Assembly (NCBI GenBank): GCA_903850425.1
Contig: CAINLR010000113.1
Location: 1 to 64,000 of the forward strand
DNA length: 64,000 nt
Direction: 5' to 3'
From: an uncultured Verrucomicrobia subdivision 3 bacterium
Lineage (GTDB): Bacteria; Verrucomicrobiota; Verrucomicrobiia; Limisphaerales; UBA11358
The notes below the pieces were generated by a model. It saw nothing but the letters and a program-made list of their open reading frames with translations, was not told the origin of the DNA and did no database searches. Below are positions 1 through 64,000 of this stretch, piece after piece. Each line of letters opens with the position of its first letter. The first letter of the stretch is position 1. The position numbers and the translations under genes are program-made.

Positions 1-197
1 CGCTGGTCAGCCAGTGGTTGACAGCTTCACGCTTAAAGGTTTGGTCAAACTTCTGGCGGGTCTTAACGGTGTTCTGGTTATTGGTTTTAATCATTTGATT
101 GTCTACCCAATTTACCGTCCGTCAAATCGAAGCAGCCCCACCCAGCGCTGGATTCGCAAAACGGTCATTCGGGAAATCCGCGCGCCGCCGCCGCTGT

Positions 198-325
198 CCC
201 CTCTCCTGAGGGGAGAGGGTTAGAGTGAGGGCGGACAAAAGCACAAATGGAATTTCTTGTGTTTTAGGATTGAGTTTGTGAAACACTCGCCCTCACCCTG
301 GCTGTCTCCCGCCGGGGTAGGGAGA
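198..325. repeat. REP-like inverted repeat pair
   Basis: A near-perfect GC-rich palindrome (CCCTCTCC/GGAGAGGG, about 198-219) is followed by GTTAGAGTGAGGGC. A related unit begins at about 290 in the opposite orientation (GCCCTCACCCTGG, then a CTCCC/GGGGTAGGGAG stem to 325). Two inverted GC-rich units about 70 bp apart in non-coding DNA are typical of REP doublets. A degenerate similar stretch lies at about 2738-2770. No convincing gene is seen in bases 1-392. Confidence 0.55.
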
Positions 326-392
326 AACGTTCCTCGCGTTTTTGAAAATCTGGGCGATGCGATTGGCCGATGCGAAACGCGCGGGACAGACA

Positions 393-712
393 TTATTTCC
401 CCGACTCGCCCAATGTTTTTAACTGCCGGTCGGTCACCAGGCCGACTAGGCCGTGTTGCCTGGCCCATTTCGTGGTGTGCAACCAGAGTTCCTTGCGCTT
501 GGGATATTCGATGTCGCGCACCGGCTTGTGCGCGGCCAGTAGCGGCGCAAGGTTTTCCAAAATGGATTTTGTGTCGGCGGTCTTCTGGAGCTTGTCGCCG
601 TTGGTGAACAGGTCTTCGATCCCGACGGCATTTACCGCAGCGAGAAAATCCGCGTGCGCGAGCAGTTGCGTGCCGTTCTGCGGGATGACGCGCGCGGCGG
701 GATTTTGAATTC
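393..712 (-). pseudogene. C-terminal fragment of an unrecognised protein
   Basis: The minus strand holds an open frame of about 105 codons with protein-like composition (for example AAVNAVGIEDLFTNGDKL and KRKELWLHTTKWARQ) ending at a TAA at 393-395. It has no start codon: its upstream end runs directly into the truncated 5' end of the WYL gene on the opposite strand at about 698-712. I read it as the surviving 3' end of a gene cut by a rearrangement. The family is not recognised. Confidence 0.4.
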
Positions 713-1598
713 ATGCGCGACCGGTGGGAACTGCCGATTGCGTATGACGAAATCAAACATGGTTGTTATTTCGTCAAGCCGGTGGAGCGATTCCCCGGCG
801 TGCCGGTGACGGAAAAGGAATTGTTCGCCCTGTGCGTGACGCACAAGGCGATTGAGCAATACCAGGGCACGGCTTTGCAGCAACCGCTGGAGCTGGCTTT
901 TCAAAAGTGCATGGGGCAACTGGACGATCAGGAGCGGTTCACGCTGCAAAATCTGGATGACGTGCTGTCGTTCCGGCCGTTCACGCCGGACGACGCGGAC
1001 TTGCGATTGTTTCAGCAGATCACGGATGCCATCCGGGAGCATCGCACGATTCGATTTGAATATCGCAAGCCGGGTGAAAAGAGCGCTGACGCGCGCCAAG
1101 TAAATCCGTATCACCTGATGCAGTTCACGAATCGCTGGTATCTGCTGGCCCATGACCGGAAGCGCAATGCCATCCGCAAGTTTGTGCTGGCCGGATTCGG
1201 GATCTCAAGCTGACCGAAGACCGTTTCACGGTGCCGAAGAATTTTGATCCGAAAAAATTCTTCAACCACAGCCTGGGTGTGATGACGGGCACGGGCGATT
1301 ACGAAGTCGTGATCGAGCTGGACGCGTGGCTGACGGACATCCTGCGCGGGCGCAAATGGCATCCGTCACAGGTCTGGACGGAACTGCCCGGCGGCGGTTC
1401 GCATCTACAGATGCGGCTGAGTTGCCTCGACGAAATCGAGCAGTGGGTTTTGAGCTGGGGCACGCGCGCGACGGTGTTGCGACCACAGGCACTGCGGGAC
1501 GGCTTTTCAAGACGACGGAAGAACTTTGTCAGCGCTACGGCGGGGTGCGTGCCGCACGGGCCATTAGCAACGCCAGTGCGAGCCGCACCTGCCAATGA
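698..1598 (+). pseudogene. WYL-domain transcriptional regulator, broken
   Basis: Reading across three frames restores most of a WYL-family regulator. The first part (RDFEFMRDRWELPI onward, from about 698) covers the region after the HTH and the start of the WYL domain (IRFEYRKPGEK, HLMQFTNRWYLLAHD). A one-base loss near 1195-1200 moves the frame to LKLTEDRFTVPKNFDPKKFF, and a second near 1498 moves it again to RLFKTTEELCQRYGG. The N-terminal winged helix is missing, replaced by an unrelated reverse-strand fragment. With a 5' deletion and two frameshifts it is unlikely to be functional. Confidence 0.75.
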
Positions 1599-1648
1599 TT
1601 TTTAACCGCGAAATACCCGAAGCACACGAAAGCGGGCTGGATGGGCTT

Positions 1649-1891
1649 TCAACGGTGAAGCGTTTGCGGGCTGATAATGGCACCGACCGCCAAAACGGCA
1701 AAGCCAAGTAGCTGAATCAAAAAAGGCTTTCCGGCTACGCGCCAGTGGACGATCAGGAAAAAAAGCGAGACGATGGGAATGAACAGGCAGGCCAGGCCCC
1801 ACCAAATGCTTTCCCGGAAGGCGGCGACCAAGAAAAACAAACCGCCGATGACGAAAATTACGATTCCGAGGAGAATGATCAGTGCCCCCAT
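1649..1891 (-). CDS. small membrane protein, unknown function
   Basis: 80 residues starting at ATG 1891. It consists almost entirely of three hydrophobic stretches (about residues 2-24, 29-46 and 55-75), so it is probably a small inner-membrane protein. No family is recognised. It lies just downstream of the antitoxin gene (6 bp gap) in the same direction and may be co-transcribed with the toxin-antitoxin pair. Confidence 0.55.
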   Translation of the reverse strand: MGALIILLGIVIFVIGGLFFLVAAFRESIWWGLACLFIPIVSLFFLIVHWRVAGKPFLIQLLGFAVLAVGAIISPQTLHR

Positions 1892-1896
1892 ATCAT

Positions 1897-2208
1897 TTAT
1901 GATTTTTTGCCGGCGTGAGCGGTTGCCGGGGCTTCAAAGACGACGCGAACGCTGCCCCCAAGGGCGGCGGCAACCCGGCGCAACATGCTCAGGGAATGGC
2001 CCTCGTAAGACGGCGATTCGAGCCGGCTGATCTGCTGCTGCGACGTCTTGAGCTTGCGGGCCAGTTGCTTTTGGGAAATGCCGGCACCTTCCCGCAGGGC
2101 GGCGATCTGGAGCGCCACGTCCCAGGCTTCGCCCGCCTTCTCAAAGCGTTCCGCAAAGCCGGGGTCTTTCAACTGCCCGGCGAGATACTGGTCAAAGTTC
2201 GTTTTCAT
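1897..2208 (-). CDS. HigA-like XRE-family antitoxin
   Basis: 103 residues. An XRE helix-turn-helix lies at about residues 35-90 (REGAGISQKQLARKLKTSQQ, then SRLES and LRRVAAALGGSVRVVFE). The N-terminal extension and C-terminal strand are as in HigA/RelB-type antitoxins. Its start overlaps the end of the upstream toxin gene by 4 bp (ATGA), the usual coupling for a toxin-first HigBA module. It should bind and neutralise the toxin and repress its own promoter. Confidence 0.85.
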   Translation of the reverse strand: MKTNFDQYLAGQLKDPGFAERFEKAGEAWDVALQIAALREGAGISQKQLARKLKTSQQQISRLESPSYEGHSLSMLRRVAAALGGSVRVVFEAPATAHAGKKS

Positions 2209-2558
2209 TTTTCAAATCGTTTCCGCCAGTCCCGCATCCGTTCGCGCGCGGTGTCGAGGTCGCGCGCCGGGATGACCTGGCCTTTGTTGCGAATGCCATG
2301 CGCGGCAATGATGCGCCGGCCCTTCATAAAAAACCACAGCACGCGGGTGTTCAACTTGCCGACGTGGCGGAGTTCGAACAGGCCGTCATTGAGGGCCTTG
2401 GACAACGGCTCGCGGTGATACTGGCGATTCCGCAACTTCGCCAGCCCGGCCAGCACCGCCGCGAAATCGCCGGGGTCGCTGGCCTTGAGTTCGTCCAGAA
2501 ACTCCTGCACGGGCACACGGCCATTGGCTGCCTCGTAAAACTCTACGGTGAACTCCAT
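2205..2558 (-). CDS. HigB/Gp49-like (RelE superfamily) toxin
   Basis: 117 residues. It has the Gp49-like/HigB pattern: MEFTVEFYEAANGRVPVQEF at the N-terminus, a central GLAKLRNRQYHREPLSKAL segment, the ELRHVGKLNTRVLWFF core strand and basic residues (KGRRIIAAHGIRNK) expected in RelE-fold mRNA interferases. It is the upstream gene of a toxin-first module with the antitoxin. Function as a ribosome-dependent mRNase is inferred from the family. Confidence 0.85.
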   Translation of the reverse strand: MEFTVEFYEAANGRVPVQEFLDELKASDPGDFAAVLAGLAKLRNRQYHREPLSKALNDGLFELRHVGKLNTRVLWFFMKGRRIIAAHGIRNKGQVIPARDLDTARERMRDWRKRFEK

Positions 2559-3070
2559 AAATACGCAACATCAAATTTGATGTGTAAAGGTTTAAGCCCT
2601 GGCAGAGCCATGAGGAAAATCAGGTTTTGTCTGGCTGGCCGCAGGATGCACCCCGGCGCGAAAGCTGCACAGAAAAAAGTGGTGGCAGCGCCACGGGCAC
2701 CAACGCGGATTGTGAATAAGTTTTGGAATTTATTTTGACCCTCACCCCCTACCTGTCCCACCCCGCCGCCTAAAATGGGCAAATGAAACTAAACAAAGAT
2801 GAAGTCCGTGCCGGACGGAATCTTTGCACCCAACTCGCCACAAAACAAGCTTCAAATCCCATATAGATACTGATAAATAAGGGATTTCAGCACTTTTTTT
2901 CCGTCTGCGTTCAATTCTCTAACATCGCCCTCAATGGGGTGCAAAAAGTCATTTCCGGCAACCTTTGGCAACCGGCTGATTTCATATGTTAACAGCCAGT
3001 CCTCCGATTTGGGAGCCCAAGGTAACTTTACTCAAAACTCAAATCTCAATCCGTCACAATCGTGTTCGGC
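2559..3070. other. intergenic region, no gene seen
   Basis: About 510 bp between the toxin gene and the membrane-protein gene that reads towards it. Short open frames here have no protein-like composition. A degenerate CCCTCACC-type repeat fragment occurs at about 2738-2770, and the rest is AT-richer. No FNR-type box and no clear terminator was found. Confidence 0.5.
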
Positions 3071-3898
3071 TTATTGCCGGTGCGAATCTTTTTTGGGTTT
3101 GTGTTTCCAGCCCAGCACCCAGAGACCGATACCTGCAAGCACCGCGAGATCGCAAAACAGCGTCGGTGCGAAAATCGGGGCACCGTGGACGATGCGGAGA
3201 AACAAGTTTTCACCGGTGTTGTGCCAGTCGGCGAGCGCGTGAAAAGTGAAACCGAGCGCGCCCACGGCGACCTGCCCCAACATGACGAGTCCAGACAACC
3301 GCAGAAACGCGCGGTCAGCCTTTAACACCAGCGGCACGATTAGGAAGCCCACGGCTACCGCGCTGGCAATGACGGGAATCCATTCCGTGCGGTGGTAGAA
3401 TCCGTTCTGCGCGTGGTCGGTGATGCTGAATATGAAATTGCCCACGAAACCGCCGAGGGCAAAGAAAATCACCCACTGCGACCATTCGATTTCTTGGTCG
3501 GAAACCATGCGGTTCATGATCAGCAGCGACCCAAGGCCCGTGTAGGCGAGCGGCGCGGCGAACGGCGCGGCATAGACGAGGCTGGCCAGAGTCCATTGCT
3601 GGAAAAATTGGCTTTGCAGATGCAGCACCAGACCGGTGATGCCAATGAGCACCGCCGAGCCACCGACGAGAAATCCGAGCCAGCGCCACAGCATCAGTCG
3701 TCCAGTCGCCAAAGCCCAGAGCGCGGGCAGCAATAACATTGGCGCAACGAGTGAAAAAATTAGCGGCGTGTATTCCGCCCGCGAATGAAAAGCGTTGACG
3801 CTGTGCGCGAGAAAAATATCAGGCGCAAGGCCACCAAGATTGAACAGCACGAATACCTCAACCCAGGTGCGCGGCCGCCGGAGCCAGTTATTTTCCAT
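3071..3898 (-). CDS. polytopic membrane protein paired with octahaem cytochrome (copy A)
   Basis: 275 residues from ATG 3898 (MENNWLRRPRTW). About eight hydrophobic segments and several conserved histidines near membrane boundaries (HSVNAFHSRAEYTPL, FSITDHAQNGFYHRTEWIP, TFHALADWHNTGEN, RIVHGAPIFAPTLF) suggest a redox or quinone-reactive membrane subunit. I do not recognise a named family. Its start overlaps the end of the octahaem cytochrome gene by 11 bp. The same pair, with the same overlap, recurs at 41458-43498, so the two proteins very probably act together. A role passing quinol electrons to the cytochrome is inference. Confidence 0.75.
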   Translation of the reverse strand: MENNWLRRPRTWVEVFVLFNLGGLAPDIFLAHSVNAFHSRAEYTPLIFSLVAPMLLLPALWALATGRLMLWRWLGFLVGGSAVLIGITGLVLHLQSQFFQQWTLASLVYAAPFAAPLAYTGLGSLLIMNRMVSDQEIEWSQWVIFFALGGFVGNFIFSITDHAQNGFYHRTEWIPVIASAVAVGFLIVPLVLKADRAFLRLSGLVMLGQVAVGALGFTFHALADWHNTGENLFLRIVHGAPIFAPTLFCDLAVLAGIGLWVLGWKHKPKKDSHRQ

Positions 3899-5120
3899 TT
3901 TCCTTGCGGAGTTGGGCGGCCTGTTCCTTGAGTTCGACCGTGTGCTGGAGGATCGGATAGTTGCCGTGCCATTGCACATAATCGGCTCCGCCCATAAACG
4001 CGGCATGTTTCGCCGTGCGACCGTAGTAATGCCACAGGTCAAAGTAGGTGAATTGAATCGTCTGGCTAAACGGGTTCGTAGAAATCAGGCCGTCGGCCTT
4101 GAGCGAATCCATGATAGACTTGGCGGCGAGAACTTTTTCGTTGGTTGCGTCCACGACGGCGGCACCTTCCTTATAGATGCGATCCACCAGCGGCGGCGTG
4201 TGGCATTGCAGGCAGATGTCCTTCATCTTGGCCTGCGCGCGGTCGGCATTCGGGCGCTGCTGCGTCACCTCGGCGAACAGATTATACGAGAGCCGCTCGG
4301 ATGGGTCGTGCGTGACGCCGCGTCCGTTGAGTCCGCTCATGTGACACGTCGCACAGGTCGGAATAAACATGTCCTTCGTCGTCAAACTGTCGGACGGCGC
4401 TTTGAGGTTCAATTGATTCTGCTGCGCAGCGAACATGATGCCGTGCTTGGATTGCGTGTAGATTTCAATCTGCGAATGATCCGGGCCAAGGTGACACTGG
4501 CCGCAAGTGCTGGGCAGGCGCGCGATTTCCACCGACGAGGTATGCCGCGTGTGACAGAGCGTGCAGTTGCCGATGCTGCCGTCCGCGTTCGGTTTGCCGA
4601 TCGCGTGACAAGTGATGCAGCCGCTCTTGGCGGACGATTCGCCTTCGAGTTTCGTCAGCGGATGCGCCGGACGTTTCATCGAGCCGGGATGCAACTTTTC
4701 CATCTGCTCAATCATCTCCGGCGAAAAATCTTTGTTGCCGACGACCGCCACCCACGACGGCGCGGCGTGCCGGCTGCGGGCGAATTGCTCATAGACCGCC
4801 AGGTGACAGGCGCGGCAGTTGGCTGAGGTGATGCCGGAATTGATTACGAAGCCATTGTGGTTCGTGCCGGTCTGGCCGGTCAACACCTGATGGCAGTCGA
4901 GGCAGGTCACGCCTTTCTGCGCGTGTTTGCTCATCTCATATTCGTGGACAATGGAATACTGGTTATTGCGATGGCACTCGGCGCATTTGCCGCTCGCCTT
5001 GATGTAATCTGCATTCGGCTGGTCAACGACAATGCGCGGTCGCTGCGAGTTGACGAGATACGCCGAAACGATCAGCCCGGTGGCAATGATGATGGCGATG
5101 AAAACGGTGCGGAAGTTCAT
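3888..5120 (-). CDS. octahaem cytochrome c of the hydroxylamine oxidoreductase family (copy A)
   Basis: 410 residues with an N-terminal signal-anchor (about residues 5-22) and eight CXXCH haem motifs starting at C46, C73, C102, C168, C186, C206, C256 and C303. The stretches CGQCHLGPDHSQIEIYTQSK and CATCHMSGLNGRGVTHD, and the C-terminal GGADYVQWHG, are typical of the HAO family. It is shorter than nitrifier HAO. HAO-family proteins outside nitrifiers often act as reductases or NO/hydroxylamine-converting enzymes; whether the Tyr that cross-links the P460 haem is present needs alignment. It is exported and probably membrane-anchored. It is the first gene of a two-gene operon with a TTGAC-N4-GTCAA box at 5219-5232 upstream. 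Confidence 0.85.
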   Translation of the reverse strand: MNFRTVFIAIIIATGLIVSAYLVNSQRPRIVVDQPNADYIKASGKCAECHRNNQYSIVHEYEMSKHAQKGVTCLDCHQVLTGQTGTNHNGFVINSGITSANCRACHLAVYEQFARSRHAAPSWVAVVGNKDFSPEMIEQMEKLHPGSMKRPAHPLTKLEGESSAKSGCITCHAIGKPNADGSIGNCTLCHTRHTSSVEIARLPSTCGQCHLGPDHSQIEIYTQSKHGIMFAAQQNQLNLKAPSDSLTTKDMFIPTCATCHMSGLNGRGVTHDPSERLSYNLFAEVTQQRPNADRAQAKMKDICLQCHTPPLVDRIYKEGAAVVDATNEKVLAAKSIMDSLKADGLISTNPFSQTIQFTYFDLWHYYGRTAKHAAFMGGADYVQWHGNYPILQHTVELKEQAAQLRKENGK

Positions 5121-5218
5121 GAAGCGAGTTTTAGTCTGGTTTTGGTGAATGTCAATTTGTTGTAGTCAAATTTGGTTTGTATTGCGGCAATAGATTAGCC
5201 GCAACCCGGCAAAAAAAA

Positions 5219-5232
5219 TTGACGCAGGTCAA
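5219..5232. promoter_or_regulatory. FNR/DNR-type box in front of octahaem operon A
   Basis: Perfect palindrome TTGAC-GCAG-GTCAA. It lies 99 bp upstream of the octahaem start codon on the minus strand, so a class II start would give a leader of about 64 nt. The identical 14 bp occurs before the octahaem copy at 43595-43608. Confidence 0.8.
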
Positions 5233-5274
5233 AAGAAACCAAGTTTTTCCGGCCATCATGAATCAGTCAAAAGT

Positions 5275-5288
5275 TTGACCTTCGTCAA
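5275..5288. promoter_or_regulatory. FNR/DNR-type box and class II promoter of the cupin operon A
   Basis: Perfect palindrome TTGAC-CTTC-GTCAA. The centre is exactly 41.5 bp before the A of the cupin ATG at 5323, and the expected -10 position (5311-5316) reads TAAAGT. Transcription is therefore predicted to begin at the start codon itself. Confidence 0.8.
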
Positions 5289-5322
5289 ATCATATCCCTC
5301 GCCGGTCGGGTAAAGTGAGCGC

Positions 5323-5703
5323 ATGAATGAACAACCGGTCATTGATTCGAGCGCGGCAAAAATCCTGTCGCTGGCAGAGGAAACCAAGTTTGCGCCTAAC
5401 GGCATCGTCAGCCGGACGCTGATGCGAACCGCGAATTCCCGCGTGGTGCTGTTTGGCTTTTCGGAAGGCCAGGAATTGACCGAACACACTTCCACGCAGC
5501 ACGCTGTCGTTCAGATTTTGACCGGTCAATGTGAGTTTGTCCTCGGCGGGAAACCAAATGTCGTCAAGGCCGGCGACTTTATTTACATGCCGCCAAATCT
5601 GCAACACTCGGTCAAGGCCATCACGCCATTCTCCATGTTGCTCACACTTTCAAAAGCGGAAATGCCGCCAGCCTCTGCCCTGAATCTGAACCTGAAAAAG
5701 TAA
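5323..5703 (+). CDS. small cupin-domain protein
   Basis: 126 residues. A single cupin fold is indicated by GQELTEHTSTQ (metal-binding His region), the central strand VQILTGQCEFVLGG and the second motif AGDFIYMPPNLQHS. It is the first gene of a tightly packed operon (TAATG overlap with the next gene). A metal-binding or NO-responsive role is possible but unproven. The paralogue at 31413-31733 lacks the first ~40 residues. The start has a FNR-type box 41.5 bp upstream and no Shine-Dalgarno spacing to speak of, consistent with a leaderless message. Confidence 0.8.
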   Translation: MNEQPVIDSSAAKILSLAEETKFAPNGIVSRTLMRTANSRVVLFGFSEGQELTEHTSTQHAVVQILTGQCEFVLGGKPNVVKAGDFIYMPPNLQHSVKAITPFSMLLTLSKAEMPPASALNLNLKK

Positions 5704-5927
5704 TGGGAACTCACCTTGCCAAACTCGACGCGCGCGGTCTCGAACCGCCGCAGCCGATGCAGAAAATTCTCGAAGCCGTCGCCACGTTGCCGGCGGGCGC
5801 AACGCTGATCGCGCATACGGATCGCCATCCGCTGTTGCTCTATCCGCTGCTCGAACAGCGCGGGTTCACTTACGAAACGACAACCCAACCTGATGGAAGC
5901 CACGTTACCCAAATCCGCCACCGTTAA
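5703..5927 (+). CDS. DUF2249 domain protein (single domain)
   Basis: 74 residues, one DUF2249/TusA-like unit: KLDARGLEPPQPMQKILEAV followed by LYPLLEQRGFTYETT and a C-terminal HVTQIRHR. DUF2249 proteins recur in denitrification and NO-response loci; their biochemical role is not settled. The start overlaps the cupin stop (TAATG), and the last 35 bp overlap the next gene in another frame. The cluster B homologue carries two such domains. Confidence 0.8.
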   Translation: MGTHLAKLDARGLEPPQPMQKILEAVATLPAGATLIAHTDRHPLLLYPLLEQRGFTYETTTQPDGSHVTQIRHR

Positions 5928-7293
5928 TCGCGAAGTGCCGCGTGTGACCCCGCAAACTCAGCCGTTCGGTGCCACCGCGCCGTCGTCCACGCTGCCGCTG
6001 CTGTTCACTATCACCGGCTTGTTGGCGCTGTTTCTTGGCGCGGGTTGGATTGTGGTGCAGCCGGACATCCTGACAATGTATCACTACAGCCCCGGCGCTA
6101 TCGCGGTGACGCATCTCTTTGTGCTCGGCTGGCTGTGTTCCATCGTCATGGGTGCGATGTATCAATTGGTGCCGGTCGCATTGGAAGCAAAATTATTCAG
6201 CGAGCGGCTGGCGCAAATTCAATTTGGATTTCACCTCGCCGGCTTCGGCGGCATGGTCTGGGCGTTTTCGGCATGGAATCTGAAATCCGTTGCGATCTTC
6301 GGTGCGGTGCTGGCCGTGGGCGTGGTCATTTTCATCTACAACATCGCGCGCACGTTGCTGCGCGTGCCGAAATGGAATGTCGTCGCCACCAGCGTCGCCT
6401 CGGCCATCGGTTGGGTGTTGCTCGCCGTCGCGGCGGGATTAGTCATTGTTGTCGCCAAGTCGTATTCGGAATCGCTACCCACGCTCGCCGGTTGGGTATT
6501 CCGCTTCGATCCCATCGGCGCGATGCACGCGCACGCGCACTTGGGCGCGATTGGTTTCTTTCTCATCCTCATCGTCGGCGTGTCCTACAAACTGATTCCG
6601 ATGTTCACCTTGAGCGAACAGCAAAATCCCCGACGCGCAGCGTGGTCGGTGATTTTGTTGAACACTGGATTGGCTGGCTCATTCGTGACGATTCTTTTGC
6701 GCAGCCCGTGGAAACTGGCGTTTGAGCTAGTTGTCGTTCTGGCACTAGCACTGTATGCACTGGAATTGCGCGCCATTTTGCGGGCACGCAAACGGGCGGC
6801 AATAGACTGGGGCGTGCGCGGTTTTCTCACGGCGGTGGGTTTCATGTTTCCATTGTCCATCATTGCCGCCGCGCTTTCGTGGCCGGGTTTGCCGGTGAAC
6901 ACCTACACCATGCAGCTTGAAAATGTTTATGGTTTTCTCGGCCTCGTCGGCGTCGTGTCGTTCGCCATCATCGGGATGCTCTACAAAATCATCCCCTTCA
7001 TCGTGTGGTTCGGCACTTACAGCCAGCACATTGGTCGCGCACAAGTGCCGTCACTCGCGGAACTCTATTCGGCACGGCTGCAAATCATCAGCTACTGGAT
7101 TTTTCTCGCCGGCCTGCTGACCACGCTGCTGGCGATGGAGTTTTCCAACGTCCTCGCCGCTCGCTGCGGCACCGGTCTGCTGGCGGCGAGCCTCGCGGTT
7201 TTTGGTTTTAATGTCGCGACCATGCTGCGGCATTTCGTCCGTCCGCAATTGAAACCACTTCCAAAAACTTCCGTCAACCGCGCCATTTTATGA
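5893..7293 (+). CDS. NnrS/haem-copper-oxidase-I-like 12-TM membrane protein (copy A)
   Basis: 466 residues with about twelve hydrophobic segments. Two His-rich signatures stand out: ITHLFVLG-type (AVTHLFVLGWLCSIVMGAMY) and MHAHAHLGAIGFFLILIVG, followed by SYKLIPMF. These resemble NnrS-like proteins and distant CcoN-like proteins annotated near NO metabolism, but the full haem-copper ligand set is not obvious. A role in NO tolerance or haem-Cu handling is inferred. The start at 5893 (MEATLPKSATV) lies inside the preceding DUF2249 gene; the same 35-bp overlap is kept in the paralogue at 32208. The 3' end overlaps the MIP18 gene by 4 bp. Confidence 0.75.
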   Translation: MEATLPKSATVNREVPRVTPQTQPFGATAPSSTLPLLFTITGLLALFLGAGWIVVQPDILTMYHYSPGAIAVTHLFVLGWLCSIVMGAMYQLVPVALEAKLFSERLAQIQFGFHLAGFGGMVWAFSAWNLKSVAIFGAVLAVGVVIFIYNIARTLLRVPKWNVVATSVASAIGWVLLAVAAGLVIVVAKSYSESLPTLAGWVFRFDPIGAMHAHAHLGAIGFFLILIVGVSYKLIPMFTLSEQQNPRRAAWSVILLNTGLAGSFVTILLRSPWKLAFELVVVLALALYALELRAILRARKRAAIDWGVRGFLTAVGFMFPLSIIAAALSWPGLPVNTYTMQLENVYGFLGLVGVVSFAIIGMLYKIIPFIVWFGTYSQHIGRAQVPSLAELYSARLQIISYWIFLAGLLTTLLAMEFSNVLAARCGTGLLAASLAVFGFNVATMLRHFVRPQLKPLPKTSVNRAIL

Positions 7294-7607
7294 CCAACAG
7301 CGAACAAAACGAGCAGACCATTCTCGCCGCCCTGCGTCAGGTCATTGACCCGGAAATCGGCTGCAACATCGTGGATTTGGGGCTGGTTTACAGCTACGCG
7401 TTCGATGCCGGTAAAGTCCGCGTGACGATGACACTCACCACACCCGGCTGCCCGATGCACGAGAGCATTTCATGGGGCGTGAAGAATGCGCTGCTGAACA
7501 TCGAGGGCATCACGGAAGCCGAAGTGGACATTGTTTGGGATCCGCCGTGGAACCCTTCCATGATGACCGATGTCGGCCGCCGGATGACTGGCACAGGAAA
7601 TTTTTAG
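7290..7607 (+). CDS. MIP18/DUF59-family Fe-S assembly protein (copy A)
   Basis: 105 residues. It shows the full SufT/PaaD-type DUF59 pattern: QVIDPEIGCNIVDLGLVYSY, VTMTLTTPGCPMHESI with the conserved reactive Cys, and VDIVWDPPWNPSMM. Such proteins help insert Fe-S clusters or assemble specific metalloenzymes. Translationally coupled to the membrane protein (ATGA). The paralogue at 33596 has the same length and neighbours. Confidence 0.85.
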   Translation: MTNSEQNEQTILAALRQVIDPEIGCNIVDLGLVYSYAFDAGKVRVTMTLTTPGCPMHESISWGVKNALLNIEGITEAEVDIVWDPPWNPSMMTDVGRRMTGTGNF

Positions 7608-7641
7608 TCAACAACGACAACAAAAAATCGAAATAAAAAAT

Positions 7642-7941
7642 ATGCAAACTGCAAACCTCATCGGCGCGGACAAAGTCATGGATGTGCGTTCCATTCCTTG
7701 CTCCGTGAAACATGGCCTCATCATTCAGACCTGGCTTGAACTCCCGGTCGGCGACCACTTCATCTTGTTCAACGACCACGATCCCGTGCCATTAAAATAC
7801 CAGTTCGCCGCGCAATGGCCGGATACGTTCACCTGGGAACACCTCGTCAACATTCCCGGCGAAGCGCGCGTGAAAATCACCAAGCTCAAAGCCGTCGGCG
7901 AATCGGCAGAACCAGTGGCCACTGCGTGCGGCGGACATTAA
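7642..7941 (+). CDS. DUF2249 domain protein (NDHDPVPL type, copy A)
   Basis: 99 residues. The DUF2249 core is plain: RSIPCSVKHGLIIQTW, HFILFNDHDPVPLKYQFAAQ and the FTWEHLVNIPGEARVKI ending typical of the family, with a C-terminal CGGH that could bind metal. It sits 34 bp after the MIP18 gene. The paralogue is at 33948-34250. Confidence 0.85.
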   Translation: MQTANLIGADKVMDVRSIPCSVKHGLIIQTWLELPVGDHFILFNDHDPVPLKYQFAAQWPDTFTWEHLVNIPGEARVKITKLKAVGESAEPVATACGGH

Positions 7942-7951
7942 AAGTCAGACC

Positions 7952-8752
7952 GTGACGCTGACCGTGGAAAAATTCTCCTGGCGCGCGGCGATTCAACTGA
8001 CGTTGCCGAAAGAGCACGGCAGTTGGTCGCTCGCGCTGGAGCCGGTGGCGTTTGGCTTGCTCGTTGCGCCCTCGGCGGCAGGCCTGAGCTTGGCGCTGGC
8101 AGCGGTGTCAGGATTTTTTCTGCGGCGTCCACTGAAGATTCTTCTGTGCGAACTGGATTGCGAGCGTTGGAAAATCGCCCGCGCCAGCGTTTTTGTTTTA
8201 ACGATCTTCGCCGCTGTCGGCTTGCTGCTGGCGGTTCGCCTGGGTCGCGTGGAAAATTTCTGGCCGCTGATTCCGGCCGCACTGGCCGGCTTGGCCTTCG
8301 TGTGGGCCGACAGTCGCAACGAAGCGCGCGAAGGCACGGCCGAAATTGCGGGCGCGGTGACGTTCGGCCTTCTGCCCGCCGTGTTTGCCGCGCTGGCCGG
8401 CTGGAGCGTGAATCAATCGCTCGCCCTGGCTGCGATGTCACTCACCCGCAGTGTGCCGACAGTTTTGACGGTGCGGACGCACCTGCGGATGGCGAAGAAA
8501 CAAAATGTTTCTGTCCTGCCGGCTATCATGGCCGTGTTGGTCGGAACTGGTTTGATAACTTGGTTTGCCGTGCAACATCTCGCGCCGTGGCTCGCATCAG
8601 CTTTCGCCGTCGTGTTTGCCGTGCGAACATTCTGGCTGCTACTCTGGAGTCCACAAATTACTGCCCGTCAAATCGGCATCACCGAGGCCGTGCTGGGCGG
8701 GCTGATGCTGCTGGTGCTGGCGATGACGTGGAAAAGTGCTGCCGGTTGGTGA
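7952..8752 (+). CDS. YwiC-like membrane protein
   Basis: 266 residues from a GTG start at 7952 (MTLTVEKFSW). The N-terminal LPKEHGSWSLALEPVAFGLL motif and about eight membrane segments fit the YwiC-like family, distant relatives of UbiA prenyltransferases found next to respiratory nitrate/nitrite genes in several bacteria. The later RTHLRMAKK segment lies where these proteins have a polar loop. It is the last gene of the operon (a strong terminator follows) and is missing from cluster B. The reaction is unknown. Confidence 0.75.
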   Translation: MTLTVEKFSWRAAIQLTLPKEHGSWSLALEPVAFGLLVAPSAAGLSLALAAVSGFFLRRPLKILLCELDCERWKIARASVFVLTIFAAVGLLLAVRLGRVENFWPLIPAALAGLAFVWADSRNEAREGTAEIAGAVTFGLLPAVFAALAGWSVNQSLALAAMSLTRSVPTVLTVRTHLRMAKKQNVSVLPAIMAVLVGTGLITWFAVQHLAPWLASAFAVVFAVRTFWLLLWSPQITARQIGITEAVLGGLMLLVLAMTWKSAAGW

Positions 8753-8775
8753 ACCGACTTCGATTATTTTTGCGG

Positions 8776-8805
8776 CGGCCTTCAATCTGGAAGGCCGTTT
8801 TGCTT
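8776..8805 (+). terminator. intrinsic terminator of the cupin-YwiC operon
   Basis: Perfect 8-bp stem CGGCCTTC/GAAGGCCG with a 6-nt loop (8776-8797) followed by TTTTGCTTTT, 24 bp after the YwiC-like stop codon. Confidence 0.8.
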
Positions 8806-8835
8806 TTCTCAACTTGACGAAATAGTGATTTGGAT

Positions 8836-8849
8836 TTGACCTGCGTCAA
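8836..8849. promoter_or_regulatory. FNR/DNR-type box of the nirK operon
   Basis: Perfect palindrome TTGAC-CTGC-GTCAA. A class II start would fall at 8884, giving a 20-nt leader to the ATG at 8904; the -10 position reads CAGATT. Confidence 0.8.
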
Positions 8850-8903
8850 ATCTTCCCAATGGCGCATGAGGCAGATTAGTTGCGTGACAAAGAAAGAAAT
8901 GTC

Positions 8904-9329
8904 ATGAACGAAAACCAAAACACGCCGCTAAAATTGGGCACTGTGGTCTATGCCTGCTCCGGTTGCTCGGACGCGGGCGAACTGGCCGACCGCATTGCCC
9001 GCCAGCTAACGCGCGAAGGCGCGGCGGAAATGTCCTGTCTCGCCGGCATCGGCGGCCGCGTGAAGCCGCTCGTCAACAAGGCGGCAGCGGCGGAACGCAT
9101 TTTGGCGATTGACGGCTGCCCGCTGAATTGCACGCGGCACACGCTGGAACTCGCCGGCTTCAAAGATTTTGGGCACCTCGAACTGCACGCGCTGGGCTTC
9201 CGAAAAAATTCCTGCCCGGTGACGGACGATAGGATTGCTGTCGGCGTCAATGCGGCCAGAAAAATTCTAGCCGACGGAAAATTTACAGCCGTCATCAGAA
9301 CCCAACCTGAACCAACCAGCATTAACTAA
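8904..9329 (+). CDS. putative zinc-binding DGC-domain protein (copy A)
   Basis: 141 residues from ATG 8904, preceded by an AAGAAAG ribosome site. The DGC family is identified by [20 protein letters not shown], the central [12 protein letters not shown] and [17 protein letters not shown]; the paired cysteines probably bind zinc. It is the first gene of the nirK operon, 2 bp before nirK. DGC proteins recur beside nitrite and NO reductase genes, but their role is unknown. The cluster B copy (36360) is also first in its operon and also behind a FNR-type box. Confidence 0.85.
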
Positions 9330-9331
9330 TT

Positions 9332-10873
9332 ATGAATCGAAACTTCATTTATCCATTGTGCGCTGTCGGCCTGGGAATGGTGTTGTTGAGCAGCGCGGCG
9401 CTGGCTGCCGATGCTCCCGCCAAACCCGTCAAGCCGGCCGATCCTGAAGCAATTGGTCAGGAAGAAGCCGTGCTGACGCAGGCACCGAACGTGCCGCCGC
9501 CGATCAAGCGCAAACATTCGGCCAAGGTCATCGTGCATCTCGAAGTGAAGGAGGTCACGAAACGATTGGCGGACGGCGTGGATTACACGTTTTGGACTTT
9601 TGGCGGCGACGTTCCCGGCAGTTTCATCCGGATCCGCGTGGGCGATGATGTGGAATTTCATTTGAACAATGCGCCGGACAGCAAGCTGCCGCACAACATT
9701 GATTTGCACGCCGTCACCGGGCCGGGCGGCGGCGCAACGTCGTCGTTCACCGCGCCGGGACACTCATCGCAATTTTCGTTCAAGGCGCTGAATCCGGGAC
9801 TTTTCATTTATCACTGCGCGACCGCGCCGGTGGGAATGCACGTCGCCAACGGCATGTATGGCCTGATTCTCGTCGAGCCGGAAGGCGGGTTGCCGCCGGT
9901 GGATCACGAGTATTATGTCATGCAAGGCGAGTTTTATACTGCGGCCGCGTTTGGCGTTGAAGGGTTGCAGCCATTCGACATGAACAAGGCGATTGACGAG
10001 CGTCCGGCGTATGTGGTGTTCAATGGCGCGGTTGGTTCGCTCGTCGGCGACAAGGCGCTGACGGCCAAGGTCGGTGAAACGGTTCGCTTGTTCGTCGGCA
10101 ATGGCGGTCCGAACCTGACCAGCTCATTCCATGTCATCGGTGAAATTTTCGACATCGTCTATCAGGAAGGCGGCACAACCATCAGCCAGCATAATGTCCA
10201 GTCCACGCTCGTTCCGGCGGGTGGTTCGGCGATTGTGGAATTCAAGGTGGACGTGCCCGGCACGTTCATCCTCGTGGATCACGCCCTGTTTCGCGCGTTC
10301 AACAAGGGCGCGCTCGGCATGTTGAAAGTTTCCGGCCCGTCGGATTTGCTGGTTTATTCCGGCAAGGAAGTGGATGCGATTTATCTCGGTAGCGCGGCGG
10401 AAGCCGGTTCCGATTCGGAAAAAAAAGTGGCCGCACTCAAGGCGCAAATGGCCTCCGAGCTCAAGGGCAACCCGAAAATCGCCAGCCTGACCAAGGACAT
10501 TCAAGTCGAGAAAGGCAAGTCGGTTTACATGCAGACGTGCTTCGTGTGCCATCAACCCACCGGCCTCGGTGTGCCGGGACAAATCCCGCCACTGGCAGAA
10601 TCTGATTTCCTGATAAAAAACAAAGAGGACGCCATTCGCGCCGTGGTGATCGGTCGCACAGGTGAGACGGTCGTCAATGGCAAGACCTACAAAGGCACGA
10701 TGATTCCGCTCGCCTATCTCACCGACGATCAAATTGCCAACGTGCTGACGTATGTGCGCAACTCTTGGGGCAACGCCAGCGACGCCGTGAGCGCGGCGGA
10801 TGTGGCGAAAATTCGTGCCGAAGCCGCTGCGCCCGCACCGAACGCGACTCCGGCTCCGAGCAAGTTTGAATAA
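9332..10873 (+). CDS. nirK: copper nitrite reductase with C-terminal cytochrome c domain
   Basis: 513 residues, exported (signal peptide about 1-25). It catalyses nitrite to NO in the periplasm. The two cupredoxin domains carry all ligands: type 1 Cu H121, C162, H170 and M175; type 2 Cu H126, H161 and H317; catalytic D124 (HNIDLH) and H267 (SFHVIG). After a linker, residues about 390-480 form a class I cytochrome c (CFVCH at C403, with M457 in KGTMIPL as likely axial ligand). The fused haem domain makes it a NirK-cytochrome c fusion able to take electrons directly from a donor cytochrome. A Pro/Ala-rich tail follows. The operon order DGC-nirK-nirV-SCO supports active nitrite respiration. Confidence 0.95.
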
Positions 10874-10883
10874 CTAAAACGCC

Positions 10884-11666
10884 ATGTCCGGCCTCCGTCA
10901 TTACATTTGCATAACCGTGCTTGGGTTGCTTGCGAGTGCGATGGCGCACGCGGCACCGCCGGACATGGCCTGCGTTTCCAACGGCGTCTTTCGTTCGCTC
11001 TTCCGTTCGCAGACGGATTTGAAGGAAGTGCCGGTCAAAAGTTTTTATCTCGATGTGGTGCCGGTCACGAACGAAAGATTTCAGGAATTCGTCCGCGCGA
11101 ACCCGCGCTGGCAGCGCTCGCAGGTGAAACGGATTTTTGCCGACGAAAATTATTTGAAACACTGGGCCGGCGATTTGACACTCGGCACAAATGCGCTGCC
11201 GAACCAGCCCGTCGTGTGGGTGTCGTGGTTTGCCTCAAAAGCGTTTGCGCAATGGCAAGGTAAGCGATTACCTACGGTTGCCGAATGGGAAGTCGCCGCT
11301 GCTGCGAGTCCCACGCAAGCTGACGGCACGAAGGACGCGGCGTTTCAACGCGACATTCTGCGCTGGTATTCCACCTCGTCGCCCGGCGTATTGCCCGCCG
11401 TCGAATCCGGTCCGACCAATTTCTGGGGTGTGCGCGACTTGCACGGCCTCGTCTGGGAATGGGTTTCCGATTTTAATTCCGCCACCGTCACCGGTGATGC
11501 GCGCGGTGACACTGGTTTGGATCGGCAGTTGTTTTGCGGGGCGGGCGCGATTGGCGCTAAGGATGTGCAGAATTTTCCCGCCTTTATGCGCTACGGATTT
11601 CGCAGCAGCCTCAAGGCGGCCTACACGGTTCACAACCTCGGTTTTCGTTGCGCGAAGGATTTATGA
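10884..11666 (+). CDS. nirV: NirV-like protein (formylglycine-generating-enzyme fold)
   Basis: 260 residues with a signal peptide (about 1-23). It has the FGE/sulfatase-modifying fold: SFYLDVVPVTNERFQEF, WVSWFASKAFAQW, GKRLPTVAEWEVAA, DLHGLVWEWVSDF and the closing HNLGFRCAKDL. NirV proteins of this type are encoded next to nirK in many denitrifiers and are thought to aid maturation. It lies 10 bp after nirK and its stop overlaps the next start (ATGA). Confidence 0.85.
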   Translation: MSGLRHYICITVLGLLASAMAHAAPPDMACVSNGVFRSLFRSQTDLKEVPVKSFYLDVVPVTNERFQEFVRANPRWQRSQVKRIFADENYLKHWAGDLTLGTNALPNQPVVWVSWFASKAFAQWQGKRLPTVAEWEVAAAASPTQADGTKDAAFQRDILRWYSTSSPGVLPAVESGPTNFWGVRDLHGLVWEWVSDFNSATVTGDARGDTGLDRQLFCGAGAIGAKDVQNFPAFMRYGFRSSLKAAYTVHNLGFRCAKDL

Positions 11667-12382
11667 AGCCAGCCTGCAAAAAAAATCCTCCGCCCGTAGC
11701 GGAGTCTCGGCAGAGCGCCGCTAAATCTCGCGTGAAAATGTTTGCGGCTTTCTGCCGAAAGCCGCTACATCAATCCGGCGCGTTGCTCATTATTTTCCTC
11801 GGCGCGCTGGCAGCCTCTTGCGCGACGCCACCGGCGGAAAAAGTCTTGCCGCCGTGCTGCCGCCCGCTTGCCGCGCAGACGAATTACACGGACAAATCGC
11901 TGTTCCTCCTCGACTCCACTTGGACTTCGGACACCGGCCGCCAAGTGAAGCTCGGCGTGTTGCGCGGCAAGCCACAAGTGGTGGCGATGTTTTTTGCATC
12001 CTGCCAGTTCACCTGTCCGCTCACGGTGAGCGATATGCAACGCATCGAGGCAGCACTGCCGGAAAATTTGAGGACCAACACAGACTTCCTGCTCGTCTCC
12101 TTCGACAGCGTGCGTGACACGCCGTCTGCGCTAAAGGCTTACCGCGCCAAACGCGAATTGAGCAATCAAAACTGGACGCTGTTACGCGGCGAACCGGATG
12201 ATGTTCGCGAGCTAGCCGCGCTGCTCGGCGTGATTTACAAACAAGATGCGAACGGCGATTTTGCCCATTCCAACGTCATCACAGTTCTGAATGCCGAGGG
12301 CGAAATTGTTTTCCAGCAGCCCGGATTAAATTTGCCGACGGATGAAATTATCTCGAAACTTAAAAGTCTCTCCTCACCATGA
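11663..12382 (+). CDS. SCO1/SenC-family copper chaperone, lipoprotein
   Basis: 239 residues if ATG 11663 (overlapping the nirV stop) is used; ATG 11738 (MFAAFCRK) is an alternative. The hydrophobic stretch with lipobox LAASC gives a membrane-anchored lipoprotein. The SCO thioredoxin fold follows with the CQFTC copper motif (FFASCQFTCPLTV) and the distant His (DFAHSNVITVLN). It probably supplies Cu to NirK or the haem-copper enzyme. Oddity: between the two possible starts the sequence is a palindromic REP-like element (11696-11768) read in frame. The 3' end overlaps the DUF2249 gene by 4 bp. Confidence 0.85.
   Translation: MKPACKKNPPPVAESRQSAAKSRVKMFAAFCRKPLHQSGALLIIFLGALAASCATPPAEKVLPPCCRPLAAQTNYTDKSLFLLDSTWTSDTGRQVKLGVLRGKPQVVAMFFASCQFTCPLTVSDMQRIEAALPENLRTNTDFLLVSFDSVRDTPSALKAYRAKRELSNQNWTLLRGEPDDVRELAALLGVIYKQDANGDFAHSNVITVLNAEGEIVFQQPGLNLPTDEIISKLKSLSSP
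11696..11768. repeat. REPIN-like palindromic repeat inside the SCO gene
   Basis: Two palindromic units bounded by GTAGCGG and CCGCTAC: 11696-11722 is an imperfect hairpin (TAGCGG...CCGCTA) and 11744-11768 contains a perfect 9-bp stem (GCGGCTTTC/GAAAGCCGC). The arrangement is that of two inverted REPs. It is in frame with the SCO coding sequence between two candidate start codons. Confidence 0.6.
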
Positions 12383-12627
12383 AGATGCCCCCCATAAATA
12401 AGTTCAAACGCTTTGACGTGCGCGAAATCCTGTCGCGTGGCGTCGAGCCGTTCCCCGAAATCCGCAAGCGCGTGGATGCGCTCAATCCAGACGAGGGCTT
12501 GATTGTCGTCGCGCCGTTTCTGCCGTCACCGCTGATTGAGAAACTGAACAGCGAAGGCTTCCTTTCCAAGCTGGAGCGCGGCAACGGCGCGGATTGGATC
12601 ATTTACTTCTGGCGCGGGGCTGCTTGA
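12379..12627 (+). CDS. DUF2249 domain protein (FKRFDVRE type, copy A)
   Basis: 82 residues: FKRFDVREILSRGVEPFPEI, then EGLIVVAPFLPSPLIEKL and a WIIYFWR ending, a TusA-like DUF2249 unit. It overlaps the SCO gene by ATGA and stands 9 bp before the Crp/Fnr regulator, exactly as its twin at 36824 does. The steady pairing with the regulator hints at a role in NO/redox signalling; that is inference. Confidence 0.8.
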   Translation: MKMPPINKFKRFDVREILSRGVEPFPEIRKRVDALNPDEGLIVVAPFLPSPLIEKLNSEGFLSKLERGNGADWIIYFWRGAA

Positions 12628-12635
12628 ATCCGGCC

Positions 12636-13355
12636 ATGTCCACCGCCTTCAACGAATTCAAAAAGCTGGCTGTCGTCAACACGCTGCGCAGTTGCCAGCT
12701 TTTCACCGGCGTGCCGCCGGCGGATTTGGCGGCCATCGCGGAAGTCACGCTGGTCAAGTCGCTGGAGCGCGGTGAATACCTGTTTCACGAGGGCGATCCG
12801 GCCACCGGCTTTTACGTCATTCAGTGCGGGGCCGTGAACGTCCATCGCGTCAGCGCCGTCGGCAAGGAGCAGATCATCCACGTTTTTCGCACCGGCGATT
12901 CTTTTGCCGAAGTGGCACTGGCCGCTCCTACCGGTTATCCCGCCGATGCCCGCGTGCTGGAGAAAACGCAGGTGTTGCTGGTGCAAAAGGAAGGGTTTCT
13001 GGCCTTGATCAAGCGCCAGCCGGAACTCGCGCTGCGAATGCTCGGTTCCATGAGCAGCCATTTGCGCGTGCTCGTCGGGCAAATCGAGGACCTCACGGTG
13101 AAGGACGTTGAAACTCGACTGGCCAACTGGCTGGTGAAGCGCTGCCCGAATCCGCAAAGTGAAACCACGGTGAAAATCGAACTGCCGATGGCTAAGGGCG
13201 TGCTGGCGGCGGAACTCGGCACCGTCCGGGAAACTTTTTCCCGCACGCTCGCCAAATTCCGCGAGTTGAAATTGCTGTCCGTCAAAGGCAAAACCGTGAC
13301 TGTGTTTTCGCCCGCCAAGCTGAACGCGCTGCTGCTCCGCAATCTTGGCGAATAA
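12636..13355 (+). CDS. Crp/Fnr-family regulator (copy A)
   Basis: 239 residues from ATG 12636. An N-terminal cNMP-type beta-roll is seen (EGDPATGFYVIQCGAVNVHR, RTGDSFAEVALAAPTGYPA), then the long dimer helix and a C-terminal winged helix whose recognition helix reads TVRETFSRTLAKF. The E..SR pattern matches FNR/DNR-type proteins that bind TTGAT/TTGAC half-sites, agreeing with the nine boxes in this window. The FNR iron-sulfur cysteines are absent, so an oxygen-labile cluster is unlikely; a haem-based NO sensor as in DNR is plausible. Confidence 0.9.
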   Translation: MSTAFNEFKKLAVVNTLRSCQLFTGVPPADLAAIAEVTLVKSLERGEYLFHEGDPATGFYVIQCGAVNVHRVSAVGKEQIIHVFRTGDSFAEVALAAPTGYPADARVLEKTQVLLVQKEGFLALIKRQPELALRMLGSMSSHLRVLVGQIEDLTVKDVETRLANWLVKRCPNPQSETTVKIELPMAKGVLAAELGTVRETFSRTLAKFRELKLLSVKGKTVTVFSPAKLNALLLRNLGE

Positions 13356-13382
13356 AAATCTTATCGGCCTTTGGCTATATTC

Positions 13383-14288
13383 TTATTTCAATAATTTGTT
13401 CCCGACCAGCACCGCGATGAGCAGCGGCAAATAAATGATGGAGGCCAGAAACAAGTGTCGCGCGCGTTGCGCCGTGAGTTGCTGCGCGAACCGGATGGCA
13501 GTCCAGACGTATCCCGTTCCCAAAATCAGCGCGGCAACGAAATAAACTTTCCCGTTCAAGTCCAGCGCGAACGGACACAGGCTTGCCACTAACAGGGCAA
13601 CCGTGTTGCCGACCGCCTGTTGCGCGGTGCGGCTTCCACCCTCGTCCAGATTCGGCAGCATGACGAAGCCGGCCTTGGCGTAATCTTCGCGATACAGCCA
13701 CGCGATGGCCATGAAATGCGGGATTTGCCAGAACGCCAGAATCGCAAACAAAGCCCAACCTTCGCCGTTCAATTCATTGCGCGCCGCCGTCCAGCCCATG
13801 AGCGGCGGTAACGCGCCGGGAATCGCGCCGATCAAGGTGTTCACCCACGTCACGCGTTTGAGCGGCGTGTAGATGAACAGGTAGCTGATGGATGTCACCG
13901 CGCCGATAACGCTGGTGAGCAGATTGACGAGCGTGCCGAGATAAATCAAGCCGGCGACCGAACACACACCACCGAAAACGGCAACGGTTACGGGCTGCAA
14001 GCGGCCTGACGGCAGTGGGCGATTGGCGGTGCGCCGCATCTTCGCGTCGTATTCGCGCTCCAACAACTGGTTCAACGCCGCTGCTCCGCCAGCAACGAGC
14101 GCGGTGCCAAACAGGGCATGGAACATCTGGAGAAAATCCACGGAGCCGTGTTCGCCTAGATAAAATCCAACGAACGTGGTCAACAGCACCAGCGACGTTA
14201 GCCGGGCTTTCACCAGGTCGGCGAAAACCGCCGGCCAGCTTTTCTCCACAACCGAAGTTGCATTTAGAATTTCCGCTGATGCTTTCAT
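13383..14288 (-). CDS. ctaB: protohaem IX farnesyltransferase (haem O synthase)
   Basis: 301 residues, about nine membrane segments. The UbiA-family signature is complete: NQLLEREYDAKMRRTANRPL and a second aspartate-rich region around WLYREDYAKAGFVML. It converts haem B to haem O for haem-copper enzymes. Its start overlaps the haem A synthase gene by 4 bp (ATGA), forming a ctaA-ctaB operon. It faces the Crp/Fnr gene tail to tail. Confidence 0.92.
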   Translation of the reverse strand: MKASAEILNATSVVEKSWPAVFADLVKARLTSLVLLTTFVGFYLGEHGSVDFLQMFHALFGTALVAGGAAALNQLLEREYDAKMRRTANRPLPSGRLQPVTVAVFGGVCSVAGLIYLGTLVNLLTSVIGAVTSISYLFIYTPLKRVTWVNTLIGAIPGALPPLMGWTAARNELNGEGWALFAILAFWQIPHFMAIAWLYREDYAKAGFVMLPNLDEGGSRTAQQAVGNTVALLVASLCPFALDLNGKVYFVAALILGTGYVWTAIRFAQQLTAQRARHLFLASIIYLPLLIAVLVGNKLLK

Positions 14289-15283
14289 TTCATTGCTTCA
14301 GTCAACGAAGCGCGGCGGGCTGCCATCAGCCACCAAAGCGCCCCGACCAACAGCGCCGATGCACCCACCATGACGTGTAGCGTCGTCACATCCGCCGCTT
14401 TGTTTGACCAGACAGTCCACGCGCCCAGGCCAATTTGCAGTGTGAGCAGCGCCAGCCAGAACCAGGCAAATTTCGCCAGCGCGTCGTCGCCGCCGAGTTT
14501 TTTCCGTGCGAGCATTGCAGCCGCCACAATTCCGAGGAAGATCGCATAGGCCACAAGGCGATGAACCATTTGCAAGGATACTTGAAACGCCGTGATGGGA
14601 TTGCCGATCGTGCCGACGGGCCGATGAGCGTTGTAATCGGCAATCGCTTCCGGGGTGGTGGCGGGCCAGAGTTGGCCGTGCGCGAGCGGGAAATCATTGA
14701 TGGCCAGCCCGGCGTGCTGGTGGCGCATGGTCGCGGCGATGAGTAGTTGCACGAAAATCAAAAGTGTGACAAAAAGCACATGGCTGCGCAGTCCGCGTGG
14801 AACGGAGATTTGTTTTTCCGTTTCCGATTTCTGCCACCAGCGGCTGGTGAACAGCGCGATGGCGCAGCAGAGCACCAGAAATGCCTGGGCGACTGCACCA
14901 TGCGGGACGCCGAGCCAGTCCAGTATCCAGCGCACGCGCAGGCCACCGAGAATTCCCTGCACGATGACGAGCAGGAAAGCTGTGATGCCGAGCCATTGAA
15001 TCCATTTGCGTGAATCTTTCAGCCAGAGCCAAACCGCAAGAATGGTCGTGAGTAGTCCGACGGCGGAGGCAAGCAGGCGATGCGAGTGTTCGTAAAAAAT
15101 GCCACCCACCCACTTATCCAGCGGGAAGACGAACATATTGTAGCCGTAGGTTGTCGGCCAGTCGGGCACGGACATGCCAGCTTCGTGGCTGGTCACCAAC
15201 CCGCCGAGGCCGATGAGCAAGAACGTGGTGACGGCATTGAGCACGGCGAACCAGAAGAGCGCGGGTTGGTATTTATTATTCAT
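14285..15283 (-). CDS. ctaA: haem A synthase (COX15/CtaA family)
   Basis: 332 residues from ATG 15283 (MNNKYQPALFW). Eight hydrophobic segments with the four haem-ligand/substrate histidines expected: GLGGLVTSHEAGMSVPDWP, FYEHSHRLLA, MVHRLVAYAI and VTTLHVMVG. The long periplasmic loop with DFPLAHGQLWP is typical of type-1 CtaA. Haem A output suggests a haem-A-containing terminal reductase, either the neighbouring haem-copper enzyme or one outside the window. Confidence 0.9.
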   Translation of the reverse strand: MNNKYQPALFWFAVLNAVTTFLLIGLGGLVTSHEAGMSVPDWPTTYGYNMFVFPLDKWVGGIFYEHSHRLLASAVGLLTTILAVWLWLKDSRKWIQWLGITAFLLVIVQGILGGLRVRWILDWLGVPHGAVAQAFLVLCCAIALFTSRWWQKSETEKQISVPRGLRSHVLFVTLLIFVQLLIAATMRHQHAGLAINDFPLAHGQLWPATTPEAIADYNAHRPVGTIGNPITAFQVSLQMVHRLVAYAIFLGIVAAAMLARKKLGGDDALAKFAWFWLALLTLQIGLGAWTVWSNKAADVTTLHVMVGASALLVGALWWLMAARRASLTEAMK

Positions 15284-15287
15284 GATG

Positions 15288-15326
15288 AAAAAAGCAAACC
15301 GCTGCGGAGTTTTCGCGCAGCGGTTT
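15288..15326 (-). terminator. intrinsic terminator after the cupredoxin gene
   Basis: Perfect 11-bp stem AAACCGCTGCG/CGCAGCGGTTT (15296-15326) followed on the minus strand by a T-run at 15288-15294. It separates the cupredoxin gene from ctaA. Confidence 0.8.
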
Positions 15327-15341
15327 AGGGCTGGCGAAAAT

Positions 15342-16040
15342 TTATTTCTTTTCAAACGTGAAGCCCTGCACGGCTCCGTCGCCTTTCACTTCAATTTCGG
15401 CGGTCTGCGTGCCGAGTTTGCGGTGCATGGCCTCCAAGGTGTATTTGCCGGGCGGGACATTCTTGATGGCGAACTTGCCGTCTGCCCCGCTGACCGCAAA
15501 AAACGGGTGATCAAACACGCTGACCCACGCAAACATCCACGGATGCACGTCGCACTGGAATTTCAAAAACATTTCCGGTTTATCGAAAGTGTAATTCAAA
15601 TCCGCGCCACCCTGCATCTGCACTTGGTTGGATTCGGGATTGGCCGTTGGCTTGGTGTGGACGTTGTGAACTACGGGGTCGGAATTTTTCACGACTAATT
15701 TCTGGCCCGTCTGGATGGCGATAATCTGCGGCGTGTAAAGCGCGCCCTTCTGATCGAGCGTCGCCGTGGCCGCACTCGCACCGATGGACTTGCCGGGAAT
15801 TCCTTTTAGCGAGACGATCACGTCGGCCAGCTCGCCATTGGCGCTAACCACATAAAATTTCGTCTGGGGCGCTGCGCCGGGATACATCGCGGCACAATTC
15901 GGATCGTCTTTGATGGGCGTGAGTTCTTTTTCCGCCGGGGCGGCACCTTTGAAATTGATGACGCCAGTGATGTCGCCGGCGCTGGCCATTTGCAAAACGC
16001 CAAACGCGGTCAGGGTTAGGATCAAAATATTTTTTCTCAT
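15342..16040 (-). CDS. exported cupredoxin-like protein with carboxypeptidase-regulatory-like domain
   Basis: 232 residues from ATG 16040, signal peptide about 1-21. The middle region has a plastocyanin-like copper site (VVHNVHT as the first His region, FQCDVHPWMFAW with Cys-His-Met spacing). The C-terminal FAIKNVPPGKYTLEAMHRKL is the carboxypeptidase regulatory-like fold. Probably a periplasmic electron carrier or copper protein. It stands divergently from the haem-copper operon; the box at 16128-16141 could serve both directions. Confidence 0.7.
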   Translation of the reverse strand: MRKNILILTLTAFGVLQMASAGDITGVINFKGAAPAEKELTPIKDDPNCAAMYPGAAPQTKFYVVSANGELADVIVSLKGIPGKSIGASAATATLDQKGALYTPQIIAIQTGQKLVVKNSDPVVHNVHTKPTANPESNQVQMQGGADLNYTFDKPEMFLKFQCDVHPWMFAWVSVFDHPFFAVSGADGKFAIKNVPPGKYTLEAMHRKLGTQTAEIEVKGDGAVQGFTFEKK

Positions 16041-16127
16041 AATTGAATTGGTGTTGTGATGACCGTGTGAAATTAGCACCGCCATTCCTTTTCCGTCTAG
16101 CGGGTTTGAAGAGAACCGTCTTAAAAC

Positions 16128-16141
16128 GTGACCTGCGTCAC
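16128..16141. promoter_or_regulatory. FNR/DNR-type box and class II promoter of the NOR-like haem-copper operon
   Basis: GTGAC-CTGC-GTCAC, a perfect palindrome with one changed base per half-site. The centre is exactly 41.5 bp before the ATG at 16176 and the -10 position (16164-16169) reads TAGAGT, predicting a leaderless transcript. Confidence 0.7.
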
Positions 16142-16175
16142 ATTTTTTTGCCCGGCGGGCAGTTAGAGTGTCGGC

Positions 16176-16325
16176 ATGAATGATCCTAAAAAGATCCATC
16201 CCATTCAAAAGCTGATGGACAATATGTGGCTGCTGCTCGCGCTCGGCATAATCATCCCTTCCATTTCCTACACGATGTGGGGCTGGCTGGAACTCCTCTT
16301 TCTCAAAGCCGCGCAACTTCCCTAA
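16176..16325 (+). CDS. small single-TM protein, candidate haem-copper reductase subunit IIa
   Basis: 49 residues: a short polar N-terminus (MNDPKKIHPIQKL) and one membrane helix (about residues 18-46). Placed directly before subunits II and I it resembles the small subunit IIa of ba3-type (B-family) haem-copper enzymes. It is first in the operon, with a FNR-type box ending 34 bp upstream. The identification rests on size, topology and position only. Confidence 0.6.
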   Translation: MNDPKKIHPIQKLMDNMWLLLALGIIIPSISYTMWGWLELLFLKAAQLP

Positions 16326-16343
16326 CTCAACTCACGAACCAAC

Positions 16344-16895
16344 ATGAATCAAGAATCTTCCTCCGGTTTGGAATGTCCGAAACCCGGCTGGTTTCAGGCA
16401 CCGAGCGGCAATGAACGCACCTGGATCGGCATGGCCGTCATCTGGTGCCTGATCCTTTCGGTGATGATGCCCTACTGGCATTTTCGCGGTAAACAAAACA
16501 GCACGGGCGAAGCCTACCGGGTCAAACCCGCCGACTTCGTCAAGCGCGTTGAAGCGTTCGTAAAGGTCAACACCGGCGAGGAATCGCTCGTCGAAGATGG
16601 CATTGCGCCCGTTGTGCCCGCGCCTCCCGGCGAAGTCTATCTGCTCGCCAAACAGTTTTTCTGGTTTCCGGTGCTCAAGCTGCGCTCCGGCGAGACCTAC
16701 CGGCTGCACATTTCTTCGGCCGACGTTCAACATGGCTTCTCGCTGTTGCCCATGAATATGAATTTTCAAATCGTGCCGGGTTATGACCATGTGCTCACCA
16801 TCAAGCCGCAGGCGCCCGGGACTTATCACATCGTCTGCAATGAGTTTTGTGGCATCGGCCACCAGCAGATGGTCGGCAAAATCATCGTCGAATAA
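16344..16895 (+). CDS. haem-copper reductase subunit II with CuA (NorY/CbaB-like)
   Basis: 183 residues: one N-terminal membrane helix (about 27-46) and a periplasmic cupredoxin domain with a full CuA site: H130 (VQHGF), C165, E167, C169, H173 and M176 (CNEFCGIGHQQM). The short single-helix form is that of B-family (ba3-like) enzymes. CuA accepts electrons from a cytochrome c or cupredoxin. Paired with a subunit I lacking the active-site Tyr, it matches the NorSY arrangement described for sNOR. Confidence 0.85.
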   Translation: MNQESSSGLECPKPGWFQAPSGNERTWIGMAVIWCLILSVMMPYWHFRGKQNSTGEAYRVKPADFVKRVEAFVKVNTGEESLVEDGIAPVVPAPPGEVYLLAKQFFWFPVLKLRSGETYRLHISSADVQHGFSLLPMNMNFQIVPGYDHVLTIKPQAPGTYHIVCNEFCGIGHQQMVGKIIVE

Positions 16896-16915
16896 TCGCC
16901 AAAGGAATTTTACCA

Positions 16916-18643
16916 ATGAATACCAACTCAGATTACCCCAAACGCATTTGCTCGACCACCGGCTTCCCGATCTGCCGGTCGGCGGAATTCTTCGTCAAGG
17001 CCAACGCCGTGCTGGGCGTTGTTTTCCTGCTCATCGGTGGCATCGCCGCCATCCTGATTGCGCTCACGCGCTGGCAGGCGGTTCACTTGCTGCCGGTGGA
17101 TTGGTTCTATCGCATCCTCACGCTGCATGGCATCAACATGCTCATCTTCTGGATTCTTTTTTTCGAGGTGGCGATTCTCTACTTCGTCTCCACCACCTTG
17201 TTGAAAGTTAGGCTCGCCTCACGCCTCACCGCGTGGATATCGCTGGTCATGATGTTCGTCGGCGCGGTGATGGTGGATGTGACGATCCTCTTGGGCAAAG
17301 CCGACGTGATGTTGAGTTCCTATCTGCCGCTGCTCGCGCATCCGGCGTTTTATCTCGGCATCATTCTCGTCGCCGTGGGCACCTTGATTGCGGTAGGTAA
17401 CTACTTTGCCACGCTGTATATCGCCAAAAAAGAAAAGACCTACGAAGGCTCCGTTCCGCTCGTGGTCTTCGGCGCGACGGCGGCGGCGATCATCGCCGTG
17501 GTCACACTCTTGCACGGCGCGGTTGTGATGGTGCCGACGTTCCTTTACTCGCTTCACCTGTGCCCCCAGCCTGACCCGCAATGGTATCGTCTCCTTTGGT
17601 GGGGTCTGGGCCACATGTCGCAGCAGGTGAACGTCTGCGCGATGGTCGCGGTGTGGTATCTTCTCGCCGCTATCACCACGGGCGCGAAACCGCTGAATGA
17701 AGCCGTCTGCCGCAGTGCGTTCGTGCTCTACATCCTGTTCATCAATCTCGCCTCTGCGCATCACTTGCTTGTTGACCCCGGCGTCAGCGCCGGTTGGAAA
17801 ATCTGGAACACGTCTTACGCGATGTATCTCGCCGTGCTGGCCTCGATGATGCACGGGTTTACCGTGCCGGCGTCGGTGGAAGTCGCCATGCGCGGCAAGG
17901 GTTATGTGCGCGGCCTCTTCGGCTGGCTCACGAATGCGCCGTGGCGCAATCCGGGATTCTCGGCATTTTTCCTTTCACTGCTCATCTTCGGCTTCATCGG
18001 CGGCATCACCGGTGTGACGCTCGGCACGCAGCAGATCAACATCATCGCTCACAATACGCTCCGCATCCCCGGCCACTTCCACGCCACCGTGGTGGGCGGA
18101 ACCACGCTGGCCTTCATGGGACTGACCTACTACGTCGTGCCGCTGTTGTGGCGGCGGGAATACATCCTTAAACCGCTCTGCCGTCTCCAGCCGTATCTCT
18201 TCGGCATTGGCATCTTGATCATGTCGTTCGGCATGTCGTTCGCCGGCTCGATGGGTGTGTCGCGGCGCAGTTGGGACATTGATGCCGGTGGTTCCATCTA
18301 TGGACCAACCGCGCACTTGTTCCTCGCCCTGGTCGGCATCGGCGGCACCGTGGCATTCATCGCCTTGTTCCTCTACGTCGGTCTGACGGTCGGCACACTG
18401 CTCTTTGGCCGACGCATCGCCGCCGGCAAATCCATGGAAGATTGGGGCACGCCAAAAGTGTTGAGCACCTCTCCTGGTCATGACCACGTTGCCCCGGCTC
18501 CCGGTTTCGCGGGTGGTGCGACGGTGGCCGAGGCCCACCCGACGCAAGGCACGATGGTGCTCGCGGTGATTTTCCTGTTGAGCTTCGCCGTGTATTACTT
18601 CGCGAACTGGAAAGCGCTCGCGGACGTGTGGCCGGTGCGTTGA
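16916..18643 (+). CDS. haem-copper reductase subunit I, NO-reductase-like (NorS/eNOR type)
   Basis: 575 residues, about 13-14 membrane helices, from ATG 16916. Metal ligands are in place: low-spin haem H71 and H389, active-site haem H387, CuB H233, H282 and H283 (SAHHLLVDPG, RIPGHFHATV). At the position of the Tyr that is cross-linked to H233 in ba3 oxidases (GHPIVY) this protein has Gln237 (GHMSQQ). Oxygen reductases need that Tyr; NO reductases of the superfamily lack it. With a CuA subunit upstream and SenC downstream the operon resembles norSY-senC of ammonia oxidisers. I infer NO reduction to N2O; a divergent oxidase remains possible. Confidence 0.75.
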   Translation: MNTNSDYPKRICSTTGFPICRSAEFFVKANAVLGVVFLLIGGIAAILIALTRWQAVHLLPVDWFYRILTLHGINMLIFWILFFEVAILYFVSTTLLKVRLASRLTAWISLVMMFVGAVMVDVTILLGKADVMLSSYLPLLAHPAFYLGIILVAVGTLIAVGNYFATLYIAKKEKTYEGSVPLVVFGATAAAIIAVVTLLHGAVVMVPTFLYSLHLCPQPDPQWYRLLWWGLGHMSQQVNVCAMVAVWYLLAAITTGAKPLNEAVCRSAFVLYILFINLASAHHLLVDPGVSAGWKIWNTSYAMYLAVLASMMHGFTVPASVEVAMRGKGYVRGLFGWLTNAPWRNPGFSAFFLSLLIFGFIGGITGVTLGTQQINIIAHNTLRIPGHFHATVVGGTTLAFMGLTYYVVPLLWRREYILKPLCRLQPYLFGIGILIMSFGMSFAGSMGVSRRSWDIDAGGSIYGPTAHLFLALVGIGGTVAFIALFLYVGLTVGTLLFGRRIAAGKSMEDWGTPKVLSTSPGHDHVAPAPGFAGGATVAEAHPTQGTMVLAVIFLLSFAVYYFANWKALADVWPVR

Positions 18644-18675
18644 ACTAACCAACCTTCGCCTATCCAAATATACTT

Positions 18676-19635
18676 ATGACGACTCAAGCAATCACAGTGG
18701 GGCCGGTGGAACGTTTCGCGCTGCGATTTAGCCGGATTCTGTCCGGCGGCAGTTTCGCAACGTTCGCGCTCTGCGTTTTGGTTTTTTACGAAACCTTCGT
18801 GATGATCATGACCTTTGCGCCGATCGGTAGCGGGGCGATGGGCGGCTTCCTCGAAGAGTTCCGCATTCGCTGCTTCCAATACGAACCAAAGACCGGCTGG
18901 ATGCAATGGACTTCGGTCGCGACGATGATTGCCGAACCCTTGCCGCTGGCGGGCATCATCTATTTCATCTGGCGGGCGCAGATCCGTGAATTGTGGCAGA
19001 CCCGTCGGCGCGCGGTGATTCCGCTCGCCGGCGCAGCATTATTGCTCGTGGGTTTACTCGGCGCGGGCCTCGCCGGTGTTGGCAACCCGGAACCACCGCA
19101 GAAAGAATTACCGTTCCCGGCAGATACATTGCGGAGCGCGCTGCCCATGCCCGCCTTCAAGCTCACGAATCAGGACGGCCAAACCGTTACGCTGGCCGAT
19201 TTCAAGGGCCGCGTCACGCTCGTCACGGCGGTTTATGCCACTTGCACGACTACCTGTCCGATGATGCTGAAAGGCATCCGCACCGTATTGGACGAGCTAA
19301 CGCCAGCCGAGCGCGCCAAGCTTTCGGTCGTGGCGTTCTCGTTAAGCCCGGAGACGGACACCAAAGAACTCCGCACCATGATCACGCAGGCCTATCACTT
19401 TGATTCCGCGCAGTTCAATTTTCTCAACGGCCAGCCCGATGAAATGAATGCGTTGCTGAATCAGTTGAACATCGCGCGCACTCGCGACCCCAAGACCGGC
19501 GAACTGGTTCACTCGGCCATGTTTATTCTTCTCGACCGCGAAGGCCGCATCGCCTACCGGCTGTCTTTAAGCCAGCGCGAATCTTCGTGGTTGATCACCG
19601 CCGTGCGCACGCTGCTCGCGGAAAAATCGCCGTGA
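18676..19635 (+). CDS. senC: SenC/SCO-family protein with N-terminal membrane region
   Basis: 319 residues. The first ~130 residues hold about three membrane helices; residues about 145-315 form an SCO thioredoxin-like domain with the copper motif at C190 and C194 (YATCTTTCPMM) and the distal His in ELVHSAMFILLD. It probably delivers Cu to CuA or CuB of the preceding enzyme. The fused membrane part is unlike ordinary SCO proteins, which have a single anchor, and recalls SenC of norSY-senC clusters. Gap to the next gene is 10 bp. Confidence 0.85.
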   Translation: MTTQAITVGPVERFALRFSRILSGGSFATFALCVLVFYETFVMIMTFAPIGSGAMGGFLEEFRIRCFQYEPKTGWMQWTSVATMIAEPLPLAGIIYFIWRAQIRELWQTRRRAVIPLAGAALLLVGLLGAGLAGVGNPEPPQKELPFPADTLRSALPMPAFKLTNQDGQTVTLADFKGRVTLVTAVYATCTTTCPMMLKGIRTVLDELTPAERAKLSVVAFSLSPETDTKELRTMITQAYHFDSAQFNFLNGQPDEMNALLNQLNIARTRDPKTGELVHSAMFILLDREGRIAYRLSLSQRESSWLITAVRTLLAEKSP

Positions 19636-19645
19636 TTTCAGTCGC

Positions 19646-21751
19646 ATGACTGAAACTCCCATCTCTCAGTTGTTGGCGGCGGATAAGGGAGCCAAGTCCG
19701 CCGCCGCCACGGCACCGGCCGTGCGGGGCGAATCGTTGTTGCGCCCACTGGAAAACTTCTGGCTCTGGCTCGACCGGCTCGTCGAACGCTTCTTGCCGTC
19801 GGCGCTCAATCCCTTTGGCCAGCTCGGCGCGATGGCCAACACCAGTCTCATAATCGCGCTCGTTTCCGGCATTGCGTTGCTCATCTGGTATCCGCCGAGC
19901 GTGTATCAGGCATACGCAGCTTTGGAAAAACTCCGAACCCAATCGTGGCTCGGCCAGTGGGTGCGTTCGGTTCACCGGTATAGTTCTGACGGTTGCCTGT
20001 TCTTCATTCTGCTGCACACCGCTCGCATTATCTGTCAGCGGCGTTTTTCCGGTGCCCGCTGGCTCGCGTGGGTGGCCGGCATAATGATGTTGGCGTTGAT
20101 GTGGTTCATCGGCTGGACAGGCTACTGGCTGGTCTGGGATGTTCGGGCACAACACGCCGCCATTGGCACGGCGCGGTTTCTCGACGTGCTGCCCATCTTC
20201 GCCGAACCGATGTCGCGTTCTTTTCTTACGAATGAAAGCGTGCCATCGCTGTTGTTCTTTCTGATTTTTTTCGCGCACATGTTGCTGCCGCTTGCCGTGG
20301 GCATCGGTCTGTGGATGCACCTGATGCGCGTGAATCGTGCGCGCCTGCTCACTGGCCGGGCAATGACCTGGTGGATTGTCGGTTCGCTCGCAGTGTTGTC
20401 CGCGTTGCTGCCGGCCATCAGCGCCGTTCCCGCCGAGATGACCGTGAAGGTTCAGAAATTCACGATGGACTGGTGGTATCTGTGGCCGCTCCAACTGACC
20501 GACCGTCTCGGCGGCGGCGCGTTGTGGGCGTTGTTTCTTTTCACCGGTCTGGCCACGCTCACCGTGCCGTGGTGGATGGCCAAATGTCGTCAGTCGCCGG
20601 CATGGACGGCCACGGTGGATCTCGCGCGCTGCTTCGGCTGCACGCTGTGTTCCAAGGATTGCCCGTTCAATGCCATCACCATGATTCCGCGTGAAGACGG
20701 GGGAAAATTTGAAATTCAATCGAGCGTCAACGCCGACCTGTGCGTTGGCTGCGGTGTGTGCGTGGGCGCGTGCGATTCGCAGGCCATCAACATGCCCGTG
20801 CTGGAAAGTCGCACGGTCGAGCAATCGCTCAACGCTTGGATTGACACCACGAAAGCGCGCGGCGAAAAGCCTTTCATTGCCTATTGCTGCGATGAATCCG
20901 CCGCCTCATTCCTGCACCTGAATGCTGATGGCACGTCGCCCAACCTTCCTGGCTATCGGATTGAGCGCGTGCCGTGCATCGGTTGGGTGAGCGCGGTGAT
21001 GTTGGAACGTCCATTGCAGCGCGGGGCCGAAGGCATTTTGGTCATCGCCTGCGGCACTACTGATCCGGTGGCACGCGATGGCTGCCAGTGGTTCGAGCAG
21101 CGGCTCACCGGCCAGCGCCCGCCATCCTTCGATCCGAAAAAAGCGGACGCGTCACGCATCCGACTCGTTCACTTGGACCGCACCCGTCACACGGAACTGG
21201 CACGCATCGCTGAAAATTTCCGGGCCAATCCAGTCGCAAGCACTTCGCCGACGCTGCGTCGGCGGACGTTGCCCATTCTCGCCGCGCTGGGACTTGTGCT
21301 CGGACTCGGAACCGCAACCTGGCTCGGCAGCACCTTGCCGTGTCGCACGCCTCATTCACCGGAGCCGGAACTGGTCATTTCGTTTAATCACCACGGAAAC
21401 ATTGTGGCCCCACGCAAATTGACGAAGGAGGAACTCGACGCTCGCCAGCCACAGATGCGTGCCCAGTTCAACGTGGCCCGTGAACGCGTGCCTGTGCGCC
21501 TGCGGGTGCAAGTGGACGGGCAGACCGTGCATGACCAATCCTATCAGGCCAAAGGTCTTTCAAAGGACGGTCCAAGCATCGCCGTGGTGCGGCTCCCGGT
21601 CGCGTCAGGATCGCATATGGTGCTGGTTGAGCTAAACGACAGTGGCAAGCTGGATGATTGGTCCCAGCACTGGTCGGAAACGGTGGTGTTTCAAGAAAAT
21701 CATCTGCGCGTCGTCCTCTTCGATACTGCGGCCGGGTTTTCACTGCATTGA
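19646..21751 (+). CDS. cytochrome b / 2x[4Fe-4S] / MvhD-like fusion protein with periplasmic tail
   Basis: 701 residues. Residues about 30-305: cytochrome b N-terminal-type region with two H-x13-H pairs (H110/H124 and H211/H225) for two haems b. Residues 325-380: two ferredoxin motifs (C329, C332, C335, C339 and C366, C369, C372, C376). Residues about 405-520: MvhD/FrhD-like domain (IAYCCDESAA, VPCIGWVSA, VIACGTTD, RDGC). A membrane helix at about 546-562 precedes a ~140-residue periplasmic C-terminal domain that I do not recognise. It is the last gene of the NOR-like operon and could link cytoplasmic electron donors to the quinone pool or the reductase. The whole domain order is unfamiliar to me. 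Confidence 0.8.
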   Translation: MTETPISQLLAADKGAKSAAATAPAVRGESLLRPLENFWLWLDRLVERFLPSALNPFGQLGAMANTSLIIALVSGIALLIWYPPSVYQAYAALEKLRTQSWLGQWVRSVHRYSSDGCLFFILLHTARIICQRRFSGARWLAWVAGIMMLALMWFIGWTGYWLVWDVRAQHAAIGTARFLDVLPIFAEPMSRSFLTNESVPSLLFFLIFFAHMLLPLAVGIGLWMHLMRVNRARLLTGRAMTWWIVGSLAVLSALLPAISAVPAEMTVKVQKFTMDWWYLWPLQLTDRLGGGALWALFLFTGLATLTVPWWMAKCRQSPAWTATVDLARCFGCTLCSKDCPFNAITMIPREDGGKFEIQSSVNADLCVGCGVCVGACDSQAINMPVLESRTVEQSLNAWIDTTKARGEKPFIAYCCDESAASFLHLNADGTSPNLPGYRIERVPCIGWVSAVMLERPLQRGAEGILVIACGTTDPVARDGCQWFEQRLTGQRPPSFDPKKADASRIRLVHLDRTRHTELARIAENFRANPVASTSPTLRRRTLPILAALGLVLGLGTATWLGSTLPCRTPHSPEPELVISFNHHGNIVAPRKLTKEELDARQPQMRAQFNVARERVPVRLRVQVDGQTVHDQSYQAKGLSKDGPSIAVVRLPVASGSHMVLVELNDSGKLDDWSQHWSETVVFQENHLRVVLFDTAAGFSLH

Positions 21752-21794
21752 TCACCGTTGCCGGTGCAGCTCTGGCGTGCGTGCGGCCATCAAA

Positions 21795-21914
21795 CGGAGC
21801 GACCTCGAAGTTTGGGGCGCGAGTCAGGAATGGAAATTGGAGCCGGGCGAATTTACCGTCTGGGTCGGCGGCAGCTCCGAGGCGAACTTGTCAGCGAAGT
21901 TCAGTTTGAAATAA
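21795..21914 (+). pseudogene. 3' remnant of a GH3 beta-glucosidase-like gene
   Basis: About 38 codons ending at TAA 21912-21914 encode KLEPGEFTVWVGGSSEANLS and flanking residues. This is the terminal fibronectin-III-like strand pair seen at the C-terminus of GH3 enzymes. Nothing of the catalytic domains is adjacent, so only the tail of the gene survives here. The last bases overlap the end of the DUF5703-like pseudogene on the other strand. Confidence 0.6.
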
Positions 21915-22819
21915 TCACGTCGTCGGCCCTGGATTTTGGCGTTACTTTCAAATTTGAAATTTTCCCGTTTTTCACATGGCCTTCCACCGTCGTTTGAAAC
22001 GGCGCATGAAGTTTGAAATCAGCCGACCAATCTTTCGGCCACGCGGGCAGAAGCTGGATGCGTTTGCCGTCGCATTGCATCAGCATATTTTGCAGGGCAA
22101 TCATGCCGGAACCGCCGTTGTCCAAGTCCGGAATCCAATCGCCGCCGGCTTTCCAAAACCATCGAAAGCGCTCGTCGCCGTAGTCGGTAAATTCCGAGGT
22201 CACGGCTCGCTTGGCTTCTGCGGTCAATCCCAAGATGGAAGCTTCGGTTCCATCCTGCCCCCAGCAGGTGATGGAATGAAAACGGCGCGCGGCAAAGGTG
22301 TCTTGCGCCAATTTCAAATCCGGTTTGCCTACGCCGTAAAGCCGGTAGGGAAACGCGACATACAATTCGGGATTTTCCGAGTTCTTGGTTGAACCATATT
22401 TTTCCGCCGGCAAAATCGTGGGAACTCCGTTGCTGTCGCCGATGCCGTCGGGCGGCAATTTGCCGTCCGACGTTTTGCCCATCGGGATCGGCGGCAAGTC
22501 GCCGAGTGTCTTCGCCCAAAAATCCCGCTGGGTTCGGTAACAGATGAATCCGCACGCGACCCAACTTCACAAGCTTTCCAATTTCCGTCCACGCATCGGA
22601 CTTGGCTACGAGCAGGACAATGTCGCCATTCCGTTCCGTCCAAACATTGGCGGCAATGTCGCCGTTGCCGATGGGCATGGAATCATTTTCGTTGGTCCCG
22701 AGCGTTGACCAGATGATGTCATTCGGTGCAACGAATTTGTCCAAGGCATCTTGTTGCGCTCCTGCAAAAAAACAAATTTGCAGGAACGCAAACAGTGCGA
22801 GATGTGTTTTGGTAACCAA
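21901..22819 (-). pseudogene. DUF5703/GH95-like glycosidase, internally deleted and frameshifted
   Basis: The first ~92 codons from ATG 22819 give a signal peptide and an N-terminal DUF5703-type domain (DIIWSTLGTNENDSMPIGNG, AKSDAWTEIGKLVKLGRVRI). At about 22540 the frame changes and the sequence jumps to a C-terminal part (RDFWAKTLGDLPPIP, FHSITCWGQDGTEA, WKAGGDWIPDLDNGGSGM, RIQLLPAWPKDW) ending at 21901. Several hundred residues of the middle are missing compared with intact family members, so this is a non-functional remnant of a secreted glycosidase. Confidence 0.75.
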
Positions 22820-22837
22820 GCAGAGGGTTCTATTGGT

Positions 22838-24208
22838 TCAATCGAGTGGGGTTACGGTGAAATAATCTATGTTGACGCCGCCGTGACCGCCGACGAAGCG
22901 GACGGTGTTGGTGTTTCTGGCTCCAAGCGGAACGGTCAGATTTGCCTGGCCGGTGTATGCGTCCCAGCCGCCGGTCGCAGGTGTGTTGAGCAACGAATAA
23001 TCTTCTCCATTGACGAACAATTCCAGTTTTGCGTTGTCAGCTGTTGCATAATGAATGGTGACGGTGGCACGCCCGCCGTGGCCGCTTCCAACCTGGTTGA
23101 ATTGAGCGGAAGCATTTTCCAAGTGCAGTTGACGCACGCTTTTGCCGCCAGCGGCAGCATCGTCGTCCTCCACTTGTGCGCCGTTCGCAGTCACCGCGCT
23201 CCCGGCGGCATATTTGACTGGATCAATTTTTTCCGTTCGCGCCGGTTTGATGGCAGGCGGGCCATCCTTGGTTTGCACGATGGTTTTGATGGTGCCGTCG
23301 TCGTTGAAATCCAATTTATCCACGCACACGGAGCGCAGGTTGCCTTGACCGGAGATGCTGCAGTTATGATAAAATTGATACCACTGGCCTCTGAATCTCA
23401 CGACCGAGCCGTGCGTGGTGTCGCAGTCGGTTGGTTGCAGATAAACGCCTTTGTAAGACCACGGGCCAAGCGCATTCGTGCTCGTGGCATAGCGCATCCG
23501 ATTATTTTGCGGATGATTGTCCGCGTAGGTCAGAAAGTAAATTCCGTTGCGCTTGAAAACCCAGGTGGCTTCGTGGAAATCTTCAAGTCCGGCCATCGGC
23601 TGAACCGTGCCGTCAATTTCCGTCATGTTCGCTTTCAATTTTGCGCCCGCGCAACGGCTGCCGCCGCCGAAATACATATACGCCTGCCCGTCGTCGTCCA
23701 TGAATACCGCCGGATCAATCATCGCAAAACCGCCGAGACCTTCGATGTAGCCCTGCACCTTGAAATCGCTCGCCGGGTTGGTGCTTGTGGCAACGCCGAT
23801 TTTCCACGAATCGTTCCAGCGCGTTTCGCTCGGATGCGGGAAATAGAAATAATATGTGCCGTTTCGATACGCACAGTCAGGTGCCCACATGAAGCCGCCT
23901 TCTTTTCGTCCCCACGGCACCTGGCTCGCGCGCAGAATTTCGCCTTCATCGCGCCAGTTCGCCATGTCGTCCGTGGAAAAAACATGATACCGGTCCATGA
24001 GATCACAGCCGCGCGCCGGATCCATGTCGTGCGAAGCATAAACATATAGCCGTCCGTCGGCCCAGACGTGCGCCGAAGGATCTGCCGTGTAAATGCTGGT
24101 GATAAACGGATTCGCGGCGCGGCTGATGAAAGCGATTCCGCCAAAGATGGCTAACAGAGAAAATCTCAATCGGCGGCTGCAAGCGGGGAAAATTTTGGAA
24201 GGCTTCAT
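22838..24208 (-). CDS. secreted GH43 glycosidase with C-terminal carbohydrate-binding module
   Basis: 456 residues with a signal peptide (about 1-31). The five-bladed GH43 catalytic domain shows the three acidic residues in context: D43 in TADPSAHVWADG, an Asp in GGFAMIDPAVFMDDDG, and Glu in EDFHEATWVFKRNG. Residues about 330-455 form a CBM6/35-like beta-sandwich (QVGSGHGGRATVTIHYA, NTVRFVGGHGGVNIDYFTV). Likely an arabinofuranosidase or xylosidase acting on plant polysaccharide. It follows the DUF5703-like pseudogene in the same direction and looks intact. Confidence 0.88.
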   Translation of the reverse strand: MKPSKIFPACSRRLRFSLLAIFGGIAFISRAANPFITSIYTADPSAHVWADGRLYVYASHDMDPARGCDLMDRYHVFSTDDMANWRDEGEILRASQVPWGRKEGGFMWAPDCAYRNGTYYFYFPHPSETRWNDSWKIGVATSTNPASDFKVQGYIEGLGGFAMIDPAVFMDDDGQAYMYFGGGSRCAGAKLKANMTEIDGTVQPMAGLEDFHEATWVFKRNGIYFLTYADNHPQNNRMRYATSTNALGPWSYKGVYLQPTDCDTTHGSVVRFRGQWYQFYHNCSISGQGNLRSVCVDKLDFNDDGTIKTIVQTKDGPPAIKPARTEKIDPVKYAAGSAVTANGAQVEDDDAAAGGKSVRQLHLENASAQFNQVGSGHGGRATVTIHYATADNAKLELFVNGEDYSLLNTPATGGWDAYTGQANLTVPLGARNTNTVRFVGGHGGVNIDYFTVTPLD

Positions 24209-24216
24209 CGTGTAAA

Positions 24217-24522
24217 TTAGTTGTCTTCAAAGACTGCCACGAAGTCGGCGGTGACAACTATCCCCGAAAGCGGGTAGCTGGTGATGACACAAAAATCACT
24301 TGCGGCTATGTCTGGCGCATCCGCCGACACTTCAAACAATTCGCTTAAAGTTTTCCATTCCACATCAGGACGGACGGCGGCAAATCCTCCGGCCTGCTTG
24401 CTCGAAGGCGGCGCGGTCATCAAGGCCATGTGCGGCTTGACGGTGCCGGCCTTGATCTTTTCTGAGACTTTGGTGGCAGCGCTCACGAGATCCGTGCTGT
24501 TTTCTATTTTGGCTTTGCTCAT
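24217..24522 (-). CDS. hypothetical protein
   Basis: 101 residues from ATG 24522 (MSKAKIENSTDLVSA); an upstream ATG at 24588 would add 22. Composition is protein-like with an N-terminal amphipathic helix region and a C-terminal strand-rich part (SGIVVTADFVAVFEDN). No family recognised. It lies 8 bp before the GH43 gene, but its style resembles the small accessory genes further right. Confidence 0.45.
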   Translation of the reverse strand: MSKAKIENSTDLVSAATKVSEKIKAGTVKPHMALMTAPPSSKQAGGFAAVRPDVEWKTLSELFEVSADAPDIAASDFCVITSYPLSGIVVTADFVAVFEDN

Positions 24523-24735
24523 GTTCGTTAAAGTTTGTTTTGGGTTATGCACCCACATACCTAATTTATCATGCTTCTGGTTTTCCATCGTGTCCGCCTA
24601 GCCTGTCCGGTCTGTTTTAGCTTATGCTGGCGTTTTTCGTTGTGCTTCTGGGTTTGTTTTGCCTTTGTTTCTAACTTTGTATAGCTGTCGCATTGCACTT
24701 GTTTTAGCTGAGCGACACAAAACTTCGATTTGAGC

Positions 24736-25251
24736 TTAGGGGTGCGGTGTTCCCCACAATCTACCAAACCCGCATTGCTCCGTAATGTCTGGGGTTTGGG
24801 CCATGGAAACGGCGTAGGTATTTGCGGTAATGGGAGCGGCGTTGATTGCTGTGCTTTTGTGCGGAGTATTTGCGAGGCGTTCTGGGGTGTTTACCGAGGC
24901 TGTGGGCGTGGTTGTGAGCGAGGCTGGGAGCGACGTTTCGGGTGTGGCGTCCGAGATGTTTGGCGTTGGTTCGAGCTGGGGATATGTCGCAGTCGGGGCT
25001 GGGCTGGGGGCTTGGTTTTGAGGCGAGGTGAGGGGCGTGTTGATAGCCGGGTTGGGTGCCTGGCTGTGGACCGGGTTGTTGGCTGGGTTGATGACGGCGC
25101 TGTTGGCGGCGCTGTGGGTGTAGTGGACAGCGTTGGCCTGGGCGATGGCGGCGACCGAGCTTTTGGCGGTGGTAGGGGCATCCGGGACGGAGTTCGCGGC
25201 GAGGGCGGCGAGGATGGATGCTGCGAGCGTTGTTGGGACGATGATTTTCAT
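24736..25251 (-). CDS. secreted low-complexity Ala/Pro/Thr-rich protein
   Basis: 171 residues from ATG 25251. A clear signal peptide (MKIIVPTTLAASILAALAAN) is followed by about 145 residues dominated by Pro, Ala, Thr, Ser and Asn with no evident folded domain. It could be a surface or periplasmic spacer protein. The opposite strand is also open through this stretch, so the coding assignment relies on the signal peptide and start. Confidence 0.45.
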   Translation of the reverse strand: MKIIVPTTLAASILAALAANSVPDAPTTAKSSVAAIAQANAVHYTHSAANSAVINPANNPVHSQAPNPAINTPLTSPQNQAPSPAPTATYPQLEPTPNISDATPETSLPASLTTTPTASVNTPERLANTPHKSTAINAAPITANTYAVSMAQTPDITEQCGFGRLWGTPHP

Positions 25252-25270
25252 AGGTTTTTTGGTTATGGGT

Positions 25271-25576
25271 TTAGAGATCAAATTTGATTTCGAGGCCGGT
25301 GAGTTTTGCCCTGGTGGTTTTTACGATGATGGCGACGATTTCAAATGGGTCGGAATATTTGGGTAAAATAGCCAAGTTAACGCGGAGCGGTAGAGGAAGG
25401 GCGTCGCGGCAGGTGATTTTGCCCTCGTAGGAATATTGACTTTCATCACGGGTCAGCGCTTTGGCTAGGTTGGTGAGGTCTCGGTATAGGACGCTATGGG
25501 TGGTGCCGTTTAGGGTGATGAGGAACGCGGTATCGCCGAGCCAGAATATGGTGTCTTTGATGATGAGGTCTTTCAT
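25271..25576 (-). CDS. hypothetical protein
   Basis: 101 residues from ATG 25576. Segments such as IIKDTIFWLGDTAFLITLNG and ALPLPLRVNLAILPKYSDP suggest a compact beta-rich domain. No family recognised. It stands 19 bp before the secreted low-complexity protein. Its leader carries a spaced sequence pattern that also precedes the gene at 29804-30010. Confidence 0.5.
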   Translation of the reverse strand: MKDLIIKDTIFWLGDTAFLITLNGTTHSVLYRDLTNLAKALTRDESQYSYEGKITCRDALPLPLRVNLAILPKYSDPFEIVAIIVKTTRAKLTGLEIKFDL

Positions 25577-25591
25577 AGAAATAATTTGTTT

Positions 25592-25642
25592 TTGTTGTTT
25601 TACCGTCACTCTCATTATCGCCCACCGGTGGCCGGCTTCATT
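25592..25642 (-). repeat. repeated leader/flank element, copy 1
   Basis: On the plus strand the pattern is TTGTTGTTTTACCG-N8-ATTATCG-N13-GGCTTCA. The second copy (30028-30076) has the same blocks with the same N8 and N13 spacings. It lies just upstream of a small accessory gene on the minus strand in both places. Confidence 0.5.
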
Positions 25643-25735
25643 TTCCTGGCTGGGGTGTTTGTCGGGTTTTGGAACCTCTTGGGCTGGAGAATTTGCGGCG
25701 CTTGCGTTTTGTTGCCAAAAGCCAAATAATCGGAA

Positions 25736-26809
25736 ATGCCCGCTGACGACAACCGACCGGAGATGGCCAAATTGGTGGCGGCTCCGACGTTTACGCCGAA
25801 GGGGCTATTTCCACGGCAGATCGTGTCAGCCTATGACCCGGCTCAGTGGGAGGAATTCATTCAGGAGTGGACCCAAGGCCTGCGCACTCAATACAAGCAG
25901 GTTCAGAAGTTCAGTGGCCCGGGCGACAAGGGGCGTGATGTTGTCGGTTTTTTGACCGAGCCGGTTTCCAGCTCTGTTTGGGACAATTACCAATGCAAAC
26001 GTTACGGGCAACCGCTGAGGCCAAATGACATTTTGGTCGAGCTAGGAAAGCTTTGCTATTACACGTTCAACGGCGACTACACCGTTCCAAGAAAATACCG
26101 GTTTGTTGCGCCTCATGATGTTGGCCCAAAACTGAGAAATCTGTTGCTAAAACCCGATGAGCTTCGCCAGGAGCTAATCAACCAGTGGCCGAGCCAATGT
26201 GAGGAATCTATCACTGACACGCAAAAGATCCCGTTGGAGGGGGCGTTGCTTGCGCATGTTAAGGCCTTCGATTTTACCATTGTTGGGTATAGTCCGCTAG
26301 TCGAGGTGATCGAGCAGCACATGAAATCTGGTTTTTGGGCAACCAGATTCGGGCAAGCGCCGGCAACCAGGCCTGCTTTTCCGGCGGTGCCACTGGAACT
26401 TGCCCCACACGAGGCGCGGTATGTGGATCAGTTGCTCAAGGCATATAGCGAGGCGGAAGGACGACAAATCCGGGATTTGGCCGAATTGGAGGCCATACCC
26501 AAATACCATGAACACCTCAAACGGTCGCGGCAGTGTTTTTTTCAAGCCGAGTCGTTGGACAGGTTCTCGCGTGACAACTACCCGCCCGGCGAGTTTGAGA
26601 AGGTTAAAAGGCAGGTCTTTGATGGCGTCATTGACACCGTTGAGAAGGACCATGCGCACGGGTTTGAGCGGGTTTGTGCCACGACTGAGTGTGCGGCTGG
26701 GCTTGTTTTGGGAAATACCGAGCTCGCGTCTTACGCCGAGGTTGGGGACAGAAAAGGTGTATGCCACCACCTGGCAAACGAGGACAAAGTGAAATGGGTC
26801 AAGGAATGA
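25736..26809 (+). CDS. nuclease component of an ABC three-component (ABC-3C) defence system
   Basis: 357 residues. The N-terminal ~130 residues resemble an Mrr-type PD-(D/E)xK nuclease: GPGDKGRDVVGFL supplies the Asp and NYQCKRYG the QxK motif. The remaining ~220 residues are largely helical and probably the system-specific C-terminal domain. It is first of three genes joined by ATGA overlaps with an SMC/Rad50-like ATPase, the arrangement described for ABC-3C conflict systems. Predicted to cut DNA of invading elements when triggered by the ATPase. Family placement is from motifs and context. Confidence 0.7.
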   Translation: MPADDNRPEMAKLVAAPTFTPKGLFPRQIVSAYDPAQWEEFIQEWTQGLRTQYKQVQKFSGPGDKGRDVVGFLTEPVSSSVWDNYQCKRYGQPLRPNDILVELGKLCYYTFNGDYTVPRKYRFVAPHDVGPKLRNLLLKPDELRQELINQWPSQCEESITDTQKIPLEGALLAHVKAFDFTIVGYSPLVEVIEQHMKSGFWATRFGQAPATRPAFPAVPLELAPHEARYVDQLLKAYSEAEGRQIRDLAELEAIPKYHEHLKRSRQCFFQAESLDRFSRDNYPPGEFEKVKRQVFDGVIDTVEKDHAHGFERVCATTECAAGLVLGNTELASYAEVGDRKGVCHHLANEDKVKWVKE

Positions 26810-27312
26810 CACACCACGCGACAGATAAATTTCTGAGTGGGTTCAACAGCCCGTTGGAATGCGGTCTTCGTTCTGCTGTTTTGCTTGCGGAGGCGTTTCC
26901 ACAGCGGCTTGATATCCAGCGTCTGGTTCACTACGACTACCTCCTTGTCCACTCTGGTGACGTCGCTGGTGGGCCGGCGAGCATTCATCCGCCAACGCCG
27001 CACCGCTCCGGCGAATTGCTTGTTCGCCGGCCGATAATTGAATCGGGCGTCAAGCTGATGATGAGCAAATCGATCATCGAATGTGAATTTTCCACTCATG
27101 GGATCATGTATCTTGCTGGAGAGTGGTCGCTTGAGTTTATCAATGGGTTGGAGGCGGAATATGCCCAGTCGCTAAAAGAGCGGGCGAAATGGGTTGTGGC
27201 TCAGTTTGCCTTATATAGCGATACGGAGCTTTCTGATTTCATGCGGCGCAACTGGTCCAACTGGGGCGCGGAGTTCGAATTTGAATCATTTTTGCGAAAG
27301 GGAGAAATATGA
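26806..27312 (+). CDS. middle component (MC) of the ABC-3C system
   Basis: 168 residues from ATG 26806, which overlaps the nuclease stop (ATGA); an ATG at 26794 is also possible. The N-terminal half is helical (NSPLECGLRSAVLLAEAF, DIQRLVHYDYLLVHSGDV) and the part with PPTPHRSGELLVRRPIIESG is typical of MC proteins that link effector and ATPase. No enzymatic motif seen. Stop overlaps the ATPase start. Confidence 0.7.
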   Translation: MTHHATDKFLSGFNSPLECGLRSAVLLAEAFPQRLDIQRLVHYDYLLVHSGDVAGGPASIHPPTPHRSGELLVRRPIIESGVKLMMSKSIIECEFSTHGIMYLAGEWSLEFINGLEAEYAQSLKERAKWVVAQFALYSDTELSDFMRRNWSNWGAEFEFESFLRKGEI

Positions 27313-29153
27313 CCATGCAGAGAATTACGCTGACCGGTATTCGTGTGGAGGGACCGCATACGCCTCCGGCCTCCGTTGATTTCCGGCCGGGGCTCAACGT
27401 GATAGCCGGCTCATCGGATACCGGGAAAACATACGTCGCGAGCACGCTGGATTTTTTATTGGGCCGATCGACACCTCCGCCGGATAATCCCCAGAGTCGC
27501 AGCTATACGTGCGCCTACCTGGGTTTGAGGGTAGCCTCGCAAGATTTCACCATCAGCCGGGACTTTCGCGAGAATGTTGCCAACATTCACAACGAGCCCT
27601 TGGCTCAAGCGGCAATCATCAACGCGAGGCACCAGCTTTCCGCAGCGCACCGGGCTGGCTCCACGGAAACATTGTCGCATTGGTTACTTTCACAGATTGG
27701 CCTTGAGGGGCGAATGCTCAGCAGGAACCAATACGCCGAAAAGTCGTCACTGACTCTGCGCAATATCGCGCACCTGCTCTATGTTTCTGAGGAAAACATC
27801 ATTTCGAGAATCTCACCAGCTTTGAGCGGTGACACCATCATCGAACCTTTGGAGCGTTCTATTTTCAGCTTTTTCTTGACAGGAATCGACGACGCGGCCC
27901 TGACGGTGATCGAGAAGCCAAAAGACCGTTTGGCTCGGCTGAACACCGAAGAAACAGTGTTGCGCTCAATGTTGGAAGCCAAAGAAACCGCCCTAAATAA
28001 ACTGGTAGGCGATGACAGGGATTCGATGGGCCGGTTGCAAAAAATCGATACTTCTATACAGGAAGCATCCAGTCTAATTTTTGCGACCAGGGAAGAGATA
28101 ACTGCTTTGGAGGCCAAACGCAATGAGCATTGGGAATCCATGCAGAAGGAGAAGTCGAAGCGGCTTTTTGTATCGGAGCAACTCAAGCGCCTGCGTTTGT
28201 TGGGCAAGTTCTACGAAACCGACCAAAAACGCCTTGAAGCCGTGTTCGAGGCGGGCAAAGCCTTCGAGGAATTGCCCGGCGGCAACTGCGCGGTCTGCGG
28301 CGGGAAAACGGACGAAGACAGTTCATTGTCGTCGGTGGCCGAGTTCAAGACCGCATGCACCCGTGAACTCCAAAAACTCGCGGACCTCACAAAAGAACTG
28401 CAAACCGCCATTTCCGACATGGAGGCGGAGGAAAAGGATGCTGAAAAGGCAATCGTGGATACCGAGGGCTTGCTAAAGCAGATCGAGCTGGAATTAACTG
28501 AGAAGCTCAAACCCCAATCAAGCCGTGCTGATACCGGCCTCACGGAGCTGATCAAATTGAAAGGAAGCGTGGCCAGGGCCGCTGACCTGCAAACTGAAAT
28601 TGAGGGTCTGAACCTGCGTTTGACGGAGATCGAAGACGCAAGAAAGGCCAAAAAGCCAAAAACAAATCCCACAGGGAGCCTCGGCACGGCCAAGGCGGCT
28701 CGATTCTGTGAAGTGGTTCAGGAAACCCTTCGCGCATGGAAATACCCGATGAAAGGACACGTCTCATTCGACGCTGATCCACAGAAATTTGATTTAGTAA
28801 TCGGCGATCAAGACCGGGGTAGCATGGGTAAAGGTTACCGCGCAATAACGCACGCCGCCTTCGTGATTGGGTTGATGCGCTACTGCCGGCAGGAAAATAT
28901 TCCTCACCCTGGTTTTGTGGTGCTCGACACACCGCTAAACCCATTCAAAGGACCTGATGAAGGCGTCAGCGGCAAGGTGAACGACGAAATCAAGGATGCG
29001 TTTTATGAGGATCTGGCGCGGGATGCCAGTGGCGATCAGTTTTTAATCCTCGAAAACACCGAGCCGCCCATCAACATTCAGAAGATGATTGGCTACCACC
29101 ATTTCAGCAAGAATAACGACGCCGGCCGGTATGGGTTTTTCCCGATTCGATAA
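27309..29153 (+). CDS. SMC/Rad50-like ATPase of the ABC-3C system
   Basis: 614 residues. Walker A is GSSDTGKT (residues 34-41). The central part (about 220-450) is coiled coil interrupted by a CAVCGG motif (C327/C330) that resembles a zinc hook. The Walker B region is GFVVLDTPLNPF near residue 540. This is the ABC-type AAA_23/Rad50-like ATPase expected as sensor/motor. ATGA overlap with the MC gene. The N-terminal FRPGLNVIAGSSDTGKTYV start is standard for the family. Confidence 0.85.
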   Translation: MTMQRITLTGIRVEGPHTPPASVDFRPGLNVIAGSSDTGKTYVASTLDFLLGRSTPPPDNPQSRSYTCAYLGLRVASQDFTISRDFRENVANIHNEPLAQAAIINARHQLSAAHRAGSTETLSHWLLSQIGLEGRMLSRNQYAEKSSLTLRNIAHLLYVSEENIISRISPALSGDTIIEPLERSIFSFFLTGIDDAALTVIEKPKDRLARLNTEETVLRSMLEAKETALNKLVGDDRDSMGRLQKIDTSIQEASSLIFATREEITALEAKRNEHWESMQKEKSKRLFVSEQLKRLRLLGKFYETDQKRLEAVFEAGKAFEELPGGNCAVCGGKTDEDSSLSSVAEFKTACTRELQKLADLTKELQTAISDMEAEEKDAEKAIVDTEGLLKQIELELTEKLKPQSSRADTGLTELIKLKGSVARAADLQTEIEGLNLRLTEIEDARKAKKPKTNPTGSLGTAKAARFCEVVQETLRAWKYPMKGHVSFDADPQKFDLVIGDQDRGSMGKGYRAITHAAFVIGLMRYCRQENIPHPGFVVLDTPLNPFKGPDEGVSGKVNDEIKDAFYEDLARDASGDQFLILENTEPPINIQKMIGYHHFSKNNDAGRYGFFPIR

Positions 29154-29210
29154 CGTTGTCATGATTTGTCAGCATGCTATTGAAACGGGCGCACCGGTAA
29201 GCGTGTGTTT

Positions 29211-29726
29211 TCAGAGTAGCTGTGCAGTTGCGACTGTTGCCAGTTCAGGCCGGGTTTGGTCTTTGGATAGTGTGTTCAGCGCCTGTTTTACGGCATTGAG
29301 CTGTGTGTTCCACGGTGCGCGCATGTTGGCGTAGTGCGAAAGTTGCCCCGCACGTGCCTTCTTTGTTTTGTAAGCGCTCTGTCCCGCTTCAAATTGATTT
29401 GCCTTTTCCAACTCGTGAACGGCCTGTTGCTTGAGAATCAATAACTGTCCAACCACCCACTCGGCGGCATTCCAATTTGGGCTGGCATGACGCGGGTGGA
29501 AATGGCCCCGCGCCCACGTAACCAGAGCGGATGCGAGGTCTCCGTTTATGTAAACCTTGAACGTCCAATGTGTGTCGCGTAAGTATCTGCGCCACCCGCC
29601 ACGCCCCATGCTCTGCTCTCCGATAATCATCTCGTTCGTGTTCCTGTCACGGAGTGCCATCTGGTTGTAAAAGTTTTTCCACCAAGCGACCATCTCCTGT
29701 TGTATTTGTAGTCTTGGTCTTTTCAT
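29211..29726 (-). CDS. hypothetical accessory protein
   Basis: 171 residues from ATG 29726, which has GGAG 6 bp upstream; an alternative ATG at 29807 overlaps the end of the next small gene (ATGA) and would add 27 residues. It is rich in Trp, Asn and Gln (MVAWWKNFYNQMALRDR, NWNAAEWVVGQLLILKQQ) and probably globular helical. No family recognised. It converges with the ABC-3C operon. Confidence 0.5.
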   Translation of the reverse strand: MKRPRLQIQQEMVAWWKNFYNQMALRDRNTNEMIIGEQSMGRGGWRRYLRDTHWTFKVYINGDLASALVTWARGHFHPRHASPNWNAAEWVVGQLLILKQQAVHELEKANQFEAGQSAYKTKKARAGQLSHYANMRAPWNTQLNAVKQALNTLSKDQTRPELATVATAQLL

Positions 29727-29803
29727 ATCAGCTCCATTTGTGTTGTTTGTTGATATCCCTTCCACAACGCTCCGCATTCCCAACTGATCTTTTACAGGTG
29801 TGT

Positions 29804-30010
29804 TCATACTTTTGGTTGTGGCCCGATCCCATCCGTTCTCCAAACGTGCCAACCATCGCACTTGTCGCAGTGTGTCGAATAGAGCGGGACGCGCTTAACA
29901 ACCGCCCCAACGGATTGCTCAGCCTCTTCCTTCGAAGGGAAGCGGAGCCTGCGGGTATCGCGGCAGTATCTCGAATTTACCGTGGCCTGTTCGTCTTTAA
30001 TAGCTATCAT
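29804..30010 (-). CDS. small zinc-ribbon-like protein
   Basis: 68 residues. RYCRDTRRLRFPSKEEAEQ followed by YSTHCDKCDGWHVW looks like the short phage/plasmid proteins that carry a CxxC-type ribbon ending in GWH. A metal-binding or nucleic-acid role is likely but undefined. The leader is the second copy of the repeated flank element. Confidence 0.55.
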   Translation of the reverse strand: MIAIKDEQATVNSRYCRDTRRLRFPSKEEAEQSVGAVVKRVPLYSTHCDKCDGWHVWRTDGIGPQPKV

Positions 30011-30027
30011 AATTGTGCTTCTCTCGT

Positions 30028-30076
30028 TTGTTGTTTACCGACATCCCTATTATCGCTGGCCGGCGCGCGGCTTCAC
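30028..30076 (-). repeat. repeated leader/flank element, copy 2
   Basis: TTGTTGTTTACCG-N8-ATTATCG-N13-GGCTTCA on the plus strand, matching the element at 25592-25642 block for block. A partial relative (CTGGCCGGTGCTTGA) lies upstream of the gene ending at 31121. Confidence 0.5.
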
Positions 30077-30082
30077 TGGCGA

Positions 30083-30514
30083 TCAAAGAAGCACTGTCGT
30101 CAATTCTGGGTGGGATTTAGCTAATTTAATTAGGCGTTTATGAAGCACCGAATTTACTCGTGGTAGCTGAGCCCCGCTTTCTATCAGGGCGGTGATTGCT
30201 GCAATTTTTCCGAGGTTTATGGCCAGGCTAAGCGGAGTTTGATATTCGAGTGCCCGATTGATCAGCTTCTTCGGCAACAACTCCGATTCTTTCCATTTTG
30301 ACCAGCCTTGCCAAAACGCCGCTTTATTCAGATAGAAGCCCGCTCGTATTAGCATTTTTACGGCGTCCGCATCGTTGTGGAGCACCGCCAAGCCCATGTA
30401 ACAATCTATTCTCTGGAAGCTTTCCTCGTCGAGATATACATAGCGTCCGGACGCCGCTGCCTTTGCCGCTGCCTTGGTTGCTTCGCGCGAAATTGTCTTT
30501 TCGATGATGTTCAT
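30083..30514 (-). CDS. ankyrin-repeat-like protein
   Basis: 143 residues. Two ankyrin-like units are visible: MGLAVLHNDADAVKMLIRAG and TPLSLAINLGKIAAITALIE followed by SGAQL. The N-terminal 30 residues are Ala/Lys-rich. Ankyrin proteins mediate protein contacts. Start overlaps the stop of the upstream small gene (ATGA), so they form one unit. Confidence 0.65.
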   Translation of the reverse strand: MNIIEKTISREATKAAAKAAASGRYVYLDEESFQRIDCYMGLAVLHNDADAVKMLIRAGFYLNKAAFWQGWSKWKESELLPKKLINRALEYQTPLSLAINLGKIAAITALIESGAQLPRVNSVLHKRLIKLAKSHPELTTVLL

Positions 30515-30741
30515 AGTGTTAAAGCTTCTCGGAGTCTGGGTGCCACAGTTTCTCCATCGTTAGTCCACTTTCCGTTTCGCAGGGTAAACATCGGGTATCG
30601 AAGATATGACGGCACATCAACGCGGACCTGAATCACTTGCAATTTCTGGTTAGGGCGTTTATCCACAGAACGCCATGTTACCGTCACTGGCTGGCCTTTG
30701 TAGGTGGCCTTGCTTCCAACCGCTGGTATTGTCTTGTTCAT
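30511..30741 (-). CDS. hypothetical small protein
   Basis: 76 residues from ATG 30741 (MNKTIPAVGSKATYKGQPV). A strand-rich composition and YKGQPVTVTWRSVDKR suggest a small beta-barrel (SH3-like). Coupled by ATGA to the ankyrin-like gene. Function unknown. Confidence 0.5.
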   Translation of the reverse strand: MNKTIPAVGSKATYKGQPVTVTWRSVDKRPNQKLQVIQVRVDVPSYLRYPMFTLRNGKWTNDGETVAPRLREALTL

Positions 30742-30749
30742 ATTAATGC

Positions 30750-31121
30750 TCAAAGCAGTGCTGTAATTTTGTCTGGCATTAGCGTGCAACCCGCATTCAC
30801 CGCATGGCGAAAAAATGGGGCAAAAGTTTTGCTAATCTCGTCGTAGTTGAAATCCGTTCCTTCGCAAAAGCTGCGGTGGCGCTCGAAAACATCAACGGCT
30901 TTCTGTAGCTCTTCAACTGTCGCTGTGCGCACGTGCTCGGTGCAGCAATGCCAATGCTGGAACAGTCCGGAAAATAGGCTGGGTCTTGTTGGTGTTATGG
31001 TTGCGGTGACCGGGGATTGCCCAACGAAGCCAACGCAAACTAGGTCTAGTTGTTCGCCGGCCTGCGTGTTAATCCATTCGTCGGAGCACAGATCTCCAAT
31101 GTTTAGTTTTGATATCTTCAT
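30750..31121 (-). CDS. hypothetical accessory protein
   Basis: 123 residues. The N-terminus (MKISKLNIGDLCSDEWINTQ) is followed by a hydrophobic strand and a region with His/Cys (WHCCTEHVRTATVEE), then a helical part. No family recognised. It is the first gene of a three-gene minus-strand group with the two genes downstream (8 bp and 4 bp overlap spacings). Confidence 0.5.
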   Translation of the reverse strand: MKISKLNIGDLCSDEWINTQAGEQLDLVCVGFVGQSPVTATITPTRPSLFSGLFQHWHCCTEHVRTATVEELQKAVDVFERHRSFCEGTDFNYDEISKTFAPFFRHAVNAGCTLMPDKITALL

Positions 31122-31328
31122 ATTTATATTCTCCGTCCGCTGGCCGGTGCTTGATTGCCTCTACAAAACAGGCTCTGTGCTGTGGTGGCGAGGGTTCACA
31201 ATCCATCGAGCTCTACCGGTGTCGGCCGCACCGTCTATGTTGCCACCGAAATTGTTACTGTGCGTTTATAGCCATGTTGATGAGACTGTCTGCAATCTCG
31301 TGAAGGTTGGCGCCAGACACGTCGAAGC

Positions 31329-31490
31329 TCAGTGACAACTGCCTGCCAGTGTGGAAGTCGCGGCTTCCTCTGGCGTTTGGCCATACTCTTGGACCCTTTC
31401 CTCGCGCTCGCTATGAAGAAGCGCTTCTGCTCTGCAAATCCAGCGTTCTTCGTTCAGCACGTTGGCTACCAAAGCCGTTTCGCCATTGCT
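31329..31490 (-). pseudogene. 3' fragment of an unknown accessory gene at the island edge
   Basis: About 53 codons in a protein-like frame (GETALVANVLNEERWICRAE, EERVQEYGQTPEEAATSTL) ending at TGA 31329-31331. Upstream of about 31490 the same frame runs antisense through the cupin gene, so the 5' end of this gene is missing. The region 31122-31328 holds no gene that I can support. Confidence 0.35.
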
Positions 31491-31733
31491 CCACTGGTGC
31501 TCTTCGGCTTTGCCGAAGGTCAGGAACTCACCGAGCATACTTCCACACAATCAGCCATCGTCCAGATATTATCCGGTGAATGCGAGTTCTCGCTGGGCGG
31601 CATAGCCCACCCGGCCAAGGCGGGTGATCTGATTTACATGCCGCCAAACCTTCGGCATGCCATCAGTGCGACGAAGCAATTTTCAATGCTGCTGACGCTA
31701 ACCAAGGCGGAAACCCTATCAACCAAGCCATGA
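31413..31733 (+). CDS. cupin-domain protein, 5'-truncated (copy B)
   Basis: Homology to the cupin at 5323 begins only at about 31492 (LVLFGFAEGQELTEHTSTQ) and then continues to the end (CEFSLGG, AGDLIYMPPNLRHA). The first ~40 residues of copy A are replaced by unrelated sequence; ATG 31413 or 31332 could start a chimeric product. No FNR-type box is seen upstream, unlike copy A. The truncation coincides with the right edge of the accessory island. The stop overlaps the next start (ATGA). Confidence 0.65.
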   Translation: MKKRFCSANPAFFVQHVGYQSRFAIAPLVLFGFAEGQELTEHTSTQSAIVQILSGECEFSLGGIAHPAKAGDLIYMPPNLRHAISATKQFSMLLTLTKAETLSTKP

Positions 31734-32242
31734 GTGAGAAAGTTGTCACGCTGGACGTCCGGCAGGACTTGAGCAATGGCCGCGAGCCGTTTTCCAAGGT
31801 CATGGGTGTGGTTGCAAAATTGCAGCCAGATGAAAAATTGCGGATGATCGCCCCGTTCGAGCCCACTCCTCTTTTCGCAGTGCTGGGCAATCAGGGTTTT
31901 AGCCATGAATCAAAACAGATTCCATCTGGTGATTGGGAAATTCTGTTCACACGTCACGGCGGGGAAACGACCGTGTTCGTCCCACCGGTCTGTCCACCTT
32001 GCAGCGCGGCGAAAACTGAACCGGTGCAAATCGTGGACGTAGATGCGCGCGGCCTCGAACCGCCGCAGCCCATGGTGAAAATACTGGAAGCGATTTCAAA
32101 TCTACCGGAGGGAGCGGAACTTCGAGCGAACACGGAGCGCCGTCCAATGCATCTTTATGCCCAGCTTGAGGAGCGCGGATTTGTCGGTGAAACAAAGGAA
32201 CAAGAAGATGGAAGCTTTATTACCCAAATCCGCCATCGTTGA
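31730..32242 (+). CDS. double DUF2249 domain protein
   Basis: 170 residues: first DUF2249 unit at about 1-80 (VTLDVRQDLSNGREPFSKVM, KLRMIAPFEPTPLFAVLGNQ), a short linker with CPPCSAAK, and a second unit at about 98-170 (VDARGLEPPQPMVKILEAIS, LEERGFVGETKEQ, ITQIRHR). The second unit matches the single-domain protein at 5703. The first is closer to the FKRFDVRE type. The last 35 bp overlap the next gene, as in cluster A. Confidence 0.8.
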   Translation: MSEKVVTLDVRQDLSNGREPFSKVMGVVAKLQPDEKLRMIAPFEPTPLFAVLGNQGFSHESKQIPSGDWEILFTRHGGETTVFVPPVCPPCSAAKTEPVQIVDVDARGLEPPQPMVKILEAISNLPEGAELRANTERRPMHLYAQLEERGFVGETKEQEDGSFITQIRHR

Positions 32243-33599
32243 TTCCTCATCAGCGCCGCGAAAAACGTCTCGCCAAAAGGCGACGCCTCAACTCGCCGGC
32301 ATGCAGGCCTCTGCCGTTCGAGTTCCGCTTTGTTTTGTCCTGACCGGGGTCTTGTCTTTGTTGGTCAGCGGCGGAGCCTTGCTGGCGCAACCGGATTTGC
32401 TGGCGATGTATCATTACACGCCGCACCTCATCGCCATCACGCATCTGTTCGTGCTCGGTTTCATCTGTTCCATCGTCATGGGGGCAATGTATCAGCTCGT
32501 GCCCGTCACCTTGGAAACGCAGATCTATAGCGAACGGCTGGTAAAATTTCAATTTGCGGCACACGTTATCGGCTTTGTCGGGATAGTCTGGGCGTTTTGG
32601 AATTTCAACATGGCGATGGTGGGCGCGTTCGGCTCGCTACTGACGCTGGGCGTCGGATTGTTTGTATTCAACCTGGCCTGCACGCTCGCAAAGGTTAAAC
32701 GTTGGAACACCATCAAGTTTGGCATCACATCCGCGCTGCTTTGGTTATCCGCCACGGTCGCGGCCGGACTTTTTGTGACTGCCTCGAAATTTTGGAACTT
32801 CTTCGCCTTTCAGCCGCTCGCGGCGATGCACGCCCACGCGCACCTTGGCGTGGTCGGAGTGTTCGTGCTTATGATCGTTACGGTCAGCTACAAACTCGTG
32901 CCGATGTTCACCCTGAGCGAACTGCAAAGCGAACGGCGCGCATGGTGTTCGGTGGCGTTGATCAATATTGGCTTGGTGGGCATTTTCATCACCGTCTTGT
33001 TTCAAGAACCGTTTAAGCCGTTGTTTGCTCTGGTCACGATCAGCGGGTTTCTTTTATACGGGTGGGAAATGGTCGCAATCCTGCGCGCCCGCAACCGGAG
33101 TGCTTTGGATTGGGGCATGAAATATTTCCTGACCGCCATCGGATTGCTCCTTCCATTGTCCATTTTGGCGCTCGCGCTGACCTGGTCGGGACTGGCGGTG
33201 AACGCCTTGACGATGCAGTTGGAAAGCGTCTATGGCTTGCTTGGGCTGCTCGGTCTCGTGGGATTGGCGATTCTGGGGATGCTTTACAAAATCGTTCCTT
33301 TCCTAGTCTGGTTTCACAGTTACAGCCGTCACATCGGTCGCGCCAAAGTACCCGCGCTGGCGGACATGTATTCTGTGCCACTCCAAATTGCCGGCTACTG
33401 GATCTTTCTGATGGGACTTTCGGGTCTGAGCCTTGCGACGGCTTGGTCGCACGCAGCTGGTATCCGCTGGGGTGGCGGATTACTGGCGCTCAGCCTAGCC
33501 ATTTTTGTGTTGAACATGGGCAAAATCCTCGCGCACTACATCCGTCCTCAAGTCGAACCCTTTTCGAAGAAATCAAATTCAGCGACAAAAACTTTATGA
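32208..33599 (+). CDS. NnrS/haem-copper-oxidase-I-like 12-TM membrane protein (copy B)
   Basis: 463 residues from ATG 32208 (MEALLPKSAIV). It is clearly paralogous to 5893-7293: same length class, same ITHLFVLGFICSIVMGAMY and MHAHAHLGVVGVFVLMIVT signatures, and the same SYKLVPMFTLSE. About twelve membrane helices. Start choice is supported by the matching start and overlap in cluster A. The stop overlaps the MIP18 start. Confidence 0.75.
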   Translation: MEALLPKSAIVDSSSAPRKTSRQKATPQLAGMQASAVRVPLCFVLTGVLSLLVSGGALLAQPDLLAMYHYTPHLIAITHLFVLGFICSIVMGAMYQLVPVTLETQIYSERLVKFQFAAHVIGFVGIVWAFWNFNMAMVGAFGSLLTLGVGLFVFNLACTLAKVKRWNTIKFGITSALLWLSATVAAGLFVTASKFWNFFAFQPLAAMHAHAHLGVVGVFVLMIVTVSYKLVPMFTLSELQSERRAWCSVALINIGLVGIFITVLFQEPFKPLFALVTISGFLLYGWEMVAILRARNRSALDWGMKYFLTAIGLLLPLSILALALTWSGLAVNALTMQLESVYGLLGLLGLVGLAILGMLYKIVPFLVWFHSYSRHIGRAKVPALADMYSVPLQIAGYWIFLMGLSGLSLATAWSHAAGIRWGGGLLALSLAIFVLNMGKILAHYIRPQVEPFSKKSNSATKTL

Positions 33600-33913
33600 C
33601 CGCCGCACCCCTTACGGACGAACTAGTCCTTGAAACCTTGCGCCAGGTGATTGACCCGGAACTCGGGCTTAACATCGTGGATCTGGGACTCGTCTATCGT
33701 TATGCCTGCGCCGCCGGCAAGCTGACCGTGACGATGACTCTCACCACGCCCGGCTGTCCGATGCACGACAGTATTGCTGAGGGTGTGAAAAATATTTTAC
33801 TGACGCTCGACGGCGTGGCCGAAGTAGAAGTCGAAGTCGTTTGGGATCCGCCGTGGCATCCCTCGATGATGACGGAAACCGGCCGAGCCATGGCGGGCGT
33901 CCGCAGTTTTTAA
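33596..33913 (+). CDS. MIP18/DUF59-family Fe-S assembly protein (copy B)
   Basis: 105 residues from ATG 33596 (ATGA overlap). QVIDPELGLNIVDLGLVYRY, TTPGCPMHDSIAEGV and VVWDPPWHPSMM mark it as the paralogue of 7290-7607. Predicted role as there. Confidence 0.85.
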   Translation: MTAAPLTDELVLETLRQVIDPELGLNIVDLGLVYRYACAAGKLTVTMTLTTPGCPMHDSIAEGVKNILLTLDGVAEVEVEVVWDPPWHPSMMTETGRAMAGVRSF

Positions 33914-33947
33914 CCCACAACCAAAACAAAATACCGACAACGAAATT

Positions 33948-34250
33948 ATGAATACATTAACTGAAACCCTCATCGGCCCCGACAAAGTCATGGATGTGCG
34001 CTCCATTCCTTGCTCCGTGAAGCACGGCCTCATTGTTCAGACTTGGCTCCAATTGGCCGTTGGCGACCACTTCATCCTGTTCAACGATCATGATCCCGTG
34101 CCACTTCGCTACCAGTTCGCCGCACAATGGCCTGAAACTTTTTCCTGGGAGCATCTGGTCAACATTCCCGGCGAAGCGCGCGTGAAGATCACGAAGTTGA
34201 AAGCCACAGCACCCGTTGGGAAAGTCGCTGAATGTTGCGGCGGACATTGA
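33948..34250 (+). CDS. DUF2249 domain protein (NDHDPVPL type, copy B)
   Basis: 100 residues, near-identical core to 7642-7941 (DKVMDVRSIPCSVKHGL, FNDHDPVPLRYQFAAQW, VNIPGEARVKITKLKA) with a C-terminal ECCGGH that adds a cysteine. Last gene of the operon; there is no YwiC homologue here, and a bidirectional terminator follows. Confidence 0.85.
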   Translation: MNTLTETLIGPDKVMDVRSIPCSVKHGLIVQTWLQLAVGDHFILFNDHDPVPLRYQFAAQWPETFSWEHLVNIPGEARVKITKLKATAPVGKVAECCGGH

Positions 34251-34276
34251 CGCGAAAAAAAAATCACTTTCAAAAA

Positions 34277-34305
34277 ACGGCCTTCGTTGTCGAGGGCTGT
34301 TTTTA
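34277..34305. terminator. bidirectional intrinsic terminator
   Basis: Ten-base stem with two G-T pairs (ACGGCCTTCG/CGAGGGCTGT, 34277-34300) flanked by an A-run on the left and a T-run on the right. It lies between the DUF2249 gene and the convergent Rieske gene. Confidence 0.7.
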
Positions 34306-34324
34306 CTCAATTGCTCGTCTAGCG

Positions 34325-34726
34325 TTACGTCACGGGGACATTAACAATCAAATGGCCTTGATCGTTCGAGGCGGCAGGCAGGATTGGCAAGTCTCGCTTG
34401 GCCGGTCCTTCGGTCACGTGGCCAGTGGAGTCAAATGTTGAACCATGACATTTGCAGTAAAAAGAATGATCGGGCTCGGAGGAAAGCTGGCATTTCCGGT
34501 GTGTGCAGATGGCTGACAGTGCGACCAGCTTATCCCCTTGGCGAATCACAAAAAATCCTTGGTCGCAGAAATTATTGTAAACTCCGTCAGCGGCATATTC
34601 ACTCGTTGGCCCGGCATCGACCTTCCGCTCCTTGCGGGTGGCGGAACTACCGCCATCGTCCATCGTCTGGCAACCAGTGGCGAGTCCGGCGGTCAGCAGC
34701 AAGAACTGTCGGCGATTGAGCTTCAT
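34325..34726 (-). CDS. Rieske [2Fe-2S] protein, Tat-type lipoprotein
   Basis: 133 residues from ATG 34726. The N-terminus NRRQFLLLTAGLATGC combines a Tat-like motif with a lipobox, so the protein is exported folded and lipid-anchored. The Rieske ligands are CTH (SAICTHRKCQL) and CKCH (FYCKCHGSTFD). It could be the electron-transfer subunit of a quinol-oxidising pathway. It follows the outer-membrane protein gene by 7 bp. Confidence 0.88.
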   Translation of the reverse strand: MKLNRRQFLLLTAGLATGCQTMDDGGSSATRKERKVDAGPTSEYAADGVYNNFCDQGFFVIRQGDKLVALSAICTHRKCQLSSEPDHSFYCKCHGSTFDSTGHVTEGPAKRDLPILPAASNDQGHLIVNVPVT

Positions 34727-34733
34727 CCGCAGT

Positions 34734-35645
34734 TCAATACTCAAACACGAGGCTGGTGACAATGCCGCTGTGGATATCCGCCCGCGCATTGCTGTTGATG
34801 GGAAAAACCAAGCCAAACCCCAACCGTGGTTGCACCCGGCCGATGGTTTTGAGATTGAGGCGAAAACAGGCGTTGCCGACCAGGCTGTTTTGGCCGCTGT
34901 TATCCTTGTTCAAGGGCGTTTCGCCGACCAGTTCAAACATTGGAATAAAGCGTTGCACGCCGGGCAGAGGCAGTTCGCGGTGTTCAATTGCATAGCCGAA
35001 AGTGAAACCGTATTCAAAGGTTTGCAAACCGCCATCCCCGCCGCCACCGGTCAGCGTCGAGAATCCATAAATAGATTGGATGGTCAAATGCTCGCCAATT
35101 TTGGTGTCGTTGAACATTTTCGGGACGAATTCGGGATTAACACTGATGGCGGAACTGGCGGGAATGCCAACTTCAATCGCGCCGCCAAATGTCGTGTCAA
35201 AACATCCAGTGCGGGATACATATTGGTAAAACGGATAACGCGCGCCAAGGTCAATGTTGCCAATACCTTGCGCGACCGTGCCAGAATCAGAATCACGCTC
35301 GTAAGGAATTTCAACTTCCAAAGTCAAATTGCCGAAACCCTTTTCAACTTCGGCGGTGACGACATCGCTTTTGGCGCTGTCATTTTTGGTGTGCAGCCAG
35401 TCCAGCCGGGCCTCGTTGATTTCCAAACCTGAATCATCCACCAAAAACGGTTCCGGAAAATCGCCCTGGCTGTAATAACTGCGGTGGTCGAGGCCGTTGA
35501 ATAGCCCATAGCGAGTGTCTGACGTGGCGGCGGAATTAATGTGGGGCGCCGCCGTCTGCTCAACCGCCAGCGCCGCAGCTTGAATTGAAGCGGCAAAGGA
35601 AACCGTTGCCAGAACGCAGATGGTTTTTTTCTTTTGTAAATTCAT
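34734..35645 (-). CDS. outer-membrane beta-barrel protein, putative
   Basis: 303 residues from ATG 35645 (a second ATG at 35651 adds two). A signal peptide (to about residue 28) precedes alternating amphipathic strands such as LTLEVEIPYERDSDSG, NIDLGARYPFYQYV, FEYGFTFGYAIEHR and a C-terminal GIVTSLVFEY ending in an aromatic residue, typical of outer-membrane barrels. Substrate unknown. In an operon with the Rieske protein. Confidence 0.65.
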   Translation of the reverse strand: MNLQKKKTICVLATVSFAASIQAAALAVEQTAAPHINSAATSDTRYGLFNGLDHRSYYSQGDFPEPFLVDDSGLEINEARLDWLHTKNDSAKSDVVTAEVEKGFGNLTLEVEIPYERDSDSGTVAQGIGNIDLGARYPFYQYVSRTGCFDTTFGGAIEVGIPASSAISVNPEFVPKMFNDTKIGEHLTIQSIYGFSTLTGGGGDGGLQTFEYGFTFGYAIEHRELPLPGVQRFIPMFELVGETPLNKDNSGQNSLVGNACFRLNLKTIGRVQPRLGFGLVFPINSNARADIHSGIVTSLVFEY

Positions 35646-35808
35646 GCCCACAAGATACCAGTAAAAAGAAAACCAGCTTCCGGGGGCTTGCTAATTTTTG
35701 ACGGTGGTTTGCGCAATCTTTTCGATGGATTCGGGAGAACTCAACATCCGCTGCGCAAACTATCCAAGGCTCTTTAAAAACTGCTATTCACTGCCGACAT
35801 GAAAGTGG

Positions 35809-36204
35809 TCAAATCTCCGGCGCGTTGCGGAATCCGTCAAGCCAATGGCGCAGGCTCATGATGGGATGTTCCCATAACATGCGCGGTCCGGCATAACGCA
35901 TCATGACCCGGATTTGTTCGCGCCGAGTCTTCTGATAACAATGGACGGGACATTTCGCGCACGTGGGTTTGTCTTCGCCAAACCGGCAGCGATCCAGCCG
36001 CACGTTGGCATAGTTCAACAGTCCCTGACACTCCGCGCAAAGTGAACTCGTTGTGTTGTGATGATCGCGACAATGTATCTTCATCATTGCCTCCATCGTT
36101 TTCCATTCGCGATTTAGCCGCTGGTTGGAGAAGGCGACTAAGCTGGCGCCATTTGCCACCGTGGCGATGGGATCGGTCAGAGTTGGAGTAATGGTCGTAT
36201 TCAT
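35809..36204 (-). CDS. YgbA_NO-family (nitrous oxide-stimulated promoter) protein
   Basis: 131 residues from ATG 36204. The family is plain: EWKTMEAMMKIHCRDHH, SLCAECQGLLNYANVRLDRC, KPTCAKCPVHCYQK and RYAGPRMLWEHPIMSLRHWL. The cysteines suggest a metal site. Family members are induced by NO and help recovery from nitrosative stress. The FNR-type box at 36239 is centred exactly 41.5 bp from the ATG with GAGAAT at -10, predicting a leaderless message. Confidence 0.88.
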   Translation of the reverse strand: MNTTITPTLTDPIATVANGASLVAFSNQRLNREWKTMEAMMKIHCRDHHNTTSSLCAECQGLLNYANVRLDRCRFGEDKPTCAKCPVHCYQKTRREQIRVMMRYAGPRMLWEHPIMSLRHWLDGFRNAPEI

Positions 36205-36238
36205 GAAAATATTCTCGCACGCCATCCCGTGAATATTT

Positions 36239-36252
36239 TTGATGCAAGTCAA
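36239..36252. promoter_or_regulatory. FNR/DNR-type box of the YgbA_NO gene
   Basis: TTGAT-GCAA-GTCAA. Centre 41.5 bp before the ATG at 36204 on the minus strand; -10 position (36211-36216) reads GAGAAT. Confidence 0.75.
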
Positions 36253-36294
36253 AGATTCGACCAGTTTGCGTTCAGCGATAAATCACACGGTTAT

Positions 36295-36308
36295 TTGACC
36301 TGAATCAA
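36295..36308. promoter_or_regulatory. FNR/DNR-type box of the DGC-DUF2249-Crp operon B
   Basis: TTGAC-CTGA-ATCAA. A class II start falls at 36343 (A) with GAGAAT at -10, leaving a 17-nt leader before ATG 36360. Confidence 0.78.
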
Positions 36309-36359
36309 ATTAATACGCGCAGAGTTGGGCGAGAATGAATTTATAAGAAAGACATCATT

Positions 36360-36827
36360 ATGAACGACAGCGACTCAACACCGAAGACATCATCGAAACC
36401 GACTAGCGTGGTCTATGCCTGTTCCGGTTGCTCCGACGCCGGCGAAATCGCCGACCGCGTCGCCCGCCAACTCAACCACGATGGCACAGCGAAGATGTCC
36501 TGCCTCGCGGGTATCGGCGGCCGAGTTAAAAGTTTGTTGGCAACGGCCGAAAGAGCGGAGCGCATTCTGGTGGTGGACGGTTGCCCTCTGAATTGCGCCG
36601 CCCACACGCTCAAGCTTGCCGGCTTCCAAAAATTTGAACATCTCGAACTGCATAAAATAGGCATCCGCAAAGGTTCAACCCCTGTGACGAATGAGCGCAT
36701 TGCGGAAGGCGTGTCGGCAGCCCGAAAAATACTTTCTGAGGTTGTTGACGAGCCTCCGCACAACGTTGAATATCTGCCATCACTTTACAGCGCTATCGTT
36801 GAACTTACCAATGCTGCCAAACCATGA
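36360..36827 (+). CDS. putative zinc-binding DGC-domain protein (copy B)
   Basis: 155 residues; matches 8904-9329 through [33 protein letters not shown] and VDGCPLNCAAHTLKLAG, with about 15 extra residues at the C-terminus. In this cluster it is joined directly to the DUF2249 gene (ATGA), with nirK, nirV and SCO absent between them. Confidence 0.85.
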   Translation: MNDSDSTPKTSSKPTSVVYACSGCSDAGEIADRVARQLNHDGTAKMSCLAGIGGRVKSLLATAERAERILVVDGCPLNCAAHTLKLAGFQKFEHLELHKIGIRKGSTPVTNERIAEGVSAARKILSEVVDEPPHNVEYLPSLYSAIVELTNAAKP

Positions 36828-37072
36828 ACATGCCACCGCTGAATAAATTTAAACGTTTTGATGTGCGCGCCCAGATCCAGCGCGGCGTCGAGCCATTCCC
36901 GGAAATCCACAAGCGGGTTCACGCGCTTGGCCCCGATGAAGGGTTGATTGTGGTTGCACCATTTTTACCGTCGCCCTTGGTCGAAAAATTGGCCGGTGAC
37001 GGTTTCGCCAGCAAGGTGGAGCGTGGCACCGGCAGCGACTGGCTGGTTTACTTTTGGCATAAGGCAGCTTAA
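36824..37072 (+). CDS. DUF2249 domain protein (FKRFDVRA type, copy B)
   Basis: 82 residues, same length and pattern as 12379-12627 (FKRFDVRAQIQRGVEPFPEI, EGLIVVAPFLPSPLVEKL, WLVYFW). Precedes the Crp/Fnr gene by 8 bp. Confidence 0.8.
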   Translation: MNMPPLNKFKRFDVRAQIQRGVEPFPEIHKRVHALGPDEGLIVVAPFLPSPLVEKLAGDGFASKVERGTGSDWLVYFWHKAA

Positions 37073-37080
37073 ATAAGCCC

Positions 37081-37797
37081 ATGTCAACGCTGGCCGAACT
37101 CAAAACCTTTGCCATTACCAACACCCTGAGGAGTTGCCAGCTTTTCACCGGACTTCCCCCGCAGGACCTTGCAAACATCGCGGCGGTCACGGTCGTCAAG
37201 TCATTGGAAAAAGGAGAATACTTGTTTCATGAAGGTGACGTGGCGAGCGGTTTTTATGTCATCCAACGGGGCGCGGTGAACGTGCATCGCGTGACCGCAA
37301 CGGGCAAGGAGCAGGTCATCCATGTTTTCCGCACCGGCGACTCTTTCGCGGAGGTTGCTTTGGCAGCCCCCACCGGCTATCCCGCCGACGCACGTGCGTT
37401 GGAAAACAGCCAAGTTTTGTTGGTGCAAAAGGATGGTATCCTCACGTTGCTCAAACGTCAGCCGGAACTGGCGCTACGGATGTTGGGTTCGATGAGCAGT
37501 CATCTACGCGTGTTGGTGGGGCAAATTGAGGATCTCACCGTCAAAGATGTCGAGACGCGGCTGGCCAACTGGCTCGTGAAACGTTGTCCCAATCCGCAGA
37601 GCGAAGCCCTGGTGAAAATTGAGCTGACGACCAACAAACGCGTGCTCGCGGCGGAGCTCGGCACCGTCAGCGAAACATTTTCCCGCACGCTGGCGAAATT
37701 TCGCGGACTAAAATTAATTGCGGTCAAAGGTAAAACGCTCACCGTGTTATCGCCGGCGAAACTGCATGCATTATTGAAACGCAACTTGGGGGAATAA
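37081..37797 (+). CDS. Crp/Fnr-family regulator (copy B)
   Basis: 238 residues. Beta-roll (EGDVASGFYVIQRGAVNVHR, RTGDSFAEVALAAPTGYPA) and winged helix with recognition helix TVSETFSRTLAKFRG, again E..SR. The FNR cysteine cluster is absent. Sequence is very close to copy A at 12636, so both probably read the same TTGAC-N4-GTCAA sites, possibly with different sensing or expression. Confidence 0.9.
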   Translation: MSTLAELKTFAITNTLRSCQLFTGLPPQDLANIAAVTVVKSLEKGEYLFHEGDVASGFYVIQRGAVNVHRVTATGKEQVIHVFRTGDSFAEVALAAPTGYPADARALENSQVLLVQKDGILTLLKRQPELALRMLGSMSSHLRVLVGQIEDLTVKDVETRLANWLVKRCPNPQSEALVKIELTTNKRVLAAELGTVSETFSRTLAKFRGLKLIAVKGKTLTVLSPAKLHALLKRNLGE

Positions 37798-37815
37798 TTT
37801 GGCGGCGGCTAATCC

Positions 37816-38832
37816 TTAAGGCTGGGGCGGATCGGCAAGTTGCAGTTCTTTGATTTGTTGAGCCATTTGTTGCGGAGTCACCGACGACTTCCAGTGGCCG
37901 GAACATTTTCCGTAAACCAGAGTGATGACAAAGATTCCGACGATGCTCCACGCCACCATCGTCGGCCACACTCGACGCTTGGTAAATGCCACACTGACCC
38001 CAAGCGTGTTTGAAACCGGGCAGGCTTCCACGCATTCCAAGCAAAGTGAACATTCATCAGAATAAACTGTGATCAGCCGATCCACCGGCAGTGAAGCCGG
38101 GCAGACCTTGGCGCATTTACCGCAATCAATGCAAGAAGGGATATCGCGTTTGATATGGGTCGGACTCAGCAAACCAGCCAAAGAGGTCAAAGCACCGTAA
38201 GGGCAAAGATAACGACACCAGAAGTTCCGAACCAAAATTGAAAGAATCACCAGAATTGTCAGGACGACAATCGTCGTGGGACTTGGATGCAGGAAGAATT
38301 GCAACAGGCGGACGTCAGCCATTTGATTGAAGGGGCTTTCCAAAAATGCCTCCAAGTCTGCGAGACTCATTCGACAGGAAATGACATAAGCAAAAAATCC
38401 GAGCAGTAAATATTTGATGGAGCGGAGCAATCTGTCAGGCCATTTGGGCAAACTAAAATTGCGTCTAAAGATTTTGCGCCCCACATCCGCCAATTTTTCG
38501 GAAAGCAGTCCGAAGGGACAAACCCAGCTACAGAATGATTTTTTGAATAGAAATGAAAGGGCCAGAATTGCCGCAAAAATTAGCAGTCCCGCTGGATGAA
38601 CCGCATGAACGATGCCGGTCTGCAACCAATAGCGGGCGCTCATGAGCGCGCTGATGGGGAGAAAAGCTTCAACACCCGGTGGACGGGCGGCTATTGGCTG
38701 TGCAGAGTTCAGGCATGAATGATAAAATTCGATGAACCGCCAACCGATAAATAGACAAATCCCCAAGAAAATTAGTTGCACCGTCCGACGCAGGCGATGC
38801 GGCTTTGTCTCATTTTTGACAAGTGTTTTCAT
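37816..38832 (-). CDS. NosR/NapH/CcoG-like membrane ferredoxin protein
   Basis: 338 residues with about five membrane helices. Two CxxxCP motifs between helices (CSWVCPFGLL, CRYLCPYGAL) and two ferredoxin motifs (CIDCGKCAKVCPA, CSLCLECVEACPV) are characteristic of NapH/NosR C-terminal/CcoG proteins that pass electrons from quinol or support cuproenzyme maturation. No FMN-binding NosR domain is present. Transcribed alone from a promoter with box 38881-38894, next to the NO reductase. Confidence 0.82.
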   Translation of the reverse strand: MKTLVKNETKPHRLRRTVQLIFLGICLFIGWRFIEFYHSCLNSAQPIAARPPGVEAFLPISALMSARYWLQTGIVHAVHPAGLLIFAAILALSFLFKKSFCSWVCPFGLLSEKLADVGRKIFRRNFSLPKWPDRLLRSIKYLLLGFFAYVISCRMSLADLEAFLESPFNQMADVRLLQFFLHPSPTTIVVLTILVILSILVRNFWCRYLCPYGALTSLAGLLSPTHIKRDIPSCIDCGKCAKVCPASLPVDRLITVYSDECSLCLECVEACPVSNTLGVSVAFTKRRVWPTMVAWSIVGIFVITLVYGKCSGHWKSSVTPQQMAQQIKELQLADPPQP

Positions 38833-38880
38833 AAACAGACTTTCTTTAAATTAATATCGGTGTTCTCGCGCAAAACATCT

Positions 38881-38894
38881 TTGACGCACATCAA
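38881..38894. promoter_or_regulatory. FNR/DNR-type box of the NosR/NapH-like gene
   Basis: TTGAC-GCAC-ATCAA. On the minus strand a class II start falls at 38846 with GATATT at -10, 14 nt before the ATG at 38832. Confidence 0.75.
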
Positions 38895-38930
38895 ACAATT
38901 CCGTGAACGATTGGGCTCTTTGTGAGTCCA

Positions 38931-38966
38931 TGAAAAATCCCGCCCGCATTTTCATGCGGACGGGAT
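38931..38966 (-). terminator. intrinsic terminator of the qNOR gene
   Basis: Stem ATCCCGTCCGCAT/ATGCGGGCGGGAT on the minus strand (38937-38966, one mismatch) followed by a T-run (38933-38937), 22 bp after the qNOR stop. Confidence 0.8.
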
Positions 38967-38988
38967 CCCACAAACGTGCGCTAAAACT

Positions 38989-41322
38989 TCAATTGGCCGC
39001 GACAGGTTCAGGGATTTCCTCATCCAGAATTTCAATCTGTTTACCTTCGAGTGACCAACCGGTTTTCAGCCCAAGAATAAACCAGCAGATGCCAAAAATG
39101 CCGAAGGTGAATACCGTGTCGCCGATGAAACGCAGCCAGCGAAGCTTGGTCATGAGCGGTGATTGCATGAAATCCGCCGAGCGGGCATACCACATGCCGT
39201 GCTCCACGCTCGCCCAAGTTTGCATCAGACCGACCGGCAGCAGGCTCAACACAATCATCAGCACGAGGCCAATATTCAGCGACCAGAAGCTGAAACTCAG
39301 CACGCCGGATTTCCAGGCAGATTGCCGGGTCATACTGCGCAGGCAGAACAGCATGAGCGCGATACCAAGCATGCCATAGACGCCGAAGAGGGCGGCATGA
39401 GCGTGAACCGCCGTCGTGTTCAATCCTTGCATGTAATAGAGCGCAATCGGCGGATTGATGAGGAAGCCGAACAGACCGGCGCCCACGAGATTCCAGAATG
39501 CCACGGCGACAAAGAAGTAGATCGGCCATTTGTAGGCTGAAACCCAGGACCGCGCTTTGCCGTGTTTCCAGTTTTCATAGCCTTCGGCACCGACCAGCAC
39601 CAGCGGCACAATTTCCAGCGCGCTGAAAATGGAACCGACCGCGAGCACTCCAGTCGGAGTGCCGCTAAAATACAGATGGTGCATCGTTCCCAAAATGCCA
39701 CCACCAAGATAAATGGCCGTGGAAAAGATTACCGCCGCCGTGGCCGTGGCGAGCCGCAACAGTCCCATGCGCGTAAATAGGAAGGCGATAACGACCGTGG
39801 CGAACACTTCGAAGAAGCCTTCGACCCAAAGGTGAATCACCCACCAGCGCCAGTATTCAGCCATGGCCAGATGCGTTTGCCGTCCCCACATCAATCCTGC
39901 ACCGTAAAACAATCCGATGGCAGCAGAGGCGAGCAGGAACAAGCCGAGCAGATGACGGTTAGCACCAGGATTTTTGAATGCTGGCCACAATGCGCGAGCC
40001 ATGAGGAACAGCCAGAGGAACAAGCCAATCAACAGAAAGATTTGCCAGAAGCGGCCGAGGTCAACGTATTCATAACCCTGATGGCCAAACCAGAAATTGG
40101 CGACGAAGCCGAGCTTCTGTTGGACGCCCAGCCATTCGCCAAAAAGTGAACCGACCACAATGACGAGGAGGCAGACGAATAGGAAATTCACGCCGAGCCG
40201 CTGTCCTTTTGGCTCCCAACCCGAAACTGCGGGCGCGACATACAGACCGGTGGCGAGCCAGGCCGTGGCGATCCAGAAAATGCCAAGCTGAGTATGCCAG
40301 GTGCGCGCCACGGCATAAGGAAGCCATTTCGCCAGCGGAATTCCGTAGAAGCCGTCGCCCTCCACACCGTAATGCGCTGTGACCGCGCCGAGGCCGACTT
40401 GAACGAGCATGAGCGCGGCGACAATCCAAAAGTATTTCAGCACCGCCTGCATTGAAGGCGTTGTTTTAATGCCGAGCAGCGGATCGGTTTTGGGAATTAC
40501 AATCGCCTCTTCGCCTTCTTCTTCATGACGTTTCGCGGCTGTGTACCAGACCATCGCGCCAACGCCGGCCAGCAGCGCGATGACACTGACCACCGACCAG
40601 ATCACAATCGAGCTGGTTGGATTATTGTCGATGAGTGATTCATGCGGCCAGTTTTGGGAATAGGTGACGTGACTGTTCGGCCGCTCCGTGCCGCAAGACC
40701 ACGCGGCCCAAAAGAAAAATGCGTTCATGAGCCGCTGACGCTCCGGAGTTTTGATGGTCTCCGCTGGAATCGCGTAGCTATTGCGCAGTGTTTTCAATTC
40801 CGGGTCGTTGCCAAACAGTGCGGAGTAATGTGCGCCGACAGCTTGTATTGCTTCCGCGCGCGTCGCTGAAACGACGATATTGCCGGTCTGCGCATCGTAG
40901 GTGTTCGACCGAATTTCCTTTTTCAAACGCTCGCGTAAGGCAGCTTGCGTTTCCACATCGAGCTGGGCGTAAGTCTTGCCGCCGGATTGCGCCGCCCAAT
41001 GATCGAGCAACCACGTCGCCTCGCGGTGCAGCCAGTCCGCCGACCAGTCCGGCGCGACATATGCACCGTGACCCCAAATAGTGCCGACCTCCTGGCCGCC
41101 GATGGATTGCCAGACGTTCTGGCCGTCCTTGATGTCCTGTCCGGTGAAAAGCACTGCGCCGTCAGCGGTGACGACCTGCTTGGGAATGGGAGGCGCGGCG
41201 TAATAGATCTCCCGGCCATAATAGCCGAGTAGCAGGAATGACAGCGTCATGGAGCCGATCAAACCCAGCCAGAGGTTGCGGTAGGAACGTGGTTTCTTTC
41301 TTGGTGATGATGTAATACTCAT
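38989..41322 (-). CDS. norZ: quinol-dependent nitric oxide reductase (qNOR)
   Basis: 777 residues from ATG 41322. An N-terminal ~220-residue extension with a helix and periplasmic cytochrome-c-like fold lacking haem (typical of qNOR) precedes the 12-helix NorB core. Active-site motifs include VIHLWVEGFFEVFATV (His and the essential Glu), MHHLYFSGTPTG (His pair) and TAVHAHAALFGVYGMLG. It reduces NO to N2O with quinol in the inner membrane. FNR-type box centred 41.5 bp from the ATG with TAGAAT at -10; a strong terminator follows. Confidence 0.95.
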   Translation of the reverse strand: MSITSSPRKKPRSYRNLWLGLIGSMTLSFLLLGYYGREIYYAAPPIPKQVVTADGAVLFTGQDIKDGQNVWQSIGGQEVGTIWGHGAYVAPDWSADWLHREATWLLDHWAAQSGGKTYAQLDVETQAALRERLKKEIRSNTYDAQTGNIVVSATRAEAIQAVGAHYSALFGNDPELKTLRNSYAIPAETIKTPERQRLMNAFFFWAAWSCGTERPNSHVTYSQNWPHESLIDNNPTSSIVIWSVVSVIALLAGVGAMVWYTAAKRHEEEGEEAIVIPKTDPLLGIKTTPSMQAVLKYFWIVAALMLVQVGLGAVTAHYGVEGDGFYGIPLAKWLPYAVARTWHTQLGIFWIATAWLATGLYVAPAVSGWEPKGQRLGVNFLFVCLLVIVVGSLFGEWLGVQQKLGFVANFWFGHQGYEYVDLGRFWQIFLLIGLFLWLFLMARALWPAFKNPGANRHLLGLFLLASAAIGLFYGAGLMWGRQTHLAMAEYWRWWVIHLWVEGFFEVFATVVIAFLFTRMGLLRLATATAAVIFSTAIYLGGGILGTMHHLYFSGTPTGVLAVGSIFSALEIVPLVLVGAEGYENWKHGKARSWVSAYKWPIYFFVAVAFWNLVGAGLFGFLINPPIALYYMQGLNTTAVHAHAALFGVYGMLGIALMLFCLRSMTRQSAWKSGVLSFSFWSLNIGLVLMIVLSLLPVGLMQTWASVEHGMWYARSADFMQSPLMTKLRWLRFIGDTVFTFGIFGICWFILGLKTGWSLEGKQIEILDEEIPEPVAAN

Positions 41323-41356
41323 GCACAAATTCTAGCCGGTCCCAGACAAAACAAGT

Positions 41357-41370
41357 TTGACCCACGTCAA
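41357..41370. promoter_or_regulatory. FNR/DNR-type box and class II promoter of norZ
   Basis: Perfect palindrome TTGAC-CCAC-GTCAA. Centre 41.5 bp from the A of ATG 41322 on the minus strand; -10 position (41329-41334) reads TAGAAT (five of six consensus bases). Confidence 0.85.
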
Positions 41371-41421
41371 GTTTTTAAAAATTTGTTGTGAATCGATTGT
41401 TCGATCCACAAAAGAGAAAGA

Positions 41422-41442
41422 GCCCCGATGTGAAATCGGGGC
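41422..41442 (-). terminator. hairpin terminator after the octahaem operon B
   Basis: Perfect 8-bp stem GCCCCGAT/ATCGGGGC with a 5-nt loop, 16 bp past the membrane-protein stop; followed on the minus strand by CTCTTTCTCTTTT. Confidence 0.65.
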
Positions 41443-41457
41443 AGAGAAAACGAACGG

Positions 41458-42276
41458 TCAGTGGCGGCGTGAGTCTGGGTGCTTGCGGCCTAGCACCCAG
41501 AGGCCGATGACCGCCAATACCGCCAAGTCGCAAAACAAGGTCGGCGCGAATATGGGGGCACCGTGAACAATGCGCAGAAAGATGTTTTCGCCAACGTTGC
41601 GCCAATCCGCCAGCGCGTGAAAACCAAAACCCAACGCGCCCACTGCCGTCTGCGCCAGCATAACCAGGCCGCACAATTTTAGAAATGTGCGGTCGGTTTT
41701 CATGACCAACGGCACGATCAAAAACCCAACGGCCATGGCGCTGCTAATGACCGGAATCCATTCGGTGCGATGGAAAAATCCATTCTGGGCATGATCGGTG
41801 AGGCTGAAAATAAAATTACCGACGAAGCCGCCGAAAGCGAAAAAAATCACCCACTGGGCCCAGTCCGTTTCTTCGTCGGCGACCATGCGGTTCATGATCA
41901 GCAACGAGCCAAGGCCGGTATAAGCCAGCGGGGCGGCAAATGGCGCGGCATATACCAGGCTGGCCAGCGTCCACTGCTGGAAGAACTGGCTTTGCAGATG
42001 TAGCACCAAGCCGGTGATGCCAATTAGCACCGCCGTGCCACCAACCAGAAAACCAAGCCACCGCCAGAGGACCAGTCGCCGTGTGGCCAAGGCCCACAGC
42101 GCCGGCAGCAACAGCATCGGTGCGGCCAGCGAGAAGATCAGCGGGGTATATTCCGCCCGCGAATGAAAGGCGTTGACGCTGTGCGCGAGAAAAATATCGG
42201 GCGCGAGTCCACCGAGATTAAGCAGCACGAACAGCTCAATCCACGTGCGCGGTCGCCGTAGCCAGTTATTTTCCAT
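41458..42276 (-). CDS. polytopic membrane protein paired with octahaem cytochrome (copy B)
   Basis: 272 residues from ATG 42276 (MENNWLRRPRTW). Closely similar to 3071-3898 throughout, including all the boundary histidines (HSVNAFHSRAEYTPL, FSLTDHAQNGFFHRTEWIP, FHALADWRNVGEN; here the WH of copy A is WR). About eight membrane helices. 11-bp overlap with the octahaem gene, as in copy A. Confidence 0.75.
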   Translation of the reverse strand: MENNWLRRPRTWIELFVLLNLGGLAPDIFLAHSVNAFHSRAEYTPLIFSLAAPMLLLPALWALATRRLVLWRWLGFLVGGTAVLIGITGLVLHLQSQFFQQWTLASLVYAAPFAAPLAYTGLGSLLIMNRMVADEETDWAQWVIFFAFGGFVGNFIFSLTDHAQNGFFHRTEWIPVISSAMAVGFLIVPLVMKTDRTFLKLCGLVMLAQTAVGALGFGFHALADWRNVGENIFLRIVHGAPIFAPTLFCDLAVLAVIGLWVLGRKHPDSRRH

Positions 42277-43498
42277 TGTCCTTGCGCAGTTGGGCGGCTT
42301 GCTCCTTAAGCTCAACCGTGTGTTGCAGAATCGGATAATTGCCATGCCATTGCACATAGTCGGCCCCGCCCATGAAGGCGGCGTGCTTCGCGGTGCGGCC
42401 GTAATAGTGCCAAAGATCGAAATAGGTGAATTGAATTGTCTGGCTGAACGGATTGGTCGAAAGCAATCCATCCGCTTTGACTCCATCCATGATGGCTCTC
42501 GCCGCGAGGACTTTTTCATTGGTGTCAGCCACCACCGCGGCACCTTCCCGGTAAATGCGTTCCACCAGTGGCGGCGTGTGGCATTGAAGACAGACGGACT
42601 TCATTTTGGCCTGCGCCCGTTCGAAGTTCGGACGCGGCTGCGTGACTTCGGCGAACAAATTATACGACAGCCGTTCCGATGGATCGTGCGTGACTCCAAT
42701 GCCATTGAGCCCGCTCATGTGACAGGTTGCACACGTTGGAATAAACATATCCTTCGTAGTCAAACTGTCCGATGGGGCTTTGAGGTTTAGTTGATCTTTC
42801 TGCGCAGCGAACATGATGCCGTGTTTCGACTGCGTATAGATTTCGATCTGCGAATGATCCGGGCCGAGGTGGCATTGACCGCAGGTGCTGGGCAACCGTG
42901 CCACTTCCACGGAAGATGTATGCCGCGTGTGGCAGAGCGTGCAGTTGCCGATGCTGCCGTCGGCGTTGGGTTTGCCAATCGCGTGGCAAGTAATGCAGCC
43001 GCTCTTCGCTGCAGACGCGCCTTCCAGATTGGTCAGCGGATGCGGTGGGCGTTTCATGGATCCGGGATGCAGTTTTTCCATCTGCTCAATCATCTCTGGC
43101 GAAAAATCTTTGTTACCCACCACTGCCACCCACGATGGTGCAGCATGGCGACTGCGGGCGAACTGGTCATAAACCGCCAGGTGACAAACCCGACAGTTCG
43201 CAGAGGTGATGCCCGTATTGATTACAAAACCATTGTGATTTGTGCTGGTTTGCCCCGGCTGCACCTGGTGGCAGTCGAGGCACGTCACTCCCTTTTGAGC
43301 ATGCTTGCTCATCTCGTATTCGTGGACGATCGAATACTGGTTATTCCGATGGCACTCCGCGCATTTGCCGCTAGCCCTGACAAAATCCGCAGTCGGTTGT
43401 TGAACTACGACGCTGGGCCGTTTCGAATTGACCAAATACGCCGAGACAATCAAGCCCGTGGCGATGATGATGGCGATAAAGACGGTGCGGAAGTTCAT
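42266..43498 (-). CDS. octahaem cytochrome c of the hydroxylamine oxidoreductase family (copy B)
   Basis: 410 residues, same length as copy A and nearly identical. The eight CXXCH motifs are at the same positions, with differences concentrated in the N-terminal ~45 residues and in scattered surface positions. HAO-family regions CGQCHLGPDHSQIEIYTQSK and GGADYVQWHG are unchanged. N-terminal membrane anchor. Box 43595-43608 upstream is identical to that of copy A. Retention of two close copies suggests dosage or use under different conditions. Confidence 0.85.
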   Translation of the reverse strand: MNFRTVFIAIIIATGLIVSAYLVNSKRPSVVVQQPTADFVRASGKCAECHRNNQYSIVHEYEMSKHAQKGVTCLDCHQVQPGQTSTNHNGFVINTGITSANCRVCHLAVYDQFARSRHAAPSWVAVVGNKDFSPEMIEQMEKLHPGSMKRPPHPLTNLEGASAAKSGCITCHAIGKPNADGSIGNCTLCHTRHTSSVEVARLPSTCGQCHLGPDHSQIEIYTQSKHGIMFAAQKDQLNLKAPSDSLTTKDMFIPTCATCHMSGLNGIGVTHDPSERLSYNLFAEVTQPRPNFERAQAKMKSVCLQCHTPPLVERIYREGAAVVADTNEKVLAARAIMDGVKADGLLSTNPFSQTIQFTYFDLWHYYGRTAKHAAFMGGADYVQWHGNYPILQHTVELKEQAAQLRKDNGK

Positions 43499-43594
43499 AA
43501 GTCGAGTCTCAATCCGATTATTTCTAATGTCAATGAATTGTGTGGATTCTTGTTTTTTGCGGTCAAAGGTTATACTAGAGCCTGACGCGAAACT

Positions 43595-43608
43595 TTGACG
43601 CAGGTCAA
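43595..43608. promoter_or_regulatory. FNR/DNR-type box of octahaem operon B
   Basis: Perfect palindrome TTGAC-GCAG-GTCAA, the same 14 bp as at 5219-5232. Predicted start at about 43560 on the minus strand, leader about 62 nt; a TATAAC lies near the -10 position. Confidence 0.8.
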
Positions 43609-43694
43609 AGAAGGTGAAAATTTATGACCGTCTTGCCCGCCAGAGGCAGAGCCACCACAATGATGGCGCGTTGCAACAAGTGCCACACAATTCA

Positions 43695-45863
43695 ATGAAC
43701 GTCGAAAGCCTCTCCGGCTTGATCGAACGGGTCACGTTCTTCAACGAAGAAAACGGCTTTGCAATTCTCAAAGTCAAAGCCAAGGGGCATCGCGACCTCG
43801 TGGCCGTCGTTGGCTCACTTCCCAGTGTCAGCGCCGGCGAGTGGGTGACGGCACAGGGAATCTGGGTTCAGGACCGTGAATTTGGCCTCCAGTTTAAGGC
43901 GGAGATGCTGACCAGCACACCGCCCACAACGATCGAAGGCATCGAGAAATATCTCGGTAGCGGCATGGTCAAAGGCATCGGCCCAGTCTATGCCAAGAAA
44001 CTCGTCGGCAAATTTGGAGAAGGTATCTTCGAGGTCATTGAGCATCGCTCCGCCGATCTGGAAACTGTGGATGGCATCGGCCCCAAACGCCGCCAAAAAA
44101 TCAAAGCGGCCTGGGCTGAACAAAAGATCATCCGGAAGATCATGGTGTTTCTTCACAGCCACGGCGTTTCCACCAGCCGCTCAGTCCGCATTTACAAAAC
44201 ATACGGAGAGGAGGCCGTCGAAAAGGTCCAGGCCAACCCATATTCGCTGGCCAAAGACATTCACGGCATCGGCTTTAAAACGGCGGATCAAATTGCCCAA
44301 AAGGTCGGCGTTCCTCACGATTCACTCCTGCGTGCCTGCGCTGGCCTGAGCCATGTGCTGCTCGAAGCCACCAACGACGGGCATTGCGCCCAGCCCATTG
44401 AAAAGCTCCTCGATGACGCTGGCAAGCTTCTGCTGGTCGGTGAAGACATCGTCAAAGCCGCGCTGGCGAAATCGATGGCTGACGGGGATCTTGCTCAGGA
44501 GAACATTGCCGGCACCGAACTCATTTTCCTACCGGCGCTCAAACGCGCCGAGGAAAACATCGCCGGGCGTATCCGGAACCTCGCCGCCCAACCACCAAAT
44601 TATCCCCCAGTCGAATTCGATAAAGCCGTGGCATGGTGCCAGGAGAAAACCGGCAAAGAATTGGCGCCCTCCCAGCGCGAGGCTTTGAAACAGGCGCTGA
44701 CGAACCGGGTGCTGGTGATCACCGGCGGTCCTGGCGTTGGTAAAACAACATTGACGAACGCCATCCTAAAGATCCTGTGCGCCAAAAAAGTGAAGTGCCT
44801 GCTTTGCGCGCCCACCGGCAGGGCGGCGAAACGGATGAGCGAAGCTACCGGTCTTGCCGCCAGCACAATTCACCGCCTGCTGGAAGCCAAACCCGGCGGT
44901 CGGTTTGGGCGGAACGACGCCAACCCGCTGGAGTGTGATTTGCTCGTCGTGGACGAAACCAGCATGGTTGATGTGCCGTTGATGAATCATTTGCTCAGGG
45001 CGCTGCCGCCGAATACCGGGCTGATGCTGGTCGGCGACGTGGATCAATTGCCGTCGGTCGGTCCCGGCATGGTGCTCAAAGATATTATCGAGAGCGGAGT
45101 CGTGCCGGTCGTCAGGCTCACCGAAGTTTTCCGCCAGGCCGCTTCAAGCCGAATCATCACCAACGCGCACCGAATTAACGAAGGACATATGCCGGAGTTC
45201 GTGGCCAAAGAAAACGCCTCGGATTTCTTTTTCGTCGAACGCGACACGCCCGAGGCCATTTCTTCGACACTGCTCGACATGGTGAAGCAACGCATTCCGG
45301 CGAAGTTTAGATTTGATCCGATTCGCGACGTCCAGGTGCTTTGCCCGATGAATCGCGGCTCGCTTGGCGTGCGTGAGCTGAACGCTCAATTGCAAAATGT
45401 GCTCAACCCGGCGCGGCAGGACAAACCGTTCGTTGAGAAATTCGGCTGGCAGTTTCGCATCGGCGACAAAGTCATTCAGACCGAGAACAACTACGACAAA
45501 AAAGTCTTCAACGGCGATATCGGCATCGTCACCAAAATTGACCTGGTCGAGCAGGAGGTCGTCATCCGCTTCGACCAGCGTGACGTCGTTTATGACTTTG
45601 GCGAACTGGATGAAGTTTCGCTCGCATACGCCATCACCATCCACAAAAGCCAAGGTAGCGAATTTCCGGTCGTCGTCATCCCGATTGCGACCCAGCAATA
45701 CGTCCTGCTCCAACGAAACCTCGTTTACACCGGCATCACGCGCGGCAAAAAGCTCGTGCTGCTGGTCGGCCAAAAAAAGGCAATGGCCATGGCCGTGCGA
45801 AACAATAAAACCGAACGGCGCTTCTCCGGGTTGCTGACGAGGTTGAGTAGTAAAAGGGAGTGA
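43695..45863 (+). CDS. recD2: RecD2-type DNA helicase
   Basis: 722 residues from ATG 43695 (MNVESLSGLIERV); an upstream ATG at 43614 is possible but adds atypical sequence. RecD2 (RecD-like without RecBC) features: N-terminal OB-like domain, helix-hairpin-helix region (GMVKGIGPVYAKKLVGKFGE, VDGIGPKRRQKI), Walker A VITGGPGVGKTT, Walker B LLVVDETSMVD, and C-terminal motifs GDVDQLPSVGPG, AYAITIHKSQGSEF and LVYTGITRGKK. A 5'-3' SF1B helicase for DNA repair. Its context next to an integrase may be chance. Confidence 0.92.
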   Translation: MNVESLSGLIERVTFFNEENGFAILKVKAKGHRDLVAVVGSLPSVSAGEWVTAQGIWVQDREFGLQFKAEMLTSTPPTTIEGIEKYLGSGMVKGIGPVYAKKLVGKFGEGIFEVIEHRSADLETVDGIGPKRRQKIKAAWAEQKIIRKIMVFLHSHGVSTSRSVRIYKTYGEEAVEKVQANPYSLAKDIHGIGFKTADQIAQKVGVPHDSLLRACAGLSHVLLEATNDGHCAQPIEKLLDDAGKLLLVGEDIVKAALAKSMADGDLAQENIAGTELIFLPALKRAEENIAGRIRNLAAQPPNYPPVEFDKAVAWCQEKTGKELAPSQREALKQALTNRVLVITGGPGVGKTTLTNAILKILCAKKVKCLLCAPTGRAAKRMSEATGLAASTIHRLLEAKPGGRFGRNDANPLECDLLVVDETSMVDVPLMNHLLRALPPNTGLMLVGDVDQLPSVGPGMVLKDIIESGVVPVVRLTEVFRQAASSRIITNAHRINEGHMPEFVAKENASDFFFVERDTPEAISSTLLDMVKQRIPAKFRFDPIRDVQVLCPMNRGSLGVRELNAQLQNVLNPARQDKPFVEKFGWQFRIGDKVIQTENNYDKKVFNGDIGIVTKIDLVEQEVVIRFDQRDVVYDFGELDEVSLAYAITIHKSQGSEFPVVVIPIATQQYVLLQRNLVYTGITRGKKLVLLVGQKKAMAMAVRNNKTERRFSGLLTRLSSKRE

Positions 45864-46071
45864 CGTTGGATAGCCGTTGCAGCACTTTTCAACCGCCGAT
45901 TTAATCAGTTTGGCAGCAACTTCGTTTTGCTTCACCGCGACTCGACCCGGACGTTTGGCATTTTAGGCAAAATGCGACCATTGGAAATCAACAACTTGCA
46001 ACTATCTTCAATTATTTTCGGTCCGAGCAAATTCCTTAAATAAAATCCATTTAGCCCCAAGTGGGTCATTT

Positions 46072-46506
46072 ATGGAAACAATAGAAGAACACGAAACACT
46101 GACTGTGAGCGTCGAGCATTTCTCCACCGCTATTTCAGTTTCGCCAGACACCGGCTACCGGTTGGTGAAACTCGGACTGCTACAAAAAATAGCGGGGCTG
46201 GGACGCAATGTCAGGGTGTCGCGGCAGGCCGCCACCAGATGGATCGATGCCTCGATAGCAAATCTGCCACACCTGCGTCCAACCAACCCATACCCTAAAA
46301 TCTTAAATGACGGGGTCGAAGTTCTTTCCGTAGATTGCGAAACGGCGGCGCAAATCCTAGGTGTTTCAGCCTCGAAAATGTCGGACTTGGTCCGCGATGG
46401 CAAAATGCCGAAGCTCCCAAACCTGCAACGACTCGTCCGTATTCCGGTGTGCTCGATCTACGGCTTCATGGAGCACGCTGAAAAACAAACGGTTTTGCCG
46501 GCGTAG
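46072..46506 (+). CDS. excisionase-like double helix-turn-helix protein
   Basis: 144 residues with two short MerR/HTH_17-type units: residues about 15-60 (SVSPDTGYRLVKLGLLQKI, VRVSRQAATRWI) and about 82-132 (SVDCETAAQILGVSASKM, DLVRDGKMPKL, RIPVCSIYGF). Such proteins serve as excisionases or adapters of integrative elements. It converges on the integrase gene (33 bp between stops), which supports that role. Confidence 0.65.
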   Translation: METIEEHETLTVSVEHFSTAISVSPDTGYRLVKLGLLQKIAGLGRNVRVSRQAATRWIDASIANLPHLRPTNPYPKILNDGVEVLSVDCETAAQILGVSASKMSDLVRDGKMPKLPNLQRLVRIPVCSIYGFMEHAEKQTVLPA

Positions 46507-46539
46507 GCTACCCGTTTCGGGTAGACCACCGTCACTTCA

Positions 46540-47766
46540 TCAGTTCAAAGCCAGTCCGATAGCGACTTTCATAACGTGTTTTTTTGACGGTTCGACGTAT
46601 TCTTTCAGGGCGGTCACCCCACGATCTCTGTGCCCCAGCAGTTCTCCGATCACTTCCGGTCCGACACCAAGTTCCGCACATCGTGTTCCAAACCAGTGCC
46701 GCAATTTGTGGTGCGTCAATTGTGGAATTTTTAGCTTCTTGCACGCCCACTCCAACTGCCCGTCGCAGGATGTCACCTTGAAAATGAAGTCGGTTGGTTT
46801 CCGGTTGGGCTGTTTCGATTCCAAGCGGCGCAGCATTTTTTCAAGGGATTGATTGATTCCCACCGCACGGGTTTCACCGGGTTGCCGCCACTTGAGTCCG
46901 TTATCCGGGTCTCCGCGTAATGTCAGTTCCATTTTGCCCCAGTCGATATCCTGCCACTTAACCCAGGCAGCCTCGCTGTAAACACGTGCCCCCGAATAAG
47001 CCAAAAACTCAATCAAATCAATGCAGTCTTCCGCTTGCCGTGAACCGCGTTGCCGTATGGTTTCCAGTATTTTCTCGAAAAGTATCGTGTCCGGCAGATC
47101 CAGAGTGGGGCGACGGCGCTTGGGGGTGCGTTTGATGCCCATGGCAGGATTCGAAATCAACACGCCGGTACGTTCTTTGTGAACTGCGATTGCGGCTGCG
47201 AATACCTGGCGGAGGAATGACAGCATGTTGTTGAAATAATTTGCCGAAACTTCGCCGCGTTCTTTTGTGGCCCACGCCAGACACATCTCCTCGGTAACTC
47301 CGGAAATCACCAATGCCGACAATTCAGGCCAGATTGCCAGGAGCCGTTTTTGACAGGTGGCGTGGTAGCGTCTGCTTTGCTTTTTGTAAGGATTTGCGCC
47401 AAGACGGGAGGTGTGTTTTAGAATCCCGTCTTCAACCGTGACTGGCGCGGACGCAGGTGCAGCATTCCCTGCCGTAGTGGTTGGGGCACCGCTTTTGGCC
47501 GGCTTTGCAATCTCCGCCAAGATTTCTTCCACCTTGGCCGACATTCGCTCCCGTGCTACTGAAAACACGTCGGTTTCCAGCGATCGACAAAAAACATCCC
47601 CTTTAATGCGTTTACGCAGGTAGAACATCCCGCCATTGTATTGTGTAAGACAAGGCACATCCTTGAAGGTGCGCCACGTTCCGTCTTTGGAGACGGTGCT
47701 GTTCTGCAGGGCTTTTGCAACTTTTCGTTGGCCTGCCACTTTTTTCTGATCCTGTATATTTTCCAT
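46540..47766 (-). CDS. tyrosine recombinase / integrase
   Basis: 408 residues. Catalytic residues are complete: R261 (AYSGARVYSEAAW), H353 and R356 (THHKLRHWF), H379 (ELLGHRDRG) and Y390 (TALKEYVEP). The N-terminal arm- and core-binding domains (about 45-215) include a Pro/Ala linker at about 88-112. The gene lies 129 bp from the 3' end of tRNA-Arg and reads away from it, the usual arrangement for an element integrated in a tRNA gene. It appears intact. Confidence 0.92.
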   Translation of the reverse strand: MENIQDQKKVAGQRKVAKALQNSTVSKDGTWRTFKDVPCLTQYNGGMFYLRKRIKGDVFCRSLETDVFSVARERMSAKVEEILAEIAKPAKSGAPTTTAGNAAPASAPVTVEDGILKHTSRLGANPYKKQSRRYHATCQKRLLAIWPELSALVISGVTEEMCLAWATKERGEVSANYFNNMLSFLRQVFAAAIAVHKERTGVLISNPAMGIKRTPKRRRPTLDLPDTILFEKILETIRQRGSRQAEDCIDLIEFLAYSGARVYSEAAWVKWQDIDWGKMELTLRGDPDNGLKWRQPGETRAVGINQSLEKMLRRLESKQPNRKPTDFIFKVTSCDGQLEWACKKLKIPQLTHHKLRHWFGTRCAELGVGPEVIGELLGHRDRGVTALKEYVEPSKKHVMKVAIGLALN

Positions 47767-47895
47767 AATATCTCCAGTATATCAGGATTCTGACTTTCAC
47801 CCGGACGGGGCAAAGTGCATAAAGGCAGTGCATAAAGGCTTAAATTATGCTTTTGGAAGACCGCTCTAAAACCGAGCTAAACCCTTGAAGGAGAG

Positions 47896-47972
47896 TGGTG
47901 CACCCAATAGGAGTTGAACCTATAACCTGCTGATCCGTAGTCAGCCGCTCTATCCAATTGAGCTATGGGTGC
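47896..47972 (-). tRNA. tRNA-Arg (anticodon ACG), CCA encoded
   Basis: On the minus strand a full cloverleaf: acceptor GCACCCA/TGGGTGC, D arm TAGCTCAATTGGATAGAGC, anticodon stem GCTGA/TCAGC with loop CTACGGA (anticodon ACG), T arm ending GGTTCAACTCC, discriminator A and genomic CCA (47896-47898). The integrase lies on its 3' side and an integrase remnant on its 5' side. Confidence 0.93.
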
Positions 47973-48053
47973 GACCGTTGATTTTATGTTACTTACTAGT
48001 GGTGTCTCCACCGCTGGTTTGACGTTTTGATACTGCTTTTGCATACTGGTTGC

Positions 48054-48405
48054 ATGGCCGATGCAGAAACTCAGTCAAACTCTGCTGTTTTGTGGCAGAA
48101 AACCAACTACGCGAACCTGGTTCGCTACTAATCGTCGGGCGTTTATTTTGCCCGAATCAGGGTCAGAGGCAAGCTCATTCGCAAGAGTCTCAAGCCGACG
48201 CGTTGACAGTTGCCAAGTTGAGGCTGGGAGATTTGGAGAAATCGGAACGGCAAAAAGCGGAATCCCACGACAATATCGCGCGCGGCAAATTATCCTTCGG
48301 CGAAGCCGTGACGATCTATCGCCAACGGGTTTCAGGTGATGTGAGCATGAAGCCCCGCACCAAAAAGTATTATGAGGAACGGTTGTCCCATTTGCCGCCG
48401 GCCAA
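48054..48405 (+). pseudogene. N-terminal remnant of a second tyrosine integrase
   Basis: From ATG 48054 the sequence reads as the N-terminus of a phage-type integrase: LWQKTNYANLVRY, then an in-frame TAA, then SSGVYFARIRVRGKLIRKSL, a frameshift near 48200, then LTVAKLRLGDLEKSERQKAE and FGEAVTIYRQRVSGD to about 48405. The catalytic domain is absent. It marks an older integration beside the same tRNA gene. Confidence 0.7.
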
Positions 48406-48426
48406 ATCGCAAGCGGCGCGCGGCAT

Positions 48427-48639
48427 GTGAATGCTCGCCTGCGACTGGTGCGCCTGAAAACCCAACTGCTTCAAGCATTCCAAAAGCGCATCATAGCGGA
48501 TGGGCGGCACGCCGCTCCCGCCCTTGATGCCTTGCCCGCGCCGCCCCTGCCGACACCGCCTGTCCTGCCAGCCGCAGCGGCCAGTCAACCGCTCGCGCCG
48601 CAGGCCCAAACCGACCTGCCGCCGTGGCACTGGAATTGA
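48427..48639 (+). CDS. doubtful short ORF; 48640-48889 without features
   Basis: 70 codons, the second half a Pro/Ala-rich run (ALPAPPLPTPPVLPAAAAS). The first half (NARLRLVRLKTQLLQAFQKR) is helical. It may be the tail of a gene fragment joined to the integrase remnant. No family recognised. The next 250 bp to the AraC gene contain only short frames without support. Confidence 0.25.
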   Translation: MNARLRLVRLKTQLLQAFQKRIIADGRHAAPALDALPAPPLPTPPVLPAAAASQPLAPQAQTDLPPWHWN

Positions 48640-48889
48640 TTCGCGGGGGGATTGCTGATAAACGTCGGGCACCCACCCGCAGCAACCCGTAGTAAGGTTT
48701 TTGTGGCGTTTTATTCTTCTCTCTCACTTCCTGTGGCCGTGCAACGCCACCGCAAACCGAAACGGACAAATCCAACACAAACCCAGTTGCTGCGCCAAGG
48801 CAGGCGTCCAAGTGTGCCCCGCATGCTTTGTCGGCCGCAGGTATGCGTTCACAATGAGTGGCTCGGAATATTCCGCGTTAAGTTGAGCT

Positions 48890-49753
48890 TTATTCCTGCT
48901 GCTGTTGCCTGCGGCGAAAACCGGCGGGCGCTTCATCGGTCATCCGTTTGAAGACCCGGCTGAAATAGGCGCGATTGGGAAACCCTGTCAATTCTGCGAC
49001 GGCGTCAATGGTTTCATCGGTGTGTAGCAGCAACCGGGCGGCTTCGCGGACGCGCATCTGGGTGACATACGTTGCCGGCGTGGAGCCGAAATGACGCCTG
49101 AAGTTGCGGTTGAAGCTGGCGATGCTCCATCCCGCTCGCCGGGCCAGTGCCGGCGCGGTGAGTTTCGACTTCAGGTTGGCTTCGACGTGCTGCCGAACGC
49201 GATCGAGATTTTCCGGCACTGGCGGCTGCCAGCGTAGTTCAGGTCGCGACAGCACCACTTGCAACAGCGCCAGACTGTTCCGGTAGATGGCATCCGTCGG
49301 TTCCCAATTTTGATCGGCCAGGACCAATTCCCGCAAATCTCGGATAAGACACAACTCGGTGTCGCGCGGCGACAACAAGATAGGGATGCTTTGGTTATGC
49401 GACGGTTTGCGGGTGAGGCTGAAGGACAACCAAAAGGTCGGCACAGGCTTGCTGCCCAGGCAATGGAACAAACTGTGCGGCGGGATGATTACGAGCTGAG
49501 CGGGGGTTAATTCGACCATCCTTTCGCCAAAAAGCATACAGTGTCCCCGTGCGCCATTGTAATAAAACCGCCAGAACGGACTGAAGACCGCCGGGAAATT
49601 CCATCGGTTGTTGGCGGGTAGATACCCGGCTTCATGCAGCGTGATGCCCGTGCGGCCCGGCTTGACGCCCAGCGGATCATACTCGATGCCCACGCCCGAG
49701 AACGGACGGTCATAAGCCCCGAGGTTGACCCGGCTTGGGATCGAATCAGACAC
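48890..49753 (-). CDS. AraC-family regulator of the rhamnose locus
   Basis: 287 residues from GTG 49753; an ATG at 49822 would add 23 and overlap the divergent gene's start. N-terminal sugar-sensing cupin-like part (TGITLHEAGYLPANNRWNFP, FGERMVELTPAQLVIIPPHS) and C-terminal double HTH (KLTAPALARRAGWSIASFNR, IDAVAELTGFPNRAYFSRVF). It is divergent from the URO-D/rhaT/rhaM genes, so most likely a local activator responding to rhamnose or a related sugar. Confidence 0.85.
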   Translation of the reverse strand: MSDSIPSRVNLGAYDRPFSGVGIEYDPLGVKPGRTGITLHEAGYLPANNRWNFPAVFSPFWRFYYNGARGHCMLFGERMVELTPAQLVIIPPHSLFHCLGSKPVPTFWLSFSLTRKPSHNQSIPILLSPRDTELCLIRDLRELVLADQNWEPTDAIYRNSLALLQVVLSRPELRWQPPVPENLDRVRQHVEANLKSKLTAPALARRAGWSIASFNRNFRRHFGSTPATYVTQMRVREAARLLLHTDETIDAVAELTGFPNRAYFSRVFKRMTDEAPAGFRRRQQQQE

Positions 49754-49814
49754 AAATAAGATTCTGCCGGATATAGACAAAAGCTGCAAGAAAGGAGTAG
49801 AAGAAGCTGACACC

Positions 49815-51020
49815 ATGAGCATGTTCAACACTTTTGGCCACGCCTCCGACAATGCCGGACGGAAGGAAAACACTCTGCGCAAGCTCGATCGTCTGCACAA
49901 GGCGCTGCGACACGAGGAGCCGGATCATGTGCCGATCAGCGATTTTTTCTGGGGCGGCTTCACGCGGCGCTGGCGGCAGGAACTTGGCCTGCCCGACGAC
50001 GCGAATCCATACTATTATTACGACCTCGACTGGATTGTCACCGTGCCGAACATGGACCCGTGGATTCGCCCGTTCGAGACGCTCAAGGAAGACGCCGAAG
50101 AAGTCGTGGTGAAAACCGGCTTCGGGGCGATCATGCATAAAATCCACAGCCTGCCGATGCCAGAGATGCGGGCCTGGGAAATTGATTCATTTGAAAAACT
50201 GGAGCGTTGCACGTTTGATGATCCGCGCGACCGGCGGCGATTTTTTGAAGGCGGCGACAATCAGGTCGCCGGTGTCGGCGACGGTTTCGAGCGCAACTCG
50301 CCACCGTGGATTGACACCGTGAAATCGCTGCGCCCGGATTTTCCCGTGTTTGGCAGCATGATTGAGGTGAGCGAATGTCTCACGCGGCTGATTGGCCAGC
50401 AAAACGCGATGCTGTGGATGGGCGAGGAACCGGAGCGCATGGGCGCGGTCATCAACCGCCTCGGCGCGCACTATCTCGAATGTGCCAAGGCGGAGATTGA
50501 CGCGGGCAAAGGCCTGCTCGACGGCTTCGTGATCTGGGGCGATGTCGCTTATAAAAAGGGAATGTTTTTCTCGCCGAACTACTGGCGCGAGTATTTCAAA
50601 CCTTGGGTGGCGCAGATGGCCGAATACGCCCACGCGAACGGATTGCCGGTGATCTACCACGGCTGCGGCAACGTGAAGACGATTCTGCCCGATTACATCG
50701 AGATGAAAATTGACGCCTACAATCCGCTCGAAGTAAAAGCCGGGATGGACTGCGTGGAATTGCGCCGGCAATACGGTCACAAAATCGGCATCTGTGGCAA
50801 CAGTGACATGCAAATCTGGGAAACGGGCGACCGTGACGCCATCCGCCGCGAAGTCCTGCGCAAGCTGAACGCCGCGCGCGGCGGCGGCTACATTTTCCAA
50901 TCCGACCATTCCGTGAGCAGCGCCGTGTCGGGACAAACTTATGATTACATCGTGAAACTGGTGCGCGAGTTCGGGACTTATCCGATTCGTCTGCCGGCGG
51001 AATTTGAGGAAAAAATCTGA
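49815..51020 (+). CDS. URO-D-like methyltransferase/decarboxylase family protein
   Basis: 401 residues from ATG 49815. The uroporphyrinogen-decarboxylase fold (HEEPDHVPISDFFWGGFTRR, GLLDGFVIWGDVAYKKGMFF, GLPVIYHGCGNVKTILPDYI, KIGICGNSDMQIWETGD) is shared by HemE and by cobalamin-dependent methyltransferases (MtaA/MtbA type). Context with sugar genes and a corrinoid-protein remnant favours a methyltransferase-like or sugar-related role over haem synthesis. In Verrucomicrobiota such genes often accompany rhamnose/fucose loci. Confidence 0.75.
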   Translation: MSMFNTFGHASDNAGRKENTLRKLDRLHKALRHEEPDHVPISDFFWGGFTRRWRQELGLPDDANPYYYYDLDWIVTVPNMDPWIRPFETLKEDAEEVVVKTGFGAIMHKIHSLPMPEMRAWEIDSFEKLERCTFDDPRDRRRFFEGGDNQVAGVGDGFERNSPPWIDTVKSLRPDFPVFGSMIEVSECLTRLIGQQNAMLWMGEEPERMGAVINRLGAHYLECAKAEIDAGKGLLDGFVIWGDVAYKKGMFFSPNYWREYFKPWVAQMAEYAHANGLPVIYHGCGNVKTILPDYIEMKIDAYNPLEVKAGMDCVELRRQYGHKIGICGNSDMQIWETGDRDAIRREVLRKLNAARGGGYIFQSDHSVSSAVSGQTYDYIVKLVREFGTYPIRLPAEFEEKI

Positions 51021-51022
51021 AC

Positions 51023-52144
51023 ATGCCACCGCTTGCCGCCAGCATTTTCTTTCACGCCATCGGTGCCACCGCCGCCGCGTGCTGTTATGTGCCGCAGAAA
51101 AAGGTCCAGGGCTGGTCGTGGCAATCCTACTGGCTGACGCAGGCGGCGTTCTGCTGGCTGCTGCTGCCGATCATCGGCGCGTTTCTCACCGTGCCGGATT
51201 TCTGGCAGGTAGTGCAGACCGCGCCGCGCAGTGCGATGCTGAACAGTTTTTTGCTGGGCGCGGCTTACGGCATCGGCGGCACGGCATTCGGCGTGGCGAT
51301 TCGTTATGTTGGATTTTCCATCACTTACGCGGCGGCCATCGGAGTTTCCACAGTGATGGGCACGGCTTACGCCATCGCGAAAGGCGGCACGTCGCTCGCG
51401 GATGCCGGCGCGAACATCCACGCATTTCTCGCCAAGACGGGTGCGCAGTGGGTGGTCATCGGCATTGCGATCGGCGTGGTGGGCGTGGTTTTCTGCGGCG
51501 TGGCCGGACGCTGGAAAGAGCGCGATCAGGTTCCCGCCGGCAACGCTGCGCCCAGCGGGAACAACTTGTTCATCGGCCTCGCGCTGTGTCTGCTCGCCGG
51601 AGTTTTGTCGGCGGTTTATGGCATTTCTCTCACCGAAGGTGCGCCCATTGCCAAGGTCGCCGAAGAACACGCCGCCGGACACACGGTTCTCGGCGTAGAC
51701 GCCGCGACGTTTTGCAGCAACGCGATTTATCCGTTCTCGAATTCCGGCGCGTTCCTGACCACGGCGCTTTACTGCCTGTTCCTCCATCGCAAGCACAAGA
51801 CGCTCGGCGAAATCGTCGCGCTGCCCGAGGGCGAGGAGAAGGCCAGCCTGCCCGTCAACTGGGCGATGGCCATCCTCACCGGCTGCCTGTGGTATGGGCA
51901 GTTTTTCTTCTACGGCTTCGGCCATTTTTACATCATGAAAGTCGCCGGCTTCGAGCAGACCTGCTGGGCAATTCACATGATCCTGCTGATCCTGCTGGGC
52001 ACGCTCATCGGCGTGGTGTTCAAGGAATGGAAAGCCTGTCGGCCGCGCACCTACGCCTTGCTGTCGTTCTCCATCGGCCTGCTCATCTGCGGCAAACTGC
52101 TGCTCGACTACGGCAATTATCTCGGCACCCAGGCTCACCATTGA
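51023..52144 (+). CDS. rhaT: L-rhamnose-proton symporter
   Basis: 373 residues, ten membrane helices. RhaT family features include CCYVPQKKVQGWSWQSYWLT at the N-terminus, FLLGAAYGIGGTAFGVAIRY, GVLSAVYGISLTEGAPIA and the C-terminal WGMHMI-like segment around CWAIHMILLI. Imports rhamnose with protons. Two bp after the URO-D-like gene; clearly one operon with rhaM. Confidence 0.9.
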   Translation: MPPLAASIFFHAIGATAAACCYVPQKKVQGWSWQSYWLTQAAFCWLLLPIIGAFLTVPDFWQVVQTAPRSAMLNSFLLGAAYGIGGTAFGVAIRYVGFSITYAAAIGVSTVMGTAYAIAKGGTSLADAGANIHAFLAKTGAQWVVIGIAIGVVGVVFCGVAGRWKERDQVPAGNAAPSGNNLFIGLALCLLAGVLSAVYGISLTEGAPIAKVAEEHAAGHTVLGVDAATFCSNAIYPFSNSGAFLTTALYCLFLHRKHKTLGEIVALPEGEEKASLPVNWAMAILTGCLWYGQFFFYGFGHFYIMKVAGFEQTCWAIHMILLILLGTLIGVVFKEWKACRPRTYALLSFSIGLLICGKLLLDYGNYLGTQAHH

Positions 52145-52149
52145 ACATT

Positions 52150-52488
52150 ATGAAACGCTACGGCTCCCTCATCGGTGTTCGCGACGAAAAACTCGCGGAA
52201 TACAAAAAACTCCACGCCGCCGTCTGGCCCGACGTGTTGAAAATGATCAAAACGTGCAACATTAAGAACTACTCGATTTACCTGCGCAAACTGTCAGACG
52301 GACGGCATTACCTGTTCAGCTATTTTGAATACACCGGCAGCGACTTTGCCGCCGACATGGCGAAGATGGCCGCCGATCCGACCACGCAGAAGTGGTGGTC
52401 CGAGTGCATGCCCTGCCAGCAACCGCTGGACGACCGCGCGCCCGGCGAATGGTGGGCCAACATGGAAGAAGTCTTTCATCAAGATTAA
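52150..52488 (+). CDS. rhaM: L-rhamnose mutarotase
   Basis: 112 residues from ATG 52150. RhaM/YiiL pattern: GVRDEKLAEYKKLHAAVWPD (with catalytic His), NYSIYLRKLSDGRHYLFSYF (Tyr) and TQKWWSECMPCQQPL. Interconverts rhamnose anomers. The gene starts 5 bp after rhaT. Confidence 0.93.
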   Translation: MKRYGSLIGVRDEKLAEYKKLHAAVWPDVLKMIKTCNIKNYSIYLRKLSDGRHYLFSYFEYTGSDFAADMAKMAADPTTQKWWSECMPCQQPLDDRAPGEWWANMEEVFHQD

Positions 52489-52551
52489 ACCAACAGACGA
52501 TTGATGAATGGCGGAAGTTGATTCGACTCTGAAACAAATCTCAAACAGCCA

Positions 52552-53373
52552 ATGAAAATTCTTTTTTTCCGTTCCGTCTGGGGCTTGGAAGATCTGCCAA
52601 CGCTCGCGGACAAATTCAAAAAAATCAAAGCCGGCCGCTTTGACGGCGTGGAATTTGATGTGCCGCTCGACGTTCCCGCCTGCAAACGCGCGCGGCAAGT
52701 GCTCGACGATCTCGGCCTGGCCGTCATCGCGCAGCAATGGCGGACGACTGGACAAACGGTTGCCGAGCACATCGCCGACTTCGACCCGCAATACGAACGC
52801 GCATTGTTGCTGAAGCCGCTGTATCTCAATTCGCATACCGGTCGCGATCATTTTTCAATCGAAGAAAATCTTGAGATTTTTGACCACACCAGCGCACTGG
52901 CCCAAAGGCACGGACTTGAAGTTTATCACGAGACCCATCGCGGACGCGCCTTGTTCAGCGCGCCGGCCTCGGCGCAATTTCTCGCCGCGCGACCGCAGCT
53001 CAAGCTGGTCGCCGATTTTTCACATTGGTGCTGCGTTCACGAATCGCTGCTGGCGGACCAAACCGAACGGGTCGAGCGCGCGATAAAAAATTCATTCGCC
53101 ATTCACGCCCGCGTCGGCCACGCGGAAGGCCCGCAGGTTCCGGACCCGCGCGATCCGCTGTGGCAGCCGAATCTGGAAGCGCATTTGTCTTGGTGGAAAA
53201 AAATCATCGAGCAACGCCGCGCCGAAGGCTGTCCGCTGCTCCCCATCACGCCTGAGTTTGGCCCGGCGCCATACATGACCTGGCTGCCGCACACGCAATC
53301 GCCCATCGCGGATCTTTGGGAAATCAATGTGTTCATGCGCGAGTGGCTCAAGGAGCGGATACAGATTTCTTAA
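52552..53373 (+). CDS. sugar phosphate isomerase/epimerase-like TIM barrel
   Basis: 273 residues, AP-endonuclease-family-2 TIM barrel: KKIKAGRFDGVEFDVPLDVP, GLEVYHETHRGRALFSAPAS with a metal-binding Glu, LVADFSHWCCVHESLLAD (Asp/His) and FAIHARVGHAEGPQ. Probably converts a rhamnose-derived sugar. The C-terminus (ITPEFGPAPYM) has the last acidic ligand. Confidence 0.78.
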   Translation: MKILFFRSVWGLEDLPTLADKFKKIKAGRFDGVEFDVPLDVPACKRARQVLDDLGLAVIAQQWRTTGQTVAEHIADFDPQYERALLLKPLYLNSHTGRDHFSIEENLEIFDHTSALAQRHGLEVYHETHRGRALFSAPASAQFLAARPQLKLVADFSHWCCVHESLLADQTERVERAIKNSFAIHARVGHAEGPQVPDPRDPLWQPNLEAHLSWWKKIIEQRRAEGCPLLPITPEFGPAPYMTWLPHTQSPIADLWEINVFMREWLKERIQIS

Positions 53374-53396
53374 CTAGCAAAGCCAACTGAGCAACC

Positions 53397-54407
53397 ATGC
53401 AAAAAATAGTCCAACATTTTATTCCGGGCGCGCCACATCCCGACCCTGGCGTGCGCAATGCCAAAGGCGAATGGCGGCCCGATTATCCGTGCCGCTACGC
53501 GCCGGTGTTCGTCTGGCCGCCGCGCCCGCTGGCGTTTTTGAAATGGCTCATCACCTGGCCCGGCTTCATGTGGCCGCGCAATCTGGCTTTGCTCGCTATC
53601 TCGGTGGTGTCGTGGCTCTGGTTCCAGCCGGAGCTTTCACGCTGCGCGCAGTTTCAGTGGGATTGGATCGCCCAGCTTTTCCTCCGCAACCAGGTTTTGA
53701 TCTGGCTGGTGTATGGCAGTTACCACCTTTATTTCTACATCCTCAAAGGCGAAGGCACGAAGGGCAAATACGATCCGCGCTGGCCAGCGCGCAACAGCAA
53801 GGTCTTCCTGTTTCGCGACCAGGTGTATGACAATATTTTTTGGACCTGCGTGGTCGGCTGCGCCTTCATGACCGTCTACGAGGTCGTGACCATGTGGCTG
53901 TATGCGAATCACCGACTGCCTTATGTCAGTTGGAGCCGACATCCGGTGTGGTTTGTGGTTTGGATGTTCCTCATTCCGTTCTGGCGCGAGTTTCATTTCT
54001 ACTGGATTCACCGGCTGATTCACTGGAAGCCGCTTTACCAGCGCGTGCATTATCTGCACCACAAAAACATCAATCCGATTTCCTGGTCGGGCATGGCGAT
54101 GCATCCGGTCGAGACGCTGCTTTACTTCAGCGTCGTGCTGATCCACTGGATCGTGCCGTCGCATCCGTTCCATTTCCTGTTCAACCTGCAGCACACCGGC
54201 CTTTCGCCCGCGTGCGGCCATCACGGTTTTGAGGGGCCGATCATTGAGGAAAAATGGCCGACTGGCTCGTATTTCCATTACCTGCATCACCGCTATTTCG
54301 AGTGCAACTACGGCGAGGCTGGCATCCCGCTGGACAAATGGTTCGGCACGTTCCGCGACGGACTACCGGAGGGCGCTGGTGCCAAGCTTCAAGAGGAACA
54401 CAAATAA
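53397..54407 (+). CDS. fatty acid hydroxylase / sterol desaturase superfamily membrane protein
   Basis: 336 residues with about four to five membrane helices. The eight-histidine di-iron set is present: HFYWIHRLIHW, RVHYLHHKNINP and FHYLHHRYFECNYG. It would hydroxylate or desaturate a lipid or other C-H substrate with O2. Its place in a sugar locus is unusual; co-transcription with the upstream isomerase gene (23 bp gap) is likely. Confidence 0.82.
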   Translation: MQKIVQHFIPGAPHPDPGVRNAKGEWRPDYPCRYAPVFVWPPRPLAFLKWLITWPGFMWPRNLALLAISVVSWLWFQPELSRCAQFQWDWIAQLFLRNQVLIWLVYGSYHLYFYILKGEGTKGKYDPRWPARNSKVFLFRDQVYDNIFWTCVVGCAFMTVYEVVTMWLYANHRLPYVSWSRHPVWFVVWMFLIPFWREFHFYWIHRLIHWKPLYQRVHYLHHKNINPISWSGMAMHPVETLLYFSVVLIHWIVPSHPFHFLFNLQHTGLSPACGHHGFEGPIIEEKWPTGSYFHYLHHRYFECNYGEAGIPLDKWFGTFRDGLPEGAGAKLQEEHK

Positions 54408-54461
54408 TTTTCGCACAGCTAACATTTCCAAACCACAAACATAAAACAACAAATCAAAAAC

Positions 54462-54757
54462 ATGCCAGACCTGAACCAGCTCCACGATGCCGTCCTCAAC
54501 GGGGACGCCAAAACCGCCAAAGCCGTCACCGAGCAGGCGCTCGCCGCCGGCCACGAGCCGCTCAAACTGGTGCAGGATTACATGATGCCCGCGATGTCCG
54601 AAGTGGGGCGCCGCTTCGAGTGCAACGAATGCTTCGTGCCCGAGCTGCTGCTCGCCGCCCGCGCGATGAAAGGATCGCTGGAATTGCTGCGCCCGCTGCT
54701 GGCGGCCAAGGGCACGAGCCGGTGGGTAGCGTCGCGCTCGGCACCGTGAAAGGGGAT
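54462..54757 (+). pseudogene. corrinoid (B12-binding) protein, truncated
   Basis: The cap domain of a methyltransferase corrinoid protein is intact (LHDAVLNGDAKTAKAVTEQA, DYMMPAMSEVGRRFECNECF, VPELLLAARAMKGSLELL). Near 54714 one base is lost; the next frame gives EPVGSVALGTVKGD, the start of the B12-binding Rossmann domain, and then homology ends at GGGATCC about 54757. The His-containing B12 site is therefore missing and the protein is non-functional as a corrinoid carrier. Confidence 0.8.
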
Positions 54758-54931
54758 CCCCGCAAGGTTCGCAGGCGTATGCCGGGCACAAGGAAATTCC
54801 GGCGGCGACGAACGCGTGTCAAATCAGCCAGCGGTATGCACTCGAACGTTTCTGCGAGGCGGCTGCCGGACGGGGAGCCGTCCCGCCGCCTGATAACGGC
54901 TCGATTTTCACGATGGATATGCCGGCTGGCC
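54757..54931 (+). pseudogene. internal fragment of a DUF5703/GH95-like glycosidase
   Basis: In one frame from 54757: AYAGHKEIPAATNACQISQR, YALERFCEAAAGRGAVPPPD and NGSIFTMDMPAG. This resembles the central part of large secreted glycosidases in this phylum (region with GRGAVPP and FTMDMPAG). No start or stop. It could be the kind of segment that is missing from the pseudogene at 21901-22819. Confidence 0.4.
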
Positions 54932-54934
54932 GTG

Positions 54935-55305
54935 GCTTACATCAACGGCGCGTAAGGCGAAGGCGACGCGCGTTTCACCAAGGATAAAGTCATCACCACG
55001 CCGATACATTTCGTCGCCGACCGCGAATCGTGGGCGGGCGCGAATGGCGAGGGGTTTGAAGCGTCCGAGCGGACGTTGCGCGAGATTCACCTGCAACCGT
55101 TTGAGGCCGCAGTAAAAATCGCGCACACGGGTTCGATCATGCCGGCGCATCACGCGCTCAACGGCGTTCCGTGCCACGCGAACAGTTGGTTGCTCGACAC
55201 GGTGCTCCGCAAAGAATGGGGCTTCGACGGCTTTGTCACGTCCGACATGGGCGACATTTCCAAACTCGGCACGGGCGGAGGCTACGGCGGTTATCGTTTC
55301 GTCCG
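54935..55305 (+). pseudogene. internal fragment of a GH3 glycosidase
   Basis: From about 54935, across an in-frame TAA at 54953-54955: FTKDKVITTPIHFVADRESW, NGEGFEASERTLREIHLQPF, SIMPAHHALNGVPCHANSWL and KEWGFDGFVTSDMGDISKL, which includes the GH3 nucleophile region (TSDMGD). The rest of the enzyme is absent. After 55305 the sequence changes to an unrelated frame (EIILAAISRFDQLWGEWRLL, ending at 55551) that I cannot identify. Confidence 0.7.
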
Positions 55306-55528
55306 CGACGATTTCGAGTCGGCCGTCGCCAGCAGGCTTGGACGGTTTTATTTTACGGCAAGCTGGGCGATAAATCCGGGCACTACGAGCGGGAAATTAT
55401 TCTTGCCGCGATTTCCCGCTTTGACCAGCTTTGGGGAGAATGGCGGCTGTTGGCCAAAGACCATTCGGTTTGTGCAACGATCTATCTGGATGTGCGTTTC
55501 GACCATCTGCCCGGGTTGGGTGCGGCTA

Positions 55529-56572
55529 TCAATCGTTATCGGAAGCTTTGACCAGGTTACCCTCGCGGGATCTATTTTGGAACTCGGTGGGCGCAAGCCG
55601 GTGCCGCTTGCGGAATGCCGTGGCGAAGTATTGGCTTGAATTGAAGCCGGACTCAAATGCGATTTCCGTGACGGCGCGCTGCGGAGAGCGCCGCAGCGCG
55701 CTGGCGGCTTGGTCGAGACGGCATTGGTTCAGGTATTCCATCGGGCTGGCATTGACGATTTCACGACAGCATTTGGAAAATGCCGTGATGCCCAATCCGC
55801 AGTGGGCGGCCATTTGATCCAGCGTCCACGGTTTGCCCAGGTTGATGCGGCCGGTTCTGAGTTCGCGCAGAAATAGCTCCACGGTGCGCTGATGGGAGGT
55901 GAACCGCTTGTCCTCGCTCTGTTGTTGAACGCCCAATGCATCCAAAACGCCAATCAGAAGCTGGTTCAAGTTCGTCGTTAGGCGGGAGACCGAATGCGGT
56001 TGACCCCATGCCGCGACGCCACGCGCCAGTTCTTGAAAAGAATGGATGATGGGGGGCGTGGCTTTCCAGACGGGATTTTCGTTGCGCCGCAGCTTGCGGG
56101 TCAGTTCGCGCAGATCGTCCGGTGTCAGCACCACCCATTTCGGCCAACGCCAGTCCTGATGCGGTCGCCGCACCCCGACGTCGAGGATGAGCCAGTGCAG
56201 GCGGCCCGGACCAATGTTGGGGGACCCGAGTTTATGCAACTGCCATGGTCTCGTGATGGTGAAATTGCCTGCGCCCAGCCTGAACTGCTTTCGGTCAACC
56301 ATAAAATCCATGTTGCCGGTTTCTAGGAACATGATTTCTACGCCTTCGTTGCGATGAGCATTCAGTCCCCAATCCTGCATACTGTCGGCGTTCCAATACC
56401 CGATGCTGTTTAACCCGGGCATAGTTTTTTTTGGCATCAGGGTGCCTAAATAATACCCTTTGGTCAGCGCGTGAAATTCTATCTTGCCTGACTGGACGGC
56501 ACGTTTTTGAGGCTCGCAACTGTCAATTTCATATCGGGCGTTGCGACTGCGATAATTTGGCTTCACGGGCAT
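55529..56572 (-). CDS. AraC-family regulator of the fucosidase locus
   Basis: 347 residues from ATG 56572 (MPVKPNYRSRNARYE). The N-terminal AraC-binding cupin (NAHRNEGVEIMFLETGNMDF, LGAGNFTITRPWQLHKLGSP) and the C-terminal double HTH (WTLDQMAAHCGLGITAFSKC, VTEIAFESGFNSSQYFATAF) are both present. Divergent from the GH29 genes, so probably their activator. Its 3' end overlaps the last unknown fragment on the other strand. Confidence 0.85.
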   Translation of the reverse strand: MPVKPNYRSRNARYEIDSCEPQKRAVQSGKIEFHALTKGYYLGTLMPKKTMPGLNSIGYWNADSMQDWGLNAHRNEGVEIMFLETGNMDFMVDRKQFRLGAGNFTITRPWQLHKLGSPNIGPGRLHWLILDVGVRRPHQDWRWPKWVVLTPDDLRELTRKLRRNENPVWKATPPIIHSFQELARGVAAWGQPHSVSRLTTNLNQLLIGVLDALGVQQQSEDKRFTSHQRTVELFLRELRTGRINLGKPWTLDQMAAHCGLGITAFSKCCREIVNASPMEYLNQCRLDQAASALRRSPQRAVTEIAFESGFNSSQYFATAFRKRHRLAPTEFQNRSREGNLVKASDND

Positions 56573-56641
56573 GTCATGTTCAATATTCTGCGCAGTAGAA
56601 AAATGCAAGCCTGCCCTGTCGAAGTCTGTCAGAATGGACAC

Positions 56642-58321
56642 ATGAAATCCTCTGCATTCAAAGCCTGCGTCGCACTGGCGGTTGGCTTGTCCTGTTCAAA
56701 ATCCTTCACAGCGGAAACTAATCCGCCCGCCCACGAATGGCCGGCCGCCAATCCAGCAGCGGTGGACCAATGGCGGTCACTGCGCTTCGGGATGTTCATT
56801 CACTGGGGGCCGGTGAGCTTGACCGGACACGAGATCGGCTGGTCGCGCGGCGCCGAGACGCCGATTGAGGTTTACGACAATCTTTACAGGCAATTTAATC
56901 CGACGAATTTCAATGCCGACGAATGGGTGGGCATCGCCAAGGCCGCCGGTATGAAATACATTGTCCTGACCACGAAGCATCACGACGGTTTCTGTCTGTG
57001 GGACACGAAGTTGACGGATTACAACATCATGCACACGCCGTTTCACCGCGACGTGGTGAAAGAGCTGGCTGCCGCGTGCAAAAAACAGGGCATTGAGTTC
57101 GGCACCTATTATTCCGTGACAGACTGGTATGATCAAAACTGGCCGGTGACCAGTCCCGCCGGCAAAGTGAAACGTGAGAAATCCGACCTCGATGCTTACG
57201 AAAAATATTTGCAAGGCCAGATTTCCGAACTCATCACCAATTACGGTCCGCTCATCACGATTTGGAATGATGTTTCGGCCATGTATGGCAAACGCGGCGC
57301 AGAGACGATCAAGCTGGTTCGCCAGCTTCAACCCAATATTCTCATCAACAACCGCACCGGCGACGGCGGCGACTACGACACGCCGGAGCAGAAAATTGGC
57401 AATTTTCAACTGGATCGTCCCTGGGAATCCTGCATGACCGTTTCCAAACACAATGCCTGGGCGTGGGGCGGCGCGAACGACGGTGTGAAGCCAGTTTTCG
57501 CGTGCCTTGAAATGCTCATCTTGGGCGCGGGCGGTGACGGAAATATTTTGCTGAATGTCGGCCCGCGTCCTGACGGCGTGATTGATCCGGCGCAGGCGAA
57601 TTTATTGAAAGAGATCGGTGCTTGGCTCGCGAAAAACGGCGAGGCGATTTACGGCACGCGCGGCGGCCCTTGGAAACCGACCAAGTCCATCGCCAGCACG
57701 CGCAAGGACAACACGATTTATCTGCACGTCATGAAATCGGAAGATGGCCGCGTTGAACTGCCCGCGTTGCCAGCGGAAATCAAATCAGCGGCGCTGCTCA
57801 GTGGCGGCAGGTTGGAGTTCAGTCAGAATAAGGGAAAACTTTCCATCACTATTCCGCCGACCGCGCTAGAACCAATGGACACCATTGTGAAAATTGAAGT
57901 GGATCGTCCGGCGATGGAAATTCCGGTGTTGACGTCTGCCTCCGACATCAAAGCCACCGCGTCGAACGTGTTCCAAGGCCAAAACGCAGAATACGGCCCG
58001 CAACAAGCGTTCGACAACGACCCGCAAACGCGCTGGGCGACGGACAGCAGCACCAAGCAATGTTGGATTGCCGCCGATTTGGGCAAAACCATGACGATTC
58101 AAAGCGTCCGCATCCAACAAGAAGCGAGCTATGCCGACCGCATCACGAAATTTGAGTTTCAATACCGCGCTGGCGGCGAGTGGAAAACAATTTTCAGCGG
58201 CACCAAAATCAGTGCAAAGTTTCAGAAAAATTTTGCGCCGGTGAACGCCAGAGAATTCCGCCTGAACATTCTCGACGCCACCAACGGCCCGACGATTTCG
58301 GAAATTGAACTGTCAAGATAA
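56642..58321 (+). CDS. secreted alpha-L-fucosidase (GH29) with C-terminal discoidin-like module
   Basis: 559 residues from ATG 56642, signal peptide about 1-23. GH29 catalytic domain: RFGMFIHWGPVSLTGHE, VLTTKHHDGFCLWDTKLTDY and the nucleophile D210 in GPLITIWNDVSAMYG. Residues about 425-559 form an F5/8 type C (CBM32-like) sandwich (ASDIKATASNVF, FDNDPQTRWATDSSTKQCWI). Releases fucose from glycans in the periplasm or outside. TAATG overlap with the next gene. Confidence 0.92.
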   Translation: MKSSAFKACVALAVGLSCSKSFTAETNPPAHEWPAANPAAVDQWRSLRFGMFIHWGPVSLTGHEIGWSRGAETPIEVYDNLYRQFNPTNFNADEWVGIAKAAGMKYIVLTTKHHDGFCLWDTKLTDYNIMHTPFHRDVVKELAAACKKQGIEFGTYYSVTDWYDQNWPVTSPAGKVKREKSDLDAYEKYLQGQISELITNYGPLITIWNDVSAMYGKRGAETIKLVRQLQPNILINNRTGDGGDYDTPEQKIGNFQLDRPWESCMTVSKHNAWAWGGANDGVKPVFACLEMLILGAGGDGNILLNVGPRPDGVIDPAQANLLKEIGAWLAKNGEAIYGTRGGPWKPTKSIASTRKDNTIYLHVMKSEDGRVELPALPAEIKSAALLSGGRLEFSQNKGKLSITIPPTALEPMDTIVKIEVDRPAMEIPVLTSASDIKATASNVFQGQNAEYGPQQAFDNDPQTRWATDSSTKQCWIAADLGKTMTIQSVRIQQEASYADRITKFEFQYRAGGEWKTIFSGTKISAKFQKNFAPVNAREFRLNILDATNGPTISEIELSR

Positions 58322-59379
58322 TGAGGAATTTATTTTTTTCCACGGCCTTGGCATTGCTCGCGACGAGTGTTCTCGGTGCGGAGAGTGATCGGTTCGCGAC
58401 CCAATCCTCGCAAACCAATCTGACGAATCAGCCAGCGGTCAGCAAGGCGCGGGTGAAGCAGTTGCAGGATTTGCATTGGGGCATGTTTGCTTGCTGGTCG
58501 TTCAGCACGTTCTCCGGCAAGGAATGGACGCGAGGCGTGACAAACATTGATCTGTTTGCCGCCAAGGATTGCGACACCGACCAGTGGGCGAAGGCGGCGA
58601 AGGACGGCAGCATGGGCTACATCCTCTTCCTCACGAAGCATCACGACGGTTTTTGCCTCTGGGACACACAGACCACTGACCGCAAAGTCACCAAAGTGCC
58701 GTTGGGCCGAGATGTGTTGGCCGAGCTGAAAAAATCCTGTGACAAATCCGGCATCAAACTCGCGCTCTATTTTTCCGAGGGCGAATGGGCGTGGCCGGAC
58801 AAACCGGGCGGCGGACGTTTTCCGAACAACGGCGGCTACAATCCGGAAATGAAAAAGGCGCAACTCAAGGAATTGCTCACCAGATACGGGCCGATCGAAT
58901 ACATCTGGTTCGACCACGCCGTCGGCGACGGCGGCTTGAGCCACGCGGAAACGGTGAAATGGGTGAAAAGTTTTCAGCCGGATTGTTTTGTCGGCTTCAA
59001 CCATGGCGAGGCGGCGGGCGACATCCGGTTGGGCGAAATGGGCCGGCCGGGACCAGTGAATCAGAAGACCGGCATCGGCTCGGACTCCGGCGACGCGAAT
59101 TCCTCCGGTTACCGGGTTGCGGAATTCACCTATCCGATTTTGCCGAAGCACAAGGGCGGCGCGATGTGGTTTTATTCATTGCCGGAACATGACCACCTTT
59201 GCCTGCCGGCGGAAAAAATCTACGCCGACTATCTCGGCGCGGTGAAATACGGGAATATTTTCTCCCTTGATGTCGGGCCGGATTACAATGGCAAGCTGCG
59301 GGCGATTGACGTAGAAACCTTGAAACGAGTTGGCGATATGATTCGCGCCAAAGTGCCAGCATCCGATTCAGAAAAATAA
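58321..59379 (+). CDS. GH29-like alpha-L-fucosidase, second copy without binding module
   Basis: 352 residues, signal peptide about 1-20. GH29-type core: HWGMFACWSFSTFSGKEW (HWGMFACWS instead of the usual HWG), LFLTKHHDGFCLWDTQTTD and a likely nucleophile D198 in PIEYIWFDHAVGDGG. Much shorter than the upstream enzyme and divergent at the first motif, so specificity may differ. Start overlaps the upstream stop by one base (TAATG). Confidence 0.85.
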   Translation: MRNLFFSTALALLATSVLGAESDRFATQSSQTNLTNQPAVSKARVKQLQDLHWGMFACWSFSTFSGKEWTRGVTNIDLFAAKDCDTDQWAKAAKDGSMGYILFLTKHHDGFCLWDTQTTDRKVTKVPLGRDVLAELKKSCDKSGIKLALYFSEGEWAWPDKPGGGRFPNNGGYNPEMKKAQLKELLTRYGPIEYIWFDHAVGDGGLSHAETVKWVKSFQPDCFVGFNHGEAAGDIRLGEMGRPGPVNQKTGIGSDSGDANSSGYRVAEFTYPILPKHKGGAMWFYSLPEHDHLCLPAEKIYADYLGAVKYGNIFSLDVGPDYNGKLRAIDVETLKRVGDMIRAKVPASDSEK

Positions 59380-59480
59380 TGTTCTACCGCATGAAAAACA
59401 TCAACCTCGCAGTCCGGTCATGATCGTGTTTTCCTCGCTGACAGAAGGAATCCAACCGAAGTCGTGCCGTGAATGATGTG

Positions 59481-60266
59481 ATGGCAAGACGCCGCATGAA
59501 ACTTCTTACATTGCTGAAGCCGCTTTGGCTGTTCTTGGCATTGATGCTTGGACTCAATGAGGTGCGCGCCGCCGAGCCAATAATTCATGTCCTGATTTTC
59601 AGCGGCCAAAACAATCACAACTGGCGCGCGACCACGCCTAAGCTCAAGGCCATTCTCGAAAGCGGCGGAAATTTTTCCGTGGACGTCACCGAGCATCCCG
59701 AACAGTGCGATGCGGCGACCCTGAAAAAATATGACGTGCTGTTGAGCAACTGGAATACGTTTGGTAAACTCACGGTGACGAACTGGCCACCGGCGATGCG
59801 CACAGCGTTTATGGATTTTGTCAACAGCGGCAAGGGATTTGTTTCCGTCCACGCCGGCAGCTCCTCGTTTTACGACTGGCCGGAATACCAGCAGCTCGTC
59901 GGCGGCGCGTGGAAAATCGGTCAGACCGGCCACGGTCCGCCGCATGAATTTACCGTGAAGCTGGCGGACGCAGATCATCCCATCACGCGCGGGCTGACAA
60001 ATTTTTTCACGACCGATGAGTTGTGGCATCGCACAGCGTTGCAAACCAACATCGAAATTCTCGCCACAGCGTATTCCGCGCCGGAATGGAAGGGCACCGG
60101 CAAAGACGAGCCGATTGCCTTCACGACAAAATTTGGCGAGGGCCGCTGCTTCAATCTGCTGCTCGGCCATGACGTGAAAGCGATGGACGCGGCGGGCTTT
60201 CAAAAATTGCTTTGTCGCGGCATCGAATGGGCGGCGACCGGAAAAGTTTTGGCCGATAAAAAATAA
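59481..60266 (+). CDS. ThuA-like protein, exported
   Basis: 261 residues from ATG 59481 (ATG 59496 is also possible). After a signal peptide comes a ThuA (class I glutamine-amidotransferase-like) domain: IIHVLIFSGQNNHNWRATTP, YDVLLSNWNTFGKL, GKGFVSVHAGSSSFYDWPEY and GEGRCFNLLLGHD. ThuA proteins occur in sugar-oxidation pathways with Gfo/Idh partners, such as the gene that follows by 21 bp. Confidence 0.82.
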   Translation: MARRRMKLLTLLKPLWLFLALMLGLNEVRAAEPIIHVLIFSGQNNHNWRATTPKLKAILESGGNFSVDVTEHPEQCDAATLKKYDVLLSNWNTFGKLTVTNWPPAMRTAFMDFVNSGKGFVSVHAGSSSFYDWPEYQQLVGGAWKIGQTGHGPPHEFTVKLADADHPITRGLTNFFTTDELWHRTALQTNIEILATAYSAPEWKGTGKDEPIAFTTKFGEGRCFNLLLGHDVKAMDAAGFQKLLCRGIEWAATGKVLADKK

Positions 60267-60287
60267 ACTGCAATCACGGAGAAAAAT

Positions 60288-61622
60288 ATGAAACGAAACA
60301 ACGAATTCAGCCGCCGCAAATTTTTCGGCGGGATGTTGCGCGGTGCCATTGTCGCCGCCGTGGCCCCTAATTTTATTCCGTTGCGCGTGCCGGCGGGCGA
60401 AAACACGCCGAGCAAAAAAATCCAGCTCGGCCACATCGGTGTCGGCGGCCAGGGCACCAATGATCTGCGGAATTTTCTCGCGGTGGATGGCGCCGCATCC
60501 GTCGCCATTTGCGATCCGTTCCGCCAGCGGCGCGAAAGCGCCGCCAAGTTTGTGCAGGACGCGCAAAAACTGGAGCCGAAACTTTACAACGACTTCCGCG
60601 ATTTGCTCGCGGACAAAAGCGTGGACGCCGTGGTCATCGCCACGCCGGATCACTGGCATGTGCCGATCGGCCTCGCGGCGGTGCGCGCGGGCAAGGATGT
60701 TTATATTGAAAAACCGCTCGGTCACAGTCTCGAACAAAATCAGGCCATGCTGGCGGCGGTGAAGAAACATGAACGAATTTTTCAATACGGCACGCAGCAG
60801 CGCGCGCAAGAAATGCTCAAGCGCGGCGTGGAACTGGTGCTCAATGGCTACATCGGTGAATTGCAGCGCCTCGAAGTTTGGGCACCGGGCGGTCAGGGCG
60901 GCGGCTCGCTGGATAAAGTTCTCGTGCCTGACGGCCTTGATTACGAACTCTACATCGGTCCCGCGCCGATGAAGCCTTGCAGCAAGGATCGCATCACCAG
61001 CCACGGTTCGTGGTATTGCTCGGATTATGCGCTGGGCTTCATCGCCGGTTGGGGCGCACATCCGCTGGACATCGCGATTTGGGGCATGGACTCGGATATG
61101 AAAGGCCCGATTTCATTTCGCGGCACCGGCGATTTTCCGACGCCGAACGGTTTGTTCGACACTTGTGCGATGTGGGATGTGGACGTGAAATTCCACGACG
61201 GCATCCCGATGCGGTTCATGAGCACCAATCACGCCGCGCCGATTGTCAAAAAATATCGTGACGACGATCAGGGCGACGGCACAACATTTTTCGGTTCCAA
61301 AGGCTGGGTCAGCCTAAGCCGCAACGGCGTGGCCGCGAGCAATCCCGACTGGTTCAAGCTCAAGCAATGCGAAGGCACCAAGCGCGTGCTCTATCACAAC
61401 CATTATTACAAATCCTTCGTGGACAGTGTGCGCGAACGCTCGCCGTCCGTCGCGCCGATTCAAGACGCGCTGCGCTCGGATGCCATCAGTCATCTTTCGC
61501 TCATGGCCATCAAATCCGGCGGCGAAGTGGTTTGGGATCCGAAGAAATACAAAATCGAATCGCCGAAAGAATTGAACGAGCAGATGCACTGCCCAGTGCG
61601 CGGCGAGTGGAAACAAGTTTAA
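60288..61622 (+). CDS. Gfo/Idh/MocA-family oxidoreductase, Tat-exported
   Basis: 444 residues. Tat signal SRRKFFGGMLRGAIVAAVAP, then a Rossmann NAD-binding start (LGHIGVGGQGTNDLRNFL), the family motif EKPLGHSLEQNQAML and a C-terminal alpha/beta domain (DYALGFIAGWGAHPLDIAIW). Oxidises or reduces a sugar or sugar lactone in the periplasm with bound cofactor. In line with the ThuA and isomerase genes. Confidence 0.88.
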   Translation: MKRNNEFSRRKFFGGMLRGAIVAAVAPNFIPLRVPAGENTPSKKIQLGHIGVGGQGTNDLRNFLAVDGAASVAICDPFRQRRESAAKFVQDAQKLEPKLYNDFRDLLADKSVDAVVIATPDHWHVPIGLAAVRAGKDVYIEKPLGHSLEQNQAMLAAVKKHERIFQYGTQQRAQEMLKRGVELVLNGYIGELQRLEVWAPGGQGGGSLDKVLVPDGLDYELYIGPAPMKPCSKDRITSHGSWYCSDYALGFIAGWGAHPLDIAIWGMDSDMKGPISFRGTGDFPTPNGLFDTCAMWDVDVKFHDGIPMRFMSTNHAAPIVKKYRDDDQGDGTTFFGSKGWVSLSRNGVAASNPDWFKLKQCEGTKRVLYHNHYYKSFVDSVRERSPSVAPIQDALRSDAISHLSLMAIKSGGEVVWDPKKYKIESPKELNEQMHCPVRGEWKQV

Positions 61623-61636
61623 CCAAAATTGTTTTC

Positions 61637-62479
61637 ATGAAAATCGGCTGTTTTGCCCTCGTTGAACCGTTCACGCCCATGGAACGGCAGTTTGAACTTA
61701 TCCGTAGTTTGGCCATTGATTACGTTGACCTCACCGACAACCACGACGGCGCGTCACTCGGTGTCGAGTTTGGCTTCGCCGCGTCCGTGAGCCTCGACAG
61801 TCATCCGGCAAAAATCCGTCAGTTGGCGGCGAAACACAAACTCAAGTTGAGCACCGTTTGCGCGCACGCCAATCTGCTTGATCCCGCCGCACCGGATGTT
61901 TACGGCACGTTCCAAATCATCAAAGCCATCCGGCTCGCCGCTGATCTGGGCATTCCCGAAGTCATCACGACCGAAGGCGATCCGAAAACCAAATTCGGCC
62001 ACGCGCTCTCGGAGAAAGAAAGGCTGTTCACCATTTGCGAAAAATTGCAGTCGCCGATTGAATGGGCCGAAGAACTCGGCGTTAAGCTGCTGCTCGAACC
62101 GCACGGCATCGTCACGGATTCCGTCCAGCACATGGGCGATTTGCTCGAACGCCTCGGCCACGAAAAAACCGTCGGCATCTGTCTGGACACCGGCAACTCA
62201 TGGCTCGGTGGCGCGGTGCCGCTGGATTATGTGAAGACTTTTGGGAACCGGATTCAGCACGTCCACTGGAAAGATATGCCGAAGTCGTGGCTGCCAAAGC
62301 GCGGAAAAGTTTTTGGCTGCGGCATGGCGGTCATTCCGCTCGGCGATGGTGTGGTCGGCATTCCGACCATTGTGAAAGCGCTGAAGAAAATGAGTTTCAA
62401 AGGCACGACCACTTTGGAAATCGCAGGTGCGGAAAACGTGAAAACTTCCGCCCGGCGATTGCGCGAGTGGGCGGGCTGA
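61637..62479 (+). CDS. sugar phosphate isomerase/epimerase (AP2Ec TIM barrel)
   Basis: 280 residues from ATG 61637. TIM barrel with metal ligands: LAIDYVDLTDNHDGASLG, LGVKLLLEPHGIVTDSVQHM (Glu), VGICLDTGNSWLGG (Asp), IQHVHWKDMPKSW (His) and the closing TTTLEIAGAENV (Glu). Probably epimerises the product of the Gfo/Idh enzyme. 14 bp gap from that gene. Confidence 0.85.
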   Translation: MKIGCFALVEPFTPMERQFELIRSLAIDYVDLTDNHDGASLGVEFGFAASVSLDSHPAKIRQLAAKHKLKLSTVCAHANLLDPAAPDVYGTFQIIKAIRLAADLGIPEVITTEGDPKTKFGHALSEKERLFTICEKLQSPIEWAEELGVKLLLEPHGIVTDSVQHMGDLLERLGHEKTVGICLDTGNSWLGGAVPLDYVKTFGNRIQHVHWKDMPKSWLPKRGKVFGCGMAVIPLGDGVVGIPTIVKALKKMSFKGTTTLEIAGAENVKTSARRLREWAG

Positions 62480-62506
62480 ATCTGAACTCTGCCAGACTAA
62501 ATCAAA

Positions 62507-64000
62507 ATGAAAAACATCAGTGCCATTGACCTCGTCATCATCGTGCTTTATCTCGCTGGCATCGTCGGCGCGGGCGTGTGGGTTGGCCTGCGCAAACGCA
62601 AGGGCGGCGAGGCCGGCAGTTATTTTCTCGCCGGCAACACGTTGAGCTGGTCGTCAATTGGGCTGGCGCTGTTCGCGACGAACATTTCCTGCCTGCACCT
62701 CGTCAGCCTCGCGCAGGCGGGCTACGATTCCGGCCTGCTCATGGGTAATTTCGAATGGCTCGCGGCCTACACGCTGATTGTGTTGAGCCTGTTCTTCGTG
62801 CCGTTCTACATGCGCGCCAAAGTCGCCACGCTGCCGGACTTTTTGGAGAAACGCTATTGCACCGAATGTCGCGACTGGCTCGCCGGACTCTCGATGCTCA
62901 CGGCAATCATTTTCAACATCGCGTTTCCACTTTCCACCGGCTGGCTGGTGTTGCACGGTGTGTTCGGCATTGATAAATGGGTTTGCATCCTGACGCTGAC
63001 GACGCTGACGGCGATTTACACCATTCTCGGCGGACTCTCGGCGGTCGTGCTGACGGAGACAATTCAAGCCGTCATTCTGCTGACCGGTTCCATCATCATC
63101 ACCGCGCTGGCCTACTCGAAGGCCGGCGGCTGGCACGGCATGACCGAACAACTGCACGCCAGCGGCGAGACGATCAAGCTGTCCATGCTGCGCTCGCCGA
63201 CCGACGAACCCGGCCTGCCGTGGTATGCGGTGCTGCTGGGCTATCCGGCGTTGAGCATCTGGTATTGGTGCGCCGACCAGACCATCGTCCAGCGCGTCCT
63301 CGGCGCAAAGGACGAAAACCACGCGCGCACCGGGCCGTTGTTCTGCGGCCTCATCAAGGTCTTTCCCGTGTTCGTTTTCATCCTGCCCGGCCTATTATTT
63401 TTGACGATGATTCAAGGCGGCAAGCTCGACGGACTCGCACAATTGCGTATTCGCAGCGAACAAACCGTCGTTTCCGGCAAACAATTTCAACTTGAACTCA
63501 CCGGCAAGGCGCTCGGTGGCCAGACGCAAAAAATTGGTTTCACCGACGGACAAGCGCCTCTGGATTTGACCAAGGAACTTGCGAACGACGGCAAGCCGCT
63601 CACGTTGATGACCGGGCTTGACGCGAAGAAACTTATTTTGCCGACAAACGTAACCGTGATGACGTCGAAGGAAACCTACGGCCTGATGATTAAGAACCTG
63701 ATGCCCGTCGGCCTGTTCGGCGTGATGGCGGCGGCGTTGATGGCGGCGCTCATGGGCAATCTTGCCAGCGCCTCTAATTCTATTGCCACGCTGTTCAGCT
63801 ACGATTTGTGGCGACGCTTCCGCCCTGCCACACCGGAGCACCGGCTCGTTTTGATCGGTCGGCTGGCCTCACTCGCGGCGTTTCTACTGGGCATCGGCCT
63901 CGTGCCGTTGCTGGACAATTACAAGAGCATTTTCGCTGGCATCAACGACATCATCGCACACATCGCGCCGCCGGTGTCGTGCGTGTTTGCCGTGGGTGTC
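62507..64000 (+). CDS. solute:sodium symporter (SSS family), incomplete at window end
   Basis: 498 codons from ATG 62507, open to the end of the window. SSS features include GSYFLAGNTLSWSSIGLALF with the Na+-site helix TNISCLHLVSLAQ, YTILGGLSAVVLTETIQAVI, WYWCADQTIVQRVLGAKDEN and AAALMAALMGNLASASNSIA. A polar insertion of ~80 residues (RSEQTVVSGKQFQLELTG and beyond) between helices is larger than in ordinary members and may be periplasmic. Likely imports the sugar handled by the preceding genes. Confidence 0.9.
   Translation, partial: MKNISAIDLVIIVLYLAGIVGAGVWVGLRKRKGGEAGSYFLAGNTLSWSSIGLALFATNISCLHLVSLAQAGYDSGLLMGNFEWLAAYTLIVLSLFFVPFYMRAKVATLPDFLEKRYCTECRDWLAGLSMLTAIIFNIAFPLSTGWLVLHGVFGIDKWVCILTLTTLTAIYTILGGLSAVVLTETIQAVILLTGSIIITALAYSKAGGWHGMTEQLHASGETIKLSMLRSPTDEPGLPWYAVLLGYPALSIWYWCADQTIVQRVLGAKDENHARTGPLFCGLIKVFPVFVFILPGLLFLTMIQGGKLDGLAQLRIRSEQTVVSGKQFQLELTGKALGGQTQKIGFTDGQAPLDLTKELANDGKPLTLMTGLDAKKLILPTNVTVMTSKETYGLMIKNLMPVGLFGVMAAALMAALMGNLASASNSIATLFSYDLWRRFRPATPEHRLVLIGRLASLAAFLLGIGLVPLLDNYKSIFAGINDIIAHIAPPVSCVFAVGV

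Follow-up and report, generated by a model that had tools for sequence, protein, structure and literature searches.

N2O is the product of NO reduction, and eNOR is a widespread and little studied NO reductase for which energy conservation has been proposed. The locus described here raises the question of what a single protein with a diheme cytochrome b, two [4Fe-4S] motifs, an MvhD/FlpD-like domain, a late transmembrane helix and a periplasmic domain, in this order, does at the end of an eNOR operon. The window (the whole stretch of DNA analysed, 64,000 nucleotides) contains the fusion gene together with the operon and a nitrite-reduction cluster (Table 1).

Table 1. Position of the fusion gene, its parts and the associated gene clusters in the window.
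Feature	Position	Strand	Basis
Cytochrome b / 2x[4Fe-4S] / FlpD / periplasmic-domain fusion, 701 aa	19646..21751 (incl. stop)	+	ORF and Pfam
Cytochrome b helices A-D with H110, H124, H211, H225; residues 39-231	19760..20338	+	Pfam, PDB profile match
Cytochrome b helices E and F with ef loop; residues 232-316	20339..20593	+	hhalign, VIA-align
Two [4Fe-4S] ferredoxin motifs, C329/332/335/339 and C366/369/372/376; residues 317-386, predicted cytoplasmic	20594..20803	+	Pfam
FlpD/MvhD-like domain, residues 409-528	20870..21229	+	Pfam 3.1e-9; MvhD chains in PDB
Seventh transmembrane helix, residues 541-562; on cytochrome b helix G in model	21266..21331	+	AlphaFold2 model, VIA-align
Periplasmic beta-sandwich domain, residues 566-701, no known family	21341..21748	+	Pfam, model, structure searches
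eNOR subunit II, cupredoxin, CuA motif intact (CNEFCGIGHQQM)	16344..16895	+	Pfam, motif
eNOR subunit I, haem-copper; active-site Tyr replaced by Gln, GHMSQQ	16919..18643	+	Pfam, motif comparison
SCO-type copper chaperone, N-terminal hydrophobic membrane part (about three helices by eye)	18676..19635	+	Pfam SCO1-SenC 1.7e-23, synteny
Nitrite-reduction cluster: NirK with C-terminal cytochrome c, NirV-like FGE-sulfatase protein, second SCO, DUF2249, Crp-type regulator	9332..13355	+	Pfam, NCBIfam

Architecture of the fusion protein

The coordinates and the 701-residue length given for the fusion by an earlier sequence-only reading were exact. Pfam matches above the cut-offs were obtained for Cytochrome_B (residues 47-230, 2.5e-19), Fer4 (322-383) and FlpD (411-526, 3.1e-9). 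The fusion alignment comprised 15 sequences, with homologues 28-91% identical to the window protein. Since independent, full-length homologues are present in many genomes, a chance or assembly artefact was rejected. The AlphaFold2 model calculated with this alignment had a mean pLDDT of 75.5, and its membrane part consists of seven helices.

The four b-haem His (H110, H124, H211 and H225) are invariant in 15/15 sequences which, together with the Pfam match, bore out the bis-haem cytochrome b core claimed earlier. The family profile of the 15 homologues matched cytochrome b6 in the PDB (3.4e-35). With the true bc-type cytochrome b of four fusion hosts as reference, hhalign covered residues 52-309 of the fusion (Prob 99.5) and aligned M274-D-W-W277 (20465-20476) with the Qo-site PEWY. 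At these positions, the acidic residue of the family is Asp (D275, kept in every row, that of Defluviimonas too), Pro is absent and Tyr is replaced by Trp or Phe, and PF00032 is absent from the Pfam matches. VIA-align superposed residues 39-317 of the model on QcrB 34-359 (Z 19.1, rmsd 3.6, 256 aligned residues), and many rows extended to residues 565-571, with the seventh helix included. This helix falls on a cytochrome b helix that we take to be helix G. Since helices A-F align as well, the membrane part looks, in the model, like a bc1-type cytochrome b up to helix G, without helix H and with an insertion between F and G. The Qo-like motif (D275) and the predicted fold suggest a quinone site. 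Regarding the membrane layout, the sequence-only reading was correct for the haem core and the late helix, but it had overlooked helices E and F and the Qo-like loop.

The eight ferredoxin Cys are likewise invariant in 15/15 and, with the Fer4 match, bear out the two predicted ferredoxin clusters. The MvhD-like domain was a different case. Its assignment held in the profile check, where MvhD-type chains were the only PDB matches of the FlpD region (best 1.4e-9), while the set of cluster ligands is incomplete in the window protein and missing from two homologues. The window protein keeps C415, C444 and C469, and the canonical WC and DC Cys of MvhD are missing. C444 and C469 are kept in 13/15 rows and C415 in 12/15, the first Cys of L019 lying one column away; L016 and L018 have other residues at all three positions. 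C480 is confined to five near-identical rows, those of the nearest relatives, and the Defluviimonas FlpD retains a GC...DC pair. Hence, neither the 15-row alignment nor the PDB profile gives the fusion the conserved Cys pattern of the MvhD/FlpD [2Fe-2S] domain. With Cys incomplete here and lost in two homologues, the FlpD cluster is, to judge from these sequences, not a fixed part of the machine, and the earlier view of the MvhD domain as an electron conduit is weakened because its ligands are not conserved.

Residues 318-525 are collinear with the HdrA2 C-terminus (NCBIfam NF040770, model positions 568-764 of 777, 2.2e-19). The score of 69 bits, against a cut-off of 1100, and a match limited to the C-terminal 200 model residues do not make the protein a full HdrA/HdrA2 member. 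No second FlpD domain was found in the window genome, and a place in an Hdr/Mvh complex was therefore rejected. The model locates the Fe-S/FlpD block, with moderate security, in the cytoplasmic F-G loop of cytochrome b; this placement rests on the model, in which pLDDT is about 71-79 around the seventh helix.

The C-terminal domain, previously described as an unassigned periplasmic domain, is a predicted beta-sandwich for which Pfam gave no significant match in 14 members. The best Foldseek match was a carbohydrate-binding beta-sandwich (E 2.3e-3), and the best VIA-align match was HGSNAT (Z 9.1). No cytochrome c or cupredoxin electron carrier was noticed among the matches listed by Foldseek and VIA-align and, with the Pfam result, these matches disfavour a redox domain. 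Across nine rows there are no conserved metal ligands, and M604, R605 and three glycines are invariant.

Shortened or split forms also occur. The fusion of genome G056 (L030:2127-3578, minus strand) has 484 aa: an in-frame gap, due to either a real deletion or an assembly collapse, removes FlpD, the seventh helix and the first part of the periplasmic domain. In the single-contig genome G333 (L025:8516-10632, minus strand), the frame is interrupted between FlpD and the seventh helix, leaving the periplasmic domain as a separate ORF.

Operon and distribution in Verrucomicrobiota

The genes for subunit II, eNOR I, SCO and the fusion are separated in the window by gaps of 10-32 bases, with the SCO gene immediately upstream of the fusion gene. 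The NirK cluster lies upstream of the operon, and parts of it are also found beside homologous eNOR loci. Subunit I has GHMSQQ where ba3 oxidase has GHPINY, and replacement of the active-site Tyr by Gln is the eNOR criterion of a published study (PMC8756737). GH.SQQ was found in 13/13 loci with a complete subunit I, and the CuA motif in the same 13. By its Gln active site and CuA subunit II, the neighbouring enzyme is assigned to eNOR.

The same 9/388 Verrucomicrobiota genomes, from four families, contain both the fusion and eNOR. Among 59 closer relatives, the fusion was found in 5 and eNOR in 4; in G007 the fusion is on a 3.9-kb contig and eNOR was not found in that genome. The order subunit II / eNOR I / SCO / fusion is kept wherever the locus is long enough to reveal it, with the exception of L008, where an intact fusion (L008:8001-10118) has neither SCO nor eNOR alongside and no eNOR was detected in the genome. 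Trees of eNOR I and the fusion gave the same groups, including one clade joining two host families, with deep branches of the eNOR tree poorly resolved. The earlier placement of the fusion at the end of a NOR-like operon is thus corroborated by the Gln signature, the joint occurrence and the conserved gene order. In architecture, cofactor ligands and genomic linkage, the fusion is, at the sequence level, a conserved, eNOR-linked single-chain cytochrome b/Fe-S protein.

Neither the window operon nor the homologous eNOR neighbourhoods contain a bc-type Rieske gene, by which a plain cytochrome bc complex was rejected. Between the window and L009, protein identity is 99% for the eNOR core and 91% for the fusion; recent transfer of the core was rejected since DNA identity shifts gradually, which fits ordinary purifying selection. 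No relative was found among viral contigs.

Other respiratory genes of the window and the hosts

The window also codes for a qNOR of the quinol type (NorB with a cytochrome c-like domain, 38995-41328, minus strand), and eNOR is therefore not the sole NO reductase of this bacterium. A Fer4_5 (NapH/CcoG-like) protein adjoins it (37822-38832, minus strand), and a multihaem cytochrome c (Pfam Multi-haem_cyto, Cytochrome_C7) is found at 42272-43498 (minus strand). A small, separate Rieske protein with a signal-like N-terminus and CTHRKC...CKCHGS (34331-34816, minus strand) lies about 12.6 kb from the fusion, with no cytochrome b seen beside it; at L047, in another part of the genome, a similar Rieske lies close to a cytochrome c peroxidase-like gene.

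Two plus-strand genes (5893-7290 and 32157-33593) each match only part of the COX1 profile. Near both there are a DGC domain (8880, 36360), a Crp-type gene (12594, 37081) and a DUF2249-like gene, which make up a duplicated set, perhaps for nitrogen-oxide regulation. In several Verrucomicrobiota, the eNOR operon is immediately preceded, on its upstream side, by a gene for another COX1-like protein that is very divergent (about 500 aa, with a weak Pfam score; L026:6827-8335, minus strand, and L029:620-2146, plus strand).

PF00032-type cytochrome b was absent from 9/13 fusion hosts, the window genome included; the matches in four hosts include classic bc complexes. NrfD-type proteins, possible components of alternative complex III, were present in 13/13 hosts searched, and another quinol route is therefore likely.

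Occurrence outside the phylum

Phyla other than Verrucomicrobiota were sampled through a plasmid collection. A plasmid of the alphaproteobacterium Defluviimonas carries subunit II, eNOR I, cyoE, SCO and a 526-aa cytochrome b/Fer4/FlpD protein, publicly annotated as 'cytochrome b N-terminal domain-containing protein'. The next gene codes for a 172-aa homologue of the periplasmic domain, which has an N-terminal helix of its own. The last module can therefore be separated from the rest, with the division between FlpD and the seventh helix. This cassette ends with a hemerythrin-family gene (L041:14080-14484), perhaps for NO or O2 handling.

In Thermomicrobium and Thermus, eNOR has GHGAQQ and an intact CuA motif, and neither the fusion nor SCO is annotated at the locus. 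The fusion is therefore no obligatory input module, and the proposal of an electron-input module loses ground in that form. A Haloarcula plasmid match was rejected as eNOR, since its motif GHPVVY is of the oxygen-reductase type.

Possible function

The reading we tentatively favour, as quite possible, makes the fusion a transmembrane electron-transfer module that is dedicated to the eNOR system and works without a Rieske protein. Its bc1-type cytochrome b (helices A-G, two b haems and the Qo-like site with Asp275) would exchange electrons with the quinone pool, the HdrA/MvhD-type Fe-S relay in the F-G loop would link the inner haem to a cytoplasmic carrier, and the C-terminal beta-sandwich would dock the fusion to either eNOR subunit II or the membrane SCO. 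In its most likely role, the fusion would transfer electrons for NO reduction among quinol, carriers of the cytoplasmic Fe-S type and the periplasmic side; we infer both the docking and the direction of flow. Occurrence in the same 9/388 genomes, fixed gene order with gaps of 10-32 bases and agreeing trees argue for such a module, as do haem and [4Fe-4S] ligands kept in 15/15, recurrence of the cassette in an alphaproteobacterium, the lack of PF00032-type cytochrome b in 9/13 hosts and the published table row of RME88945.1, a version with haem c. Quinone chemistry agrees with the fold up to helix G and with the helix E/F and Qo-loop homology. On the other side, the Verrucomicrobiota protein has no recognisable periplasmic redox centre, its neighbourhoods have no bc-type Rieske, all 13 hosts have an NrfD-type protein, the Thermomicrobium and Thermus loci do without the fusion, and the genomes of L008 and G007 (the latter with its fusion on a 3.9-kb contig) have no detected eNOR. 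Moreover, the SCO neighbour fits assembly equally with catalysis, which leads to a serious rival, although rather unlikely: by analogy with CcoG of cbb3 oxidases, the fusion may be an assembly reductase. Electrons from quinol or cytoplasmic Fe-S carriers would then pass through the clusters and haems to Cu(II) or to SCO/CuA thiols in the periplasm, enabling SCO to build the CuA (and CuB) centre of eNOR. In nearly all sufficiently long Verrucomicrobiota loci the fusion directly follows the membrane-bound SCO, in Defluviimonas it follows cyoE and SCO, both loci without the fusion (Thermomicrobium, Thermus) also lack SCO at the locus, and the domain layout matches that of CcoG. However, no sequence relation to CcoG and no Fer4_5 match were found for the fusion, its periplasmic domain has no Pfam match (FixG C-terminal domain included) and lacks a conserved Cys/His copper site, b haems are not part of published descriptions of CcoG, and a cytochrome b with a Qo-like motif exceeds the needs of a cupric reductase.

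Readings centred on the cytoplasmic side are less convincing. A ferredoxin (or similar):quinone oxidoreductase, with low-potential electrons entering at FlpD/[4Fe-4S] and reaching quinone through the inner haem as an input into the pool co-regulated with denitrification, is improbable. The collinearity of the Fe-S/FlpD block with the HdrA2 C-terminus speaks for it, and in the fusion haem would stand in for FAD, but the window genome has no other FlpD domain, two homologues lose the FlpD ligands and keep the rest, and the tight link to eNOR and SCO is left unexplained. Quinol bifurcation, very improbable in our judgement, would pass one electron to the eNOR side, and the second would cross both b haems to reach the cytoplasmic Fe-S relay; NO reduction might then, by analogy, drive the making of reduced ferredoxin or an equivalent low-potential reductant. 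It could draw on the Qo-like acidic motif in a cytochrome b fold, on the Fe-S insertion modelled between helices F and G and on a published Kuenenia parallel (PMC12954380), whereas neither the protein nor the operon holds a Rieske or other high-potential acceptor, the FlpD cluster is not conserved and no cytoplasmic partner was identified.

Relation to known systems

The fusion shares with cytochrome b of bc1, b6f and QcrB the four haem His; helices A-G are superposable in the model, and the alignment puts an acidic residue at the ef-loop PEWY position. Unlike these, it has no helix H, an Fe-S/FlpD insertion of about 225 residues on the cytoplasmic side, a C-terminal periplasmic beta-sandwich and no Rieske partner in the operon. 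The order ferredoxin, ferredoxin, MvhD is that of HdrA2 and HdrA-MvhD fusions (NF040770), but cytochrome b is joined in place of the FAD-binding part and the score is far under the family cut-off. The cupric reductase CcoG/FixG/RdxA of cbb3 assembly has a membrane part, two [4Fe-4S] and a C-terminal Ig-like periplasmic domain, and is coded after oxidase genes (PMC7558416). The fusion resembles it in its membrane part, two [4Fe-4S], periplasmic C-terminus and place behind oxidase-type genes, and differs in having b-haem ligands and an FlpD domain, with no sequence match. In Kuenenia anammox bacteria, Rieske/cytochrome b complexes with NAD(P) oxidoreductase subunits are proposed to make NAD(P)H (PMC12954380); the notion that a cytochrome b with a cytoplasmic redox arm may serve nitrogen-oxide metabolism is common to both, but these complexes have Rieske, multihaem c and NAD(P) oxidoreductase subunits.

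The closest published entry is RME88945.1, listed in Table A3 of the 2022 eNOR/NirS paper as cytochrome b6, DMSOR_beta-like ferredoxin and FlpD in one ORF (PMC8756737). In contrast to the fusion, it carries a cytochrome c (C1) domain, as far as the table entry tells. Each part of the fusion is known and, as far as searchable outside a 2024 PNAS paper by Murali and others, reportedly a survey of NO reductases, the single-chain joint and its bond with eNOR are undescribed except for that row.

The fusion combines a complex III-type cytochrome b with Fe-S domains of the methanogen type and accompanies eNOR. It suggests that a cytochrome b is able to carry a cytoplasmic redox arm within one chain, beyond the anammox complexes, and it provides one gene and one protein through which the electron or copper supply of eNOR becomes approachable.
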